DNA of 64,000 bases from positions 16,021,428 to 16,085,427 of the forward strand of contig CM043788.1 in assembly GCA_023974075.1 (NCBI GenBank). Direction: 5' to 3'. The position numbers were made by a program, and so were the translations under genes. This document shows, piece after piece, positions 1 to 64,000 of this stretch (position 1 is the stretch's first letter; the number at the start of each line of letters is the position of its first letter). Under the pieces are notes generated by a model. It had not been told where the DNA came from and ran no database searches. It saw only the letters and a program-made list of their open reading frames with translations. This DNA is from Chaenocephalus aceratus. Lineage: Eukaryota; Chordata; Actinopteri; Perciformes; Channichthyidae.

Positions 1-1485
1 TCTGGGAATGTCCTCAGTTTGGATAATTAAAAAAAATGTAATAGGCCACTAACACGCAAAGCCGTCTTAATAACATCTGGCTGCTCAGGCAACTCCATGC
101 ACACTTTTGCTCATTTAAATATGGGGACGACCTAGAATTATATAGATCCTCGTAATAAAAAAATGCTAATATCAATCTTTCGTCTGCAGTTGCTATTGTC
201 CCGCTCTTCCTTACACATCTACCAGCATAGAATAATTTACCTTTTATGCCTGTCAAAAAAATGATGATGTGTTATTAGTCCATCTAAAATGTTTCTAGAA
301 AAAACGTCTTGGTATAATTGGGTCCTCAGCAGCTCATGAATAAACTAAATCACATAAAAGGCAGGATATTTAGGAAAACGATCTAACATCCTGACATGCA
401 GCATCTTTCAACCTCCTCAGAATGCATTCATTCTGTGTGTGATGGACCAAAACAACAGTAATTTCTGGTGACAAATGCACCAATCAAATACATTTGGAGA
501 ACATCATTCAGCTGCTGCCTGAGTCCAATCTGTCCAGTCGGATTCTCTGCAGAACACAGCCTCCTGCGCTGCTTATCTGTAAGCAGGGACTGTACATCTT
601 CCAGGCTCCATATAGTACTTATACTGCTATACTGTATGCATGGCTACATGTCAGCACACATTGTTAAATGATCTACATGCAGAACAAGTCTGTGTCCTTG
701 TTAGCGAGAAAGTAGAAGAGAGAGACAGCAGAGGGAGAAACCCGAGGGAGGAGGGGAGAGGATGGGAGGAAAGTCATCAAGTGCCGAGGGGAAAGAGAAA
801 GTGACAAAGAGGGTAATTCACAGGACGTAATGTGGGAGAATTCACACCAACCACGGCTCTTTGATCCTGACACTGAGTCAGAAACATTTCTATTTGATGC
901 AAGCGTTCTCCCAGATTAAAAGGCTTTGAGCGTGTGGGAGGCAGTTTCGACGTCTGGCTAATTTTTTTACTCTGCCGATAAAAAGATTTCCCAAATATGG
1001 CTGATTAAATTACAAAAGAGCATTTGTCAAACAGCATAAATACTCTATATAATGTCTTCAGCTGCCATATTCTAAGAACAAATTAATGGACAAAAGTATA
1101 AACGTATATAATGGTTAAACATTTTTTTACAAAACCATTGGCACCAGTATGTTGCGTAATTTTGTCATTTCACAGATGTGTGAAGAATTGGCAGCAGGGA
1201 TTTGCTCCCATTCAGACACAAAGCTCACACATGAGGTCCAACACTAATCTCTATATGTAGCGGGACAGGATTTTGGCATCAGAAGCGTTTGATTTCTGTT
1301 GGAAGCCCAAGTGGAACTGACCAATCATTTTTGAGCTGGCTTTAGTTTAGGACAGGTAAACAGTCTGTTTGTGGTCAGACAGGCAAAGTGCATTGGCGAA
1401 ATCCAATCTCTGAACCATTTGGCTATTGTCGGATGAATATTTAGTTGTTTATTAGCTTTCAGTAGCTTGCAAATTGGCCACTAGT
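1..1485. other. Left flank with no recognisable gene
   Basis: No reading frame here shows a recognisable domain, and no RNA gene is apparent. The only compositional feature is a purine-rich stretch at about 700-815. This may be intergenic or intronic host sequence. Confidence 0.5.
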
Positions 1486-1489
1486 GAAA

Positions 1490-1685
1490 CAAGTCATTAA
1501 TGTAGTGTCTTTATTAGCTTGTTTTATGTTTAATTTATGTTTTAATTTATTCCATTTATAAATACCATTTTATAATGTGTTGCCATTTCCTAATGCTCTT
1601 AATTTCTTTCATTTTTGTAAAGCACTTTGAATTGCCTTGTGTTGAAAGGTGCTATATAGATACAATTGCCTTGCCTTGTTTTTAC
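1490..1685 (+). repeat. Retroposon 3' tail (CTTGC-ended)
   Basis: The block contains 'gtaaagcactttgaattgcc', then 'gtgctatatagata', and ends in a short CTTGC-type repeat. The same block, better preserved, is inserted in the L2-like LINE at 15495-15703. A tail ending in a short tandem repeat is typical of fish LINEs and their SINE partners. Only the 3' part is present, so I do not assign a family. Confidence 0.6.
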
Positions 1686-2079
1686 TCCAATTTACTTTTC
1701 ATCAAAAGTTGCTCATTGGACTGGAAACAAATGAACACCCCATAAAGGATTCATGATCAGAAACCCCTGAAATGTTGGACCTTGTTGGACCAATGGCCGA
1801 TGGGTTCCGATATTGGTCCAAAACTGTTGTTGGGTGATAGATCGTTCTCCAAGGCAGTGTTCCAGTTCAGGTGTTGGATTGGAGTAGAAGTCAGACCTCA
1901 GGGCCAACAAACTTATTTCACCCAAAACAGGCAAAACAATCTAACACAAAAAAAAATGTGCAGCTTGATTTCCTTTCATGGGAACCAGGAGTCCCATGTG
2001 TATGTCCATACACTTTTGGCTATATAGCATAGTATCGTGTGTGAGGCTGTCTTCAGTTCTCATTCATAACACTCCGTTC

Positions 2080-2250
2080 GATGTCTCACTATGGGATGCA
2101 ACTCATCGCGGAGCAAACAGAAGCAACAATCTCATTACGCCAATCATGATTGGCTGGTGATCTTGACGTCAGCGTCAGGGAATTCACCCCCTATAAGTAG
2201 CTTGCGCCACGACGCATGCGTCATTCAAACACCTCTTCTCGCTTCAGAGC
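2080..2250 (+). repeat. DIRS left inverted terminal repeat
   Basis: From 'gatgtctcactatggga' to 'acctcttctcgcttcagagc' it is complementary to 6366-6530. It contains the short direct motif 'gacgcatgcgtcatt'. The same sequence recurs at the head of the second copy (about 53540-53705). Confidence 0.85.
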
Positions 2251-2685
2251 ACATCTCTACAGTAGCCGGACAAGCTTAACGGTCCACAGACTGAACCCAA
2301 ATACCCATTTCGGTCGATGGGCGCTCGCCGGCTACTCCTTCTGCTTCGCAGAAGACGTAGTACTAACGCAGTTAGTATTAAAATCGACCTCGCCCTTCTC
2401 TCCCCGAGAAAATAAGGTAGGCCTGATTTTTTTTAAGCTAGCAGCACACCTGTTGCTAGCTCGCTCCCTCTCTATCGACACCACGGTAGCGAGGACGTTT
2501 TTTCTTTTCTCTTCTCCACGGAGGAAGAAAGGATTAAAAGAGCATACTGTCACACCAGTCAGTATTCTCCGGGAATAAAAGACCCACACCGTCCTTTTCT
2601 CCGGATTAAGGACAAGGTGGTAACATATTTTTCTCCCATCCTACCTGTCGAGAGCGGGCCCTCTCCACGCCACGAGGCGAACAAG

Positions 2686-4368
2686 ATGGACGCCCCTCTC
2701 CCTCACACCAGAGGAGTCAGGGACTTGGTGGCTCGACTCTGCGGCTGCTGGTTGAAGATCTCGGGCACAGACACACATCAGGTCTGTTCGTCCTGCCTCG
2801 GGCTGGAACACGCCTGAGGCGCTATCGACAACCCCGGCTCGTGCGGACATTGTGTCCGCTTCACCATAAAGAGCCTCCGCCGACGGTTAGCACGACAAGC
2901 TAGCCTGTCGGAACAGGACCCCCCCATGTCCACTGACCCGCCGGCCGGCAGTCAAGACACGGGGGCGTCCGCCACAGAGAGTGAACCCCTCTCCGTGTCG
3001 GTCTGGGGCTCATTATCTGCGATGGTTACAGAACCGGAATCCCGCGCCCTGGCAGGCCGGGACCCGGTGACGGCAAGACACGCGGGAACGGGTCCCCACG
3101 CTTTACCAAGCTGGGGCTCCCGGTTAGACTTCACCATGGTCTCACCGGCGGAGGATGTCCTCGAGCTGGACTACGAGGAGGACGAAGAAGAGGACGCCTT
3201 GGCGTTCCTCCTGTCCGAGTCGGATGAACAGGAAGAGGACACCTTCATGTCATCGGCTCAGGCTGCAAAGCCTGGAGCGAGGGCTGCTCTCCCAGGCGAT
3301 AGCACACCAGCTTCGCCCGGTCTGAGCATGGACCTGCAGGCCGTGTGTAAACGCGCTGCGGCCAGACTCAACGTCCCGTGGCCTGAAATGGCCAAGGAGA
3401 CCTCCAGGTCCCGCTACGAGGGAAAACATCTTCCCCAAGCAGCGGGGAAAAAGAGGCAACTCCTTCCGGTCTTCCCGGAGATGTTGGATGAGGTGTCGGT
3501 CTCGTGGAGAGACCGGCCCTTCAGCAACAAGGTCCCAATCCAGGGTGCCTCCTCCCTAGACTGTGACGGAATGGAGAAGCTCGGCCTGCTCCGCATACCG
3601 CCCATGGAACCGCTGGTAGCGGCCCACCTCCTACCGAAGGTGGGCCCGTCACCAAGCAGGAACCCCACTCTGCCAGCAAAGTCGGACCGTTTTCAGTCGA
3701 CAATGACTGAAACGTCCTACAAAGCTGCAGCGTTGTCCGCCAGGGCCCTGAATGTGTCCTCGCTGCTAACCGCTTACCAAGCGGAGCTCTGCGAGGACCT
3801 GTCGGGTAACCCGGGGGCAGCCACTCTGGACGAGATGGCAGCGGTCACGGACATTTGTCTCCGTGTCCAACGCTGCGCCGTCCAGGCCACGGGCAAGGTA
3901 ATGGGGATCATGGTGGTGCAGGAAAGAGCGAGATGGCTCAACCTCACCAACCTCCCAGACCGGGAAAAGGAGGATTTGCTGGATATGCCCATCGTTCCCG
4001 AGGGAATCTTCGGCTCCGCTCTCGCCTCCATGCAAAGGAGGTGTGAGACGAAGAAGAAGGAGGACGAGGCACTCCACCTCTGCCTCCCTCGAAGGGTCCA
4101 GCCGCTGCCTTCGCAGCAGCAGTCCTTCGCAGCAGCAGTCCTTCGCAGCAGCAGTCCTTCGCAGCAGCAGTCCTTCGCCCAAGCTGCCTCGAACTCTGCT
4201 CGGTTTAAAGCACCGAAGACGCAGAGGTCGCAGCCCGCCCCGAGTCCCCAGCCCAGGCTGGAGACAAGGACGAGCTGGCCTAGAAAATCTCCGGTTCCGG
4301 CTGCAGCTCAGGCGCAGCCAACCCAGAATGTCGGCCAGCAGTCGAGGAAGAAGAAGCGAGCGGCGTGA
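2686..4368 (+). pseudogene. DIRS gag-like ORF with one in-frame stop
   Basis: Reading starts at the ATG at 2686 (N-terminus MDAPLPHTRGVRD) and runs in one frame to 4368, about 560 codons, with a single TGA at 2815-2817. The N-terminal part has a Cys/His cluster (CGC...D.H..C..CLGLEHA, continuing to GSCGHC), a feature of fish DIRS gag proteins. Downstream comes an acidic stretch (DYEEDEEEDAL), a central helical-looking region, and a basic C-terminus ending SRKKKRAA. A Ser/Gln-rich repeat (SPSQQQSFA type) at about 4105-4185 comes from a short tandem DNA repeat. The 480-residue frame from 2926 is open. Gag presumably packages the element RNA. Copy two (54147 onward) shares the N-terminus, which supports the upstream start. 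Confidence 0.8.
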
Positions 4369-4723
4369 CAGCCCCTCCTTCTCCCCTCTGTGACAGAGCT
4401 GGAAGTTCATTCCCCAGCTCTGAATGTGTTCCCGCCGCCTCGAGAGATGCCTCAACACCATCCTCAAGTCCGCACAAACACATGTCACACATTAGTTGAT
4501 TCTTTTGTTATAAAACATTTGCCGCTGACGCATCCAGGCTTCAGGCCGAGGGCGCAGCTCAAAAAAGTGAAAAGAAAATCAATAAAACCAATAAACAGCC
4601 CGTCAACTGTTCCCCTTCTGAGAGCAGCTACGGCATCTCTCAAAAGGCGGATTACTGGCGGGTCTGTGAAGGCACCACCGACACGCGCATGCGCAGTGCC
4701 GGCTGGGGCTTTCACTGGGGAGA

Positions 4724-5600
4724 GTGATGGTTACTGTGAAATGCGTAATGGCACTGCGCCACTGGCTGCACACGACTTTTCTAGTACAAGGTGTGGTGAC
4801 CACGGACACATGTCTGACAGGTTTGGGAGGTATTTATGAAGGTCGCCCGGTGAGGGGTCTCTGGAGCAGAGACCTCCAGCGGGCGCACATAAATTACCTG
4901 GAGCTTTTAGCGGTGTTTCTCACCCTAAGACGCTTTCTGCCTTTCCTCAGGGGACATCACGTCCTCGTGAGGACAGACAATACGACCACAATATCGTATA
5001 TTAACCGCCAAGGGGTTTGCGTTCTCTCCAGTTACACACACTGGCGCGCAAACTTATCCTATGGAGCGGTAGACGTCTCCTCTCTCTGAGAGCGACGCAC
5101 GTACCAGGAGTGATGAACCTCGAGGCAGATCTACTGTCCAGAGGTACACCACTTTATGCAGACTGGACTCTACATCCAAGGATTGTGAGCCAGCTGTGGG
5201 TGCGTTACGGCAGAGCCGCGGTGGATCTGTTCGCATCGAAAGACAACGCTCAGTGTCAGCTGTTCTTTTCGATCCGTGATCTGAATGCACCGTTAGGCGT
5301 AGATGCACTCGCGCACGATTGGCCCCCGGGCCTTCTGTACGCATTTCCACCCCTGGCTCTGATACCTCCAACTCTGGCCAGAGTGAGAGAGCAACGCCAC
5401 ACACTTATTCTGATAGCTCCACACTGGTCAGCTATGTACTGGCTAGCGGAGATATATCAGCTGCTGTGCGGGCAGCCATGGCAGCTCCCACTACGCAGGG
5501 ACATACTGTCCCAAGCGGGGGGGGCGATCTTTCACCCACACCCAGAGCGCTTGGCTCTATGGGCCTGGCCCGTGAGTGGTACAATCTGAATACAGTGTGA
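4724..5600 (+). pseudogene. DIRS RNase H and connecting domain
   Basis: The frame 4724-5089 has an RNase H core: a first acidic strand (TTDTCLTGLGG), the glutamate helix (YLELLAVFLTLRRF) and the third acidic strand (VLVRTDNTTTISYINRQG). A frameshift near 5020 moves the reading to 5017-5589, which has the expected tail (THVPGVMNLEADLLSR) and the connecting region before the recombinase. Sequence between gag and here (4369-4723) has no RT motifs, so about 1 kb of RT appears to be lost. RNase H would remove the RNA strand during cDNA synthesis. Confidence 0.8.
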
Positions 5601-6142
5601 CATGAAGCTGACCCTGGCAGCTGCAAAGCGAGCCAGTGGCACTCATGCGTTATCTGTACAGTCTTCAGGCACTCGGTTCGCCCCAGGGCAAACAGAGTGT
5701 GGTTGAAGCCCAACCCTGCCTTTATTTTAAGGCGGTTGGTTCAGGTACCATATTTGACATTGAGGCATCCTCCCCGCCACTGTATTCCTCCGGGGAACAG
5801 CGGCCGGATTTGCCGTATCCAGCCCGTGCTTTACGCACGTACAGGGACAGATCAGGGGTGCTTCGTCATAATGACCAAGCCCCTTGTGTCCTGGGCTATC
5901 CCTTATAAGGGCAAGCCTGTTACTAAGCAACGGCTCTCCCACTGTTTGTGGAAGCAATTGCTGTGGGGCCCATACGAGTCAGAGTTCGCAGGCACCCTCG
6001 GGTTCGCGAGTTCTTTTGACTCAGGGTCTGGCTGCATCCTGGGCTCTGTCCCATCCAAGACATTGGTGCAAGCGGCGAGCTGGTCCTCGCTGCTCACTTT
6101 TGTCCGCCTTTTTAACAGTCTGGACGTTCTACTCCCAGTTTG
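5601..6142 (+). pseudogene. DIRS tyrosine recombinase, frameshifted
   Basis: Fragments in two or three frames resemble the C-terminal half of DIRS recombinases: a GKPVTKQRLSHCLWKQ helix followed by the QAASWSSLLTFVRLFN segment near the C-terminus. The usual HxxR motif is disrupted, with frame changes near 5850-6060. Enzymes of this family join circular cDNA to the genome by a phosphotyrosine intermediate. This copy is dead. Confidence 0.7.
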
Positions 6143-6256
6143 ACTCAAGCAGTGCTGGGCACCTGGTTGAGTCGGAGCCCTACCTGTTAAAGTTCTGGTC
6201 AGTGATTTTCGAGATAAGCTCATCTGGCAATACGGGAGCTACAATTTCCCACAGTA

Positions 6257-6574
6257 AGACATCGAACGGAGTGTTATGAATGAGAACTATAGGTTACTTA
6301 CGTAACCCCAGGACTCCGAGTAACATGAAGTGAGATGTCTCACCAGATGGCCTTCCTTGCTATGGTGAAGCGAGAAGAGGTGCTTATTTTGAATGACGCA
6401 TGCGTCGTGGCGCAAGCTACTTATAGGGGGTGAATTCCCTGACTCAAGATCACCAGCCAATCAGGATTGGCGTAATGAGATTGATACTTCTGTTTGCTCC
6501 GCGATGAGGCGCATCCCATAGTGAGACATCTCACTTCATGTTACTCTGAGGAATGGGGTTACGTAAGTAACTTA
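6257..6574 (-). repeat. DIRS right terminus: internal complementary region plus inverted repeat
   Basis: The segment 6257-6287 is the complement of the extreme left end. 6366-6530 is the complement of the left terminal repeat. The outer parts, about 6288-6340 and 6521-6572, are also complementary to each other ('ggttacttacgtaacccc' against 'ggggttacgtaagtaac'), so the right end can fold into a long hairpin. The left end lacks this outer block. Confidence 0.75.
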
Positions 6575-8450
6575 TAGATATATTGTATGCGTATAGTTTG
6601 TATGTAAATTCCTATACATGCATACATGCATTTATGCATGATGTTTTTTATTTGATTAATTTCTGTTGAATAATTTGCTTTATATTGTAATCGTAGTATA
6701 TATTACATTAAAGTATTACATTATATTATATTACATTATATTATTGTTATAAGGCCATTTTGCATTCAACATGTATAATAAGGGATAAGTGAAGTCCGTA
6801 TTTTACTAAGAATGACTGACATTGTCCTAAGGGTATGTCACGGCTATGTGTGGAATTGCATTAAAAATAGTATCCTAAATTATATTTATGTTAAATGTTT
6901 TCATATAATATAAGCTCAATCATGTTTCATATTCGGAATGACCTCTTGCTCCAATTCAAATGGCTGTCCATGCTGTGTGTTGAGCTGAGCTTCATGAATT
7001 TGCACCCACGAAAATTGTCAACTGGGAAAGGGTTTGAAAAAAATCACAAAGATATGGATATGCACAGGGCTAACTTCAACACATAACCTCTGTATTTGGC
7101 TAAATATGTGTCATTTCAAGTGGATTTTATTTTTGGACAAATTACGGACATATCCAATTTGAGCAGGATCAAGATCACAGACAAGATCTGCAACTATGAC
7201 AAAATACTACTGGTCCCAAGGTAATATTAGCCGTCTTTGAAAATGACTATATTCCACTATATAAATGATCTTTCAACAACAGATTTGACCCATTTACGCA
7301 AAAAAGCAGTTGAAGTAAATTTGAAGTGTCAAGTTCAAGCTTTATCTGTCATTCCAACCATATCCATATAACATACAGCAGGAATCTTTTGTGCATAACT
7401 TAGACACTTGGAACCGACACTATGACACACATTACCATATAGTATATATGGACCCAGAGGAGCTGCTGGGTGTATGCACACCACCTTCTTTAATAAACTT
7501 GAAAGAAGCTGGGAGGAAAAAATATGACGAGAAAATATATCATACTTGACATATATAGCAGATGTCAGGTATGAAATATTCCTCCTTGTCAGAGGACAGG
7601 AAAGTAAAGGAGGGGGTAGGAAACGGTGAAATGGAGACGCAGCAAGTGCTACTTTATTAGTCAAACTGAACCCTATTTGATTCATATTTAATTGTATTTT
7701 AATACACAACCAGTGGAGCATCACTAAAATGAGCTGAAAGCAAATTATGAGGGAGGCCAAGCTGAGTAACCTCTCTTCATCTCTTCCCCTATGTATGACA
7801 TTTCCAGATTTACCCCTTCCACTCCGCAACATGCAGTATAATTTAAATACAGTTATAATGTTTTAATAGCATGAGGCATGAGCACATAAAAGCAAACTGC
7901 GCTGATGTTGCTCGGAAAGATGTCAGACTTTGTTCCTCCCCCAGTGAGACGACGGAGCCCTGCAGGTGTCAGCAGGGACGACTCCTGACAGTTTATACCC
8001 TCAAATTACAAATGTTTTGCTTCTGAAGATAAAGAAGCGTTGTGCACTGCATCAACAGTAAGGGAAGATGTGTATTTGCTATAGGGACTTATCGCCATTA
8101 GTAAAACAACCCAAAAAGTGTCTTTTAAACTAAAGTGTATTGGGCATAGAGCCGATAAAACAATATGATTGATGATTTTTATGTGAGAATGCGCAACATA
8201 TTTTTTTATTTTATACACTCACATAAAGGTAAAGTAGCTCACAGACCTAATTGAAGCAACAGGGATAAAGAAATAAAGTCCAAGTGCATGTGTGGAAACA
8301 TAAAAAATGTCACAATGCTCTTTGAAATATGTGCACGACATTACCATCCCTAGAAGTATATATATAAAAGAACACTAAGCTCCTAAAATAACATATGTAT
8401 GTCTGAAATGGGCCGTTATAAGTAAGTTTGCTGTATCCTTTAATATTATG
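6575..8450. other. Gene-free AT-rich stretch
   Basis: A run of TTACATTATATTA-type low complexity lies at about 6695-6745. The open frames here (for example 7335-7832 on the minus strand) have no recognisable domain, biased composition and no supporting signals. I see nothing else. Confidence 0.5.
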
Positions 8451-8454
8451 TTTC

Positions 8455-8665
8455 TATGTAGTCAATAGTTTTTGCATCTTTTTGTAGTCCTGTTGATCTC
8501 TTTGTTGGCTTTTTGTGTCTCTTTGTAGTTGTTTTGTATCACTTTGAAATAATGTTGGTCTTTTTGCAGCTGTTTGCATCTATTTGTAGTTATTTTGCTG
8601 CCTTCGCACTCCTTTTTTTCACTCTTTGTAATCTTTTGACATGTCTTTATGGTCCTTTTGAGAGG
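8455..8665. repeat. Degenerate TTTGTAGTY-type tandem repeat
   Basis: Repeated variants of 'ctttttgtagt' and 'tctttgtagttgttttg' recur at roughly 30-bp spacing. The Lys/Thr-rich minus-strand frame over it (8462-8674) is a product of the repeat, not a gene. Confidence 0.6.
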
Positions 8666-9502
8666 AAAGGACACGAGGAGCTAGCTTTATAAGAAACAAT
8701 CCACTGAATGGAAGATGAGTATTGGAATAAAAAGTATTATCTCTGAACTGTAAGGCAGTATAATTGTAATAAAGCATCTGAACATAAGTTCAATACCTTG
8801 TAACTTCATTCATTTCCAGCACTGCATGGAGTTTTGACAGAAACAGGATTTGTTGGGAAAATAACACTCTTGATCATTTCCCCTGTGCTCGGATAACCTT
8901 CACAACAACACAGACTGTGTGTACACTGCCAAAGGGAATGTGAACCTATAGAAGGAGGATGCCGTAAACAGCTCCATCGCCCATAAAGTTTTAATGAACC
9001 TTGTGTGGTTTCACTTCTCAGATTACAACCGCAGGGGGTGGGGGGGGACTCATATAGAGAGTGAAATGAGAATCTACAGTATCAAAGATAATTCACTGTT
9101 ATTTCAAGTGAAAAAAATGCTGCTATCAGACAGAGAGACTACTGTGAAATATGGATGGTGTGTACATACCAAATGTGTTTTCCTAACACTAATTACATGG
9201 CATACACACCTCTCTGCTCTGAGCCCCCAAACACTTTTCAAGTTGCCCCGAGCCTTTTCCCGTCACTTTGTACAGAGATAACAGCGTCAGCTCGGCTTTT
9301 TTTCTCTAAGTGCATCCCTGTTATCTTTCCGTTCCATATGTACAGTGTTTACTCTGCCACATGTGTAGCATTAATGCGAAATATTCCCTGCCATTACTGT
9401 AAAATATTCCAGGCATTAATGCATTCCCCTTCACTAAGAAAACTGAAATTAAGGTCGAGCACTCTGGCAGGTCTGCACAGGAGAGAAGCAATGAGAAAAA
9501 GA

Positions 9503-9632
<130 letters not shown>

Positions 9633-9967
9633 TTCCTTGAATCTTGGTGTAAGAGACAGAGGAAGCATGTCAACAATTTGAAAGGATATAATATGTATTT
9701 ATTAAGAATCGGGAAAGATCATCTTTTCCAAAACCTTCAAGGAAGAAATAAATAACAACTTGGGAAGAAGCAAAGCAATAGGTAAAGAGGGATAGGAGGA
9801 GAAAAAAAGGGAAGACAAAGGACAGGAAAGAAAGAAAACAGGTGAAAGTGAAGTAGGAAATATCAACCAAGTCTCACAAAAAACAGGGCAAGACGTACTA
9901 TGTTCACTAATAACCCTCTCAAGATGTGACATGGCTACAATATGTGTTCCTATTGATTTCTAATGAC

Positions 9968-10109
9968 CAGTGTCCATGTCACGTGATCGTCAACTTTCCC
10001 AGCGTGAAAAAATAACATGGCGTTATTTAATGTCTCACTAGGAAAACGTATGTCCACCATGGTTTTTTTTCACGCTGGGAAAGTTGACAATCACGTGACA
10101 TGGACACTG
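9968..10109. mobile_element. 142-bp hairpin MITE
   Basis: The arms 9968-10012 and 10065-10109 are about 45 bp each and are complementary with one visible mismatch ('gatcgtcaac' against 'gattgtcaac'). They flank a loop of about 50 bp. Each arm contains a CACGTG E-box-like core ('gtcacgtga'). No clear target duplication is visible. This is most simply a miniature inverted-repeat element of unassigned family. Confidence 0.7.
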
Positions 10110-10667
10110 AAGGAGAAAAGGGAGTAAAGAAGGAAAGCTAGGGACAATTGAAATAAATAAACAGAAGGAAAGATAATAAATGACAACAACGTGAAAAATA
10201 TCATGCAGGTTTATTTTGGAGTCTTCTCCGTGTTAAATTGGTTCACAGTGATGATGTCATCGCTAATTGAGGCAACTCACAAGTCAGTAGATGGAAATTA
10301 ACCTCCTGCCACTCAATTTACAGCTTTTATCTCAGAGCTCATGCAAAAAACCCTCATTGTTTCCTACTTTAACTACAAACAATAAACCACCAATTAATAA
10401 GTGTGAAAAGTTTGAGAAAATTATGAGTTCATTGTTTTCTGTATCAGAACACCTTACAGTGTCTCACATTACAATATGTCCGTAGTAAAACTAAATATGC
10501 TTTTCTTACTCCAGATTTGGAATGATATTGTAAAGTTCTCCCTAAATGGTTTAAATTAACGTATTGTAAGTCGCAGTCGACAGAAGCGCTGAATGAATTG
10601 TATCATTACTCTCGCTGTAGTTTCTGTGGTTGCTACGGAGCCCTGGAGGGTTCATAGAGAGAAAAAT

Positions 10668-10845
10668 AAATAAAACGAGGCCACGTTTTATTAATTCTTG
10701 CGCACGAGATGTAATTCATGGCCTCAATTTAAATAAAACGAGGCCACGTTTTATTAATTTGTGCGTACGAGATCTAATTTGTGGCCTCAATTTAAATAAA
10801 ACGACGCCACGCTTTATTAATTTGTGCACATGATATACTTTCTTG
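10668..10845. repeat. 63-bp tandem repeat, about 2.7 copies
   Basis: The motif 'aaaacgaggccacgtttta' recurs at 63-bp spacing (CG at 10676, 10739 and 10802). Each unit carries a small palindrome around GGCC. It lies within arm A. The opposite arm (near 40490-40570) has a related but shorter version. Confidence 0.85.
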
Positions 10846-10931
10846 TTCGCACGAGATTGTTAGACACATCGAACTGCCTGATTATTACGCCATATTATTG
10901 GTTTTATGAAGAATATTTCCGGTCGCCCAGG

Positions 10932-10999
10932 CGTGTGTGTATGTGTGTGTGTGTGTGTGTGTGGTGTGTGTGTGTATGTGTGTGTGTGTGTGTGTGTGG
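10932..10999. repeat. (TG)n microsatellite
   Basis: An imperfect TG run with TATG and GG interruptions, inside arm A. Confidence 0.95.
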
Positions 11000-12036
11000 G
11001 CATTTGTTTTCAGAAGATATTATGATAGTGACGTTCGTTCCGGTGCACTCCGACAGCATTTAGCACTAGCCTACATCGAGATTAAGATTAAACGAACTTC
11101 TTTCACTTGGGAATACACATATGGAGTTAGCCAGATGTGTGTAAAGCAACAGGTCCTCCAACTCATACGACCAAATGGGCCGATTGTTCAGGCCCTTATT
11201 ACGACCAAATATGTTGTTTGTTCAAGCGCTTAATACGTCCTATAATTACGTTTTAAAGTGTTCGCCCTCTAGTGCTCCCGTTGAATGCAAACGTTACAGA
11301 TGGTCGTTTATTCACAAATAACCCTCTCTGTAAAAACCTAAATTGTAGGATAGTTTGGCCATTAAAACACTTTTTGATTAGATTTCTAGCGAGATGTGTA
11401 TATTGTACTTTTAGAATCCACGTCCAGTCAATATGTAGGATCTATAGTTTGATAGATATTACGAAGAGGAATTGAGGTATGCGGCAGCCTCCATGTAAAG
11501 TTACTGGTTGAAAAACAGTATTTCCGGTCTCAACGTTTCATAATAAAACCAATGATCAAATGATTTAACAGTGATATATGCAGTACTCATCAACTAAAAA
11601 GTTTATCCTTGTTAATTATACGACATTTATTGGTTTAAATTGTGTACAATGCTTTTGTATTTTTCCCATAGGTTTTTCTCTTTCGATTCTGAGAGACACC
11701 TTTCTTTTTTCAGAGGTTTTGATAGGCTAAATCATCGCCGCAATGCATGTCGGGATATGGTGTTTATATGATATGAAATCGGAATTATTATTTTTTTAAA
11801 TAGAATAATACTTTATTCCGAGTGTTCTTGCTTTTCTCTTTGGAAGTCATCACATAACGGCATTGTAATACACGGTTCGGCTGCATTAAATATGACATGT
11901 CTGCCGTAGATATTTATTTATAGAGCCCTGATCAGAAAACCTTTTGACAAACTGTAAGAAATGCCGCCAAAACTGAATACGTGATGTGGATCATAAATAT
12001 ATTAGCAATTAAACAACATCTTCCAATTATGAAAGA

Positions 12037-12363
12037 GGATCAAAATGTGGGTTCATGGTTGGCTGTCAGGGATTTCACAATGTGAGACGGGTTTTGAACA
12101 TTCTACATGACCAAAGGGGGGCGCCGGATATAGCTTGTCTTGGCATTAGATGCTGAAAAAGCTTTTGACAGGGTGGAAATGGTCCTATTTGTTTGAACTT
12201 CTTGTCCGCTTTGGCTTTGGGGAGAATTTTTGTAATTGGGTAAAACTTTTATACAACGACCCGTATGCAGAAATAATTACCAATAATATCATATCAAAGC
12301 CGATAAGGATCGGTAGGGGCTGTAGACAAGGTTGTCCTCTATCCCCCCTTCTTTTCTTAATCG
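12037..12363 (+). pseudogene. L1-like reverse transcriptase, first fragment
   Basis: Reading with one frame change near 12140 gives a conserved RT block: NVRRVLNILHDQ, then DAEKAFDRV (RT motif A, catalytic Asp), GFGENFCNWVKLLY, and RQGCPLSPLLF (motif B). The frame stops at 12363, where the L2-like LINE begins. The next L1 codons (AIEPLAIAV) resume at 23695. Confidence 0.8.
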
Positions 12364-12643
12364 TAACTGAGGAGGAACCTATTGCGGTGAGCATGTTTGT
12401 AACTTCCGGTTATTGTTGTCATCTCCGGGTATCCCGTGTGCCTGTTCTGTTGCTGATAGCTTATTAACTTAACTTAATCGATCGTTTTAAAACTCTTGAT
12501 CAGGCAACTACCTGACGTTGTAATCACACGTTACTACAGCTTAAGCACTCACAACTCTCCTTCTCTTAGCGACTGTAACTCCACAGTTGACTACACTCTT
12601 TTCGGGTTTGCTAACGGTAGCTACTTTAGCTTGATAGCTAGCC

Positions 12644-13500
12644 ATGGCTCTTTCCCCACCCTCGGGTGTTATTTCCTGCTCTTCCTGTCTCATGTTTGGT
12701 TACTTCCCGGCCTCCTTTACTGGTAAGGATACATGTGTTAAATGTAGTATAGTTGTTAGGTTGGAGGCGGGAATCATAGCCATAGAAGCCCGGCTCCGCA
12801 TCTTAGAAAGTAACTCAGCTACAGTAAAGCCCATGTTAGCCAGTGCGGACCGGCCAAAGGTTGCTCCTCTTAGCCGTCCCCCGGCAACTCCCGAGCAGCA
12901 GGGAGACTGGATGACTGTTCAGAAGGGGCATAACACGAAACCCGCAGGTCCCCACCAACCCGTTCACATATCTAACAGATATTCCCCACTCAGCGAGACA
13001 CCCGCTGAGAAGCCAACTCTGGTTATTGGTAGCTCTATTATGAGACACGTGAATTAGAGACCGAAGCCTCCACAGTCAGATGCATTCCGGGGGCCAGAGT
13101 GGGCGATGTTGAGGCGCATCTTAAACTGCTGGCTAAAAATAAACGTAAATACAGTAGGATTGTTATTCACGTCGGTGGTAATGATGTTCGTTTACGCCAA
13201 TCAGAATGCACCAAACTTAATGTGGAGTCGGTGTGTAGTTATGCTAAACAATGTCGGACACCGTAATCTTCTCTGGTCCCCTCCCCAATCTGATCAATGA
13301 TGACATGTATAGCCGCATGTCATCATTTTAGCGCTGGTTGTCTTGGTGGTGCCCAGCAAAACAATGTGGGCTTCGTAAATAATTGGACAGCCTTCTGGGG
13401 AAAACCTGGTCTGATTAAGAGAGACGGCATTCATCCTACTTTGGAAGGTGCAGATCTCATTTCGGCAAACATTTCAGGGCTTTGTGGACTTAATCCATGA
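12644..13500 (+). pseudogene. L2-like ORF1 (Cys-rich plus SGNH esterase-like)
   Basis: The N-terminus at 12644 has a Cys-x2-Cys pair and a later CVKC, followed by a coiled-looking segment. Then comes the SGNH/GDSL hydrolase start ([11 protein letters not shown]). After a stop at 13057 the domain continues in other frames: [11 protein letters not shown] near 13160 and IKRDGIHPTLEGADLIS (13413-13460), the latter holding the Asp/His pair of the esterase active site. ORF1 esterases are known from CR1/L2 LINEs, where they probably aid RNP or membrane association. Confidence 0.75.
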
Positions 13501-13734
13501 CAAACTGGAGTTGAGACCAGGAGGCGGAGTCGCAGTCTTACACGCTTCTCTGTGCTCTCTCCTAGGCAGTCATCCATAGGAATCCCGAACCCATAAAATA
13601 CCCAATATTAGCGGTGTGTGTGTCCTGCCCAAGGACAATTTAAGGTAAAACCTAATAGAGGTGTCATACATATAACCTAATAAAAGTAAATGTAAACAAC
13701 TACTACAGTGCAACAAAACAGGAAGATTAAATGT

Positions 13735-15310
13735 GGTCTCTTAAACATAAGATCTCTAGCATCTAAAGCATATTGGTAAATGATTTAATATCAGATTATA
13801 ATATTGATATATGCTGTCTCACTGAAACTTGGTTGAGACATGAAGAATATGTTCAGCATAAATGAGGCCACTCCACCCAGCCATATCCACACTCATATTG
13901 CTCGAGGCACGGGCCGAGGAGGTGGAGTTGCAGCAATCTTTGACTCAAGTTTACTTATCAAGACTAAACCAAAATTAAATTATACCTCCTTTGAAAGCCT
14001 CGTTTTTAGTCTTACGCATCCGACCTGGAAAACTTTGCAGCCAATCTTATTGTTACAGTGTATCGTGCACCATGGTCCTTATTCAGAATTCTTATCAGAA
14101 TTCTCTGAGTTTTTATCAACTTTGGTTCTTAAACAGACAAAGTAATTATCGTAGGTGACTTTAATATTCATGTTGACGATGATAAAAATAGCCTTACTGT
14201 TGCATTTAACTCTATATTAGATTCTGTTGGTTTCTGTCAGAGTGTAAATAAACCAACCCACTGCTATAATCACACTCTCGACCTTGTTTCTGACTTATGG
14301 TATTGAAATTGAGCAACTATTAGTCGAACCGCATAATCCTGCTTTATCCGACCATTTCTTAGTAACTATTGAAGTACTATTAGGAGACTACAAAGCATTA
14401 GTCAAAAGCTCTTGCAGCAGAAACCTATCTGTTAGTGCTATAGCCACATTTAAGGAAGAGATTTCACCAATACTTAACTCGATAGCATGTCTGCATGTAG
14501 GGGAGGAAACTTATACAAAATGTACACCACCCCAAATTGATCATATTGTTGATAGTGCTATAGATGCGCTGCGAATACAATTAGACACTGTTGCTCCTTT
14601 GAAAAAGAAGACAATAAAACAACATAGATTAGCTCCATGGCATAATGCCGAAACCCGCAAAATAAAGCAAAAGTCTAGACAACTTGAAAGGATATGGCGT
14701 TCCACTAAACTTGAAGAATCTCGTTTAATTGGCATATTACTCTCAATGAATATAAGAAAGCACTGCGTAAAGCGAGAGCAGCCTACTACTACATAATACA
14801 TAATGCCGAAACCCGCAAAATAAAGCAAAAGTCTAGACAACTTGAAAGGATATGGCGTTCCACTAAACTTGAAGAATCTCGTTTATTTGGCATATTACTC
14901 TCAATGAATATAAGAAAGCACTGCGTAAAGCGAGAGCAGCCTACTACTCTTCATTAATATGAGAATAAGAATAATGCAAGATTTATTTTCAGCACTGTAG
15001 CCAGGCTGACAGAGAGCCACAGCTCCATTGAGCCTTCTATTCCATAGCACTCAGTAGTAATGATTTGATGTGCTTTTTTAACGATAAAATTGTTACTCTT
15101 AGAAACAAAATTAATGACCTCTTGCCTTTGACCAGTATAGTGTTATCAACAGCTCCCGGAAACGTAAGTTCTAATATTACACTAGATGGTAAAACTAGAA
15201 TGCTTTTCAGCCATAAACCTTGAACATTAAATTCAATGATTCTCTCTTCTAAACCATCAACGTGCATGTTAGACCCATTCCAACTAAGCTGTTGAAGGAA
15301 GTTTTTCATT
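13735..15310 (+). pseudogene. L2-like ORF2: endonuclease and linker
   Basis: Frames give LNIRSLASK at about 13745, then DICCLTETWL (the APE endonuclease Glu), TGRGGGVAAIF, VIIVGDFNIHVDDD (14140-14180) and the C-terminal ALSDHFLVTIE (SDH motif, 14343-14375). Together these cover the whole apurinic endonuclease fold. The linker to the RT follows (14400-15310) and contains a 158-bp tandem duplication. Stops and frame changes are frequent. Confidence 0.8.
14641..14950 (+). repeat. 158-bp tandem duplication inside L2 ORF2
   Basis: The 158 bp starting 'cataatgccgaaacccgc' at 14641 repeat from 14799 with very few differences. 158 is not a multiple of three, so the duplication itself shifts the frame. 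Confidence 0.95.
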
Positions 15311-15494
15311 CATTAGCACTTCTTTATTAAATATTATGAATATGTCTTTATTATCAGGCTATGTTCCACAATCATTCAAAGTAGCAGTGATAAAACCGCT
15401 TCTTAAAAAGCACAACCTCGATCCAGAGGTTTTAGCCAACAATAGACCTATTTCTAATCTTCCGTTCCTCTCAAAAATTCTTGAGAAAGTGGTC

Positions 15495-15703
15495 CATGTA
15501 CTTTTTCTTGTAATGTTTAATTGAACTATTCATATTTTAGACTGCACTGTAACTTTTATCCATGTATTTTTCCTTAATGTTTATTTTATTAGCTTTTCTT
15601 TTTTAATGCTTAATGTCTTTCATTTCTTTTTTGTAAAGCACTTTGAATTACCCTGCGTCGAAAAGTGCTATATAAATAAACTTGCCTTGCCTTGCCTTGC
15701 CTT
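15495..15703 (+). mobile_element. Short retroposon ending in (CTTGC)n
   Basis: It splits the L2 RT between codons for ILEKVV and AKQLCDY. It ends in several CTTGC units and has the same 3' body as the 1490-1685 repeat. Only about 210 bp is present, so it is a 5'-truncated LINE or a SINE copy. Confidence 0.75.
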
Positions 15704-16012
15704 GCAAAACAGTTGTGTGATTACTTAAAAAACAATGATTTATTTGAAGATTTTCAGTCTGGCTTTAGAACACATCATAGCACAGAGACAGCTCTGGTTA
15801 AAGTCACAAATGACATTCTAATAGCCTCAGACAAGGGACTGCATTTGATACTATCGACCATAATATCCTATTGCAAAGACTAGAGCACTTAGTTGGCATA
15901 CAGGGAACTGCTTTAGGCTGGTTTAGGTCCTATCTATCTGAACGCTCTCAGTTTGTACGTGTTAACGATGAATCTTCCACGCAAACCAAAGTTAGCCATG
16001 GAGTGCCACAGG

Positions 16013-16498
16013 TGTGGTGGTTGCATTCTCCAGCCACCTTCCTTGTGTGTGTGTTTTCCCTTTCCCTGTCTGTGTGGGCGTGGTGCCTGTCACTCCTGGC
16101 TCCCGGCTCAAATCTCCACCAGCTGCAAACAGTTGAGCACTCTCCTCTGCGACACACCTGATTCCCATCAGCCATTACGGATGGTATATCAGCGGAGGCT
16201 CCACAACCTGTCAGCGCCAGATCGTTGTTAAACCCCAGTGGTAAAACTCTTAGCCTTCTCAGCCTTCTTAAAGTATAGTGACTATTTTCGCTACACCTGA
16301 ATATATTCTTACCTGTTCTTCTTGTGCTCCAGGATTACGCTTCAGTGGATTACGTTCCAGTGGATTAAAACTCCGGAGGATACTCTTCAGTGGATTACGC
16401 TCCAGTGGATACTCTCCAGCCGGATTATCTTCTCCAAATAAAACCTTTATAACACACTGCCGTGTCCTGCGTTTGGGTTATCTCAGATAACCGTAACA
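16013..16498 (+). mobile_element. Solo LTR with 5-bp target duplication
   Basis: A 486-bp block starts TG and ends CA. It lies exactly between two copies of 'acagg' (16008-16012 and 16499-16503), and its removal restores the L2 frame (GVPQ-GSVLGP). It carries a poly(A) signal ('aataaaacc' at about 16438), a TATA-like 'ggtatatcagcgg' (about 16180) and imperfect direct repeats of 'ggattacgctccagtgga' (16330-16420). Solo LTRs arise by recombination between the two LTRs of a retrotransposon. The 5-bp duplication fits a Gypsy-like source. Confidence 0.85.
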
Positions 16499-16773
16499 AC
16501 AGGGCTCAGTGCTCGGACCTATTTTGTTCACATTATATATGCTTCCGTTAGGCAATATTATAAGGAATCATTCTGTAAACTTTCATTGTTATGCGGATGA
16601 TACTCAACTATATTTATCAATCAAGTCTGATGAAATTAATCATCTAAATAAAATTCAAGACTGCCTTAAGGACTTAAAACGTGGATGATCTTAAACTTTT
16701 TGATGTTAAACACGACCAAAACGTTATTGTACTTGGCCCGAAGAATCTACGAAACAAATTATCTAAAGATATT

Positions 16774-16953
16774 AAGCTTAGCGCAAGTTCAATAAGGAAG
16801 ACCTAACACGAGTCACTTACACGTCACTCGATGGCTCCCTTCCCCCCTCATTAAATATGAGGGCGTCACCCCTCAACAGCCAAGCTGCACATGCTAAATT
16901 CCTTAAATGCCTGCTCTTCCTCCCTGTCAGTTGTCATTTGCAGATGACCGCAA
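16774..16953 (+). repeat. Ngaro repeat A1
   Basis: From 'aagcttagcgcaagttc' to 'gcagatgaccgcaa'. It is nearly identical to A2 and differs by a few small indels ('caacagccaagctgc' against 'cagcagccaacagctgc'). Confidence 0.95.
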
Positions 16954-18320
16954 ACAGCAGCAATACGACTACCCCTCCTCGTGAGAAAAACAAAAAACAA
17001 ACAAAACTAGTGCAAGATGTCCAACTCGGACAATTCAGACGAACCTGGCATGATATCTTTGATCCCGGTTCGACTCCCCACAGTGGCCTATCATCGGAGG
17101 TAGACTTCCTCATCGCCCGACTCCAGCAGCAGGGCATCCCCACAGCTCCAGGCCTCACTCTCTCGCAGCTCCGAGAGCTCTCGGACAGGTCTCCAGCGCA
17201 GCACCCCAGCCCGGGGAAGCAGCCCCAAGCAGCTCCCCAGAGAGACCAGGCGAGGACGCGGCCGAGGCCGCGGAGGAAAAAGGACCAGGAAATCGAGCCC
17301 TCCAGGACCCCGTCCGCCTCCCAAGTCCACCCCTTCCCAGGCTCACCAGGCCGGGAGCGGGGAGAATAGCGGGGAAATAGCGTGGCCAGCGCCTGCAATC
17401 CCTGAATAGCTCCATAAGAGCCATCGATGCTCGCCTTCAGGCCATTGAAGACTCCGGCACAGGAGCGTCAACGTCTGTCGCACTCAGAGCAGCGCTCGCT
17501 GCCCCAGTCCCGCTGGGGTTTCCAGGTCAGGGCGTTCCTTGCATCCCCGCGGCAGCTCATCCTTATTCTCTGGCTTCGGCCCTCCAGCCCCCCCTGCAGG
17601 TAGGCCTTTTATTTCCCAAGCCGCTAACATCTCCACACGGCTTAGGTCAACAATTCTTGAAGGGAAGGATGTTAACCTGCTTAGCCTTATTCTGCCCTCC
17701 CCGGAGTGCGATAAAGCCATCGCTACAGGAGGAAATATCACCGCCGTCTTTAAGACCGCAGACCCCAGGCTCATCAGAGACATCAGCGTAGGGCAATTCA
17801 TGGTAGCTTTCGGCATCTTCGTGACGTAATCTGCTCCGTCTACCCTGAGAGAAGAGTAGAATTAGATGCATACATGGCCATTATCGGAGATATCAACCTT
17901 AGATACGGGAAATCCATCTTCTACCAGTACCATAAAAGCTTTTCTAGTAAAGCAGCGCTTCACCTAGCGCATAGCAATATCCGCCTCGACTGGTCAGTGA
18001 TGGACATCGAGCTGCTCGTGATGGCTACCGGCGGGCAATCCGCTATTTCCTGCAACAGCTGCGGAGCGCAGGGCCACATCGCTGCCCTCTGCCCATCAGT
18101 GCCTTTCTCCGCGCCCAGAGCTCTCACATGCAGTATTCTGGAATCGATAGACCAAACCGTCAGGTGCCCACGAGATACGAAGATAAACTCTGTGCTAGAT
18201 TCAACGAAAATGTTTGTACTCACCCCTATTGTTCATTTCTCCATATCTGTAGTTTCTGCAGGGAGGCACACCCGAAGTCCGTATGCCCCAGGCGCAACCA
18301 AAACCTAGTAGCTCTGCGCC
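16857..18320 (+). pseudogene. Ngaro gag, frameshifted
   Basis: The first frame (16857-17369) includes GQFRRTWHDIFDPGS and a Pro/Arg-rich linker. After frame changes near 17370 and 17820 it continues through GKDVNLLSLILPSPECDKAI and the core that ends before a zinc knuckle CNSCGAQGHIAALC (18048-18090, CCHC pattern). A second Cys-rich cluster (CSFLHICSFCREAHPKSVC) lies at about 18230-18290. Gag binds the element RNA. A start at 16944 (MTANSSN) is also possible, because 16857 lies inside repeat A1. Confidence 0.75.
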
Positions 18321-19290
18321 AGAAACCTCGTGGTGGAAAAACATTCTGAAACATCACCCCTCCACTCCCATTAACATCCCTCAGCTAGCAGCTGCGCTAT
18401 CCACCCACCCAGATTCCGTGTTCGTGGACTATCTCCTGTCAGGGCTCTCCCAAGGCTTCAGGGTAGGGGTCCTCTCATCTCCCACAGTTACTTTCGTAGC
18501 AAAAAATCTTCAGTCAGCCGCTAAAGAACCTAACATAGTCTCCCAGCTCATCGACAAAGAACTCCAAAAAGGATATATAATCGGTCCCTTTAGCTCCTCC
18601 CCCTTCCCAGTGTTCCGTTCAAATCCCATCGGAATAGCCACACGCAAGTACTCCGGAAAGAAAAGGCTGATTTTCGATCTGTCCGCTCCCCGTTCCGGCC
18701 CATTTTGCAGCGTCAATAGTATCATCCCTCAGAGCAGTTTTCCCTTCACTATGCCTCAGTACAATGCAATCAAATTGATTAAGTGCACAGGGCACGGAGC
18801 GTGGCTCTCCAAAGCGGACATTACCGACGCCTTCAAAATCATTCCCATTCACCCGTCCCAGTGGAATCTGTTCGGCATTAAGTGGGAGTCCAAATTATAT
18901 TTCGCTGTTCGCCTAACCTTCGGGTGCAGAAGCAGCCCCTGCATTTTTAACTCCTTCTCGGAAGCGCTCTGCTGGATCCTGCTGAACATAGTTAGAATCC
19001 CCTCCGTCCTTCACCTACTGGACGACTTCCTCCTCATAGATCCGCCACAGGACAGCTCAGGGACCTCACTAGGCAAACTAAAACACTGCTTTCAGGAGTT
19101 AGGCGTCCCCCTCTCCAAGGAGAAAACGTTAGGTCCCAACACAAGCTTAGAGTTCTTAGGCATCACCCTCGACTCTATAGATATGAAGGCATCTCTCCCC
19201 TCAGACAAACTGCAGCGCATCCGGGACATCACTAAATCATATTGCGAGCAACACATCATCTCACAAAACAACAGTTGCTCTCCCTTCTAG
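18283..19290 (+). CDS. Ngaro reverse transcriptase (335-codon open frame)
   Basis: This is the longest intact retrotransposon polymerase frame in the window. It has the YR-retroelement RT layout: GYIIGPFSSSPFPVFRSNPI, the KKRLIFDLSAPRSG block, SKADITDAFKIIPIHPSQW (motif A, catalytic Asp in ADITDAF), FGCRSSPCIFNSFSEAL (motif B) and HLLDDFLLI (motif C as LLDD rather than YxDD, normal for DIRS/Ngaro). The thumb follows (LEFLGITLDSIDMKASLP). The frame ends at 19290 before RNase H, which continues in another frame. The true N-terminus is probably fused to gag or upstream, so the start is uncertain. Confidence 0.85.
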   Translation: MPQAQPKPSSSAPETSWWKNILKHHPSTPINIPQLAAALSTHPDSVFVDYLLSGLSQGFRVGVLSSPTVTFVAKNLQSAAKEPNIVSQLIDKELQKGYIIGPFSSSPFPVFRSNPIGIATRKYSGKKRLIFDLSAPRSGPFCSVNSIIPQSSFPFTMPQYNAIKLIKCTGHGAWLSKADITDAFKIIPIHPSQWNLFGIKWESKLYFAVRLTFGCRSSPCIFNSFSEALCWILLNIVRIPSVLHLLDDFLLIDPPQDSSGTSLGKLKHCFQELGVPLSKEKTLGPNTSLEFLGITLDSIDMKASLPSDKLQRIRDITKSYCEQHIISQNNSCSPF

Positions 19291-19880
19291 GACACCTCAA
19301 CTTCGCTATGCGCGTCATCCCCCAGGGGCGCTCGTTCATCTCCCCGCCTCCTGGACACAGCATCAGCGGTCGACAATCTTCATGACCGCGTTCTCCTAGC
19401 GAAGGCTGCCGCTCAGACTTACGTTTCTGGTCTGCCTCTGCTCGCCCACTGGAACGGAGTTACTTTCTTCTATGATGACCTCGTCTGTTCCTCTGACTCA
19501 ATCAGGTTCTTCACGGATGGCCGCCCCCTCCGTGGGTTCTGGGGGCTTCTTTCAGGGCGAGTGGTTCGCAGGGTCCTGGCCCCCGTCATTCCCTAATCAT
19601 GCCTCATCCTCCGCTCTGCACGAGATATTCCCGATCGCTGTTGCATGCCACGTATGGGGTCACCTGTGGTTCCGTAAACGCATCTCGGTGCTGTGCGAAC
19701 CAATCAGTGGTTGAAATAAATCAACAAGGCGCGCTCCCAGTGCAGCGACATCATGCCATTCATGAGAAGCATTACGCGTTCCTCCATAATCAACAACTCA
19801 TCATCACAGCTCGCCACATCCCCGGTCACCTCAATGTCGTAGCTGACTCTCCCTCTCTCGCTTTCATTTCCAGACATTCC
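19291..19880 (+). pseudogene. Ngaro RNase H, frameshifted
   Basis: Pieces in several frames give FYDDLVCSSDSIRFFTDG (19468-19520), then GGFFQGEWFAGSWPPSF and ALHEIFPIAVACHVWG (19610-19660, catalytic Glu). A final NQSVVEI strand and ARHIPGHLNVVADS (19810-19850) carry the last acidic residue. The order matches the RNase H that follows RT in this family. Confidence 0.75.
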
Positions 19881-19979
19881 GGAGCCTCTGCCCGGAAGCC
19901 AGCTCACAACCAGTCGGAATCCCTCCACTTCATCTCCTCTCTCTGCACTAATCCAGAGTCCCCTAGCTCGGCACCTCGA

Positions 19980-20912
19980 GTCTGCCAGATTCTATATGAG
20001 AAAGGGCTTAGCCGCATCCACCCTCAGATCCTATGATTTCGCATGGAGAACGTTCGCTTTCTTCTGCCGCTCAGTACATGTTCCCCTCAAACCTGTCCTC
20101 ATCTCCACCGTGTGTGCGCCTTTATGGGCTACTGCACCACTGATCGACACCTCAAACCACAGTACAAATCCGAAGCCCTTAGCAGGAATTCAATTTAACG
20201 TTTGCTGCTCCGATCCGAGCTTTCCAGCATATTCCTCAAACCCTAGGGTAAACTCATCCTTAAAGGCTGTATAGAGACATTTCCCCCGCTGCAGACCCGA
20301 GGCTCCCCATCACGCTCCCCGTTCTGCACCTCATGCTGTCCACACTCAGGAAAGGATTATTCTCCCCCTACATCGACGCGCTGCTCGACGCCGTATTTCT
20401 ACTAGCCTTCTACGCGCTCCTCCGCCGACCCGGGGATTCACCACAGCTCCTCCCTCACGTTCGACCCCAGTCAAGACGTCTGCCTCTCCACCTAGTCTTT
20501 AACACCAACTACTTTAGTCTTAGCCTCAAACACTCCAAATGCGGAGGAGCCTGCTCAGTCATCGCAGCTCGCATCGATTCCCCGTTCTGCCCTTTTACTT
20601 CCATGATTAAATTCCTGCGCTGCAGACCCTCCACCAATCCGTCCTCTCCACTTTTCCTCATCAAAGGAAATGCCCCTTAACGCTTCGCCTGTTCACCTTC
20701 TACCTCAAGCAAGTCCTCACTAAATCCGGCCTATCACCCACATCATACTCAGGCCATTCCTTTAGGATAGGCGCAGCACCTCGGCTGCCAATCAAGGTCT
20801 CTCCACCTCATCCCTTCAACAACTAGGACGGTGGACCTCCTCCGCCTTCGCAACCTACATTCGCCCAGACATCAGCACCGTACTGGCTTCCCAAAGATCT
20901 CTCGGACCCTAA
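19980..20912 (+). pseudogene. Ngaro tyrosine recombinase, frameshifted
   Basis: The N-terminal SAM-like part starts at about 19985 (RKGLAASTLRSYDFAWRTF). The catalytic half includes LLDAVFLLAFYALLRRPG, which contains the first catalytic Arg region (20372-20430). It ends with SYSGHSFRIGA (HxxR, about 20740-20775), LQQLGRWTSSAFATYIR with the nucleophile Tyr (about 20820-20865), and a stop at about 20911. Frame breaks occur near 20120, 20290 and 20680. Confidence 0.8.
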
Positions 20913-21139
20913 CTATGGTATTTATACATATAACTGGTGGTGGCTCATAAACACATTCACAAGTATACATGTCTCACTAAGGTTCCTGATATTCAAAACT
21001 GCATCCCTGTCCTAATTCCGCGGGCCCCGCCCACAGGGAATAAGTCTCGTCCCACGCTGCAACTACATGTAACGGGCTTCATCTCCGGCACACAGGTATT
21101 TCATTCCCAGGCCTCGCTCAAACGTATCAGTGTAACATG

Positions 21140-21580
21140 TATCCTGTGAAGTCAGGCATGGACTCAGGCCACCGCACACTCCGGTGTCAGTCACAAACAA
21201 AGGAGAAAGAGAAAAGAGTAAAGAAAAAGAGATATATATATATATATATGCCTGCGAAGTCAGGCGTGGCGGAAGGCCACCGTACACTTCGGTCAGTTAC
21301 GAAAGAAAGAGAAAAGAGCAAAGAAAAAGATGTATATAGCCTGCGAAGTCAGGCGTGGCGGAAGGCCACCGTACACTTCGGTGTCAGTTAAGAAAGAAGA
21401 GAAAAGCAAAGAAAAGATGTATATAGCCTGCGAAGTCAAGCGTGGCGGAAGGCCACCGTACACTTCGGTGTCGGTTACGAAAGAAAGAGCAAAGAAAAAG
21501 ATGTATATAGCCTGCGAAGTCAGGCGTGGCGGAAGGCCACCGTACACTTCGGTGTCGTGGCGGAAGGCCACCGTTACAAA
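21140..21580 (+). repeat. Tandem repeat of about 85-90 bp in the Ngaro 3' region
   Basis: Five units share 'gcgaagtcaggcgtggcgga', 'ggccaccgtacacttcggtg' and an A/G-rich spacer (AAGAAAGAGAAAAG...GATGTATATA). A sixth partial unit lies near 21556. The GGCGGAAGGCCACCG core could fold into a short stem. Frames such as 21330-21710 simply read through the array. Confidence 0.9.
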
Positions 21581-21827
21581 ACGAAACAGCTCGCTCCTCG
21601 GCGTAGTCAAGCCCTGCTGGCCAGGCATGCGACCCGCAGGTCGTTTTCAGGTAAGACCGGCACTGATTTCGGCAGTCAGTCTCAGCATGACCCGTAAGCT
21701 CCGGCAGTGATTCCGGCACTATGTCGCTCATATACGTGTTAATCTATTATCTTTCCTTCCCAGATCACCAGTCACCCCACAAGGTAAGCAACTCAGTTCA
21801 TCTCAGTATTTCATACTTCAATGGTTT

Positions 21828-22003
21828 TGGGGATTTCATCGGAGCGGTGCTTTCCCTCCTAAATGATTATCCTGCAAACCGGGGCCTAATCGCCAAAACA
21901 CCATTACATTCTCCTGTTGTATTATCATGGCAATCATTTCATTCATATGACGTGTAAACAATAAAATGTAATTCTTACATCACGTCTCCTCCGGTTTCAA
22001 ATG
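21828..22003 (+). repeat. Ngaro repeat B1
   Basis: From 'ggggatttcatcggagcgg' to 'ctccggtttcaaatg', directly abutting A2. The B1-A2 junction is the sequence a circular intermediate would be expected to expose. Confidence 0.9.
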
Positions 22004-22184
22004 AAGCTTAGCGCAAGTTCAATAAGGAAGACCTAACACGAGTCACTTACACGTCACTCGATGGCTCCCTTCCCCCCTCATTAAATATGAGGGCGTCACC
22101 CCTCAGCAGCCAACAGCTGCACATGCTAAATTCTTAAATGCCTGCTCTTCCTCCCTGTCAGTTGTCATTTGCAGATGACCGCAA
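22004..22184 (+). repeat. Ngaro repeat A2
   Basis: The second copy of A, followed by about 100 bp of unique sequence (22185-22287) before B2. Confidence 0.95.
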
Positions 22185-22287
22185 CCCGCCTCCACCCTCT
22201 CGCCTCCAGTCTCCTCCAGGACAAAGCTAAACCTTCCTTCTTCAGACCGGTCTCACCTACGCAGCACCACCACCAGTGTCTAGACCC

Positions 22288-22457
22288 CGGGGATTTCATC
22301 GGAGCGGTGCTTTCCCTCCTAAATGATTATCTGCAAACCGGGGCCTAATCGCCAAAACACCATTACATTCTCCTGTTGTATTATCATGGCAATCATTTCA
22401 TTCATATGACGTGTAAACAATAAATATGTAATTCTTACATCACGTCTCTCCGGTTTG
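22288..22457 (+). repeat. Ngaro repeat B2
   Basis: The second copy of B; its end marks the 3' border of the element. Confidence 0.9.
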
Positions 22458-22460
22458 AAC

Positions 22461-23694
22461 TATGGATGGCATTAATTTGGCCTCCAGTGAGACTGTAAGG
22501 AATCTTGGTGTTATATTTGATCAGGATTTATCCTTTAACGCCCACATAAAATCAATTTCAAGGACCGCCTACTTCCATCTACGTAACATTGAAAAATCAG
22601 GCATATCTTGCCTCAAAACGATGCAGAGAAACTAGTCCATGCATTTGTTACTTCTAGGCTGGATTATTGTAACTCTTTATTATCGGGAGTACCAAGTAGT
22701 CAGTCAAGTTGCTTCAGCTGATTCAAAATGCTGCAGCTCGTGTACTAACCAGAGTTAGGAAAAGGGACCACATAACTCCTGTTCTGGCTGCCTTACACTG
22801 GCTCCCTATAGAACACAGGATAGAATTTAAAATTCTTCTTCTCGCCTACAAAGCCCTTAATGGGCAGGCGCCATCTTACCTTAAATAACTCATTATACCC
22901 TACTGTCCTACTAGGGCATTGCGTTCCAAGAATGCAGGGTTGTTGGTTGTTCCTATAATCTCTAAAAGTACAATGGGAGCCAGAGCCTTTTCTTATCAAG
23001 CTCCACATTTGTGGAATCAGCTTCCAGTTTGTGTTCGGGCGGCAGACACCCTATCCATTTTTAAGAGTGCGCTTAAGACCTTCCTTTTTGATAAAGCTTA
23101 TAGTTAGGGCTGATTAGATTCAGCCCTAGTTTTGCTGATATAGGCTTAGTTTGTCGGGGGACATCTTACTTCTTCCTTCCTCTGTCTATACCTGTGTACT
23201 CTCATGTTCCGATTAACCCAGCTTCTCCAAATGTCTTTCTTTTTGGTGTATACGCCGGGATCCGGAGTCATGGATGATCCTGCGGTCCTGTGTCCTGGAT
23301 CGTGAGTCGTGGCTGTGGTCCTGGATCATCGGTCCTGGATGGATATCCTCGTGGATTCATCTTCCTATTATACACACATGCATTTCCAAACATCTGGACT
23401 ACCTATGTTGCAAATGTATTATCTTTTCAATTTACACACGGCATCTATTGCACGTCTGTCCGTCCTGGGAGAGGGATACCTCCTCTGTTGCTCTCCCTGA
23501 GGTTTCTCCCATTTTCCCTTTAAACTGTGGGTTTTCTTCGGAAGTTTTTCCTTGTACGATGTGAGGGTCTAAGGACAGAGGGTGTCGTATTGTCATACTG
23601 ATATTCTGTACACACTGTGAAGACCACTGAGAGACAAATGTAACATTTGTGATATTGGGCTTATAAATAAACATTGATTGATTGATTGATTGAG
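22461..23694 (+). pseudogene. L2-like RT C-terminus and 3' UTR
   Basis: Reading resumes with MDGINLASSETVRNLGVIF and continues through LDYCNSLLSG-type and RVRKRDHITPVL-type blocks. It ends with GARAFSYQAPHLWNQLP and FKSALKTFLFDKAYS, with a stop at 23105. That C-terminus is standard for fish L2-like LINEs. The 3' UTR (23108-23694) ends in ATTGATTGATTGATTGA, the short tandem tail used by this clade. Confidence 0.85.
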
Positions 23695-24852
23695 ATCGCA
23701 ATTGAACCATTTGCTATTGCTGTGAGAGAGCACACAATGATTCAGGCATACATGTGAGAGGGTTTGACCATCGAATAGCTCTTTACGCTGATGACGTGAT
23801 TCCTTCCTTTAGAAATCGGAGAATTCTATACCGGCTCTTATGGATCAGATTAAAGGGTTCAACCATTATCGGGTTACAAAGTAAATCATTCAAAATCCTC
23901 CATCATGCTCCTTAACTCGGAGGAAAGGTCTAACCCCACCCAAACATGCTGGCCATTTCAGAACAGTAAATACTTTCACTTACTGGTATTCAGATTGTTC
24001 CCAAATTGGAAGATATTGTGAACTCTAACTATAATCCGACTATAGCGTCTATTTCCAAATCAGTTGATAGATGGTCAAACCTTCCGATCTCTCTAATGGG
24101 TAGAATTAATATACTCAAGATGAATGTTCTCCCCAAGCTGTTATATTTATTTCAAAACATCCCCTGCCACCCCCCCACCCGATCTTTTTCCTAGAATATA
24201 GAAAATGTTTAGTAATTTGATATGGAATAACAGACACCCCAGACTCCGTTTCTCTCTTGTACTTGCCTTATGAGAGGAGGATTACAGTTCCCTAACATAC
24301 CATGGCACTACTGGGCAGCTCAGCTGAGAACATTGATGTTTACTACACAGAGGAGAGGCCTCCGGGTGGAGGGATGTTGAGTATTGCTCCTTAAAGCTCT
24401 CCCAATTATCTATATTCTGACAACCCTAAAAACTTAAAAAAAACTACAACTAACCCTATAGTTAAAAATATGATTGGTGTTTGGCAGGAGGTTAAAAAAT
24501 ATATGAACGAACCTTCTTCGCTCTCCTGGTTCAGCAGAATCTGGGGAAAATTAGGTTTTTAGACTATGGGCTGAAAAGGGGGTGGGACAGTTAAAATATA
24601 TGTTTGGAAGTGATAATGGGAAGTTTTTATCATTTGAGGAACTTGTCAGTAAATACGATATCCCTCGTAAACATTTTTTTTAAATATTTGCAACTCAGGA
24701 GCTTTGTAGGAGCGAACCAGGATCGACTCATGCTGGCCCCTCCTCTGTCCATATTGGAGAAAGTTTTAATTAAAAACCCCTTTGGGAAGGGTATCATATC
24801 TGAATTCATGATCTCCTGCTGGCGTTCTCCTCAGAATCCTCGAACTCTAGAC
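23695..24852 (+). pseudogene. L1-like ORF2, middle fragment
   Basis: After the L2 tail the L1 frame resumes with EPFAIAVREHTMIQ-type residues and RIALYADDVI (motif C, YADD, with a frame break). Then comes the post-RT segment LPISLMGRINILKMNVLPK (24066-24130), diagnostic of L1/Tx1-type ORF2. Several frameshifts are present. It stops at the palindrome insertion; the last codons are RTLD. Confidence 0.75.
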
Positions 24853-24899
24853 TAGTAGTGATACAAATGCGGTATCAATCTCATTAGTATGCAGAGAAA

Positions 24900-25045
24900 G
24901 TGACAGGTCGCCCCGCCCCTTTTTGACCGGAAGTCCTGCCTTTTTATTTTATTTTGAAAACCGGAAGTCCCGCCTTTTTATTTTATTTTGAAAACCGGAA
25001 GTCCCGTCTCGTTCGACCGGAAGTCCCGAATCGTTCGACCGGATG
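24900..25045. repeat. Short tandem block with GGAAGTCCCG core
   Basis: Units containing 'accggaagtcccg' repeat about five times at 30-45 bp spacing near the palindrome terminus. The mirror copy is at about 36975-37125, with one fewer spacer segment. Subterminal repeats at both ends could be protein-binding sites, but that is inference. Confidence 0.8.
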
Positions 25046-25322
25046 TACAGCCACCGCTTCCGGTTTACAAATAAAATTAAAATTAAATTAAAATTAAAAA
25101 AAATGAGAAAAATTAAATGCAGTTGTTTCAATCAATTAATATACATAGGATATATATCCCGCTCCTAACCACTTCCTGTGTGGTTAATCCTGTATATAGT
25201 ATTGAATTAACTTGCAAATAACATGAAATTAATCTAAAGTAAAGCATCTAAAAAAATGTATATTTAAACCTCTCTATTTTTGCGAACAGGACAGGAGGGG
25301 AGAACCATAGGTGGGAGAGGGG

Positions 25323-25323
<1 letters not shown>

Positions 25324-25359
<36 letters not shown>
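25324..25359. repeat. (CA)n microsatellite, left arm
   Basis: A pure CA run. The mirror (GT)n at 36675-36713 is of different length, so the arms have drifted at this site. Confidence 0.95.
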
Positions 25360-25361
<2 letters not shown>

Positions 25362-26104
25362 TCCCCACCCCCCACCCCATCTCCCCTTAGAGGTTAAATA
25401 AAAGCCAGCGTCTCTTGTGGATGAGACGTCTTGATATGAGTTTAATCAGCGAGACATCGGTGACAACTTACGACCATCCGTTGGGTGCTCCAAATCAAAA
25501 GTAAAGCATATAAAAAACAGATATTTTAAAAAGGCAGCTTTTTTGTTAAAGGATAAGGGAGGGGGAAAAAAAAAACCAAACCCCCTGTGGAGGAACCGTA
25601 AACCCCCTATGGAGACAACCATGCGGTAATTAGGGGGAGGTAGGTAATATACTTAAAATATATATAGAAAGTCAGAGAATATTTATCAGAGGATAACGCA
25701 TATACATTTTATACAAGTCGACACGAGTGGATTTTGTAAGAAAACAAAGTTTTCGTTCTCAGACCGCTGCAGCATTTTCAAGCAGATCTCTGCGATATGC
25801 AATCGCTGTCCGAATATAATGATGACTTTTAATTATTTGTTAACAGTCATAAATGTATTTAGAAAAAACCTGTGCTCAAACATTAAAAAGAAAAAGAAGG
25901 GTAAAGTTACCAAAGCTTTTTGATATAGTTTTTAACACACAGCGAGATCCCTAAAAAAAAAGTTACAAACAGCTGCGGGGTAAGAATTCTTTACTAAAGT
26001 TTTTTTCAAAACTTGTTGAAGAAAAGAGGTATTGCACATTATATAACCGCCAGTGACATAAGGCATGTACGGTAGAAAGATTTAACCGTACGCTGTAAAC
26101 TAAA

Positions 26105-26327
26105 ATGTGGAGGTATTTTACAGCTAAAAACACTCCTAGACCTAAAAATCTGAGAAAAACCAAGTCTCTCCCCACGATATGCAGCCTGGATCAAATGCCT
26201 ACAGGACCGCCATCCTCACCAACATTTAGGACACCAGATCTGGACAGCGCTATGGCTGACATTGATATCACGGGGTGGCTGGATATGCCTCAACCTCCAT
26301 GTGAATTACACACAAATCTGCAGAGTG

Positions 26328-26334
<7 letters not shown>
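26105..26334 (+). CDS. Unrecognised small ORF, palindrome left arm
   Basis: The ATG at 26105 opens a frame of about 77 codons before it runs into the (AT)n tract. It has a basic start (MWRYFTAKNTPRPKNLRKTK) and an acidic second half (DSAMADIDITGWLDMPQPP). The mirror frame at 35690-35908 on the minus strand is nearly identical. Its 'atctgagaaaaaccaagtct' DNA is shared with the start of the 30731 ORF, suggesting shuffled or duplicated exons. No known domain is recognised. It may be an exon, since the C-terminus is lost in simple repeats. Confidence 0.4.
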
Positions 26335-26344
<10 letters not shown>

Positions 26345-26358
<14 letters not shown>

Positions 26359-26605
26359 TCTTTATTTAACAGGTAAAAAAAAACCTCATTGAGATTAAAA
26401 TCTCTTTTTCCAAGAGTGACCTGACCAAGAAGGGCAGCATGTACAAAGTTACAACATATAAAACACAGACATGAAAGGCAGACAAATACAGCTGTAAAAC
26501 ACAAATAAAATGGCACATTAGCCAGTCAATATAAAACCTTTATTTAACCAGATTGGTCCCATTGAGATCATAGATCTCTTTTTCAAGGGAGACCTGCAGA
26601 AATAT
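26345..26605 (-). repeat. Two LINE/SINE-type 3' tails in the left arm
   Basis: The motifs 'tttatttaacaggtaaaa...cctcattgagattaaaatctc' (26362-26403) and 'tttatttaaccagattggtc...cattgagatcatagatctc' (26530-26578) are two related copies of a fish retroposon 3' end, read here as the complement. They are mirrored at 35395-35640. A third relative is at 61340-61425. Because both arms carry them, they were present before the inverted duplication formed. Confidence 0.7.
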
Positions 26606-27908
26606 GCAAAGTAAAACAAACTATTAAAATCATTCAAAAACTGGCAACATTTTTAAAACGATTTCAAGATATACGAGCACTCACATCGACCAAAACTAAA
26701 AAAGTGTTACACAATGACTGACATTCTGTACGGGAGTTCACACCCCCAGCTGCTGTAGGGAGTTGAAATATGTTAAGGCTCTCGGGGGATGGTGGTTAAG
26801 AGACAGATTCTTAGTTTTTGGACTGCCTCAGGGGGTTAACGACATCTACTAAAAACAAAGTACTTCATAGTGTTAGTGTTCCCTGCCCTTATCCATTTAT
26901 TTTTCTTTATTCAGCAATCGGCAATTGTGTCACCTTGTTTTTTCTTGTTAATTAGGAAAGTGCTTGCTTAAATGTTTGTATTTTAAGTGCATATTATAGA
27001 ACAGGTATAGGGCAATATCAAAATTAGCCCAAACTTTTTTTTTATTCACAATGTTTACTGATAATCATCAAAATATGCAGGGGGTCCAATTCTTAACTTT
27101 TCCCTAAAACATTCTAGAATTTCTTTATCTAACACAAAAAACATGAATTTTAAAAACATTTGACAACAATAGATACGTTGTTCCTGTTTTTATTACGATT
27201 ATCAGATACAAAATGATAAGTATAAATAAATCTATGCTTTCAAATGCATTATTCAGAGATATTAGGCCTGTCAAATCAAAACTGGAGCATGTGAATAAGA
27301 GAGAGCAGAGTCCTAACCAGCAGCCCCTCTGATCCAAACCAAACTCTGAGCAGCAGGCGGCTGAGACGGAGCCAACCAGCATGCGGACCAAACTGCTGCT
27401 ATTGATATTTGTCTATATTGATGTTAAACATGGAGCTGCTGTGATGCAAGTCAAATTTGATCTGACCATTAAAGTATTATCGTATTATCGTATCGTATTT
27501 CTGCAGGAGATCCACACATAGACAACTCAACATCACAAAGAGGTCAAAAACTTCACAACAGCCCTTTCAATTGGGACAAAATGTATCGACAGTCATTTAA
27601 AAATGACCCCTCTCACAACTAAGAAGAAGTTAAGAAAATGGACACTGCAAATATAGCTAGGTAAAATGCCAAGTGGGTACAGCTCATTACAAATGTTAAT
27701 CTTGGGTTTGCTTTCACTCGATGAAGCTCAGTGCAAGTTCTTTCATGAAGTGCAGGGTCTTTAATGAAGACTTTCACCTTTCCTAGTCGGATTCTCGTAC
27801 CCCTAAATCTATCACAGCACGATGGAGTCTAATCGCCAAAGTTTAATATATATTGCTCTTTGTATACACAGCAATAATATGTTTATCGCACTAAACAAAC
27901 TTCAACTG

Positions 27909-28214
27909 TCAATCATTCCAAACACTCTTTAAACCGAGGAGGAGGGGCACACTTAAAATATTGTAACGCAATTTAATCACATTACAAAGTTTGACCCAAA
28001 GTTGCTCCCACGCGGATGTTCCCCATGAATTGAATGGTTTTGGAAGAGCAAAGGCAGATTTTGGCTTTTTTTCTCTTGCCAAGATACTTTTAGACACACT
28101 TTGAGGGATGCAAAACCTTAAAACTAGAAAATGAAGTACAGTCTGATTAGATTTTTTCTTAAAGACTGTTTCTCTAAAAGGTAAGTTTGTGATTTTAACA
28201 ATTTTCCCTGACAC
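27909..28214 (-). CDS. 101-codon unrecognised ORF, intact in both arms
   Basis: The open frame opens at a GTG and has no ATG, so it may be an exon rather than a full gene. It is identical in translation to 33793-34098 on the other arm. It is basic and begins SGKIVKITNLPFRETVFKKK, with a conserved-looking WGTSAWEQLWVKLCNVIKLR segment. No known domain. Identity between arms shows only recent duplication or conversion unless substitutions prove silent. Confidence 0.4.
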   Translation of the reverse strand: MSGKIVKITNLPFRETVFKKKSNQTVLHFLVLRFCIPQSVSKSILAREKKPKSAFALPKPFNSWGTSAWEQLWVKLCNVIKLRYNILSVPLLLGLKSVWND

Positions 28215-28885
28215 TTGGCAGATTTGTGTGTAATTCTCTCACAACGGAACTGTAAGATACACTTTTTATGTATGCAAAACCTTAAACTTTTTTTTTTTTT
28301 TTTTTGAAAATAAAATACTTTGTCTGATACATTTTCTTTAAAGGCACTTTTTTTTATTTTAACGCTATTTCAGTGGAAAAATACAGTTTTGTTGACATCA
28401 AGGCCTTTTTTCTCTTTTCTTGTGTTACTAAGATACTTTTAGACACACTTTGATGTATGCAACACTTGTTCAGTTAAACAATGGGTTTTTTTTTTTTTTC
28501 TGATAAACTTACATATTTTAGTTATTTTATGTTACCAAGATACTTTGAGATACACCCTGATGTACGCAACACTTAACAAAGGGTATAATATGAAGTACTT
28601 GGTAAGGAAGGGGTTTTTCCTTAAGGGTGCAAAACTTTAGAACAGGGTAAAATATTCATTAAATTGTATTGAATTGAGTTTTCTTTTTTGATTTTCAACA
28701 TACTATTTGTACACAATGACTTTTCCATATTTCTGAATAAACTATACTTTTGACTTTTTTCCGTAAAATCATGACAAACTATTACTTATTCTTAAAGTTC
28801 ACCTATTGCTGGAGATGAGATGAAAAAGCTACAACGCTTAAAGAACTTTTTTTTCTAAAAACTCTCAATTCTATAATTGACTCCC

Positions 28886-28972
28886 CATTCAACGCAATGA
28901 GCCCCACCCTCCACTCAGCAAATCATCTAAAACGAAGGACCTCACTAAGACGATCGTTGTAAACTAGCCATG
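28886..28972 (+). promoter_or_regulatory. Shared upstream block 1 (before the 28970 ATG)
   Basis: A block with 'ccaccctccactcagcaaat', then 'aaggac', then 'aaactagccatgg' is matched at 30655-30733 in front of an unrelated ORF. The match covers about 80 bp and ends exactly at the ATG. The mirror copy is at about 33039-33125. It is probably a duplicated promoter plus leader. The 'gccATGG' context is a good vertebrate initiation context. Confidence 0.55.
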
Positions 28973-29535
28973 GAGCAGAGAAAAGCCAAGACTCCCCCCG
29001 CGAGTTGCAGTCAGGAACAGAGTCTACAGCAACACCACCATGTGGGAAACCCGATCTTGCAGTACTACTGCTGCTGATGCTACTCCTCGGGTCAAGAAGT
29101 CTCGGTTTAGGGACACAGTGAAATCGGAGTTGTTTTATATTCTGGAGATGGTGATGTATCGGTACAGAAAAGAAATCTGCAAAGAATGCCGACGCAGTAA
29201 CCCCGACCAGAGGCAACACGATTGTCGGAATGACATGGCCCGATTTCTTCTTCAGAAACAATTACAATGCGTTAATGAAAAGACTTTAGCTCGCCGACTT
29301 CGTTGCAGTGATTGACCAGAGTCTTATTGAAAAAGGCATTTGCGAGGATAAACTGAGGATAGGACGCGCTTCGGAAGCTTTTTCTGCACAAGCTTGTAAA
29401 ATGCAGATGCCTCAAGGAGAGACTTGAAATATCCATACAGAGTTGGATGGAGAAGAAGAAGACTAACAAACAACAGTCGGATGGAGAAGAAGCCAGGGAC
29501 TTGTTCAACGCAGTGACTTTTTTCTTAAGTAAAAT
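28970..29535 (+). pseudogene. Left-arm copy of the Cys/His-motif ORF, frameshifted
   Basis: The ATG at 28970 lies at the end of the shared upstream block. Compared with the intact right-arm copy (32478-33041), this arm lacks a C near 29031 and an A near 29055, and has an extra T near 29375. The frame therefore breaks repeatedly. The last part (29447 on) is open and runs straight into the 154-codon frame ending at 30004. Confidence 0.55.
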
Positions 29536-29542
29536 AAAAATG

Positions 29543-30004
29543 GGAAACTACTTTGCAAAACGCTCTGTATATATTGATCATAATGTAGTCATTACCCGTT
29601 TAATAAATGTGGTGATGGGGACGATTGAAAACAGAACGAGTAGTGACCCCTGTGTAAAAAGAATGGCTGAAGTTTGTAAACTACAAGACATTTTGGATAT
29701 CGTTCGTTCTGGCAGTACTATTCCGGGTCATTGGGAAACGCTTGTAAACGAAACATTTAAAGTGGTCCTGGAATCTTCATTTTCCGAAACATTCTGTAAC
29801 ATTATCTCAGAAATGAAACAAACATCAAAAGTGTATCATGTGCTCTCATTGTATGCTCTGTTTGTAGATGTAATGCATCTGTGTGTTGAAAACAGCATAC
29901 ACCTGAATATTTTGACTGAAGTGAAAAAACTCCATCACGATATCTCCAATAATATGGGGAATTCTAAGCTGGAGACTGTCCTGGGGATGCTACAATCAGT
30001 ATAA
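29543..30004 (+). CDS. 154-codon ORF, possible Bcl-2-like fold (left arm)
   Basis: The frame starting MGNYFAKRSVYIDHNV is identical in translation to 32006-32470 on the other arm. It is all-helical in look. A hydrophobic central helix, KVYHVLSLYALFVDVMHLCV, follows an amphipathic FSETFCNIISEMKQ segment. This spacing resembles the region before and within BH1 and helix 5 of Bcl-2 proteins, but the diagnostic NWGR is absent. Adintoviruses and other animal DNA viruses are known to carry Bcl-2 homologues, so the resemblance fits the context. It is still inference by eye. In this arm the frame is continuous upstream to 29447. Confidence 0.45.
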   Translation, partial: GNYFAKRSVYIDHNVVITRLINVVMGTIENRTSSDPCVKRMAEVCKLQDILDIVRSGSTIPGHWETLVNETFKVVLESSFSETFCNIISEMKQTSKVYHVLSLYALFVDVMHLCVENSIHLNILTEVKKLHHDISNNMGNSKLETVLGMLQSV

Positions 30005-30189
30005 CTATTGATTTTGTGGGTGAAAAAAATAAAAAAAGTGTTCTTTACATCTAAAAACTGTTGTCCATCATTATAGCAAGGGGAGCGTGTCTGATACATG
30101 TGTATTACAGTCCTTCTTGTTGTGTTTTTCAGTGTTTTTCTGTGTGTCTGTACACACAAAGCACACTTCATTATCTACTTTTCAGCTTC

Positions 30190-30655
30190 TTTAAAAGAAA
30201 AGTGTATCTTTCGGTAACTTTCTCAGAGAATTTAAGCATAAATATGTCAAATGTTCAAAACAGCATTGTTTCACTGAAATACCCTCAAAATGACAAACTG
30301 CCATTAAGAGTCAGATTCTTAACCAAATCTACTGACACAAAGTCCTTCATTATCTACTTTTCAGCTTTTTAATACAAAAGTGTATCTTTCGGTAACCTTC
30401 TTGAGAGAATTAAGCATAAATCTGTCAAAGATTCTTAACGAAATCTACTGACACAAAGTCTACTTCATTATCTACTTTTCAGCTTGTATACACAAAGTGT
30501 ATCTTTCAGTAACTTTACCAGAGAATTTAAGCATAAATCTGTCAAATGTTCAAAACAGCCTTGTTTCCACTGAATACCCTCAAAATGACAAACTGCCATT
30601 AAGAGTCAGAATCCAAGCGAAATCTCCTCAACAGAGTACTTTTCTACAGATGAAG
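30190..30655 (+). repeat. Tandem repeat with coding-like units
   Basis: Three units of variable length share 'gtgtatctttc.gtaac', 'agaatttaagcataaat' and (in two of them) 'cctcaaaatgacaaactgcc'. In frame they read VYLSVTFSENLSINMSNVQN and YLSVTLPENLSINLSNVQN. The mirror is at 31340-31820. These could be diverged gene duplicates or repeated leader sequence. Confidence 0.6.
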
Positions 30656-30733
30656 CCTCCCACTCAACACAATATGTCCCACCCACTCAGCAAATCATAT
30701 TAAACTAAGGACGCCCGTTAAAAACTAGCCATG
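30655..30733 (+). promoter_or_regulatory. Shared upstream block 2 (before the 30731 ATG)
   Basis: It matches block 1: 'cactcagcaaatcat', 'ctaaggac' and 'aaaactagccatgg'. The mirror copy is at about 31277-31355. Confidence 0.55.
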
Positions 30734-30943
30734 GATCTGAGAAAAACCAAGTCTGACGTAGCCTGCCCTTATTATCACCAGGATAATGGATACGGGCTTA
30801 ATGACTGGATGTTACAAAGTAGGGGAGAGGATGTCCCAGAAGAAGAGCTTTCTTTAAAAGATGGTATTATAGATAACCTTTATAGAAACAGTATATCTCA
30901 TACCACTCGCAAGATCGCAAACGACAATAGCAGAAAAGAATAG
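30731..30943 (+). CDS. 70-codon unrecognised ORF nearest the palindrome centre
   Basis: The ATG lies at the end of shared block 2. The protein starts MDLRKTKSDV and is acidic in the middle (EDVPEEELSLKDG). It ends 27 bp before the arm end, so it may be truncated by the fold-back point. No known domain is recognised. Confidence 0.4.
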   Translation: MDLRKTKSDVACPYYHQDNGYGLNDWMLQSRGEDVPEEELSLKDGIIDNLYRNSISHTTRKIANDNSRKE

Positions 30944-30970
30944 AAAAAGTAAGAAAAACGAAGAAAAGCT

Positions 30971-31037
30971 GATGGTCCCTTTTCTTTTTCATTCGCATTC
31001 TGCGTTTGCTTTTAATTTTTCTTCTCCTTTTCATGTT
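30971..31037. other. Palindrome spacer (fold-back point)
   Basis: About 67 bp of T-rich unique sequence between the two arms, holding 'cattcgcattctgcgtttgc'. It marks where the inverted duplication turned. The arms next to it are A/G-rich against T/C-rich and strictly complementary. Confidence 0.8.
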
Positions 31038-31066
31038 GCTTTTTCTTCGTTTTTCTTTACTTTTTC

Positions 31067-31279
31067 TATTCTTTTCTGCTATTGTCGTTTGCGATCTTGC
31101 GAGTGGTATGAGATATACTGTTTCTATAAAGGTTATCTATAATACCATCTTTTAAAGAAAGCTCTTCTTCTGGGACAATCCTCTCCCCTACTTTGTAACA
31201 TCCAGTCATTAAGCCCGTATCCATTATCCTGGTGATAATAAGGGCAGGCTACGTCAGACTTGGTTTTTCTCAGATCCAT
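31067..31279 (-). pseudogene. Right-arm copy of the 30731 ORF, frameshifted
   Basis: The same start and upstream block on the minus strand. One extra T ('aggattgtccc' against 'aggatgtccc') near 31178 shifts the frame. Confidence 0.5.
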
Positions 31280-32005
31280 GGCTAGTTTTTAACGGGCGTC
31301 CTTAGTTTTTATATGATTTGCTGAGTGGGTGGGACATATTGTGTTGAGTGGGAGGCTTCATCTGTAGAAAGTACTCTGTTTGAGGAGATTTCGCTTGGAT
31401 TCTGACTCTTAATGGCAGTTTGTCATTTTGAGGGTATTTCAGTGAAACAAGGCTGTTTTGAACATTTGACAGATTTATGCTTAAATTCTCTGGTAAAGTT
31501 ACTGAAAGATACACTTTGTGTATACAAGCTGAAAAGTAGATAATGAAGTAGACTTTGTGTCAGTAGATTTCGTTAAGAATCTTTGACAGATTTATGCTTA
31601 TTCTCTCAAGAAGGTTACCGAAAGATACACTTTTGTATTAAAAAGCTGAAAAGTAGATAATGAAGGACTTTGTGTCAGTAGATTTGGTTAAGAATCTGAC
31701 TCTTAATGGCAGTTTGTCATTTTGAGGGTATTTCAGTGAAACAATGCTGTTTTGAACATTTGACATATTTATGCTTAAATTCTCTGAGAAAGTTACCGAA
31801 AGATACACTTTTCTTTTTAAAGAAGCTGAAAAGTAGATAATGAAGTGTGCTTTGTGTGTACAGACACACAGAAAACACTGAAAAACACAACAAGAAGGAC
31901 TGTAATACACATGTATCAGACACGCTCCCCTTGCTATAATGATGACAACAGTTTTTAGATGTAAAGAACACTTTTTTTTATTTTTTTCACCCACAAAATC
32001 AATAG

Positions 32006-32470
32006 TTATACTGATTGTAGCATCCCCAGGACAGTCTCCAGCTTAGAATTCCCCATATTATTGGAGATATCGTGATGGAGTTTTTTCACTTCAGTCAAAA
32101 TATTCAGGTGTATGCTGTTTTCAACACACAGATGCATTACATCTACAAACAGAGCATACAATGAGAGCACATGATACACTTTTGATGTTTGTTTCATTTC
32201 TGAGATAATGTTACAGAATGTTTCGGAAAATGAAGATTCCAGGACCACTTTAAATGTTTCGTTTACAAGCGTTTCCCAATGACCCGGAATAGTACTGCCA
32301 GAACGAACGATATCCAAAATGTCTTGTAGTTTACAAACTTCAGCCATTCTTTTTACACAGGGGTCACTACTCGTTCTGTTTTCAATCGTCCCCATCACCA
32401 CATTTATTAAACGGGTAATGACTACATTATGATCAATATATACAGAGCGTTTTGCAAAGTAGTTTCCCAT
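32006..32470 (-). CDS. 154-codon ORF, right-arm copy
   Basis: The mirror of the left-arm frame with the same 154 residues. It follows the 187-codon ORF after a stop and a very short gap, and so is arranged as a downstream cistron or a separated C-terminal half. Intact copies in both arms, while neighbouring frames have decayed, make this frame the best candidate for a maintained function, or else for recent conversion. Confidence 0.45.
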   Translation of the reverse strand: MGNYFAKRSVYIDHNVVITRLINVVMGTIENRTSSDPCVKRMAEVCKLQDILDIVRSGSTIPGHWETLVNETFKVVLESSFSETFCNIISEMKQTSKVYHVLSLYALFVDVMHLCVENSIHLNILTEVKKLHHDISNNMGNSKLETVLGMLQSV

Positions 32471-32477
32471 TTTTATT

Positions 32478-33041
32478 TTACTTAAAGAAAAAAGTCACTG
32501 CGTTGAACAAGTCCCTGGCTTCTTCTCCATCCGACTGTTGTTTGTTAGTCTTCTTCTTCTCCATCCAACTCTGTATGGATATTTCAAGTCTCTCCTTGAG
32601 GCATCTGCATTTTACAAGCTTGTGCAGAAAAGCTTCCGAAGCGCGTCCTATCCTCAGTTTATCCTCGCAAATGCCTTTTTCAATAAGACTCTGGTCAATC
32701 ACTGCAACGAAGTCGGCGAGCCAAAGTCTTTTCATTAACGCATTGTAATTGTTTCTGAAGAAGAAATCGGGCATGTCATTCCGACAATCGTGTTGCCTCT
32801 GGTCGGGGTTACTGCGTCGGCATTCTTTGCAGATTTCTTTTCTGTACCGATACATCACCATCTCCAGAATATAAAACAACTCCGATTTCACTGTGTCCCT
32901 AAACCGAGACTTCTTGACCCGAGGAGTAGCATCAGCAGCAGTAGTACTGCAAGATTCGGGTTTCCCACATGGTGGTGTTGCTGGTAGACTCTGTTCCTGA
33001 CTGCAACTCGCGGGGGGAGTCTTGGCTTTTCTCTGCTCCAT
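32478..33041 (-). CDS. 187-codon ORF with Cys/His cluster, intact (right arm)
   Basis: It starts at the ATG at 33041-33039 just after the shared upstream block. The N-terminus is low-complexity and Ser/Thr/Pro-rich. Then comes a helical segment (KSELFYILEMVMYRYRKEI), a compact zinc-like cluster CKECRRSNPDQRQHDC (C-x2-C-x9-H-x-C) and a helical C-terminal half rich in Lys/Arg. No family is recognised; small zinc-binding accessory proteins of DNA viruses are one possibility. The stop lies about 7 bp before the next ORF (32470). In the left arm, one base fewer at this junction fuses the two frames, so the ancestral gene may have been one protein of about 345 residues or two overlapping ones. Confidence 0.5.
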   Translation of the reverse strand: MEQRKAKTPPASCSQEQSLPATPPCGKPESCSTTAADATPRVKKSRFRDTVKSELFYILEMVMYRYRKEICKECRRSNPDQRQHDCRNDMPDFFFRNNYNALMKRLWLADFVAVIDQSLIEKGICEDKLRIGRASEAFLHKLVKCRCLKERLEISIQSWMEKKKTNKQQSDGEEARDLFNAVTFFFK

Positions 33042-33792
33042 GGCTAGTTTACAACGATCGTCTTAGTGAGGTCCTTCGTTTTAGATGATTTGCTGAGTGG
33101 AGGGTGGGGCTCATTGCGTTGAATGGGGGAGTCAATTATAGAATTGAGAGTTTTTAGAAAAAAAGTTCTTTAAGCGTTGTAGCTTTTTCATCTCATCTCC
33201 AGCAATAGGTGAAATTTAAGAATAAGTAATAGTTTGTCATGATTTTACGGAAAAAAGTCAAAAGTATAGTTTATCAGAAATATGGAAAAGTCATTGTGTA
33301 CAAATAGTATGTTGAAAATCAAAAAGAAAACTCAATTCAATACAATTTAATGAATATTTTTACCCTGTTCTAAAGTTTTGCACCCTTAAGGAAAAACCCC
33401 TTCCTTACCAAGTACTTCATATTATACCCTTTGTTAAGTGTTGCGTACATCAGGGTGTATCTCAAAGTATCTTGGTAACATAAAATAACTAAAATATGTA
33501 AGTTTATCAGAAAAAAAAAAAAAACCCATTGTTTAACTGAACAAGTGTTGCATACATCAAAGTGTGTCTAAAGTATCTTAGTAACACAAGAAAAGAGAAA
33601 AAAGGCTTGATGTCAACAAAACTGTATTTTTCCACTGAAATAGCGTTAAAATAAAAAAAAGTGCCTTTAAAGAAAATGTATTCAGACAAAGTATTTATTT
33701 TCAAAAAAAAAAAAAAAAAGTTTAAGGTTTTGCATACATAAAAAGTGTATCTTACAGTTCCGTTGTGAGAGAATTACACACAAATCTGCCAA

Positions 33793-34098
33793 GTGTCAGG
33801 GAAAATTGTTAAAATCACAAACTTACCTTTTAGAGAAACAGTCTTTAAGAAAAAATCTAATCAGACTGTACTTCATTTTCTAGTTTTAAGGTTTTGCATC
33901 CCTCAAAGTGTGTCTAAAAGTATCTTGGCAAGAGAAAAAAAGCCAAAATCTGCCTTTGCTCTTCCAAAACCATTCAATTCATGGGGAACATCCGCGTGGG
34001 AGCAACTTTGGGTCAAACTTTGTAATGTGATTAAATTGCGTTACAATATTTTAAGTGTGCCCCTCCTCCTCGGTTTAAAGAGTGTTTGGAATGATTGA
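33793..34098 (+). CDS. 101-codon unrecognised ORF, right-arm copy
   Basis: The exact protein-level mirror of 27909-28214. It lies downstream of 'attacacacaaatctgcc', a motif that also abuts the 26105 ORF end (near 26304), which again points to shuffled modules. Confidence 0.4.
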   Translation: MSGKIVKITNLPFRETVFKKKSNQTVLHFLVLRFCIPQSVSKSILAREKKPKSAFALPKPFNSWGTSAWEQLWVKLCNVIKLRYNILSVPLLLGLKSVWND

Positions 34099-35642
34099 CA
34101 GTTGAAGTTTGTTTAGTGCGATAAACATATTTATTGCTGTGTATACAAAGAGCAATATATATTAAACTTTGGCGATTAGACTCCATCGTGCTGTGATAGA
34201 TTTAGGGGTACGAGAATCCGACTAGGAAAGGTGAAAGTCTTCATTAAAGACCTGCACTTCATGAAAGAACTTGCACTGAGCTTCATCGAGTGAAAGCAAA
34301 CCAAGATTAACATTTGTAATGAGCTGTACCCACTTGGCATTTTACCTAGCTATATTTGCAGTGTCCATTTTCTTAACTTCTTCTTAGTTGTGAGAGGGGT
34401 CATTTTTAAATGACTGTCGATACATTTTGTCCCAATTGAAAGGGCTGTTGTGAAGTTTTTGACCTCTTTGTGATGTTGAGTTGTCTATGTGTGGATCTCC
34501 TGCAGAAATACGATACGATAATACGATAATACTTTAATGGTCAGATCAAATTTGACTTGCATCACAGCAGCTCCATGTTTAACATCAATATAGACAAATA
34601 TCAATAGCAGCAGTTTGGTCCGCATGCTGGTTGGCTCCGTCTCAGCCGCCTGCTGCTCAGAGTTTGGTTTGGATCAGAGGGGCTGCTGGTTAGGACTCTG
34701 CTCTCTCTTATTCACATGCTCCAGTTTTGATTTGACAGGCCTAATATCTCTGAATAATGCATTTGAAAGCATAGATTTATTTATACTTATCATTTTGTAT
34801 CTGATAATCGTAATAAAAACAGGAACAACGTATCTATTGTTGTCAAATGTTTTAAAATTCATGTTTTTTGTGTTAGATAAAGAAATTCTAGAATGTTTTA
34901 GGGAAAAGTTAAGAATTGGACCCCCTGCATATTTTGATGATTATCAGTAAACATTGTGAATAAAAAAAAGTTTGGGCTAATTTTGATATTGCCCTATACC
35001 TGTTCTATAATATGCACTTAAAATACAAACATTTAAGCAAGCACTTTCCTAATTAACAAGAAAAAACAAGGTGACACAATTGCCGATTGCTGAATAAAGA
35101 AAGATAAATGGATAAGGGCAGGGAACACTAACACTATGAAGTACTTTGTTTTTAGTAGATGTCGTTAACCCCTTGAGGCAGTCCAAAAACTAAGAATCTG
35201 TCTCTTAACCACCATCCCCCGAGAGCCATAACATATTTCAACTCCCTACAGCAGCTGGGGTGTGAACTCCCGTACAGAATGTCAGTCATTGTGTAACACT
35301 TTTTTAGTTTTGGTCGATGTGAGTGCTCGTATATCTTGAAATCGTTTTAAAAATGTTGCCAGTTTTTGAATGATTTTAATAGTTTGTTTTCTTTTGCATA
35401 TTTTCTGCAGGTCTCCCTTGAAAAAGAGATCTATGATCTCAATGGGACCAATCTGGTTAAATAAAGGTTTTATATTGACTGGCTAATGTGCCATTTTATT
35501 TGTGTTTTACAGCTGTATTTGTCTGCCTTTCATGTCTGTGTTTTATATGTTGTAACTTTGTACATGCTGCCCTTCTTGGCCAGGTCACTCTTGGAAAAGA
35601 GATTTTAATCTCAATGAGGTTTTTTTTTACCTGTTAAATAAA

Positions 35643-35685
<43 letters not shown>

Positions 35686-35689
35686 CACT

Positions 35690-35908
35690 CTGCAGATTTG
35701 TGTGTAATTCACATGGAGGTTGAGGCATATCCAGCCACCCCGTGATATCAATGTCAGCCATAGCGCTGTCCAGATCTGGTGTCCTAAATGTTGGTGAGGA
35801 TGGCGGTCCTGTAGGCGTTTGATCCAGGCTGCATATCGTGGGGAGAGACTTGGTTTTTCTCAGATTTTTAGGTCTAGGAGTGTTTTTAGCTGTAAAATAC
35901 CTCCACAT
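35690..35908 (-). CDS. Unrecognised small ORF, right-arm copy of the 26105 frame
   Basis: It mirrors 26105-26334. The same residues are retained apart from a Met/Thr change (SLDQM against SLDQT). It can extend upstream to 35923 and, at its C-terminal end, runs into (AT)n. Confidence 0.4.
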
Positions 35909-36673
35909 TTTAGTTTTCAGCATACGGTTAAATCTTTCTACCGTACATGCCTTATGTCACTGGAGGTTATATAATGTGCAATACCTCTTTTCTTCAACAA
36001 GTTTTGAAAAAACTTTAGTAAAGAATCTTTCCCCGCAGCTGTTTGTAACTTTTTTTTAGGGATCTCGCTGTGTGTTAAAACTGTATCAAAAAGCTTTGGT
36101 AACCTTACCCTTCTTTTTCTTTTTAATGTTTGAGCACAGGTTTTTTCTAAATACATTTATGACTGTTAACAAATAATTAAAAGTCATCATTATATTCGGA
36201 CAGCGACTGCATATCGCAGAGATCTGCTTGAAAATGTTGCAGCGGTCTGAGTACGAAAACTCTGTTTTCTTACAAAATCCACTCGTGTCGACTTGTATAA
36301 AATGTATATGCGTTATCCTCTGATAAATATTCTCTGACTTTCTATATATATTTAAGTATATTACCTACCTCCCTCTAATTACCACATGGTTGTCTCCATA
36401 GGGGGTTTACGGTTCCTCCACAGGGGGTTTGGGTTTTTTTCCCCCTCCCTTATCCTTTAACAAAAAAAGCTGCCTTTTTAAAATATCTGTTTTTTTTATA
36501 TGCTTTACTTTTGATTTGGAGCACCCAACGGATGGTTGTAAGTTGTCACCGGTGTCTCGCTGATTAAATTCATATCAAGACGTCTCTTGGCCATTTTCTC
36601 TCGACTTGAGAAATATTTAAGAGTGACGCTGGCTTTTTATTTAGACAGTGGGAGATGGGGTGAGGGGCGGGGA

Positions 36674-36716
<43 letters not shown>

Positions 36717-37182
36717 CCTCCTCCACCATATGTTTTCTCCCCTCCTGTCCTGTTCGCAAAAATAGAGAGGTTTAAATATACATTTTTTTAGATGCTTTAC
36801 TTTAGATTAATTTCATGTTATTTGCAAGTTACATTCAATACTATATACAGGATTAACCACACAGGAAGTGGTTAGGAGGCGGGATATATATCCTATGTAT
36901 ATTAATTGATTGAAAACAACTGCATTTAATTTTTCTCATTTTTTTAATTTTAATTTAATTTTAATTTTATTTTGTAAACCGGAAGCGGTGGCTGTACATC
37001 CGGTCGAACGATTCGGGACTTCCGGTCGAACGAGACGGGACTTCCGGTTTTCAAAATAAAATAAAAAGGCGGGACTTCCGGTTTTCAAAATAAAAAGGCG
37101 GGACTTCCGGTCAAAAGGGGTGGGGCGACCTGTCACTTTCTCTGCATACTAATGAGATTGATACCGCATTTGTATCACTACT

Positions 37183-38059
37183 TAGACTCAATGCCTGGAA
37201 AAATGACTTACAGGAAAATCTAACATTGGAACAGTGGAGCACAGCTTGTAAGGCGGCCCAAACACAGACGGGTAATTCAAGTGGCTAATGAGAGTGTATA
37301 TTACACCAGAAAAACTGAATAAATGTAACGCTAATATCCCAGACACGTGCACCGATGTGGGGAAGGAAAAGGCACACTGTTCCATTGTCTATGGTTATGT
37401 CCAAGAATAAAGGAATTCTGGGAAGAGGTTAGGGTAACAGTACAGAATATTTTAGCGATCAGCTTAAAGCTGGAACAAAAAAATGTCCTACTTCGCCTAT
37501 ATCCGGATGGACATAACATACAAAGTTATAAACAAGTTTTTATAGATATGTGTTTATTACAAGCAAAAAGAGTGATTGCCTTAACATGGAAAAAAGTTGG
37601 GCAAACCTAGTATTTGCACAGTGGTTTAGGGAACTTTCATTATGTCTGCCTTTAGAAAGAAATCACTTACATTCTCAAAAACAAACAAGAACTGTTCCAG
37701 AAGGTCTGGGGACGTTTTATAGAGTATACCAAGAACAACGACCTATCTCAATTTCTGACTGAACCTGGGGCAGGATAATGCGATAATGCTATAATATGCT
37801 ATAATATGTTAAAATGTAAATGACTGTGATATCCTCTGTAGAAATACGGTCCTATTGCTGGAAAACTGGATGGTTGCCGATGTATTAGAGTGCCCTTGTG
37901 GTATGTACCAATTTAATTTAGTGTTGTTATATTTCATTAATGTAAAGTAAAGTAGTTGTCCTGTGTATATATGTATTGCTTTTGGCTCTATGTCTTCGTC
38001 CTATGTATGTGATTTTTTGTAAGCTGAAAATCAATAAACATATTAATAAAAAAACAAAA
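37183..38059 (+). pseudogene. L1-like ORF2 C-terminus and 3' end
   Basis: The frame resumes with LDSMPGKM directly after the palindrome. The open frame 37347-37610 carries the Cys/His cluster HRCGEGKGTLFHCLWLCP typical of the L1 ORF2 C-terminus. The 3' UTR runs to an A-rich tail at 38036-38059, followed by the 15-bp target duplicate. Confidence 0.8.
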
Positions 38060-38399
38060 AAACAACATCTTCCATTTATTTTCACACAATACGTCTCCTT
38101 GCAGTATCAACACTAATTCGGCTGACTTTTATATTTGATCCAATTGGTAGATAGGTTATATTTACACCATAACGGTGCACAGCTGATAGAAAGGAATTTT
38201 TTTCGTAGTTTTTAAAGATATTATTTACTACCTTTCCAACTCCTCATGCAGTTGACTGTTACAGGTCTATACAGGTTCATGGTACAATGCATAAGCTTCA
38301 AATCGAGAGACTGAAACTGTATTTTCCTTTACCGTTTTAATTTCACAATAAAGTTAATAGTCATATTATGTTTGATATTATTATGTTTTATTAACTACA

Positions 38400-38935
38400 C
38401 CACTGGTTTTTTAACCCGCACCGCCTAGTGGTTAAAGCACGTATTGCATTTTGTTGTTGAATACGTTTTATTTGATGAAAACATTTACATATTAAGAGTA
38501 GCCTACATACAAAATTGGGGGAAAGTAGATAGGCATGATAGAAATATAGAATATAAAATATCAAGAAGATACTGTAGTGATCTCTACAATAAAACAGTTT
38601 AGTGCAGGATGTCCAAAGATATTAACAGGAGGATGTGCAAAACAAACAAACTAATAAGGCTTTATTTAAACATTAAAGAACACTTTAAATTAAGGTCTTC
38701 TTTTGAATAAGAAAAAAAACGTTAGGGGTTATCCACAGATAAATAGGAAGTCTGACAAAGTACTTAACGTCCAATATATTGCATAGTTTGTTTTGGCACT
38801 TGACAATCACCTTCCTGAATTTGACTCAGGTGTAACTAAAGTCTGATTTAAGGGTTGTTATATTTCACATCATTAATCAGAATCTGCAAAGTAACTAAAA
38901 TAAATGTAGTGGAGTAAAAATACCAGGTTCACCTC
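38400..38935 (+). repeat. Inner sequence of the A-element, inverted copy of 42365-43320
   Basis: Anchors are 'cgcctagtggttaaagcacg' (complement near 43280), 'aataaggctttatttaaaca' (complement near 42990) and 'ctaaaataaatgtagtggag' (complement near 42380). The same inner sequence sits inside both long-inverted-repeat elements in opposite orientation, which indicates they are two copies of one family. Confidence 0.7.
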
Positions 38936-38944
38936 TGAATTGTA

Positions 38945-39025
38945 GTGGAGTAGAACAAAGTAGTATGCTAATGTAACAAAAACATTTCCCAACTTGGGAT
39001 CAATAAAGTATATCTTATATTATAT
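38945..39025 (+). repeat. Retroposon-like tail 'gggatcaataaagtat'
   Basis: The sequence 'acatttcccaacttgggatcaataaagtatatctt' resembles the 3' end of a common fish retroposon class. Only the tail is identifiable. Confidence 0.4.
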
Positions 39026-39439
39026 AATCTTAAGATGATCGATGGCTCCTGCCATATTTGCAAAATGTGCCTCTGAACCTTGACAAGTGCATGTTTCAGG
39101 CTTATCAATGAACAACAAGAGCGGTCACAGAAATAAGACCAGCTGTTAAATAAAGCTCTTCTGACCTTAGGTGTCATGTGGGTATATTAATTCACCCATT
39201 TATTAATTATATGTTTTACATTTGATAACACCACTGTGTTTCGTATCCCATAAACCTCCAGGGTATACACAGTTTAATACTGGCAACTTCTAATTGTGGG
39301 AAATACGAACACGTCTTATAAAGAGACGTGCCATAGAACATGTTTTGCGAAACACACAATAGCCAGTATGTGTAGTTCTGGGGGCTGGACCCGTCCAATT
39401 CCATTTTTGGAAAGTCTGCCGTGGTTCCATTCCATTTCA

Positions 39440-40612
39440 TAGAGCTGTTTGACGCTCAGCATAACCTTGTCGCACTGCCACTACAACATCCAATCACAGG
39501 GCTTGATGACTAATCACGGGGTTTGTAACGCAAGGCGGATGTTGTATTCCCAAACGATAGCTGGGTATTCTGGGTAGTGTAGTGTATTCGGACACTGTAG
39601 TGTTTAAACTCCGAAAAAAACAATTTGTTTCTCTGAATCGAAGGTTAAAACACAAAAGCATTGTACACAATTTAAACCAATCAATATTGTGTAATTAACA
39701 AGGATTAACTGATGTTTTTTAGTGGATGAATAATGCAGATATCACTGTGTAATCATTTGACAGTGAGGGGAATATATCCGGTTTTATTATGAAAACTTCG
39801 AGACCGGAAAAACTGTTTTCACCCCACGCTAAACTTTACATGGAAACTGCATACACATTCTCCTGGCGAGACCTCAAATCATCTTCGTAATATCTATCAA
39901 ACTATAGATCCTACACATTGACTGGACGTGGATTCTAAGAGTACAATATACACTTCTCGCCAGAAACCGAATCAAAAAGCATTTTAATGGCCAAACTATT
40001 CCACAATTTAGGATTTTCCAGAGAGGGTTATTTGTGAATAAACGTCCCCTCCGGAGCGTTTGCAATGAATGGGCCGGGAGCATGTTATTTCTTACACGAC
40101 CACTAGAGCACCTCTAGTGGTCGTGTAAGAAACAACACACACTAAGAGTCGTAATAAGGGCATGAACAATTGGCCTATATGGTCGTTTTTTGTAGGAAGA
40201 CAGGCTGGTGTAAAGACACAGCTCTCTGCACGCAGATAGCAGATACTGTGGGAGTCACGGACATTAATTCATATATCAAGGCAGACTGGTTCACAGACTC
40301 TCCTGTTTTGTGAATCCGGTGCTTAAACAAATAGCTCTACACCTCTGGCCGAAATGTCCCTAAAATGAAGTCTGAGTTTGAAATATATCTCAAATAATGT
40401 ATGCACTGTAATTTCCCCACATAAACATAACGGTCTGCAATGAAACGGTTGTCTCCTGTGCGCTCCACTTCTTACTTGGCGCACCGGTAACTTTCTCGTG
40501 CGTACAAGAAAGTATCTCGTGCGAACGAGAAAGTATATAATGTGCACAAATGAATAAAACGTAGCCTCGTTTTATTTATTTTCTCTCTATGAACCCTCCA
40601 GGTCTCCGTAGA
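39440..40612 (-). repeat. Long inverted-repeat arm A'
   Basis: The complement of arm A (10630-11945). It contains a 21-bp-arm perfect hairpin at 40088-40132. Between 39440 and 39780 it also matches the arms of the C-element (41640-41890 as the complement). Confidence 0.75.
40088..40132. repeat. Perfect 21-bp-arm hairpin
   Basis: 'tttcttacacgaccactaga' plus one G is followed after 3 bp by its exact complement. It lies inside arm A' and has no counterpart of the same form in arm A, where only the 'ctctagtgctcccg' half is seen near 11268. Confidence 0.9.
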
Positions 40613-41163
40613 TTTCCATGGTACAAAGCGCGTCAATGGAAAACAGTTGAAGTCAATGGTTTGCAAGTGTACTAAGACAACAGCTCTTTGTCCAAAAAAC
40701 GCCTTCCCTTTACTGGCCAAATCTTGCTTTGTGCACAAGTGTTAAAAATCCTAGACGTCAAATACACTTTCACTTTCATGGCCATTAGCATCTTATACGA
40801 ATGCACAAAAAGCCCAAAAAAAACTAAAACGCGTCTGGCTACACATTGGTAAAAAAGAGACACAAACTGTAAAATAAGCTACCTTATGTTGTTTGCGAAT
40901 GAGAACGTGGGGAAAGCTGTGTCGACGCAGGCTTGAAACCTGGTCGCTGTACACGTGTCATCCATTTTATCTCAAACCTTTCAAATCTATCTTTAAAAAA
41001 AGGGAAATGAGAAAAGGCTGAAACTACAGGGCTGACACTGAGATACAAATAATTATTAATGGGGATCTTGTCCACTTGGTTGGACTCCATCCACGCTTGC
41101 AGTACATGTGGCAAATGTGTTAACTGCTCGTGTTAACCTGTTTAGCCCTGAGCCTGTTTTCAC

Positions 41164-44100
41164 AACCTGATCTCACCAGAATGCGTGACTCCACCACGAC
41201 TTCTTAACACCACAATGCGTGGTGGAGTCACGAACTTTGTTACATTTACGTGTCGGCACCACGCAAACAACCCCAATGTAAAGTGAATGAGGCTCCTTTG
41301 TCGTGGTGCACACACGCATTTCTACAACGTCCCGCAGTGAGCTTTTATTCTATAAAACGTGTTTTTAAATCTACTTTATAGCTTGTAGTAACTCACGGGA
41401 GGCTTTTTTTATTTTATTTGTATTCATAATAATTAAAAAAATGTGTCAGAATGTAAAAATTACATTAATTACGAATGTGTGTTCTCAAAAAACAGTGCAT
41501 AGTGTGTAATGCAACTGTGATTTTTATTAAATTAGTTAGTTTTTAAGGAAGGCCAGAGCTTCAGCTGTGTCAAATAGATTGTTCCCTTTAGTTAACGTTA
41601 TTTAAAAGATAATGATCATGTCCCCTGTATTGTACACCCGGAAGTAAGAATTCTCCTTACTGTCGATTGATTATACAGTGATATCTGCACTACTCATCGA
41701 CTAAAAAACACCAGATTATCCTTGTTAATTACACAACATTGATTGGTTTGAATTGTGTGCAATGCTTTTGTATTTTTCCCCTTCGATTCGGAGAACAAAT
41801 GTTTTTTCGGAGTTTTAGGATGGCCGAAGACACTACACTACCCAGAATCCTCAGCTATCGTTTGGGACTACACCATGTGCTTAGCTTGACAAACCCGTGA
41901 TCAGTCCTCAACCTCTGTGATTGGATGCGCAAAGTTTACACAGAGCGTCAAAAAGGACTTTGAAATGGAATGAAACCCATCGACGGCACACTATTCAAAA
42001 CAGGAATCGAACGTGTCCTACCCCCCCCCCCCCCTTAGGTCACAGGCTCCTCCAACAGTGCTACGCAATAAAACAGATAGGCCTACACAGAAAAAATTGT
42101 GAAATAGTGCAATAAGAGTCTACAAGTGATTGGAATATGATATATTAGATAAATAATTTCTAAGTAGCAGCCAGATGAATGTTATGGATGTTGTTTCTAA
42201 GTACAGGTGTTTAATAATCGTATAGCCTGTGGATGAAGCTGTCTCTGTGTCTGGTGGTTTTAGTCCGGATGCTGCGGTACCGCCTGCCAGACGGCAGCAG
42301 ACAGAACAGTTTGTGGCTGGGGTGATGGGGGTCTTTTATAATCCTGAGGGCTTTCTTTAAGGTTAACCTGGTATTTTTACTCCACTACATTTATTTTAGT
42401 TACTTTACAGATTTGGATTAATGATGTGAAATATAAACAGCCCTTAAATCAGACTTTAGTTACACCTGAGTGAAATTCAGTGAAGGTGATTGATAGTTGG
42501 TGCTTGAGAAGACTACATATTTATCTGCAGATCTGTTTAAAGCATATTCATTACTCGTTATTCTCTAATAGTTAATTAAAGACTGTATATAATTGCTATT
42601 TTGCACATCCCTTTCAAGATTTCAAGATTTTCTAAGGTTTATTGACATATCATATACACAACAGTGTAGTTATGTAATGAATGAAAAACTTGAGTCACAG
42701 GTTCCTCAACAGTGCATTACAAGACATCTATCAATATGTGTGTATACTTCCACCATTACACTGTCGTATTCTGCACATTTCTTATACTATCTACATACAT
42801 AAGATTATAATTAATGTGTATAATATCAGTTAAAATAAGTGCTTCAACATAGTTAACATTGCAGGAAAGTTGATTGTCAAGTTCCAAAACAAACCATGCA
42901 ATTTAGACTTTGTCAGGCTTAATATTTAGATACCCCCAAAGCTTTTTTCCTATTTAAATGTAGACCTTAAACTAAAGTATTCTTTAATGTTTAAATAAAG
43001 CCTTATTAGTTAACACATCCTCCTATCAGGCACTAAACTGTTTTATTCTAGATATCATTTGAGTATCTTCTTGATATTTTCTATTCTATATTTATATCAT
43101 TGACCTTCTACTTTCCCACTATTTTGTATGTACTCTTAATATTTAAATGTTTTCATAAAATATAACACATTCAAAAGTGCTTTACAAAAATGAAAGACAT
43201 TAAGAAAAAGGCATTTTAAACAGTCGTTAAAAAGCAACAAAATCTTCCTGCATTGCAATTACTCTAAACGTGCAATAACGTGCTTTAACCAGTAGGTGGT
43301 TTGGGTTAAAAAGCTGTCAAGTTTACAGTGTTAACAAAATAAGATATACTGCTGTTTCTGGTTTAGTTGACGACGAATATTATTTTGTTATTGTTTTGAT
43401 ATTTGTAACACAAAAGCGATGGAAAACCCCCACAGCAACACAGAAAGATGGCCTTAACATGACCCAGCGGTCTAATAGTTAATAAAAAACAATAATATCA
43501 AAACAAAATATGACTACTAATTTATTGTGAAATTAAAACAGAACAGTAAAAGAATAGTTTTCCGGTCTATTCTGATGCCCGATCTCTGGAGATAAATAAA
43601 GAACTATGACAGATGTGTAATATTTAATGCAGCCAAACCATTTATTACAATGCATTCATGTGATGACTTTCAAAGAGTAAAGCAAGCACTGCTGAATAAA
43701 GTATGATTTTCTCTTTTACGAAACCTTTTTTATATGGAATGCAGTTGGAGGTCAACCAATCAAAGAGCTTGAGGACTGATCACGGGGTTTGTCAAGCTAA
43801 GCACATGGTGGAGTCCCAAACGATAGCTGAGGATTCTGGTAGTGTCGTGTCTTCTGCCATCCAAAAACTCAGAAAAAATCTTTGTTTCTCCGAATTGAAG
43901 GGGGAAAATACAAAAGCATTGTACACAATTCAAACCAATCAATGTTGTGTAATTAACAAGGACAATTTTGTGTTTTTTAGTCGATGAGTAGTGCAGATAT
44001 CACTGTAAAATCAATCGACAGTAAGGAGAATTCTTACTTCCGGGTGTACAATTCTCCGTTATCCAATGGGAATGGATGCTCGTAATACAATACAGGGGAC

Positions 44101-44556
44101 ATGATCATTATCTTTTAAATAACGTTAACTAAAGGGAACAATCTATTTTACACAGCTGAAGCTCTGGCCTTCCTTAAAAACGAACTAATTTAATAAAAAT
44201 CACAGTTGCATTACACACAATGCACTGTTTTTTGAGAACACAAATTCGTAACTAATGTAATTTTTACATTCTGACGAATTTTTTTAATTATTATGAATAC
44301 AAATAAAATAAAAGAAGCCTCCCGTGAGTTACTACAAGCTATAAAGTAGATTTAAAAAAACGTTTTATAGAATAAAAGCTCACTGCGGGACGTTGTAGAA
44401 ATGCGTGTGTGCACCACGACAAAGGAGCCTCATTCACTTTACATTGGGGTTGTTTGCGTGGTGCCGACACGTAAATGTAACAAAGTTCGTGACTCCACCA
44501 CGCATTGTGGTGTTAAGAAGTCGTGGTGGAGTCACGCATTCTGGTGAGATCAGGTT
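41164..44556. mobile_element. Long-inverted-repeat element C (3.4 kb)
   Basis: The ends 'aacctgatctcaccagaatg' (41164) and its complement (44537-44556) begin arms of about 700 bp that stay complementary to about 41870 and 43760. Each outer arm holds a small palindrome around 'gtgactccaccacg'. The inner part (42365-43320) matches 38400-38935 inverted. No transposase frame is visible. Its family is not recognised, and it is a relative of the A-A' element. Confidence 0.75.
42190..42365 (+). repeat. GC-richer island of probable retroposon origin
   Basis: This stretch ('gatgctgcggtaccgcctgc...ggcagcagacagaacag') is much less AT-rich than its surroundings and has no counterpart in the 38400-38935 copy. 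It is probably a fragment of an inserted repeat; the family is not recognised. Confidence 0.4.
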
Positions 44557-45065
44557 GGTTTTTCAGGTCTCAGGCTCGAAAATGACATTCCCAGAACAAA
44601 TGACCATATCTTCCCTTCTAAAGGGTTAAATTAATAATCTTTTTTCTCAAAGTAATGATAAACCTGTGAGTTGGATGTAGAAAAGTCAGAATCAATATAG
44701 ATGTTTTTTATTTTAAAGAAAATTCAGATTGAACATAGTAAAAAACTGTAAATGATATTGTCCGTCCAAACATTCTTTTTTACTTATAGTGAAAACTACC
44801 CTTGGATGATGGTAAGGTAGACTAAAAGCTTTAGGAATCAAAAGTACAACATATAATAAGTACCCTGTATCAGGATTGATGCAAAACAAGTGACATTTGA
44901 CCATTTTAGAGAGGTTTAGCAAAAACACTCCACCTCTGAGGTGATTTGGGTGGAAATGGGGGTTTTACCGTTTCTCTGGAACCCATTGGTCGATTTTGGT
45001 GATTGACATCTCTTTCTCACCATTAGAGCAAATAGAATCAAAGGGAGATCTCCCCACTCACACAC

Positions 45066-45458
45066 ATGCTAAAACAAAAAAGGTGGGGGCTTCGCACACA
45101 GTTTTGCACCAGAGTGAAGCTGTCTCTAGTTCTGGCATCTAGAACGGAAACGCAGGTTTATTGCTTATGGATTAACAGAAATAATTTCAAAGGGACACAG
45201 ACACATTGGATTAACCTATGGATTAACTTCAGCGTTTTAATGCCATTGAAGACCACTTTTGACCAGATTACGACACAGGTGAGCCATGTTAGCGTTTTTA
45301 GCTACCTAGCGCCACATGTTTTGATGTCTGTTCTTGTTACTATCTCCGCGAGTTTGTATCATGGAGTGATAATGTCTGCACCCATTGATTCTGTGTCATC
45401 TCACGATATGAAACAATGTGTTGGATGTGCAGCAAAGATAAAGAATAAGGTTTTGTGA
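45066..45458 (+). other. 130-codon open frame of doubtful status
   Basis: It starts MLKQKRWGLRTQ, has a hydrophobic stretch (HVLMSVLVTISASLYHGVIM) and ends CVGCAAKIKNKVL. It lies inside the TTAA-flanked element. There is no family match by eye and no supporting splice or promoter signal. It could be chance. Confidence 0.2.
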
Positions 45459-45789
45459 GTGAATTTCGGTGCAGTAATCTGTAAAAGCATTTTCCGCTCG
45501 TTGCTAATTCAGAGGCTCAGCGTTAGCATTGTGGGGTTTTTAAAAATATTTTTTTAATTATCAGTTAGATGAGTTTCTTCCCATTACATGGATATACAAC
45601 ATTCATAGTTTATTAAATGAGCATGCCCTCAGACACTGTTTCCTGCAAGATGTTGCGGGAGGGCCCCATTACCGGGATCTCTCGGGCTTAACAGGTTAAT
45701 TATTAATGGGCATTGTCCCTTCTTATATGATTCCTAAAATGGGTTAATATCCAATAAATTGAAACAGGAAACATGAAGACATTATGTTC

Positions 45790-47611
45790 TCTGTGAGCTC
45801 TCTGTTCTCTTCCCCCTCCTGAGGTGTCGGACAGTTTTCCAGAACAACTTTGGTGCCGCCTGAAAGTCCATTTCCATGTCTTCTCCAAACTTCTCCCACA
45901 CACGCTGCTTTGCCTCGGCCAAGGCTGAGGCTGCTGCCACTCGGGCCTGTCGGTACCTTGCAACTGCCTCGGGAGTCCCCCGGGATAACAAATCCCTGAA
46001 GGCCTCCTTCTTCTATCGGACGGCTTCCCTGACCACCGGTGTCCACCAGGAGGTTCGAGGGTTACCGCCCCTTGAGGCACCTAGGACCTTGAGACCACAG
46101 CACCCCGCCGCGGCTTCGGCAATAGAGGCTTTGAACACCGACCAATGTCCCCAACCTCCACAGGAATGCCCGAAAAGCTCCGCCGGAGGTGTGAGTTGAA
46201 GGCCTCCTGAACTTGGGCCTCCTCCAGATGTTCCCAGTTCACCCGAACTACACGTTTGGGCTTACCAGGTCTATCCAGAGGCTTCCCCCGCCACTCGACC
46301 CAACTCACCACCAGATGGTGATCAGTTGACAACTCCGCCCCTCTCTTTACCCGAGTGTCCAAAACATAAGGCCTCAGGTCCGATGATACGATAACGAAAT
46401 CGATCATGGACCTTCTGCCTAGGGTGCTCTGGTACCACGTACACTTATGAGCATCCTTATGTTCGAACATGGTGTTTGTTATGGCCAATCCATGACTAGC
46501 ACAGAAGTCCAGGAACAAACCACCACTCCGGTTCAGATCAGGGGGGCCGTTCCTCCCAATCACGCCCCTCCAAGTGTCTCCGCCATTGCCCACATGTGCG
46601 TTGAAGTCTCCCAGCAAGATTAAAGAGTCCCCTTCAGGAGCCCCATACAGGACTCTTTCCAGGGTCTCCAAGATTCCGTATACTCTGAACTGCTGTTTGG
46701 TGTATAAGCACATACAACAGTCAGAGTTTTCCCCCCATAACCCGCAGGCGTAGGGAGGCAACCCTCTCGTCCACTGGGGTAAACTCCAACAACGAAGCAC
46801 CCAACCGGGGATTTGTGAGTATCCCCACACCCGCCCGGCGCCTCACACCTTGAGCAACCCCGGAGAAGAATAGAGTCCAACCCCTATCCAGAAGTAAGGT
46901 TCCAGAGCCGACGCTGTGCGTAGAGGTGAGCCCAACCAGATCCAGCTGGTAACGCTCCACCTCCCGCACAAGCTCCGGCTCCTTCCCCCCCAGAGAGGTG
47001 ACGTTCCACGTCCCCAAAGCCAGCTTCTGTCGCCCGGGTCTGGTCCGTAGAGACCCTCTGCTTTCACTGCCACCCTTCTGGCAGCGCACCCGACCCCATC
47101 GCTGTTTCCCGTAGGTGGTGGGCCCGCGGGAAGGAGAAGCGGAGGTGTTGCCCACGTTGCCTTTTCGGGCTGTGCCCGGCTGGGCTCCGTGGCAAGCCCG
47201 GCCACCAGACGCTCGCTGACGAGTCCTCCTTCTGGGCCTGGCTCCAGAAGGGGACCACGGGCTTCCTCCGGGCCGGGTATCCTCACTTCTTTGTTGTTCT
47301 TTCATGAGGTCTTTTGAACCAATCTTAGTCTGGCCCCTTGCCTGAGACCAATTTGCCATGGGAGACCCTACCAGGAACACAAGGTTCCAGACAACACAGC
47401 CCCCAGGTTCATCAGGGCACACAAACCTCTCTACCACGGTAAGGTACTGGTTCTTCAGAGAGGTTAGAGAATGCTCCGGTATTGGGACAAAATTAACACT
47501 CCGGTCATTGTACGTACTTCGTCTCACTGGAATATTAACGGTCAGATTGAATACAACATCGACCCAATTTATCCGAGCGTTTGAAAGTGACAAAACACTG
47601 TTTTCACACAT
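45790..47611 (-). pseudogene. LINE fragment, minus strand: endonuclease without RT
   Basis: Reading from 47611 downward, the frame 46721-47611 has a Pro/Arg/Gly-rich lead and then the endonuclease start LGTWNVTSLGGKEPELVREV (about 47020). The frame changes near 46740-46830. In 46081-46830 it gives ILLGDFNAHVGNGGDTWRG, GRRSMIDFVIVSSDLRPYVL and the catalytic STDHHLVVSW. A further segment (45782-45991) reads ARVAAASALAEAKQRVWEKF. The RT is absent, which is odd because LINEs usually lose the 5' end. The same LINE family supplies the RT fragment at 57946-60381. I do not assign the clade (I/Nimb-like or RTE-like are options). Confidence 0.8.
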
Positions 47612-47639
47612 TTAAAAACACTTAAACAATTAAACAATG

Positions 47640-47800
47640 TTTACCCAGGATTCAGGCACCTTCCCTGGCTTGTAAAATGTGGTGATGCGCCCTGGAGGTA
47701 TCAGACTATTTAAAACATACATACCCAGGATTCAATCACTGTTCCTGGCTTGCAAAGTGCTGTGAAGCAGCCTGTTCTCTGGGTGCAGTCTGGGTGTGCA
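47640..47800. repeat. Dispersed 'tacccaggattca' repeat
   Basis: Two copies of 'acccaggattca...cctggcttg' lie at about 47642 and 47716. Related copies are at 56287 and about 56670. Confidence 0.6.
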
Positions 47801-47879
47801 TGGAGGGGTTTAGTCCGAGTGACGAGTGCTCAAGTGTGGGAGGATGTGTAAGGCAGAGGAGGGTAAAAAAAAAGTTAAA

Positions 47880-48250
47880 GTGTGAACCTCCAGCAGGGCA
47901 GGTGGTGCTGTGAATAAGGCCGAATATTGATGCTAGTGTGCGGACAGTAAAGCACCACAAAAGCCATTACCTTTAAGTGTTACCAGGGCCATGAGAACAT
48001 CCTCCACAGGAGGGTGGGTGGTGCTGCTGTGAATAAGGCCGAATATTGATGCTGGTGTGCGGACAGTAAAGCACCAAAAAATACACCTCCTTTAAGTGTT
48101 ACCAGGGCCATGAGAACACCCTCCACAGGAGGGTGGGTGGTGCTGCTGTGAATAAAGCCGAATATGGATGCTGGTGGGCGGACAGTAAAGCACCGCAAAA
48201 TCCACCACCTTTAAGTGTCACCAGGGGCATGAGGTTCTGGAGGGTGTGAA
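47880..48250. repeat. 119-bp tandem repeat, three copies
   Basis: Copies of 'gaataaggccgaatattgat' start at 47912, 48031 and 48150, with 'cggacagtaaagcacc' and 'cctttaagtgttaccagggc' in each unit. Confidence 0.95.
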
Positions 48251-48900
48251 CATCTGGGTTTAGTCCGTTGGGGAGTGCTTAAGTCCGGGGGTCCGGGGTC
48301 TCACGGTGTGCGAGGTTATGGAAGTATGCATGATTTTCGAAATTCTCGAAAAAACGGCTAAGTGCCAACGCAGGAGGAGCTAAAAACTAAGAAGCCCCGG
48401 AGACATTTGCACCCCCCCGTTGCATTTTACAACAGAGAGGGGAATCGAGACCTCCCTTCCTCCGTCGAAAACATTCATTCATCTTTTCCAAGCTACCATC
48501 TGCACGAAATCGGAAACCCGGTTTTTGAGAGCACTTAGAAAAAAACGGGCTATTTTCCATCATGGAGAAATCATGGAGGAGTGCATCCGCTACATGAGCA
48601 CTTTGGATCGGATACAATTGTTGCCTGGAGGACCCCAATCATGGTTCTTACCAAACTTTAAGTGTTTGAACTGGTCTCTGGATGAATTTAAGGGGAGTTG
48701 GCACGGAATAATGAGACACTATTTTCGGATACATTTTATCCATTTTCACCCCTGCCTCTGGTTCTTCCAAAAGTTAACTTAGACTTTTCCTGACTCTGGA
48801 GGAATGTAAGGGCAGTTGTCAGGGGACTGTACCTGCACTAAGAGACACTATTTTGGGATACAATTTCTCCATTTTCACCCCTTTTCTCTGGTTCTCTGTT
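48215..48900 (+). repeat. Repeat block shared with 55740-56130
   Basis: It holds 'ggggagtgcttaagt' and 'aggttatgg' (48270-48320), then two 125-bp units starting 'gagacactattttcggatac' (48716) and 'gagacactattttgggatac' (48842). Locus 55740-56130 carries the same parts in the same order. Frames such as 48420-48782 read through this repeat. Confidence 0.75.
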
Positions 48901-48999
48901 GCCTGGAGACCCCCCCAGCCTGGTTCTTAACTTTAAGTCCAAACTGGTCTCTGGAGGAATGCAAGGGGAGTCGAAAGGGGACTCTTCTTGCTGTTTTTC

Positions 49000-49880
49000 T
49001 TGTCAAAATTGAGGGGTGTGTTTGAGGGGAGGGCCCTGGCTGTTTCGGCAGCCTCCGCTCCTCTCTTCTCTCCCACACCGAGATCAGCTCGTGCTCCCGC
49101 TGTAAAAGGCAGGTGCGCGGGCACCCACTGCCACTCACTCTGAGCCTGGCTCCCGAGCAACGGGTTCTCTCCGGCAGTCCGCCAGCAGATGAAAAACACC
49201 CACCTCTCCGCCTCTTCCGAGGGACGAGGGAACCGTGCGGGGGGGGTCTGCTGGAGGCTCCTGTCGGGTGCTCCGTTCTGCGTTTCACCGGGACCCGGCT
49301 CCAACACTCGGAACTCTGACTCCAGCGCGGTGTGGCTGCCTCGCCCTGGCCGTCCACCGTGCGCCCTCCGGGTACCTGACTCCCCTGCCTCTTCCGGGGG
49401 CAGGTGTGAGGGGTTCAATGCCTCCTCCCCCCGCTGCGGTGAATGCCGGAGCGGGATGGAGCGCCCAGAGGTACTGTTGTCCCCACGTTACCATGTTGTC
49501 TGGAGGATAGGACCGAGAGATGACATACTCTCTACCCGGGTTACAAGTCACTATTTTCGGACACTTTCTTTGCTTTACCCCGGTTCTATCACTCTTTCCT
49601 CCTTTGACCATAAAACGTGTTTCCTGCTGGGGTACTGCCTGGTTCCGGGGCACCCCAAACCCTCTCATGGTCGGGCCACCATGAATTGATGCATCGGACC
49701 CAATGTTGCCATCACCAGCCCCGCGTTGGTGCGGAGGTGGGACCATTTTGCCAGGTGGTAACCCAAGTCCTCCTTTGGTCCGTGTACCAGGCATTGAAGC
49801 ATCAAACTTTTGTTGCAATTACCGGTTACGCTAACGCATATAAACGGATAAACACAACATAATTTAAATACAATTAACTG
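49000..49880. other. GC- and CpG-rich stretch without recognised gene
   Basis: This is the least AT-rich non-transposon part of the window. Open frames run on both strands (for example 48875-49357 minus and 49189-49689 plus), as expected from high GC rather than from real genes. It ends just before the splice-acceptor-like tract (49883-49892) of the zinc-finger/YR gene and could be its upstream region. Confidence 0.35.
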
Positions 49881-50499
49881 TGTCTGTTTCAGTAAGGATG
49901 TCGTCCGAATGCCCGCTGTGCAGACTCTTCTATCTGGCTTTGAACAAGCACCTTAAGCACAAACATGCAGTGCGGAACTTGGAGGAAAGAGGCATTATTC
50001 TTAAAATGGCCAGTGGTCAAACCCTGTCCCATCACAGGGTGTTCGTATGCTGGGAAGAAACTTGCACCGTCATGTCACTCATGGCCACCCTGAGTTATCC
50101 CGAGATGAAGCACATCAGGTCCTGGCAAGGCTGAAGCATAGTGTGGCCCTGCAATTGCTCCATGACCTCAGACAGACTAATCCCATCATTGAAATGGCTA
50201 CATCATTGGATATAGACAATGAGGAGGAATACCCGGTGCACCCTCCACCCTTCTCCCCACATACTGAGTGTGTCGAAGAGGACTGCAGGCAGGTGATGCT
50301 GGAAAATGTGGCATTGAGGGCTCAGAAGGATGCCCTCATTGATGAGGTGAAGACCCTGCGCTCCAGGCTGAAAAAGGGGCTAAAACCCAGGCAGCAGTGT
50401 GCCACTGCTGCTGTGCTTGAGGAAGAGGAAGAATGTATACGATTTAAGGGCCTGGCAATCTCAAGTACCTCTGGCATAAACACAGTCAGACCCCGGTCA

Positions 50500-50890
50500 A
50501 GACTGTCATGCGGTTTCCAGCAGCCTCTGGTAGTCAGACCCCTCTCAAGACCCCGGTAAAGACTGTCATGCGGTCCTCCAGCAGCCTCCGGTAGTCAGAC
50601 GCCTCTCAAGACCCCGGTCAAGACTGTCATGCGGTCTCCAGCAGCCTCCGGTAGTCAGACGCCTCTCAAGACCCCGGTCAAGACTGTCATGCGGTCTCCA
50701 GCAGCCTCCGGTAGTCAGACGCCTCTCAAGACCCCGGTCAAGACTGTCATGCGGTCTCCAGCAGCCTCCGGTAGTCAGACGCCTCTCAAGACTCCGGTCA
50801 AGACTGTCATGCGGTCTCCAGCAGCCTCCGGTAGTCAGACGCCTTTCAAGACCCCAGTCAAGACTGTCATGCGGTCCCCAGCAGCCTCCT
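50500..50890 (+). repeat. 60-bp tandem repeat encoding a 20-residue unit
   Basis: 'actgtcatgcggtctccagc' recurs at 50505, 50565, 50626, 50686, 50746, 50806 and 50866. The unit reads MRSPAASGSQTPLKTPVKTV, a Ser/Thr-Pro-rich basic peptide. All units keep 60 bp except one 61-bp unit (extra C near 50575), which breaks the frame. Later units are almost identical, so the array expanded recently. Confidence 0.95.
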
Positions 50891-51551
50891 GTAATGACGA
50901 CTGGCCCTCTCCTCACTGGTCCACTGGGAGGGGACGGGGGAATACCATGCGTGAAATCACGTTGCCTCAAGCATGGAGACGTACATTCAGACATACAGGC
51001 ATCATTGTGAGGGTGTCGCACCGACAGTAAAACGGAAAGAAAATTGTCTGTCCAATGTCAGCCGGATAAAGAACTTCCTCGTATTCATGGCCTATGGTGT
51101 GTTAACCGGCTGTCAGATTGGCTGTTCCTAAAAGACACGGAGAGGGTCCGTGGCTGGAGCGAGTATATTGTAAGTCGGGCCGGGCAGTCACAACAGCGCT
51201 GTTGTTCCTGAAGAATGTGAACCATTTCCTGAGGTACTTGTCTGAGTCAAAGCTCCGGGGGTGCAGGCTCACCCAGTCTGATATGACCCACATTATCAGA
51301 GAGGTGAAAAGCCAACATGAACAACTTGAAAAAGTCTGTCACTGTCCACCAGTTCAAGATGAAGAGGAACAAGCTGGATCGTCTGCCGAGCCAGGCGGAG
51401 CTTCTCGCCGCCATGGCGGCCGTTGAGAAGCGCATCCCTGATTTACTTGACCTGATGGCTTGCAACCCGACCTCAATCACCCAGTACCTGCTATACGGCT
51501 ATCTAACCCTCCATTGGAGCCTCCTGTATGGCCACCGTCCTGGGTGTGTAC

Positions 51552-52798
51552 TAGGGGTGGTAACGGTTCACAAACATTTTGGTTCGGTACGTACCTTCGG
51601 TTTTTGGTCCGGTTCGGTTCGGTACGTTTTCGGTACAGCAGAATTTTTTTTCACAAAACAAAACATATATATAATATATTTTTTTTTATTATTATTAAAC
51701 TGTGAATAATATATTCACTCAAATAAATACAAAATATAATAAAATAAACATTAAGGTGCAGCATTTCGATGAACTGAATAATCTGTATTTGAACTTTACT
51801 GTACTAGTACTCACAAAACATAAACTATTAGTTTTGCGTTTTTAATTATTATTAAACTGTGAATATTCATTCAAATAAATACAAAAATATAATAAAATGA
51901 ACATTAAGGTGCAGCAGTTCGATTAACTGGAATAATCTGTATTTGAACTGAGCACCTAAGCAGCCAGTTTGACATTAGGACTTGCTTGTCATTGTATTTT
52001 CATGTTTTTTTAAAGAAAGATGAACTTGCCCACATTGCTTGCCGAAAGGGCAGATCTGCTGGCACTGACAATGTCTCCTGCTGTGGAGAACACCCTCTCG
52101 CTAGGGACAGAGGTAGCATAATTCGGCCAGGTAGCGCTTTGCTAACATGGCAACATAAGGATATTTGGCGTTTGAAATAGCTTTGGCTCGGTCTGAACTT
52201 TCTGCGAGTGGTGGAGGCTAAATGCTAGCGTGAGTTTGGGTTTGCATTTCAGTCTTTTTTATTTTGGTACCGGTGATATTCATGTTAGGGTGATGCCTTT
52301 TCAAGAGTGTGCAAGTTTGATGTATTGCCAGCCGCTTAACCAATTTTAGTTGAACAATGCCGACAAACAGCTTTGGTTTGGTCCACCTGTCTTTGTCCGT
52401 CATCCTTGTACGTAACTGCGAAAACAAAATGTTCCCAAACCGGAGACTTCAATGATGCTGGAGGATTTTCGAGCTCAACTTTATCTGCGTTCGCCATTCA
52501 TTTTCGACAGTTCCTCAAATGACTGACTACATTTGAACGCATCCCTCTGACCAGCTCTCATAGTATGCCCTCTCATCCAATGAAATGACGTGCTCGCTCT
52601 ATGATGCGTGAACCCAATGTGAGCAAATTACTCTGAATGCTGCAACGCAGCACCTGAGATTACTTCCAAAAAGTTGTTCACGTTCTCAATTTTTTACATC
52701 TAACGTTATATTCGTTCGGTACACTTCGGGTACACACCTGTACCAAACCGAAGGGCCCGAATAATGTCGGTACGGGTACGTGTACCGTTACACCCCTA
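51552..52798. mobile_element. hAT-type non-autonomous transposon
   Basis: It lies between two copies of 'gtgtgtac' (51544-51551 and 52799-52806), an 8-bp target duplication. The ends are TAGGGGTGGTAACGG and CCGTTACACCCCTA. Subterminal regions are rich in 'ggttcggtac' motifs. 8-bp duplications are typical of hAT. No transposase is visible. Its removal joins HRPGVY to ANMTNTEV in the recombinase gene. Confidence 0.9.
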
Positions 52799-53520
52799 GT
52801 GTGTACGCAAACATGACCAACACTGAGGTGTTAGAGGCGGACATAAGGGGCACTGCTGAGGGCTACATCATCCATGTGATCACAAGACTGCCAAGACATT
52901 TGGCGAAGCACAGCTGGTGCTTACAGTAAAGGAGTTTAGCTGGGCCATGCGGTGGATGGGGATAAAAGAGGGCTTGTCGGGTCCTCAGAATGAATTATTC
53001 CTTTTCACAACGGGGAAGCATGCCTCCAGGAACCTGAACGCTCACTTGAAGAGGGCTTGGGCTGCTGCTGGGCTAAAAACAGCCGTCACCTTCACAATCC
53101 TGCGCACTGCCCTGGCTGACATTATCAAGCCTCACCAAGATCCAGAAAGCAGGTCGATTCTCAACAGGTTTATGTGTCACGACGTAAGCACTGCAGACCG
53201 GTATACGCGAATACGCATGAATGAAGGAGGGATTGAAGATCCGCTCCATGTTCAGGGCGGCAGCAGCTGCAGCCAGCAGCATCATCGGAAGGAGTTCTAC
53301 CGCCGTCAGATACCTCCGAAGAGGACTCAGAGGCGGAGACCAGCGATACCTCTTCTTCTGGGCCAGTTGATACTCCTGATGAGGGGGTAGGGGCCGTGGG
53401 GACTCAGCCTTTTCCCCCCGGTGCCACCGTACAAGTTAGACGGCTAATATGGCCCCCGGGCCCCCGCTAATCATGTTTTTAATCATGTTTGTATTATGTT
53501 TATTGTGTATACTGTTATAA

Positions 53521-55660
53521 TTCATAACACTCCGTTCAATGTCTCACTATGGGATGCGCCTCATCGCGGAGCAAACAGAAGCATCAATCTCATTACGCCA
53601 ATCCTGATTGGCTGGTGATCTTGACGTCAACGTCAGGGAATCACCCCCTATAAGTAGCTTGCGCCACGACGCATGCGTCATTCATACACCTCTTCTCGCT
53701 TCAGAGCACATCTCTACAGTAGCCGGACAAGCTTAACAGTCCACAGACTGAACCCAAATCCAAAACATTTCGGTTTGACGGGCGCTCGCCGGCTACTCCT
53801 TCTGCTTCGCAAGAAGACGGTAATACTAACGCCAGTTAGTATTAAAATCGATCTCGCCATTTCTTTCCCCGGAAAGTAAGGTAAGGTTTTGATTTTTCTC
53901 AAGCTAGCTACGCACCTGTTGCTAGCTAGCTTACCCTTACTACCGACACCACGGTAGCGAGGACACTTTTCTTTTTCTCTCACGGAGGAGAAAAGGATTA
54001 GAAGTATACACACCAGTCAATATTCTTTGAGAACAAAGGACCCACACCGTCCCTTTTTCTCCGGATTAAAGACGGGTTGGTAACACTTTTCTCTCAACGA
54101 CGTACCTGTTACGAGCGGGTCCTCTCCACGCCACGAGGCGAACAAGATGGACGCCTCTCCCCCTCACACCAGAGGAGTCAGGGACTCGGAGGCTCGGTCA
54201 TGCGGCTGCGGGTTGAAGATATCAGGCACTGACTCACACCAGGTCTGCTCGTCCTGCCTCGGGCTAGAACACGCCCAGGAGGCTATCGACAACCCCGGCT
54301 CGTGCGGGCATTGTACCCTTTTCACCCGAAAGAGCCTCCACTGACGGCTAGCACACCAAGCTAGCTTGTTGGAACAGGACTCCCTCATGTCCACTGATTC
54401 GCCATTTGGCAATCAAGACACGGGGGCGTCCGCCGCAGAGACTGAGCCCCTCACTGTGTCGGTCTGGGGCTCACTAACAGCGGCAGCTGCGGAACCGGGA
54501 TCCCACGCCGTGTCAGGCCGGGACCCGGTGGCGGGTCCCGGCCTCACCATGGTCTCGCCCGCGGAGGATGTCCTGGAATTAGACTACATGGAGGACGAAG
54601 AGGACACCTCTGAGTCCCTCCTGTCTGATTCGGATGAGCAAGAAGAAGATATCTTCATGTCATCGGCTCAAACGGCAAAAGCCGGGAGCGATGGCTGCTC
54701 TCCCGGTCGATAGCACACCAGCTTCACCCTGTCTGAGCCTGGACCTGCAGGCCGCGTGTCAGCGCACTGCGTCCAGGCTAGACATCCCGTGGCTCAAAAT
54801 GGCCAAGGAGACCGCCAGGTCCCATTATGAGGGGAAACATTCTCCCCAAGCAACGAGGACAAGGAGGCAACTCCTCCCGGTCTTCCCGGAGATGTTGGAT
54901 GAGGTGTCGGTCTCGTGGAGGGACCGACCCTTTAGTAACAAGGCCCCAATCCAGGGCGCCTCCTCCCTAGACTGCGACGGTATGGAGAGGCTCGGCCTGC
55001 TCCGCATACCGCAGATGGAAACTGCTGGTGGCAGCCCACCTCCTACCGAGGATGGGCCCGTCACCAAGCAGGAACCCCACGCTGCCAGCGAAGGTGGACC
55101 GTTTCCAGTCGACCATGACTGAACGGTCCTACAGAGCCGCAGCGTTGTCCGCCAGGGCTCTGAACGTTTCTCCTCACTGCTAACCGCATACCAAGCGGAG
55201 CTCTGTGAGGATATGTTGAGTAATCCTGGACCGGCCGTTCTGGACGAGTTGGCCGCGGTCACAGACATTTGTCTCCGTGTCCAACGCTGCGCCGTCCAGG
55301 CCACGGGAAAAACAATGGGGATCATGGTGGTGCAGGAAAAAGCTAGATGGCTCAACCTCACCAACCTCCCAGACCGGGAAAAGGAGGATGTGCTTGACAT
55401 GCCCATCGTTCCCGGGGAATTTTCAGCTTCGCTCTTGCCTCCATGGCAGAGGAGATGCGAGTCGAAAAGAAGGAGGACGAGGCCCTCCACCTCTGGCCTC
55501 CCTCGAAGGGCCCAGCCGCTGCCTTCACAGCGGCAGCCCTTCGTCCAAGCCCTTCGTCCTACCGAAAACGCAGAGGTCGCAGTCCGCCCTGAGTCCCCAG
55601 CCCAGGCAGGGGACAAGGGGCGAGCTGGCCTAGAAAATCTCCGGTTCCGCTGCAGCCCAT
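53521..55660 (+). mobile_element. Second DIRS copy, 3'-truncated after gag
   Basis: It begins with the same terminal repeat as the first copy ('cataacactccgttc', then 'cgacgcatgcgtcatt'). It follows it through the leader and gag to about 55655 ('ggcctagaaaatctccggtt'), where similarity ends. RNase H, YR and the right terminal repeat are absent. Confidence 0.85.
54147..55640 (+). pseudogene. DIRS gag, copy two, several frameshifts
   Basis: The start MDASPPHTRGVRDSEARSCG matches copy one. The Cys/His cluster is complete here (CSSCLGLEHAQEAIDNPG, then SCGHC), whereas copy one has a stop at that place. A TGA at 54342-54344 and frame changes near 54690, 55120 and 55430 break the frame. DEVSVSWRDRPFSNK and KARWLNLTNLPDREKED are conserved in both copies. 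Confidence 0.8.
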
Positions 55661-55734
55661 GCGCCACACGCATGCGCTGTGTCGGTGGGGATTGTCGAAA
55701 TGGGGCACCACAGTGCTCAGACACAGTTTTAATG

Positions 55735-56880
55735 GCATTTTTGTTATTCAGTAATTACCAGGGGCACGAACTTCTGACCGGTGTGTTCCCTCTTGGTGTA
55801 GTCTGTGGGGGAGTGCTTAAGTGTGGGTACACAGGTTCGCCTGGTGCACAAGGTTATGGAGGTGGGGGTCTTTCTGGTGCTCAAGTTTCCATATACGTCA
55901 CCCCCATATTCACATACTGTTACCTTACCCGCCTTAAGAGACACTATTTTGGGGTACAATTTATCCATTTTCACCCTTTTTTTCTGTTCTTCCAAAAGTT
56001 AACTTAGACTTTTTCTGACTCTGGAGGAATGTAACGGGAGTTGTCAGGGGACTATATCCGCCTTAAGAGACACTATTTGCAATACATTTTATCATTTTCA
56101 CCCTCTCTGGTTCTTCCAAAGTTAACTTAGACTTTTTCTGAACCATGTGCATCACCCTGGATCTCTGCCTATGTGCCTGTGAAATGCCTGTGAAATGCTG
56201 CTCTCTCCCTCTGTTCACATCACTTTTACGCAGCTTTCACACACTTATTGCTGGGTAATTAAACCAGTTTTAATGCACTTTTTAACACTGACATACCCAG
56301 GATTCAAGCTTCTTTCCTGGGTTACATAGTGCTGTGAGCAGCCTGTCCTCTGGGTGGGAGAGCGAGGTGCTGGAAGGAGCTCTCTGGTCTGGGTCACAGC
56401 CTGCTGCTGCTGCTGCTGCTGGTCTCTCTCCTCCCTGTATTCACATAACTTTTACCCAGCTTGCACACACTTATTGCTGGGTAAGAAAGCCATGTGCATG
56501 ACCCTGGATCTCTGCCTGTGTGCGTGGGACCTGCTTACAGCAGTGACTCTGCTGTACATTTCAAGTACAAATAGTACAAATACAAATACAAAGTAGTCAA
56601 ATGTGGATGAAATGGACAGATTCCTGTACATTTCATGTACATTTCATGAGTCAAATGTGGATGAAATGGACAGGTTTCAAGCTTCTTTCCTGGGTTACAT
56701 AGTGCTGTGAAGCAGCCTGTCGGCTGAGTCCCCATTTCAGGGACACATGCTGGAGGTCCCTCTCCCGAGAGAGGAAGTCCATTGCCTCTAAATAGAGGTA
56801 AAATTAGGTCTGTCACTTTGGGTAACCGCACCACTGTCAGACGTCTCCTGAGAATGGACATCCATTCTCTCTAAATAGGG
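55735..56880 (+). repeat. Repeat block related to 47640-48900
   Basis: It contains 'ggggagtgcttaagtgtggg' (55810), two units of about 128 bp with 'agagacactatttt' (55937 and 56065), and 'tacccaggattcaagcttc' (56291). A direct repeat of 'ttcatg..agtcaaatgtggatgaaatggacag' lies at 56590-56675. A (TGC)8-like run is at 56402-56423. No gene is seen. Confidence 0.65.
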
Positions 56881-57690
56881 TTAGGGTGATTGTGATAGTT
56901 TACTTAACTATTGGAATCTGACTATTAACACATGTAAAAGGATGAATCGGAATCAGCTGGTGAAAGTAACATTTGTTTATTAGAAAAGGGGAGCTGTGAG
57001 TGGAGGTTGGTTATGGCAGCAGTGGGAAACAGTTGTTCCAGGGTGGAGAGGCCTGGCTGGTCTTGGGAGCGTGGAAGGCCTGGATTCCTCCTGGGAGAGA
57101 CATAAAGATGACTGTGAGGCAAAAAGCAGGCAAAGTTGTCAAAAAATATGCTGGTAAAAAGCTAGAGCGGCATGCAACAAACCGTTCACGGCAACAATCC
57201 GGCAGGGAATGATCGGCTGCAGGCTTTCATAGTGTGGCTGATGAGCAGGTTGCAGGCATGGTTGATTGGAGATTGCTCCCAGCCGTGTAGAGCAGACCAG
57301 CAGGCAGAGAGAGAGACACACAGTAGAAACAAACACATACAAACACTTTCAGGGGTTTCAGGGACGGGCAGTGACAGTCGGTCCGTTACTCTATATGTCT
57401 GTTGGTCTCAAATCTAAAGGATGCAATAAAGATTTGTATCCAATATGCATAAACAGCTGACACTGTTTATACGCAGCCCTCACAAACCACACACAGCCAG
57501 ATAGCTTATCTAACAGTTAGAGCCTACATACGAGACACAACCTTTATAGTCAGAAAAAAGTGTGATTATTTTCTGATATTTTACATATGATATTATGAAT
57601 ACTGTGGGCCCACATACCTTAGTGTGATTATAAGTGCATGTGAGTGAATATTGGCATGCATAAATTCGTTTTTATACGTCCTATTCATTG
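56881..57690. other. Unrecognised stretch, no gene
   Basis: Mixed composition with a poly(A)-like 'gcaataaag' at about 57424. No domain is recognised in any frame. It could include a fragment of an LTR or other repeat, but I see no diagnostic end. Confidence 0.35.
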
Positions 57691-57699
57691 TCTCAATGC

Positions 57700-57945
57700 G
57701 CTCATACATCTTAAGAAAGTTATCACCAAAAATGTTAAGAATGTTTTTAGAGAACGTTATCCTAACTTTCAGAAGAACATTCTGGGAACCAAACTAAAAC
57801 GTCCTGCTGAAAACGTTTTAAGAACAGTAGGGTATAATGTTCTAACAATGTTATCAAACACATCCTAAGAAGGTTATCAAAAACATCTTAAGAAGGTTAT
57901 CACCAAACATTTCAAGAATGTTTTTAAAGAACGTTATCCTACCTT
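57700..57945. repeat. AACGTT-rich degenerate repeat, left part
   Basis: Repeated 'aagaaggttatca', 'agaacgttatcct' and 'aaaacgt' motifs. It continues at 60392 after the inserted LINE ('tcagaagaacattctgggaa' occurs on both sides). Confidence 0.75.
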
Positions 57946-57979
57946 ATACCTTGAGCACTCTTCTCCGGAGTTGCTCAAG

Positions 57980-60344
57980 GTGTGAGGCGCCGGGCGCGTG
58001 TGGGTCTCTACTTAGGGCCATCCAATCTCTGTACTCCCAAAGTGAGACCTGTGTCCGGGTCCTCGGCAGTAAGGTCGGACCCATTTCCGGTGAGGGTTGG
58101 CCTCCGCCAGGGCTGCGCTTTGTCACCAATCCTGTTTGTAATATACATGGTTCGGATTTTGAGGCGTAGTCGTGGGGGAGGGTTGCAGTGCAGTTCGGTG
58201 GACTAAGGATTGCACCACTGCTTTTTGCAGATGATGTGGGTTCTAATGGCTTCATTGGTCTGCGACCTTCAGCACTCACTGAATCGGTTCGCAACCGAGT
58301 GTGAACCGGCTGGGATGAGGATCAGCACCTCCAAATCTGAGGCCATGGTTCTCAGCAGGAAACCAATGGACTGTCCACTCCAATTAGGGAATGAGTCCTT
58401 ACCCAAGTGAAGGAGTTCAAGTATCTCGGGGTCTTGTTCTCGAGTGAGGGAACAATGGAGCGTGAGATTGGCCGAGAATCGGAGCAGCGGGAGCGGTACT
58501 GCAGTCGCTTTACCGCACCGTTGTGACGAAAAGGGAGCTGAGCCAGAAGGCAAAGCTCTCTGTCTACCGGGCCATTTTCATTCCTACCCTCACCTATGGT
58601 CATGAATAGGGTTGGGTATCGTTTGAATTTCCACGATTCCGATTCCGATTCTACTTTTCGATTCCGATTCTTAACGGTTCTCGATTCCGATTCTTTGAGG
58701 GGCAGGGTAAAAAATGATACATGCTTCTTCCACCAACAAAATTACATTTATTCGAGAAACTTTTACACAGGTTAGTTTAAAGTAATATTCACATTAATCA
58801 GTCTGTTTATATTCACTGCTATGCAACTGTAACCTGAGAACCACTGAAGCTACAACAGTGCAACAGTCCAACTTTAAAAACAGTTCATATCTGCCTCTCA
58901 GGCATACCGGAAAGAAATGTTTGAACATTTTGAAGTAAAATGCTTCAATCTGGTGCACACGCAGAATTACTAGAGACTAGATCTAGGGGGTACAACTCTA
59001 AACACCCATATGAAAAAAGATCGGTTTACCTTTTAATAATTAAATAACAAATAGCCTACATGTAACGCATTTTATTTTGTTGTTCATTCATATCTTATTT
59101 TACTATTTTATTTATGCATATTTTTTATCTCTCCAGTTTAAAACGATATGTCTGGTTTACTGTCCTATAGTATACATTGGAATGATTTCAAACCTGTTTA
59201 TCCCAATAATTATAAAGGAGTGCCTTGGAAATATGTGTTTACATAAATTGTGATCAAAACGTTTGAGACCCACTGAGATAACTTAGACTAAAGTGAACTA
59301 ATCTAAACACTCACTCCTTTCCCTCACTGAGCTGTAATTATCAGCCTCAGTCTGACTGGAGAGGACTCTCCTCCACATCATTGTAGAAACATCTTCTTCT
59401 TCTGTTAGAGCAGCTAGCACCAGATACTAATAACAACAGCGCCCTCCTTTCTCCCTAGCTCACTCGCACTTTGGCTGTGAGCTGCGGGTGCCAGATAAGC
59501 CAACATCCCCCATTTTCATCACTTGCAGCGCCCATCGTACAGGCAAATGAAAGTGTAACCGGGATGAAAAGGGTGTTACATTTACTTAATTATGAATGTT
59601 GTTACATCAAGGCCGAAAATTAGGATGAGCACCAACGGTCAAAACAATTTGTTTTTCTCCCAGAGCTGTCAGCGCAGCGCCTCCACAGATCTGGCGCCCT
59701 AGGCGAACATTTATAATGCCAGTGCGACGGGCCGGCCCTGGTCTCAGGTTACACTGTAGGAAATGTAGATACAACGCTACATTTCCCGCCCCGCTGCAGT
59801 CATGCAGTAGGCTACGGAGAGCGGCGAGAAACATTTCCTCAGGAATCGAAAAGCGGAACCGAAATTCACATTTCTAAATGATGCCGTTGGAATCGAAATG
59901 TTGGAACCGGTTCCGAACCGGAACCGGTTCTCGGTACCCAACCCTAGTCATGAAGGATGAGTCATAACCGAAAGAACGAGATCACGGATACAATCGGTCG
60001 AGATGGGTTTTCTCCGCAGGGTGGCTGGTGTCTCCCTTAGGGATAAGGTGAGAAGTTCGGTCATCCGGGAGGGACTCGGAGTTGAACCGCTCCTCCTTCG
60101 CGTCGAAAGGAGCCAGTTGAGCTGGTTCGGGCACCTAGTTAGGATGCCACCTGGGCGCCTCCCTAGGGAGGTGTTCCAGGCATGTCCAGCTGGGAAGAGA
60201 CCAAGGGGTAGACCTAGGACCAGGTGGAGGGATTATATCTCTTCGCTGGCCTGGGAGCGCCTTGGGATCCCCCAGTCAGAGCTGGTTGATGTGGCCAGGG
60301 AAAGGAAAGTTTGGGGCTCTCTGCTGGAACTGCTACCCCCGTGA
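57980..60344 (+). pseudogene. LINE reverse transcriptase C-terminal part
   Basis: Frames give AIQSLYSQSETCVRVLG, RVGLRQGCALSPILFVIYM (RT motif B), LLFADDVGS (motif C), MRISTSKSEAMVLSRK and VKEFKYLGVLFSSEGTMERE, with frameshifts between them. After the hAT insert the frame 60003-60344 is open: GFLRRVAGVSLRDKVRSSVI, WFGHLVRMPPGRLPREVFQ and RGRPRTRWRDYI. The stop is at about 60344, followed by a short 3' UTR. Confidence 0.85.
58607..59946. mobile_element. hAT-type non-autonomous transposon
   Basis: It lies between two copies of 'gtcatgaa' (58599-58606 and 59947-59954). The ends are TAGGGTTGGGTATCG and CGGTACCCAACCCTA. Subterminal 'attccgattc' repeats are present at the left and 'ggaaccggttcc'-type motifs at the right. 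No transposase is visible. Confidence 0.9.
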
Positions 60345-60391
60345 CCCGACCACGGATAAGCGGGAGAAGATGGATGGATGGATCCTACCTT

Positions 60392-61250
60392 TCAGAAGAA
60401 CATTCTGGGAACCAAAATAAAACGTCCCGCTGAAAACATTCCTAGAACAACGAATGGTAACAAACATTACTAGCTGGGAACTCACACATGCCACCGCAAA
60501 CATGCAATATCTGCTTAGAGCTTATCATGAATTATGTGCTTGTTTGTTTTTTTCAAAGGAAAATATTGTGATATCAGATTTTTTTTTAAAACATCCTTTT
60601 CAAAGAGATGCAAAAAGTTTGTTTTTTAAAGCGCTCTAGAAATACAACGTTTTATAAAAAAGAATAACATCCTGAAAACATTTTCATAATGTTTATTGGA
60701 GAATGTTCTTCATTTTTTATCATGTAACATTGAGGGAATGTTGCAGGCAAAACGTTCCACCTTTGTTAACATATCACATTAAAGGTATATTTCATAAAAC
60801 ACTTTCTGTCATCTCAGGCCCTCAATGACATCCTGAAAACATTTTCAGAATGTTGCTTTGAAAATGTTCTTCATTGTTATCATGTAACATTGAGGGAACG
60901 TTTTATAAAGAACATCTTTAATGTGTTACCCAAAACGTTTATTGGAGAATGTTCTTCATTTTTTATCATGTAACATTGAGGGAATGTTGCAGGCAAAACG
61001 TTCCACCTTGTTAACATATCACATTAAAGGTACATTTCATAAACACTTTCTGTCATCTCAGGCCTCAATGACATCCTGAAAACATTTTCAGAATGTTGCT
61101 TTGAAAACGTTCCACCTTGTTAACATATCACATTAAAGGAACATTTTATAAAAAAAACGTTCTGTCATCTCAGGCCTTAATAACATCCTCAAAACATCCT
61201 CTGAATGTTGCAGTTAAAACTATATGTCTTAGTTAACCTTAAACCTTATA
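60392..61250. repeat. AACGTT-rich tandem repeat, about 150-270 bp units
   Basis: 'aatgtttattggagaatgtt' recurs at about 60688 and 60938. 'gttaacatatcacattaaag' recurs at about 60767, 61011 and 61115. 'ctgtcatctcaggcc' recurs at 60805, 61049 and 61161. This is the right-hand continuation of 57700-57945. Confidence 0.85.
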
Positions 61251-61339
61251 GGAACATTATTTGAACAAATAAATAAATAAACCTCATTGCAAACATGCAG
61301 AATATTACTTATTTCTCAAAGATCAGTGCTTATGCACTT

Positions 61340-61430
61340 ATTGCAGGTCTCCTTGAAAAAGAGATCTATGATCTCAATGGGACCAATCTGAATAAATAAA
61401 GGTTTGAAATGAAATGAAATGAAATTATAG
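61340..61430 (+). repeat. Retroposon 3' tail with (GAAAT)n
   Basis: 'aaaagagatctatgatctca' and 'gggaccaatctgaataaata' precede a GAAAT repeat. It is the same 3' end as at 26530-26600 and 35400-35470 in the palindrome arms. Confidence 0.8.
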
Positions 61431-61499
61431 CAATGCTGCTACAGTAAATGGTTCACGCATTTAACTTAAGGATCTACAGAGAGTTGTTGAAGCGCCTTT

Positions 61500-61920
61500 T
61501 ACCGACAGACGGTCAGCAAGGGCTAAAATCCAAAGGTTTCCATCCACAGGGAGTTTCTCTCCCACACACACCCCACTGCCTGAAATGCCTCCATTGGACT
61601 CCTTTGTTTACTCAGTAAACATAATGACATCACTATGTTACACTTGCGCTTCCAGTGGCTAGCGCAACACATTGTGTAGGACATTTTCGACAAATCTCTA
61701 AGCCTTTGAACAATCACAATAGAGCTGTCCAGCTAACCAATCAGAGGCAGACTGGGCTCCGGTTTCAGACATAGGTTGAAAAGAGGTGCTGCAGCACAGG
61801 CAAGTATGAGAAAAATAAAGAGCTTTTTGAACATTAAAGCATGTAAACATGTCAAGTAGTGGCACAAAATACTAATATGAATAGGGACATTTGCAGAATA
61901 TGGCCCCTTTAAAATAGGGG
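61500..61920. repeat. Candidate dispersed repeat ending 'atatggcccctttaa'
   Basis: 'ccaatcagaggcagactggg', 'gaaaaataaagagctttttg' and the terminal 'gcagaatatggcccctttaa' resemble a common fish non-autonomous DNA transposon. The left end and target duplication are not identifiable by eye. Confidence 0.35.
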
Positions 61921-62144
61921 TTCTCTCTCTCGTTTAAATTCCTTACCCAATGTTTGGGAATGCTTTTGCACCTTCTCGGTCATGACCTGAATGTCATTGC
62001 ACTTTTCACACCTCCTGAATGTGTTAATGGTTTATCATAGATGGATTTGACCTAAAATGGTCAATGTAGCATTTCTTGTTTTAAAAAAGTCGTGTCTTCG
62101 TGGGAAGTGACATCATTCTAGAACACACTTTAGCTAGTCTAATA

Positions 62145-62166
62145 AACACACACACACACACATACA

Positions 62167-62231
<65 letters not shown>
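62145..62231. repeat. (CA)n microsatellite
   Basis: A CA run with TACA and CCA interruptions. Confidence 0.95.
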
Positions 62232-62232
<1 letters not shown>

Positions 62233-64000
62233 TCATGCATAAAACAGGATAATCTTTAAATATAACAATAACTGCCTCTTCCCTTTTATTTATTTATTTA
62301 GTGACAAAGAAATTGATATTCCTAATAATCATGTACCCTCCCCTTTCAACATTTTAATTATGTATATTTCTTTACTAACTTAAATACCTGGCAATTATTC
62401 ATGAAAAAGGTGTGATTTTAAACTATGCCAGGCAGTTAATTTGACAAAATGACATTGCTTTTCTTTTTTATGTGTTTGCAACATTATTATAACTCAAAAT
62501 AAAAATGTTATTCAATTATTTTCTTATTTGTTATAGTTGGGAAACTTGGATCATCTTTCGCCCTCTACTGGACTTGAATCGTGCTGCGAAATATTTCATT
62601 TATATTGTAGCCATTCATTTGAATAGTTGAATTGCCAGTCCAGTGCTGATCCAGTAGGTTTTTTGTAGCCATGTATTTACTTATTTTTATGTTTTTCAGT
62701 TTCCATTGTCTATTGTTTACCTACACACACTGCTCATTCCATTTATATATATATATCCCATAAAAAAAATGTTTTAAGATCCCACCCTGTTTTTTCCCTC
62801 CCTCTTCTCATCCTGCCCAACCTCTCCCCACCTTCTTCCACCCCTCCTTCTATCTCTTCTTCTCTCCTCTTGTCCACCTTCTGCCCTCCACTTTTCCTCC
62901 CTTAGAAGAAGATCACACTCTGCGTGTGTCCTTCACGCCGCTGGTGGGATTTTATGAGCTGGGAGGTGGATGTTGGATTTAAGGCGGGAGGGAAATTGTG
63001 ACACTGTTGGGAACCTGTGCCAATTCCAACCACTCATTTTTCTACTTGAACGCTCCTCACTTGGTTGATGTTCTCCAGAGGCGGCTGCTTTCCCTTCAAA
63101 ATTGAGATCTAGTGTGGTCCACCAGGTGTAGAGAACACTTTGCGCCTGTGGGAACGAAGCCAAACTGCTTCATATTTAAATAAAATATCAAATATGTATA
63201 TCCATACGTGGGGAAAATCATTTTCCCTCCAGTTGAAGATGTGTGTAGTTTCTGCGCCACACTGAAGCTATACATCCTGTGCTCTCACATCGTTCAATCA
63301 TGTGAAAGTGGATCACCTGAGCAGCGATGATGTGAAGAGACATTTGCCTGCCAGTCTAATGTCATTGACATAAATTACACGGAGAGAAGGGTTTGCATGA
63401 GGAGCGCCTACATCACTGCTCTCAGGAGTCCAGCTTTGAGCAGATATCTGTTTTTGTTCCGCTGGTTTTATAGAGTTATTCCATATAATACACCCGGAAT
63501 AACTCGTGGCCTGTCTGTCACCTGAGGCGTGATTTGACATTGATTGAATAATATTAGTTCCTACAGTAGCTCCATTATATGTAGTAAACCAAGTGCCACT
63601 CAAAGACGAAAAGGACCACATTTTCGGGACTATGTTTCTTTTCTTTATTTCAGAAAGTAAATGATAAGATCAATGTCTGGTTATTAAAGGACTGTTTTTC
63701 TATGTTTTTTCTTTAACCACAAACAATTCTATGGGAAATATTCTCCCTGTCTATGGCTCACAAATCCATTGGTTCATACTGAAGACTTGCATTTTCTTTA
63801 AACAGTTCGGAAATGTGCATCCATAATCCGTATAGCTTACAAAACATTACTCCTTATATTTCGTGCTTTCTTCTACACATTTCCAACATCAGGTGGTCAA
63901 TTCCACCTGCACTCAGACGTATACAGATACATGTCCATCCCTAAACGAAACAGCTTGATTTAGGAAAATATTGTAGTTTGGTTTCAAATATTGGAACTGA
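62232..64000. other. Right flank with no recognisable gene
   Basis: AT-rich sequence with a pyrimidine-rich tract at about 62785-62905. No open frame has a recognisable domain. It may be host intergenic or intronic sequence. Confidence 0.5.

What the first reader, a model, noticed from the sequence alone, without database searches (positions are those of the whole stretch)
24853..37182. A 12.3-kb palindromic mobile element with 6.1-kb arms
Almost the whole insertion is one inverted repeat around a 67-bp spacer. This is far beyond normal terminal repeats. It has a clean 6-bp target duplication and sits inside an L1 coding frame that its removal restores exactly, so it integrated as a unit. Arms share ORFs, microsatellites and even older retroposon tails, so the inverted duplication formed after those insertions and before or during mobilisation.
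Basis: seen in the sequence. Interest (0 to 1): 0.92.

Follow-up and report, generated by a model that had tools for sequence, protein, structure and literature searches.

The report
Giant palindromic Maverick element family
The 12.3-kb insertion is one of more than twenty giant palindromes found in this likely icefish genome; it has the ends of virus-like Maverick transposons but none of their replication and shell genes that were searched for, and it is likely copied and inserted by enzymes of ordinary Mavericks, which would make it a self-mirrored satellite of a virus-like transposon.

Summary
Confirmed, and larger than reported. The window holds a 12,329-bp element (24854-37182): two ~6.1-kb inverted arms, a ~70-bp spacer, a 6-bp target duplication (TAGACT) and the vertebrate Maverick/Polinton end motif (AGT)2//(ACT)2. 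It is not a one-off. The 40 scored terminal-repeat hits in the same genome resolve into 28 loci: 24 palindromic (two are one site assembled twice), 2 one-armed, 2 ordinary Mavericks (one known only from a PolB piece). A core search adds 9 inverted pairs. Of 9 other palindromes read at both ends, all have Maverick ends; 8 have exact 6-bp duplications, one is a base off. In 10 palindromes tblastn found no PolB, ATPase, protease, capsid-module or integrase C-terminal match to ordinary Maverick C10 (TIR ~0.7 kb). Most outer arms match one or other end of C10 at about 96-99.6%. The 67-bp and 698-bp centres recur at several sites, so the palindrome moves as a palindrome. In 7 of 9 copies arms differ by 0-3 core substitutions, against up to 30 between copies. 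Best reading: a non-autonomous, Maverick-derived palindromic satellite, founded by fold-back copying, trimmed at its centre and mobilised in trans. Origin and mobilisation are inferred. I saw no palindromic Maverick in the papers listed.

The parts
24848..24853 (+). left target-site duplication TAGACT
   Evidence: matches 37183-37188
24854..24859 (+). 5' terminal motif (AGT)2
   Evidence: sequence; motif described for vertebrate Mavericks in PMC8097293
24854..30967 (+). left arm (~6.1 kb)
   Evidence: self-BLAST
24854..25412 (+). outermost segment, matching both ends of an ordinary Maverick (C10) at 95-97%
25423..26148 (+). segment matching the PolB-side end of the C10 Maverick at 97.5%; contains a decayed integrase remnant
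25660..26135 (+). integrase remnant, left arm (87% to the C10 integrase region)
   Evidence: tblastn of the C10 integrase N-part hits the window element at 43% over 140 aa
26148..26300 (+). fragment matching C10's integrase side at 96%, in the 5' part of a Maverick accessory gene (218-aa ORF in C10 and C283)
28970..29533 (+). left-arm copy of the 187-aa ORF, frame broken by single-base differences
29540..30004 (+). left-arm copy of the 154-aa ORF (open, within a 185-aa frame)
30968..31040 (.). central spacer (73 bp here, 67 bp in copies C24a and C7)
31041..37182 (-). right arm (~6.1 kb)
32006..32470 (-). right-arm 154-aa ORF, no Pfam match
32478..33041 (-). right-arm 187-aa ORF; best hit an uncharacterised protein of the icefish Champsocephalus esox (95% over 66% of the query); 31-32% to the 218-aa Maverick accessory ORF
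35865..37182 (-). right outer arm, matching the PolB-side end of the C10 Maverick at 96.3%
35878..36349 (-). integrase remnant, right arm (88.7% to the C10 integrase region)
37177..37182 (+). 3' terminal motif (ACT)2
37183..37188 (+). right target-site duplication TAGACT

Best explanation
This is one copy of a family of giant palindromic elements with Maverick/Polinton ends that moves as a palindrome, likely founded by a fold-back (snap-back) copying error during protein-primed replication of a Maverick and predicted to be replicated and integrated by PolB and integrase supplied by ordinary Mavericks. Shown: Maverick terminal motif and 6-bp duplications; a multi-copy family with shared centres at different insertion sites; no match to polymerase, ATPase, protease, capsid-module or integrase C-terminal proteins in the 10 copies tested; outer arms in most copies nearly identical to one or the other end of a resident ordinary Maverick; arms almost identical within 7 of 9 copies. 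Inferred: (1) a nascent or displaced strand folded back and copied itself out to the terminus, giving a molecule with the same origin and integrase-recognition end on both sides; (2) such molecules replicate from either end in trans, the single strand being able to fold into a ~6-kb hairpin, which with arm-to-arm conversion would keep the arms alike; (3) the centre was later trimmed by asymmetric central deletions or by new fold-backs, giving spacers of about 30, 67, 258, 422 and 698 bp; (4) Maverick integrase inserted them with 6-bp duplications.
For: Ends (AGT)2..(ACT)2 and a 6-bp TSD, the published vertebrate Maverick signature. All 10 fetched paired-end elements have these ends; 9 of 10 show the 6-bp TSD at the expected offset and the tenth (C7) one base off. 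Nine of the 10 are palindromic; the tenth (C10) is an ordinary Maverick with PolB (PF03175, 7.5e-44), rve integrase (6.2e-13), A32-type ATPase (7.1e-8) and a below-cut-off adenovirus-protease match. Of 18 places sampled for the unpaired TIR hits, 16 carry the palindrome core, and 14 of those 16 show arm/core sequence again in inverted orientation. A core search gave 13 convergent inverted pairs among 40 scored hits, 9 at loci not seen before. tblastn (E <= 1e-5) of 13 C10 proteins: PolB, ATPase, protease, the 438- and 298-aa capsid-module ORFs, three small ORFs and the integrase C-part hit 0 of 10 palindromes. By junction probe the 67-bp centre is at 4 loci, the 698-bp centre at 9, the 422-bp centre at 2. 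Outer arms match C10's integrase side at 98.6-99.6% (C283, C5, C13, C192, C22 right) or its PolB end at mostly 96-98% (window, C24a, C7, C24b; one C24b piece 92.7%). In the core, within-copy differences are 0-3 in 7 of 9 copies, against up to 30 between copies.
Against: No linear progenitor carrying the inner core was found (the genome searches were capped at 40 scored hits), so the founding fold-back is not seen directly. By my reading of the coordinates, all centre types could also come from one longer ancestral palindrome by asymmetric central deletion. C283 and C192, two assembled copies of one insertion site (same TSD and flanks), have different centres, which points to trimming after insertion or to assembly error rather than repeated fold-back. 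Window and C7 arms are not homogenised (13 core differences each, the window's partly alignment shift; C7's right arm is closer to the window's right arm, 4, than to its own left arm). The 698-bp centre occurs with integrase-type (C5) and other outer arms (C9), so terminal exchange must also happen. Window, C24a and C7 outer arms also hold a ~100-150-bp piece matching C10's integrase side. A complete helper is not shown: the integrase region of C10 lies in two ORFs and C8 is known only from one PolB piece. Trans-mobilisation is not tested.
Confidence: 0.65

Rival explanations
1. Deleted centre of a long-TIR Maverick: the parent had 6-7-kb terminal repeats around PolB and capsid genes, and central deletion left only the repeats.
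For: Spacer variants behave like asymmetric central deletions of a longer palindrome. An ancestor of about 24 kb would still fit the published size range.
Against: Published vertebrate Maverick TIRs are 46-1,447 bp and the resident Maverick C10 has ~0.7 kb. No PolB, capsid-module, ATPase or protease match in 10 palindromes. The arms themselves join a truncated integrase or the other Maverick end to a core not found in C10.
Confidence: 0.19
2. Chromosomal inverted duplication (hairpin-capped break or breakage-fusion type) of a resident Maverick end, later mobilised.
For: Makes palindromes with short spacers and little microhomology (recalled mechanism; 0-4 bp at the four junctions that could be read).
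Against: No host DNA was seen inside, both outer ends are Maverick termini with TSDs, and the palindrome clearly moved afterwards.
Confidence: 0.08
3. Assembly artefact from palindromic (missed-adapter) long reads.
For: Many 1-base indels between the window arms suggest long-read errors. Two assembled copies of one site differ at the centre (C283/C192).
Against: Different host flanks carry matching TSDs on both sides at 8 distinct palindromic sites, and a ninth (C7) one base off. The same centre recurs at independent sites. The window arms differ by real substitutions in the outer 2 kb. Some copies have two different arms (C22, C7).
Confidence: 0.04
4. A palindrome-forming transposon of another superfamily (Foldback/Galileo-like or Teratorn-like).
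For: Long inverted repeats are typical of Foldback elements (recalled).
Against: Ends, TSD length and outer-arm sequence are Maverick.
Confidence: 0.02

Closest known systems
Vertebrate Maverick/Polinton elements (PMC8097293: passages and section 7 read)
   Same: (AGT)2//(ACT)2 ends, 6-bp TSD, outer arms mostly 96-99.6% to a resident ordinary copy, similar total length
   Different: no match to PolB, ATPase, protease or capsid-module genes; integrase truncated or decayed; inverted arms of 6-7 kb instead of 46-1,447 bp
Adintoviruses (PMC11071296: passages read)
   Same: adenovirus-like animal viruses with PolB and rve integrase; kinship to Mavericks is recalled
   Different: those are complete genomes; this element keeps only terminal regions plus a core of its own
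Defective left-end genomes of adenovirus incomplete particles (Daniell 1976; cited in PMC5033970, original not read; inverted-duplicate form recalled)
   Same: would be the same route: a protein-primed linear genome duplicating one end
   Different: those arise in infected cells; here the form is inherited in a germline and multiplied
'Hairpin plasmid' (Kikuchi 1985; only its citation seen, in PMC4443254; derivation from yeast linear killer plasmids recalled)
   Same: palindromic derivative of a protein-primed linear replicon
   Different: a plasmid, not an integrating element
Foldback elements (recalled)
   Same: long inverted repeats make up most of the element
   Different: other transposase family, no Maverick ends

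Membership tests
Maverick/Polinton (as an autonomous element) | conserved end motif (AGT)2//(ACT)2 | tested here: met
   window and 10 of 10 paired elements
Maverick/Polinton (as an autonomous element) | 6-bp target-site duplication | tested here: met
   TAGACT in the window; 9 of 10 paired elements directly, the tenth one base off
Maverick/Polinton (as an autonomous element) | protein-primed PolB, ATPase, protease, capsid genes | tested here: not met
   tblastn with C10 proteins, 0 of 10 palindromes; capsid-module ORFs named from gene order only
Maverick/Polinton (as an autonomous element) | rve integrase | tested here: not met
   window has only a decayed remnant; C283, C192 and C13 keep an open N-terminal part (rve core shown for C283; ORF) but no C-terminal part
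Maverick/Polinton (as an autonomous element) | TIR 46-1,447 bp | tested here: not met
   inverted arms ~6.1 kb
Non-autonomous Maverick derivative | Maverick termini plus terminal sequence shared with a resident ordinary Maverick, no replication genes | tested here: met
Non-autonomous Maverick derivative | mobilised by enzymes of an autonomous relative | not tested
   inferred only; no complete helper shown (C10 integrase region lies in two ORFs)
Defective-interfering (copy-back) viral genome | replicates and is packaged at the expense of a helper | not testable with these tools
   needs wet-lab data
Foldback/Galileo-type element | own transposase family and matching termini | tested here: not met
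   termini and TSD are Maverick type; Foldback features recalled
Teratorn (piggyBac-herpesvirus fusion) | piggyBac-type ends at TTAA | tested here: not met
   TSDs are 6 bp and of varied sequence; TTAA recalled

The most novel reading that the evidence does not exclude
A germline satellite virus with a mirror genome: the palindrome replicates through a ~6-kb hairpin so that one arm can template the whole molecule, is packaged in Maverick capsids, and has outcompeted its helper (24 palindromic against 2 ordinary loci among the best hits to its own terminal repeat, a sample biased towards it), acting as a heritable defective-interfering parasite of the fish's Mavericks.
Probability: 0.3. Interest if true: 0.93.

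Novelty: new variant of a known kind. Interest (0 to 1): 0.83.

Why it matters
Palindromes with multi-kilobase arms and short spacers are expected to be unstable in chromosomes (recalled), yet here one spread to more than twenty sites with its centre preserved at several. That gives a natural series of related palindromes for measuring centre trimming and arm-to-arm conversion in a vertebrate germline. It also bears on how Mavericks replicate: a mirror genome with one terminus used twice would suggest that the terminus is sufficient for replication and integration in trans, as expected for protein priming. It offers one possible answer to the published puzzle of Maverick amplification (PMC8097293 calls hundreds of defective copies in some genomes 'perplexing'), although that puzzle concerns other species.

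Tried and rejected
Pfam on ORFs of the window element gave nothing usable. IMG/VR scans with the 154-aa ORF and an integrase-relic piece, and a degenerate motif scan, found no relatives. Protein searches found only fragments and one icefish protein. AlphaFold of the 154-aa ORF was poor (mean pLDDT 48.6 and 46.3), so no fold search was made; a Bcl-2-like guess was dropped. Purifying selection on the two ORFs: 5 variable codons in the 154-aa ORF, all nonsynonymous, and 4 in the 187-aa ORF, 2 of them synonymous, so no claim. I first read the varied centres as several independent fold-backs (note). By coordinates each can also be an asymmetric central deletion of one longer palindrome, and the C283/C192 pair favours deletion, so I no longer claim independent fold-backs. 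A census by PolB, by a capsid-module ORF and by the 67-bp centre did not complete (centre), so the ratio of ordinary to palindromic copies rests on the best-scoring hits to the window's own terminal repeat.
Full report
What is there. The window carries a 12,329-bp insertion at 24854-37182 consisting of two inverted arms of about 6.1 kb and a 73-bp spacer. It is flanked by the 6-bp duplication TAGACT, and joining the flanks with one copy of the duplication gives a 49-codon open frame across the site. The element begins AGTAGT and ends ACTACT. PMC8097293 (passages and section 7 read) gives this, 5'-(AGT)2//(ACT)2-3' with 6-bp duplications, as the commonest end of vertebrate Mavericks, and gives TIRs of 46-1,447 bp (mean 402) and sizes of 12,723-24,620 bp for intact copies.

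It is a family. A search of the window's own genome (1.064 Gb, 3,032 contigs) with the first 301 bp gave 514 first-look candidates, of which 40 were scored, at 97-100%. Twenty hits form 10 inverted pairs, one is the window, and 19 are unpaired. I fetched the 10 paired elements as overlapping stretches. All 10 have (AGT)2..(ACT)2 ends; nine show matching 6-bp duplications and the tenth (C7) one shifted by a base. Nine of the 10 are palindromic with arms built on the same inner core; one (C10) is not and lacks the core. C283 and C192 share duplication and flanks and are one site assembled twice. For the 19 unpaired hits (17 loci: two hits are 460 bp apart at one locus and two lie at C807) I sampled 1-kb pieces at 18 places: 16 carry the core, one (C8) is PolB at 99.6% to C10, one is outer-arm sequence of the C807 locus. 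Of the 16, 14 show palindrome sequence in inverted orientation at 8-9 kb from the end. The other two (C540, C7:32.7M) are one-armed: C540 stops inside the 67-bp spacer and a ~378-bp satellite array follows further on, and C7:32.7M stops near the centre. Tally of 28 loci: 24 palindromic, 2 one-armed, 2 ordinary. Because C283 and C192 are one site this is at most 23 distinct palindromic sites; the further copies on unplaced contigs were not checked for duplicates. An independent search with 601 bp of the core gave 963 first-look candidates, 40 scored (99-100%), containing 13 convergent inverted pairs and 14 single hits whose partners may be unscored. None of the 13 pairs was direct or divergent; one (C250) has an unusual 9.3-kb spacing; nine pairs are at loci not in the first set, some on unplaced contigs.

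What it lacks, and its helper. C10 is an ordinary Maverick with 15.3 kb between its outer ends and a ~0.7-kb TIR. It has open frames for PolB (PF03175), an A32-type ATPase, an adenovirus-type protease (E 0.0005, just below Pfam's cut-off) and an rve integrase domain. Its integrase region lies in two ORFs, so I do not call it complete. The 438-, 298- and 143-aa ORFs are taken as capsid-module proteins from gene order only; Pfam gave nothing for the 438- and 298-aa ORFs and the 143-aa ORF was not scanned. With 13 C10 proteins as tblastn queries (E <= 1e-5), nine (PolB, ATPase, protease, the 438- and 298-aa ORFs, three small ORFs and the integrase C-part) hit none of 10 palindromes. The integrase N-part hits 9 of 10, as a decayed remnant in the window (43% over 140 aa) and nearly intact in C283, C192 and C13. 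The 218- and 267-aa accessory proteins hit 10 of 10, in part only as remnants or distant paralogues. The 527-aa PolB-side accessory protein hits one (C24b). The palindromes instead carry two ORFs absent from the C10 ORF lists: a 154-aa ORF full length in 19 of 20 arms and a 187-aa ORF full length in 14 of 20. The 187-aa ORF is 31-32% identical over ~155 aa to the 218-aa accessory protein.

Outer arms come from both Maverick ends. C283, C5, C13, C192 and the right arm of C22 match the integrase side of C10 at 98.6-99.6% over 3.0 kb (2.6 kb in C5). The window, C24a, C7 and C24b match the PolB end at mostly 96-98% (one 0.8-kb piece of C24b at 92.7%), and the window, C24a and C7's right arm add a ~100-150-bp piece matching the integrase side. 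C9 and the left arm of C22 share only the terminal repeat and nearby fragments. C22 and C7 have two different arms. So elements appear to exchange ends with each other or with resident Mavericks.

Centres. Spacers measure 67 bp (C24a, C7; 73 in the window), 697-698 (C5, C9), 422 (C22), 258 (C283) and 1,857 (C13, where one arm is deleted); C24b (~30) and C192 (~22) follow from arm lengths, C192's sequence being poor there. By junction probes the 67-bp centre is at 4 loci (window, C24a, C7, C5:21.1M), the 698-bp centre at 9 (one of them, C3, with a shorter 504-bp spacer), the 422-bp centre at 2; five of 14 newly sampled centres gave no match in the piece fetched. The ~2.61-kb core spacing typical of the 67-bp centre is also seen at C10:6.4M, C8:11.0M and two C1 loci, by spacing only. 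The palindrome is therefore inherited as such through transposition. Overlaps are 0-4 bp at the four junctions that could be read (C283, C22, C24a, C24b). There, sequence runs on unbroken relative to another copy and then switches to the opposite arm. Such a centre can arise by fold-back copying, or by deleting the middle of a longer palindrome asymmetrically. The second reading explains more easily why one site (C283/C192) shows two centres, so I do not claim several fold-backs; at least one inverted duplication must have founded the family.

Arm homogeneity. In 2,218 clean core columns, within-copy arm differences are 0 in C283, C5, C24a, C22 and C192 (C283 and C192 being one site), 2 in C9, 3 in C24b, and 13 in C7 and in the window (the latter inflated by alignment shifts); C13 was left out because one core is deleted. 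Between copies they range from 0 to 30. The window arms differ mostly in the outer 2 kb. Copies with the same centre (C5, C9) differ by 10-12 while their own arms differ by 0-2, so homogenisation happened without changing the centre: by arm-to-arm conversion in the chromosome or through a hairpin intermediate. The data do not say which.

How it would work (inferred). Maverick PolB is of the protein-primed type, so a linear molecule with the proper terminus at both ends could start replication from either end. A strand that folds back on itself and is copied to its own end would yield two identical termini and a palindrome. Maverick integrase would recognise the termini and leave 6-bp duplications. 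Total lengths (11.8-14.7 kb over the window and nine paired copies) sit just under the ordinary element (15.3 kb), which would fit a packaging limit but could equally reflect common descent.

Literature. Searches for palindromic, snap-back, non-autonomous or foldback Mavericks/Polintons and for Mavericks in notothenioids returned no title or abstract start describing such an element; the listings were capped (20 of 44, 20 of 84, 12 of 85, 15 of 344 and 12 of 15 papers) and cover open-licence PMC papers only. PMC8097293 has no occurrence of 'palindrom' and none of 'nonautonomous', 'non-autonomous' or 'satellite'; PMC6431247 has no 'palindrom' (passages). The adenovirus and plasmid parallels are seen only as citations or summaries (passages); their palindromic detail is recalled.

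Host. The only named protein hit is Champsocephalus esox.

Changes on checking.

Noticed in passing
G000:C283:156408-170782 and G000:C192:60550-74903 (L009/L010, L023/L024): Same TSD and flanks in opposite contig orientation (one insertion assembled twice) but different palindrome centres (258-bp spacer versus ~22 bp): a possible case of centre trimming after insertion, or an assembly error.
   Followed up: partly
L077, L054 (G000:C540:66148-69150): One-armed copy whose arm ends inside the 67-bp spacer; a ~378-bp tandem satellite array lies at 66148-67148, about 1.2 kb further on.
   Followed up: partly
L078, L052 (G000:C7:32689220-32692227): One-armed copy ending near the centre of the 698/258-type palindrome, followed by DNA without match to the palindromes or the C10 Maverick.
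   Followed up: partly
G000:C807:11312-16055 and G000:C5:21138048-21138809: Two terminal repeats in the same direction close together (4.4 kb and 460 bp apart), suggesting internal terminal-repeat copies or nested elements.
   Followed up: no
window 2056-4129 and 53514-55543: ~86% identical direct repeat pair carrying long ORFs (e.g. 480 aa at 2926-4368), perhaps copies of one retroelement.
   Followed up: no
window 18283-19287: ORF with a reverse-transcriptase match (PF00078, 1.1e-10).
   Followed up: no
window 41163-41927 and 43753-44557: Inverted repeat pair, 98% over 472 bp and 93% over 301 bp, about 1.8 kb apart; possibly another inverted-repeat element.
   Followed up: no
window 50488-50893: 60-bp tandem repeat, 6.8 copies at 96%, with ORFs on both strands.
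   Followed up: no
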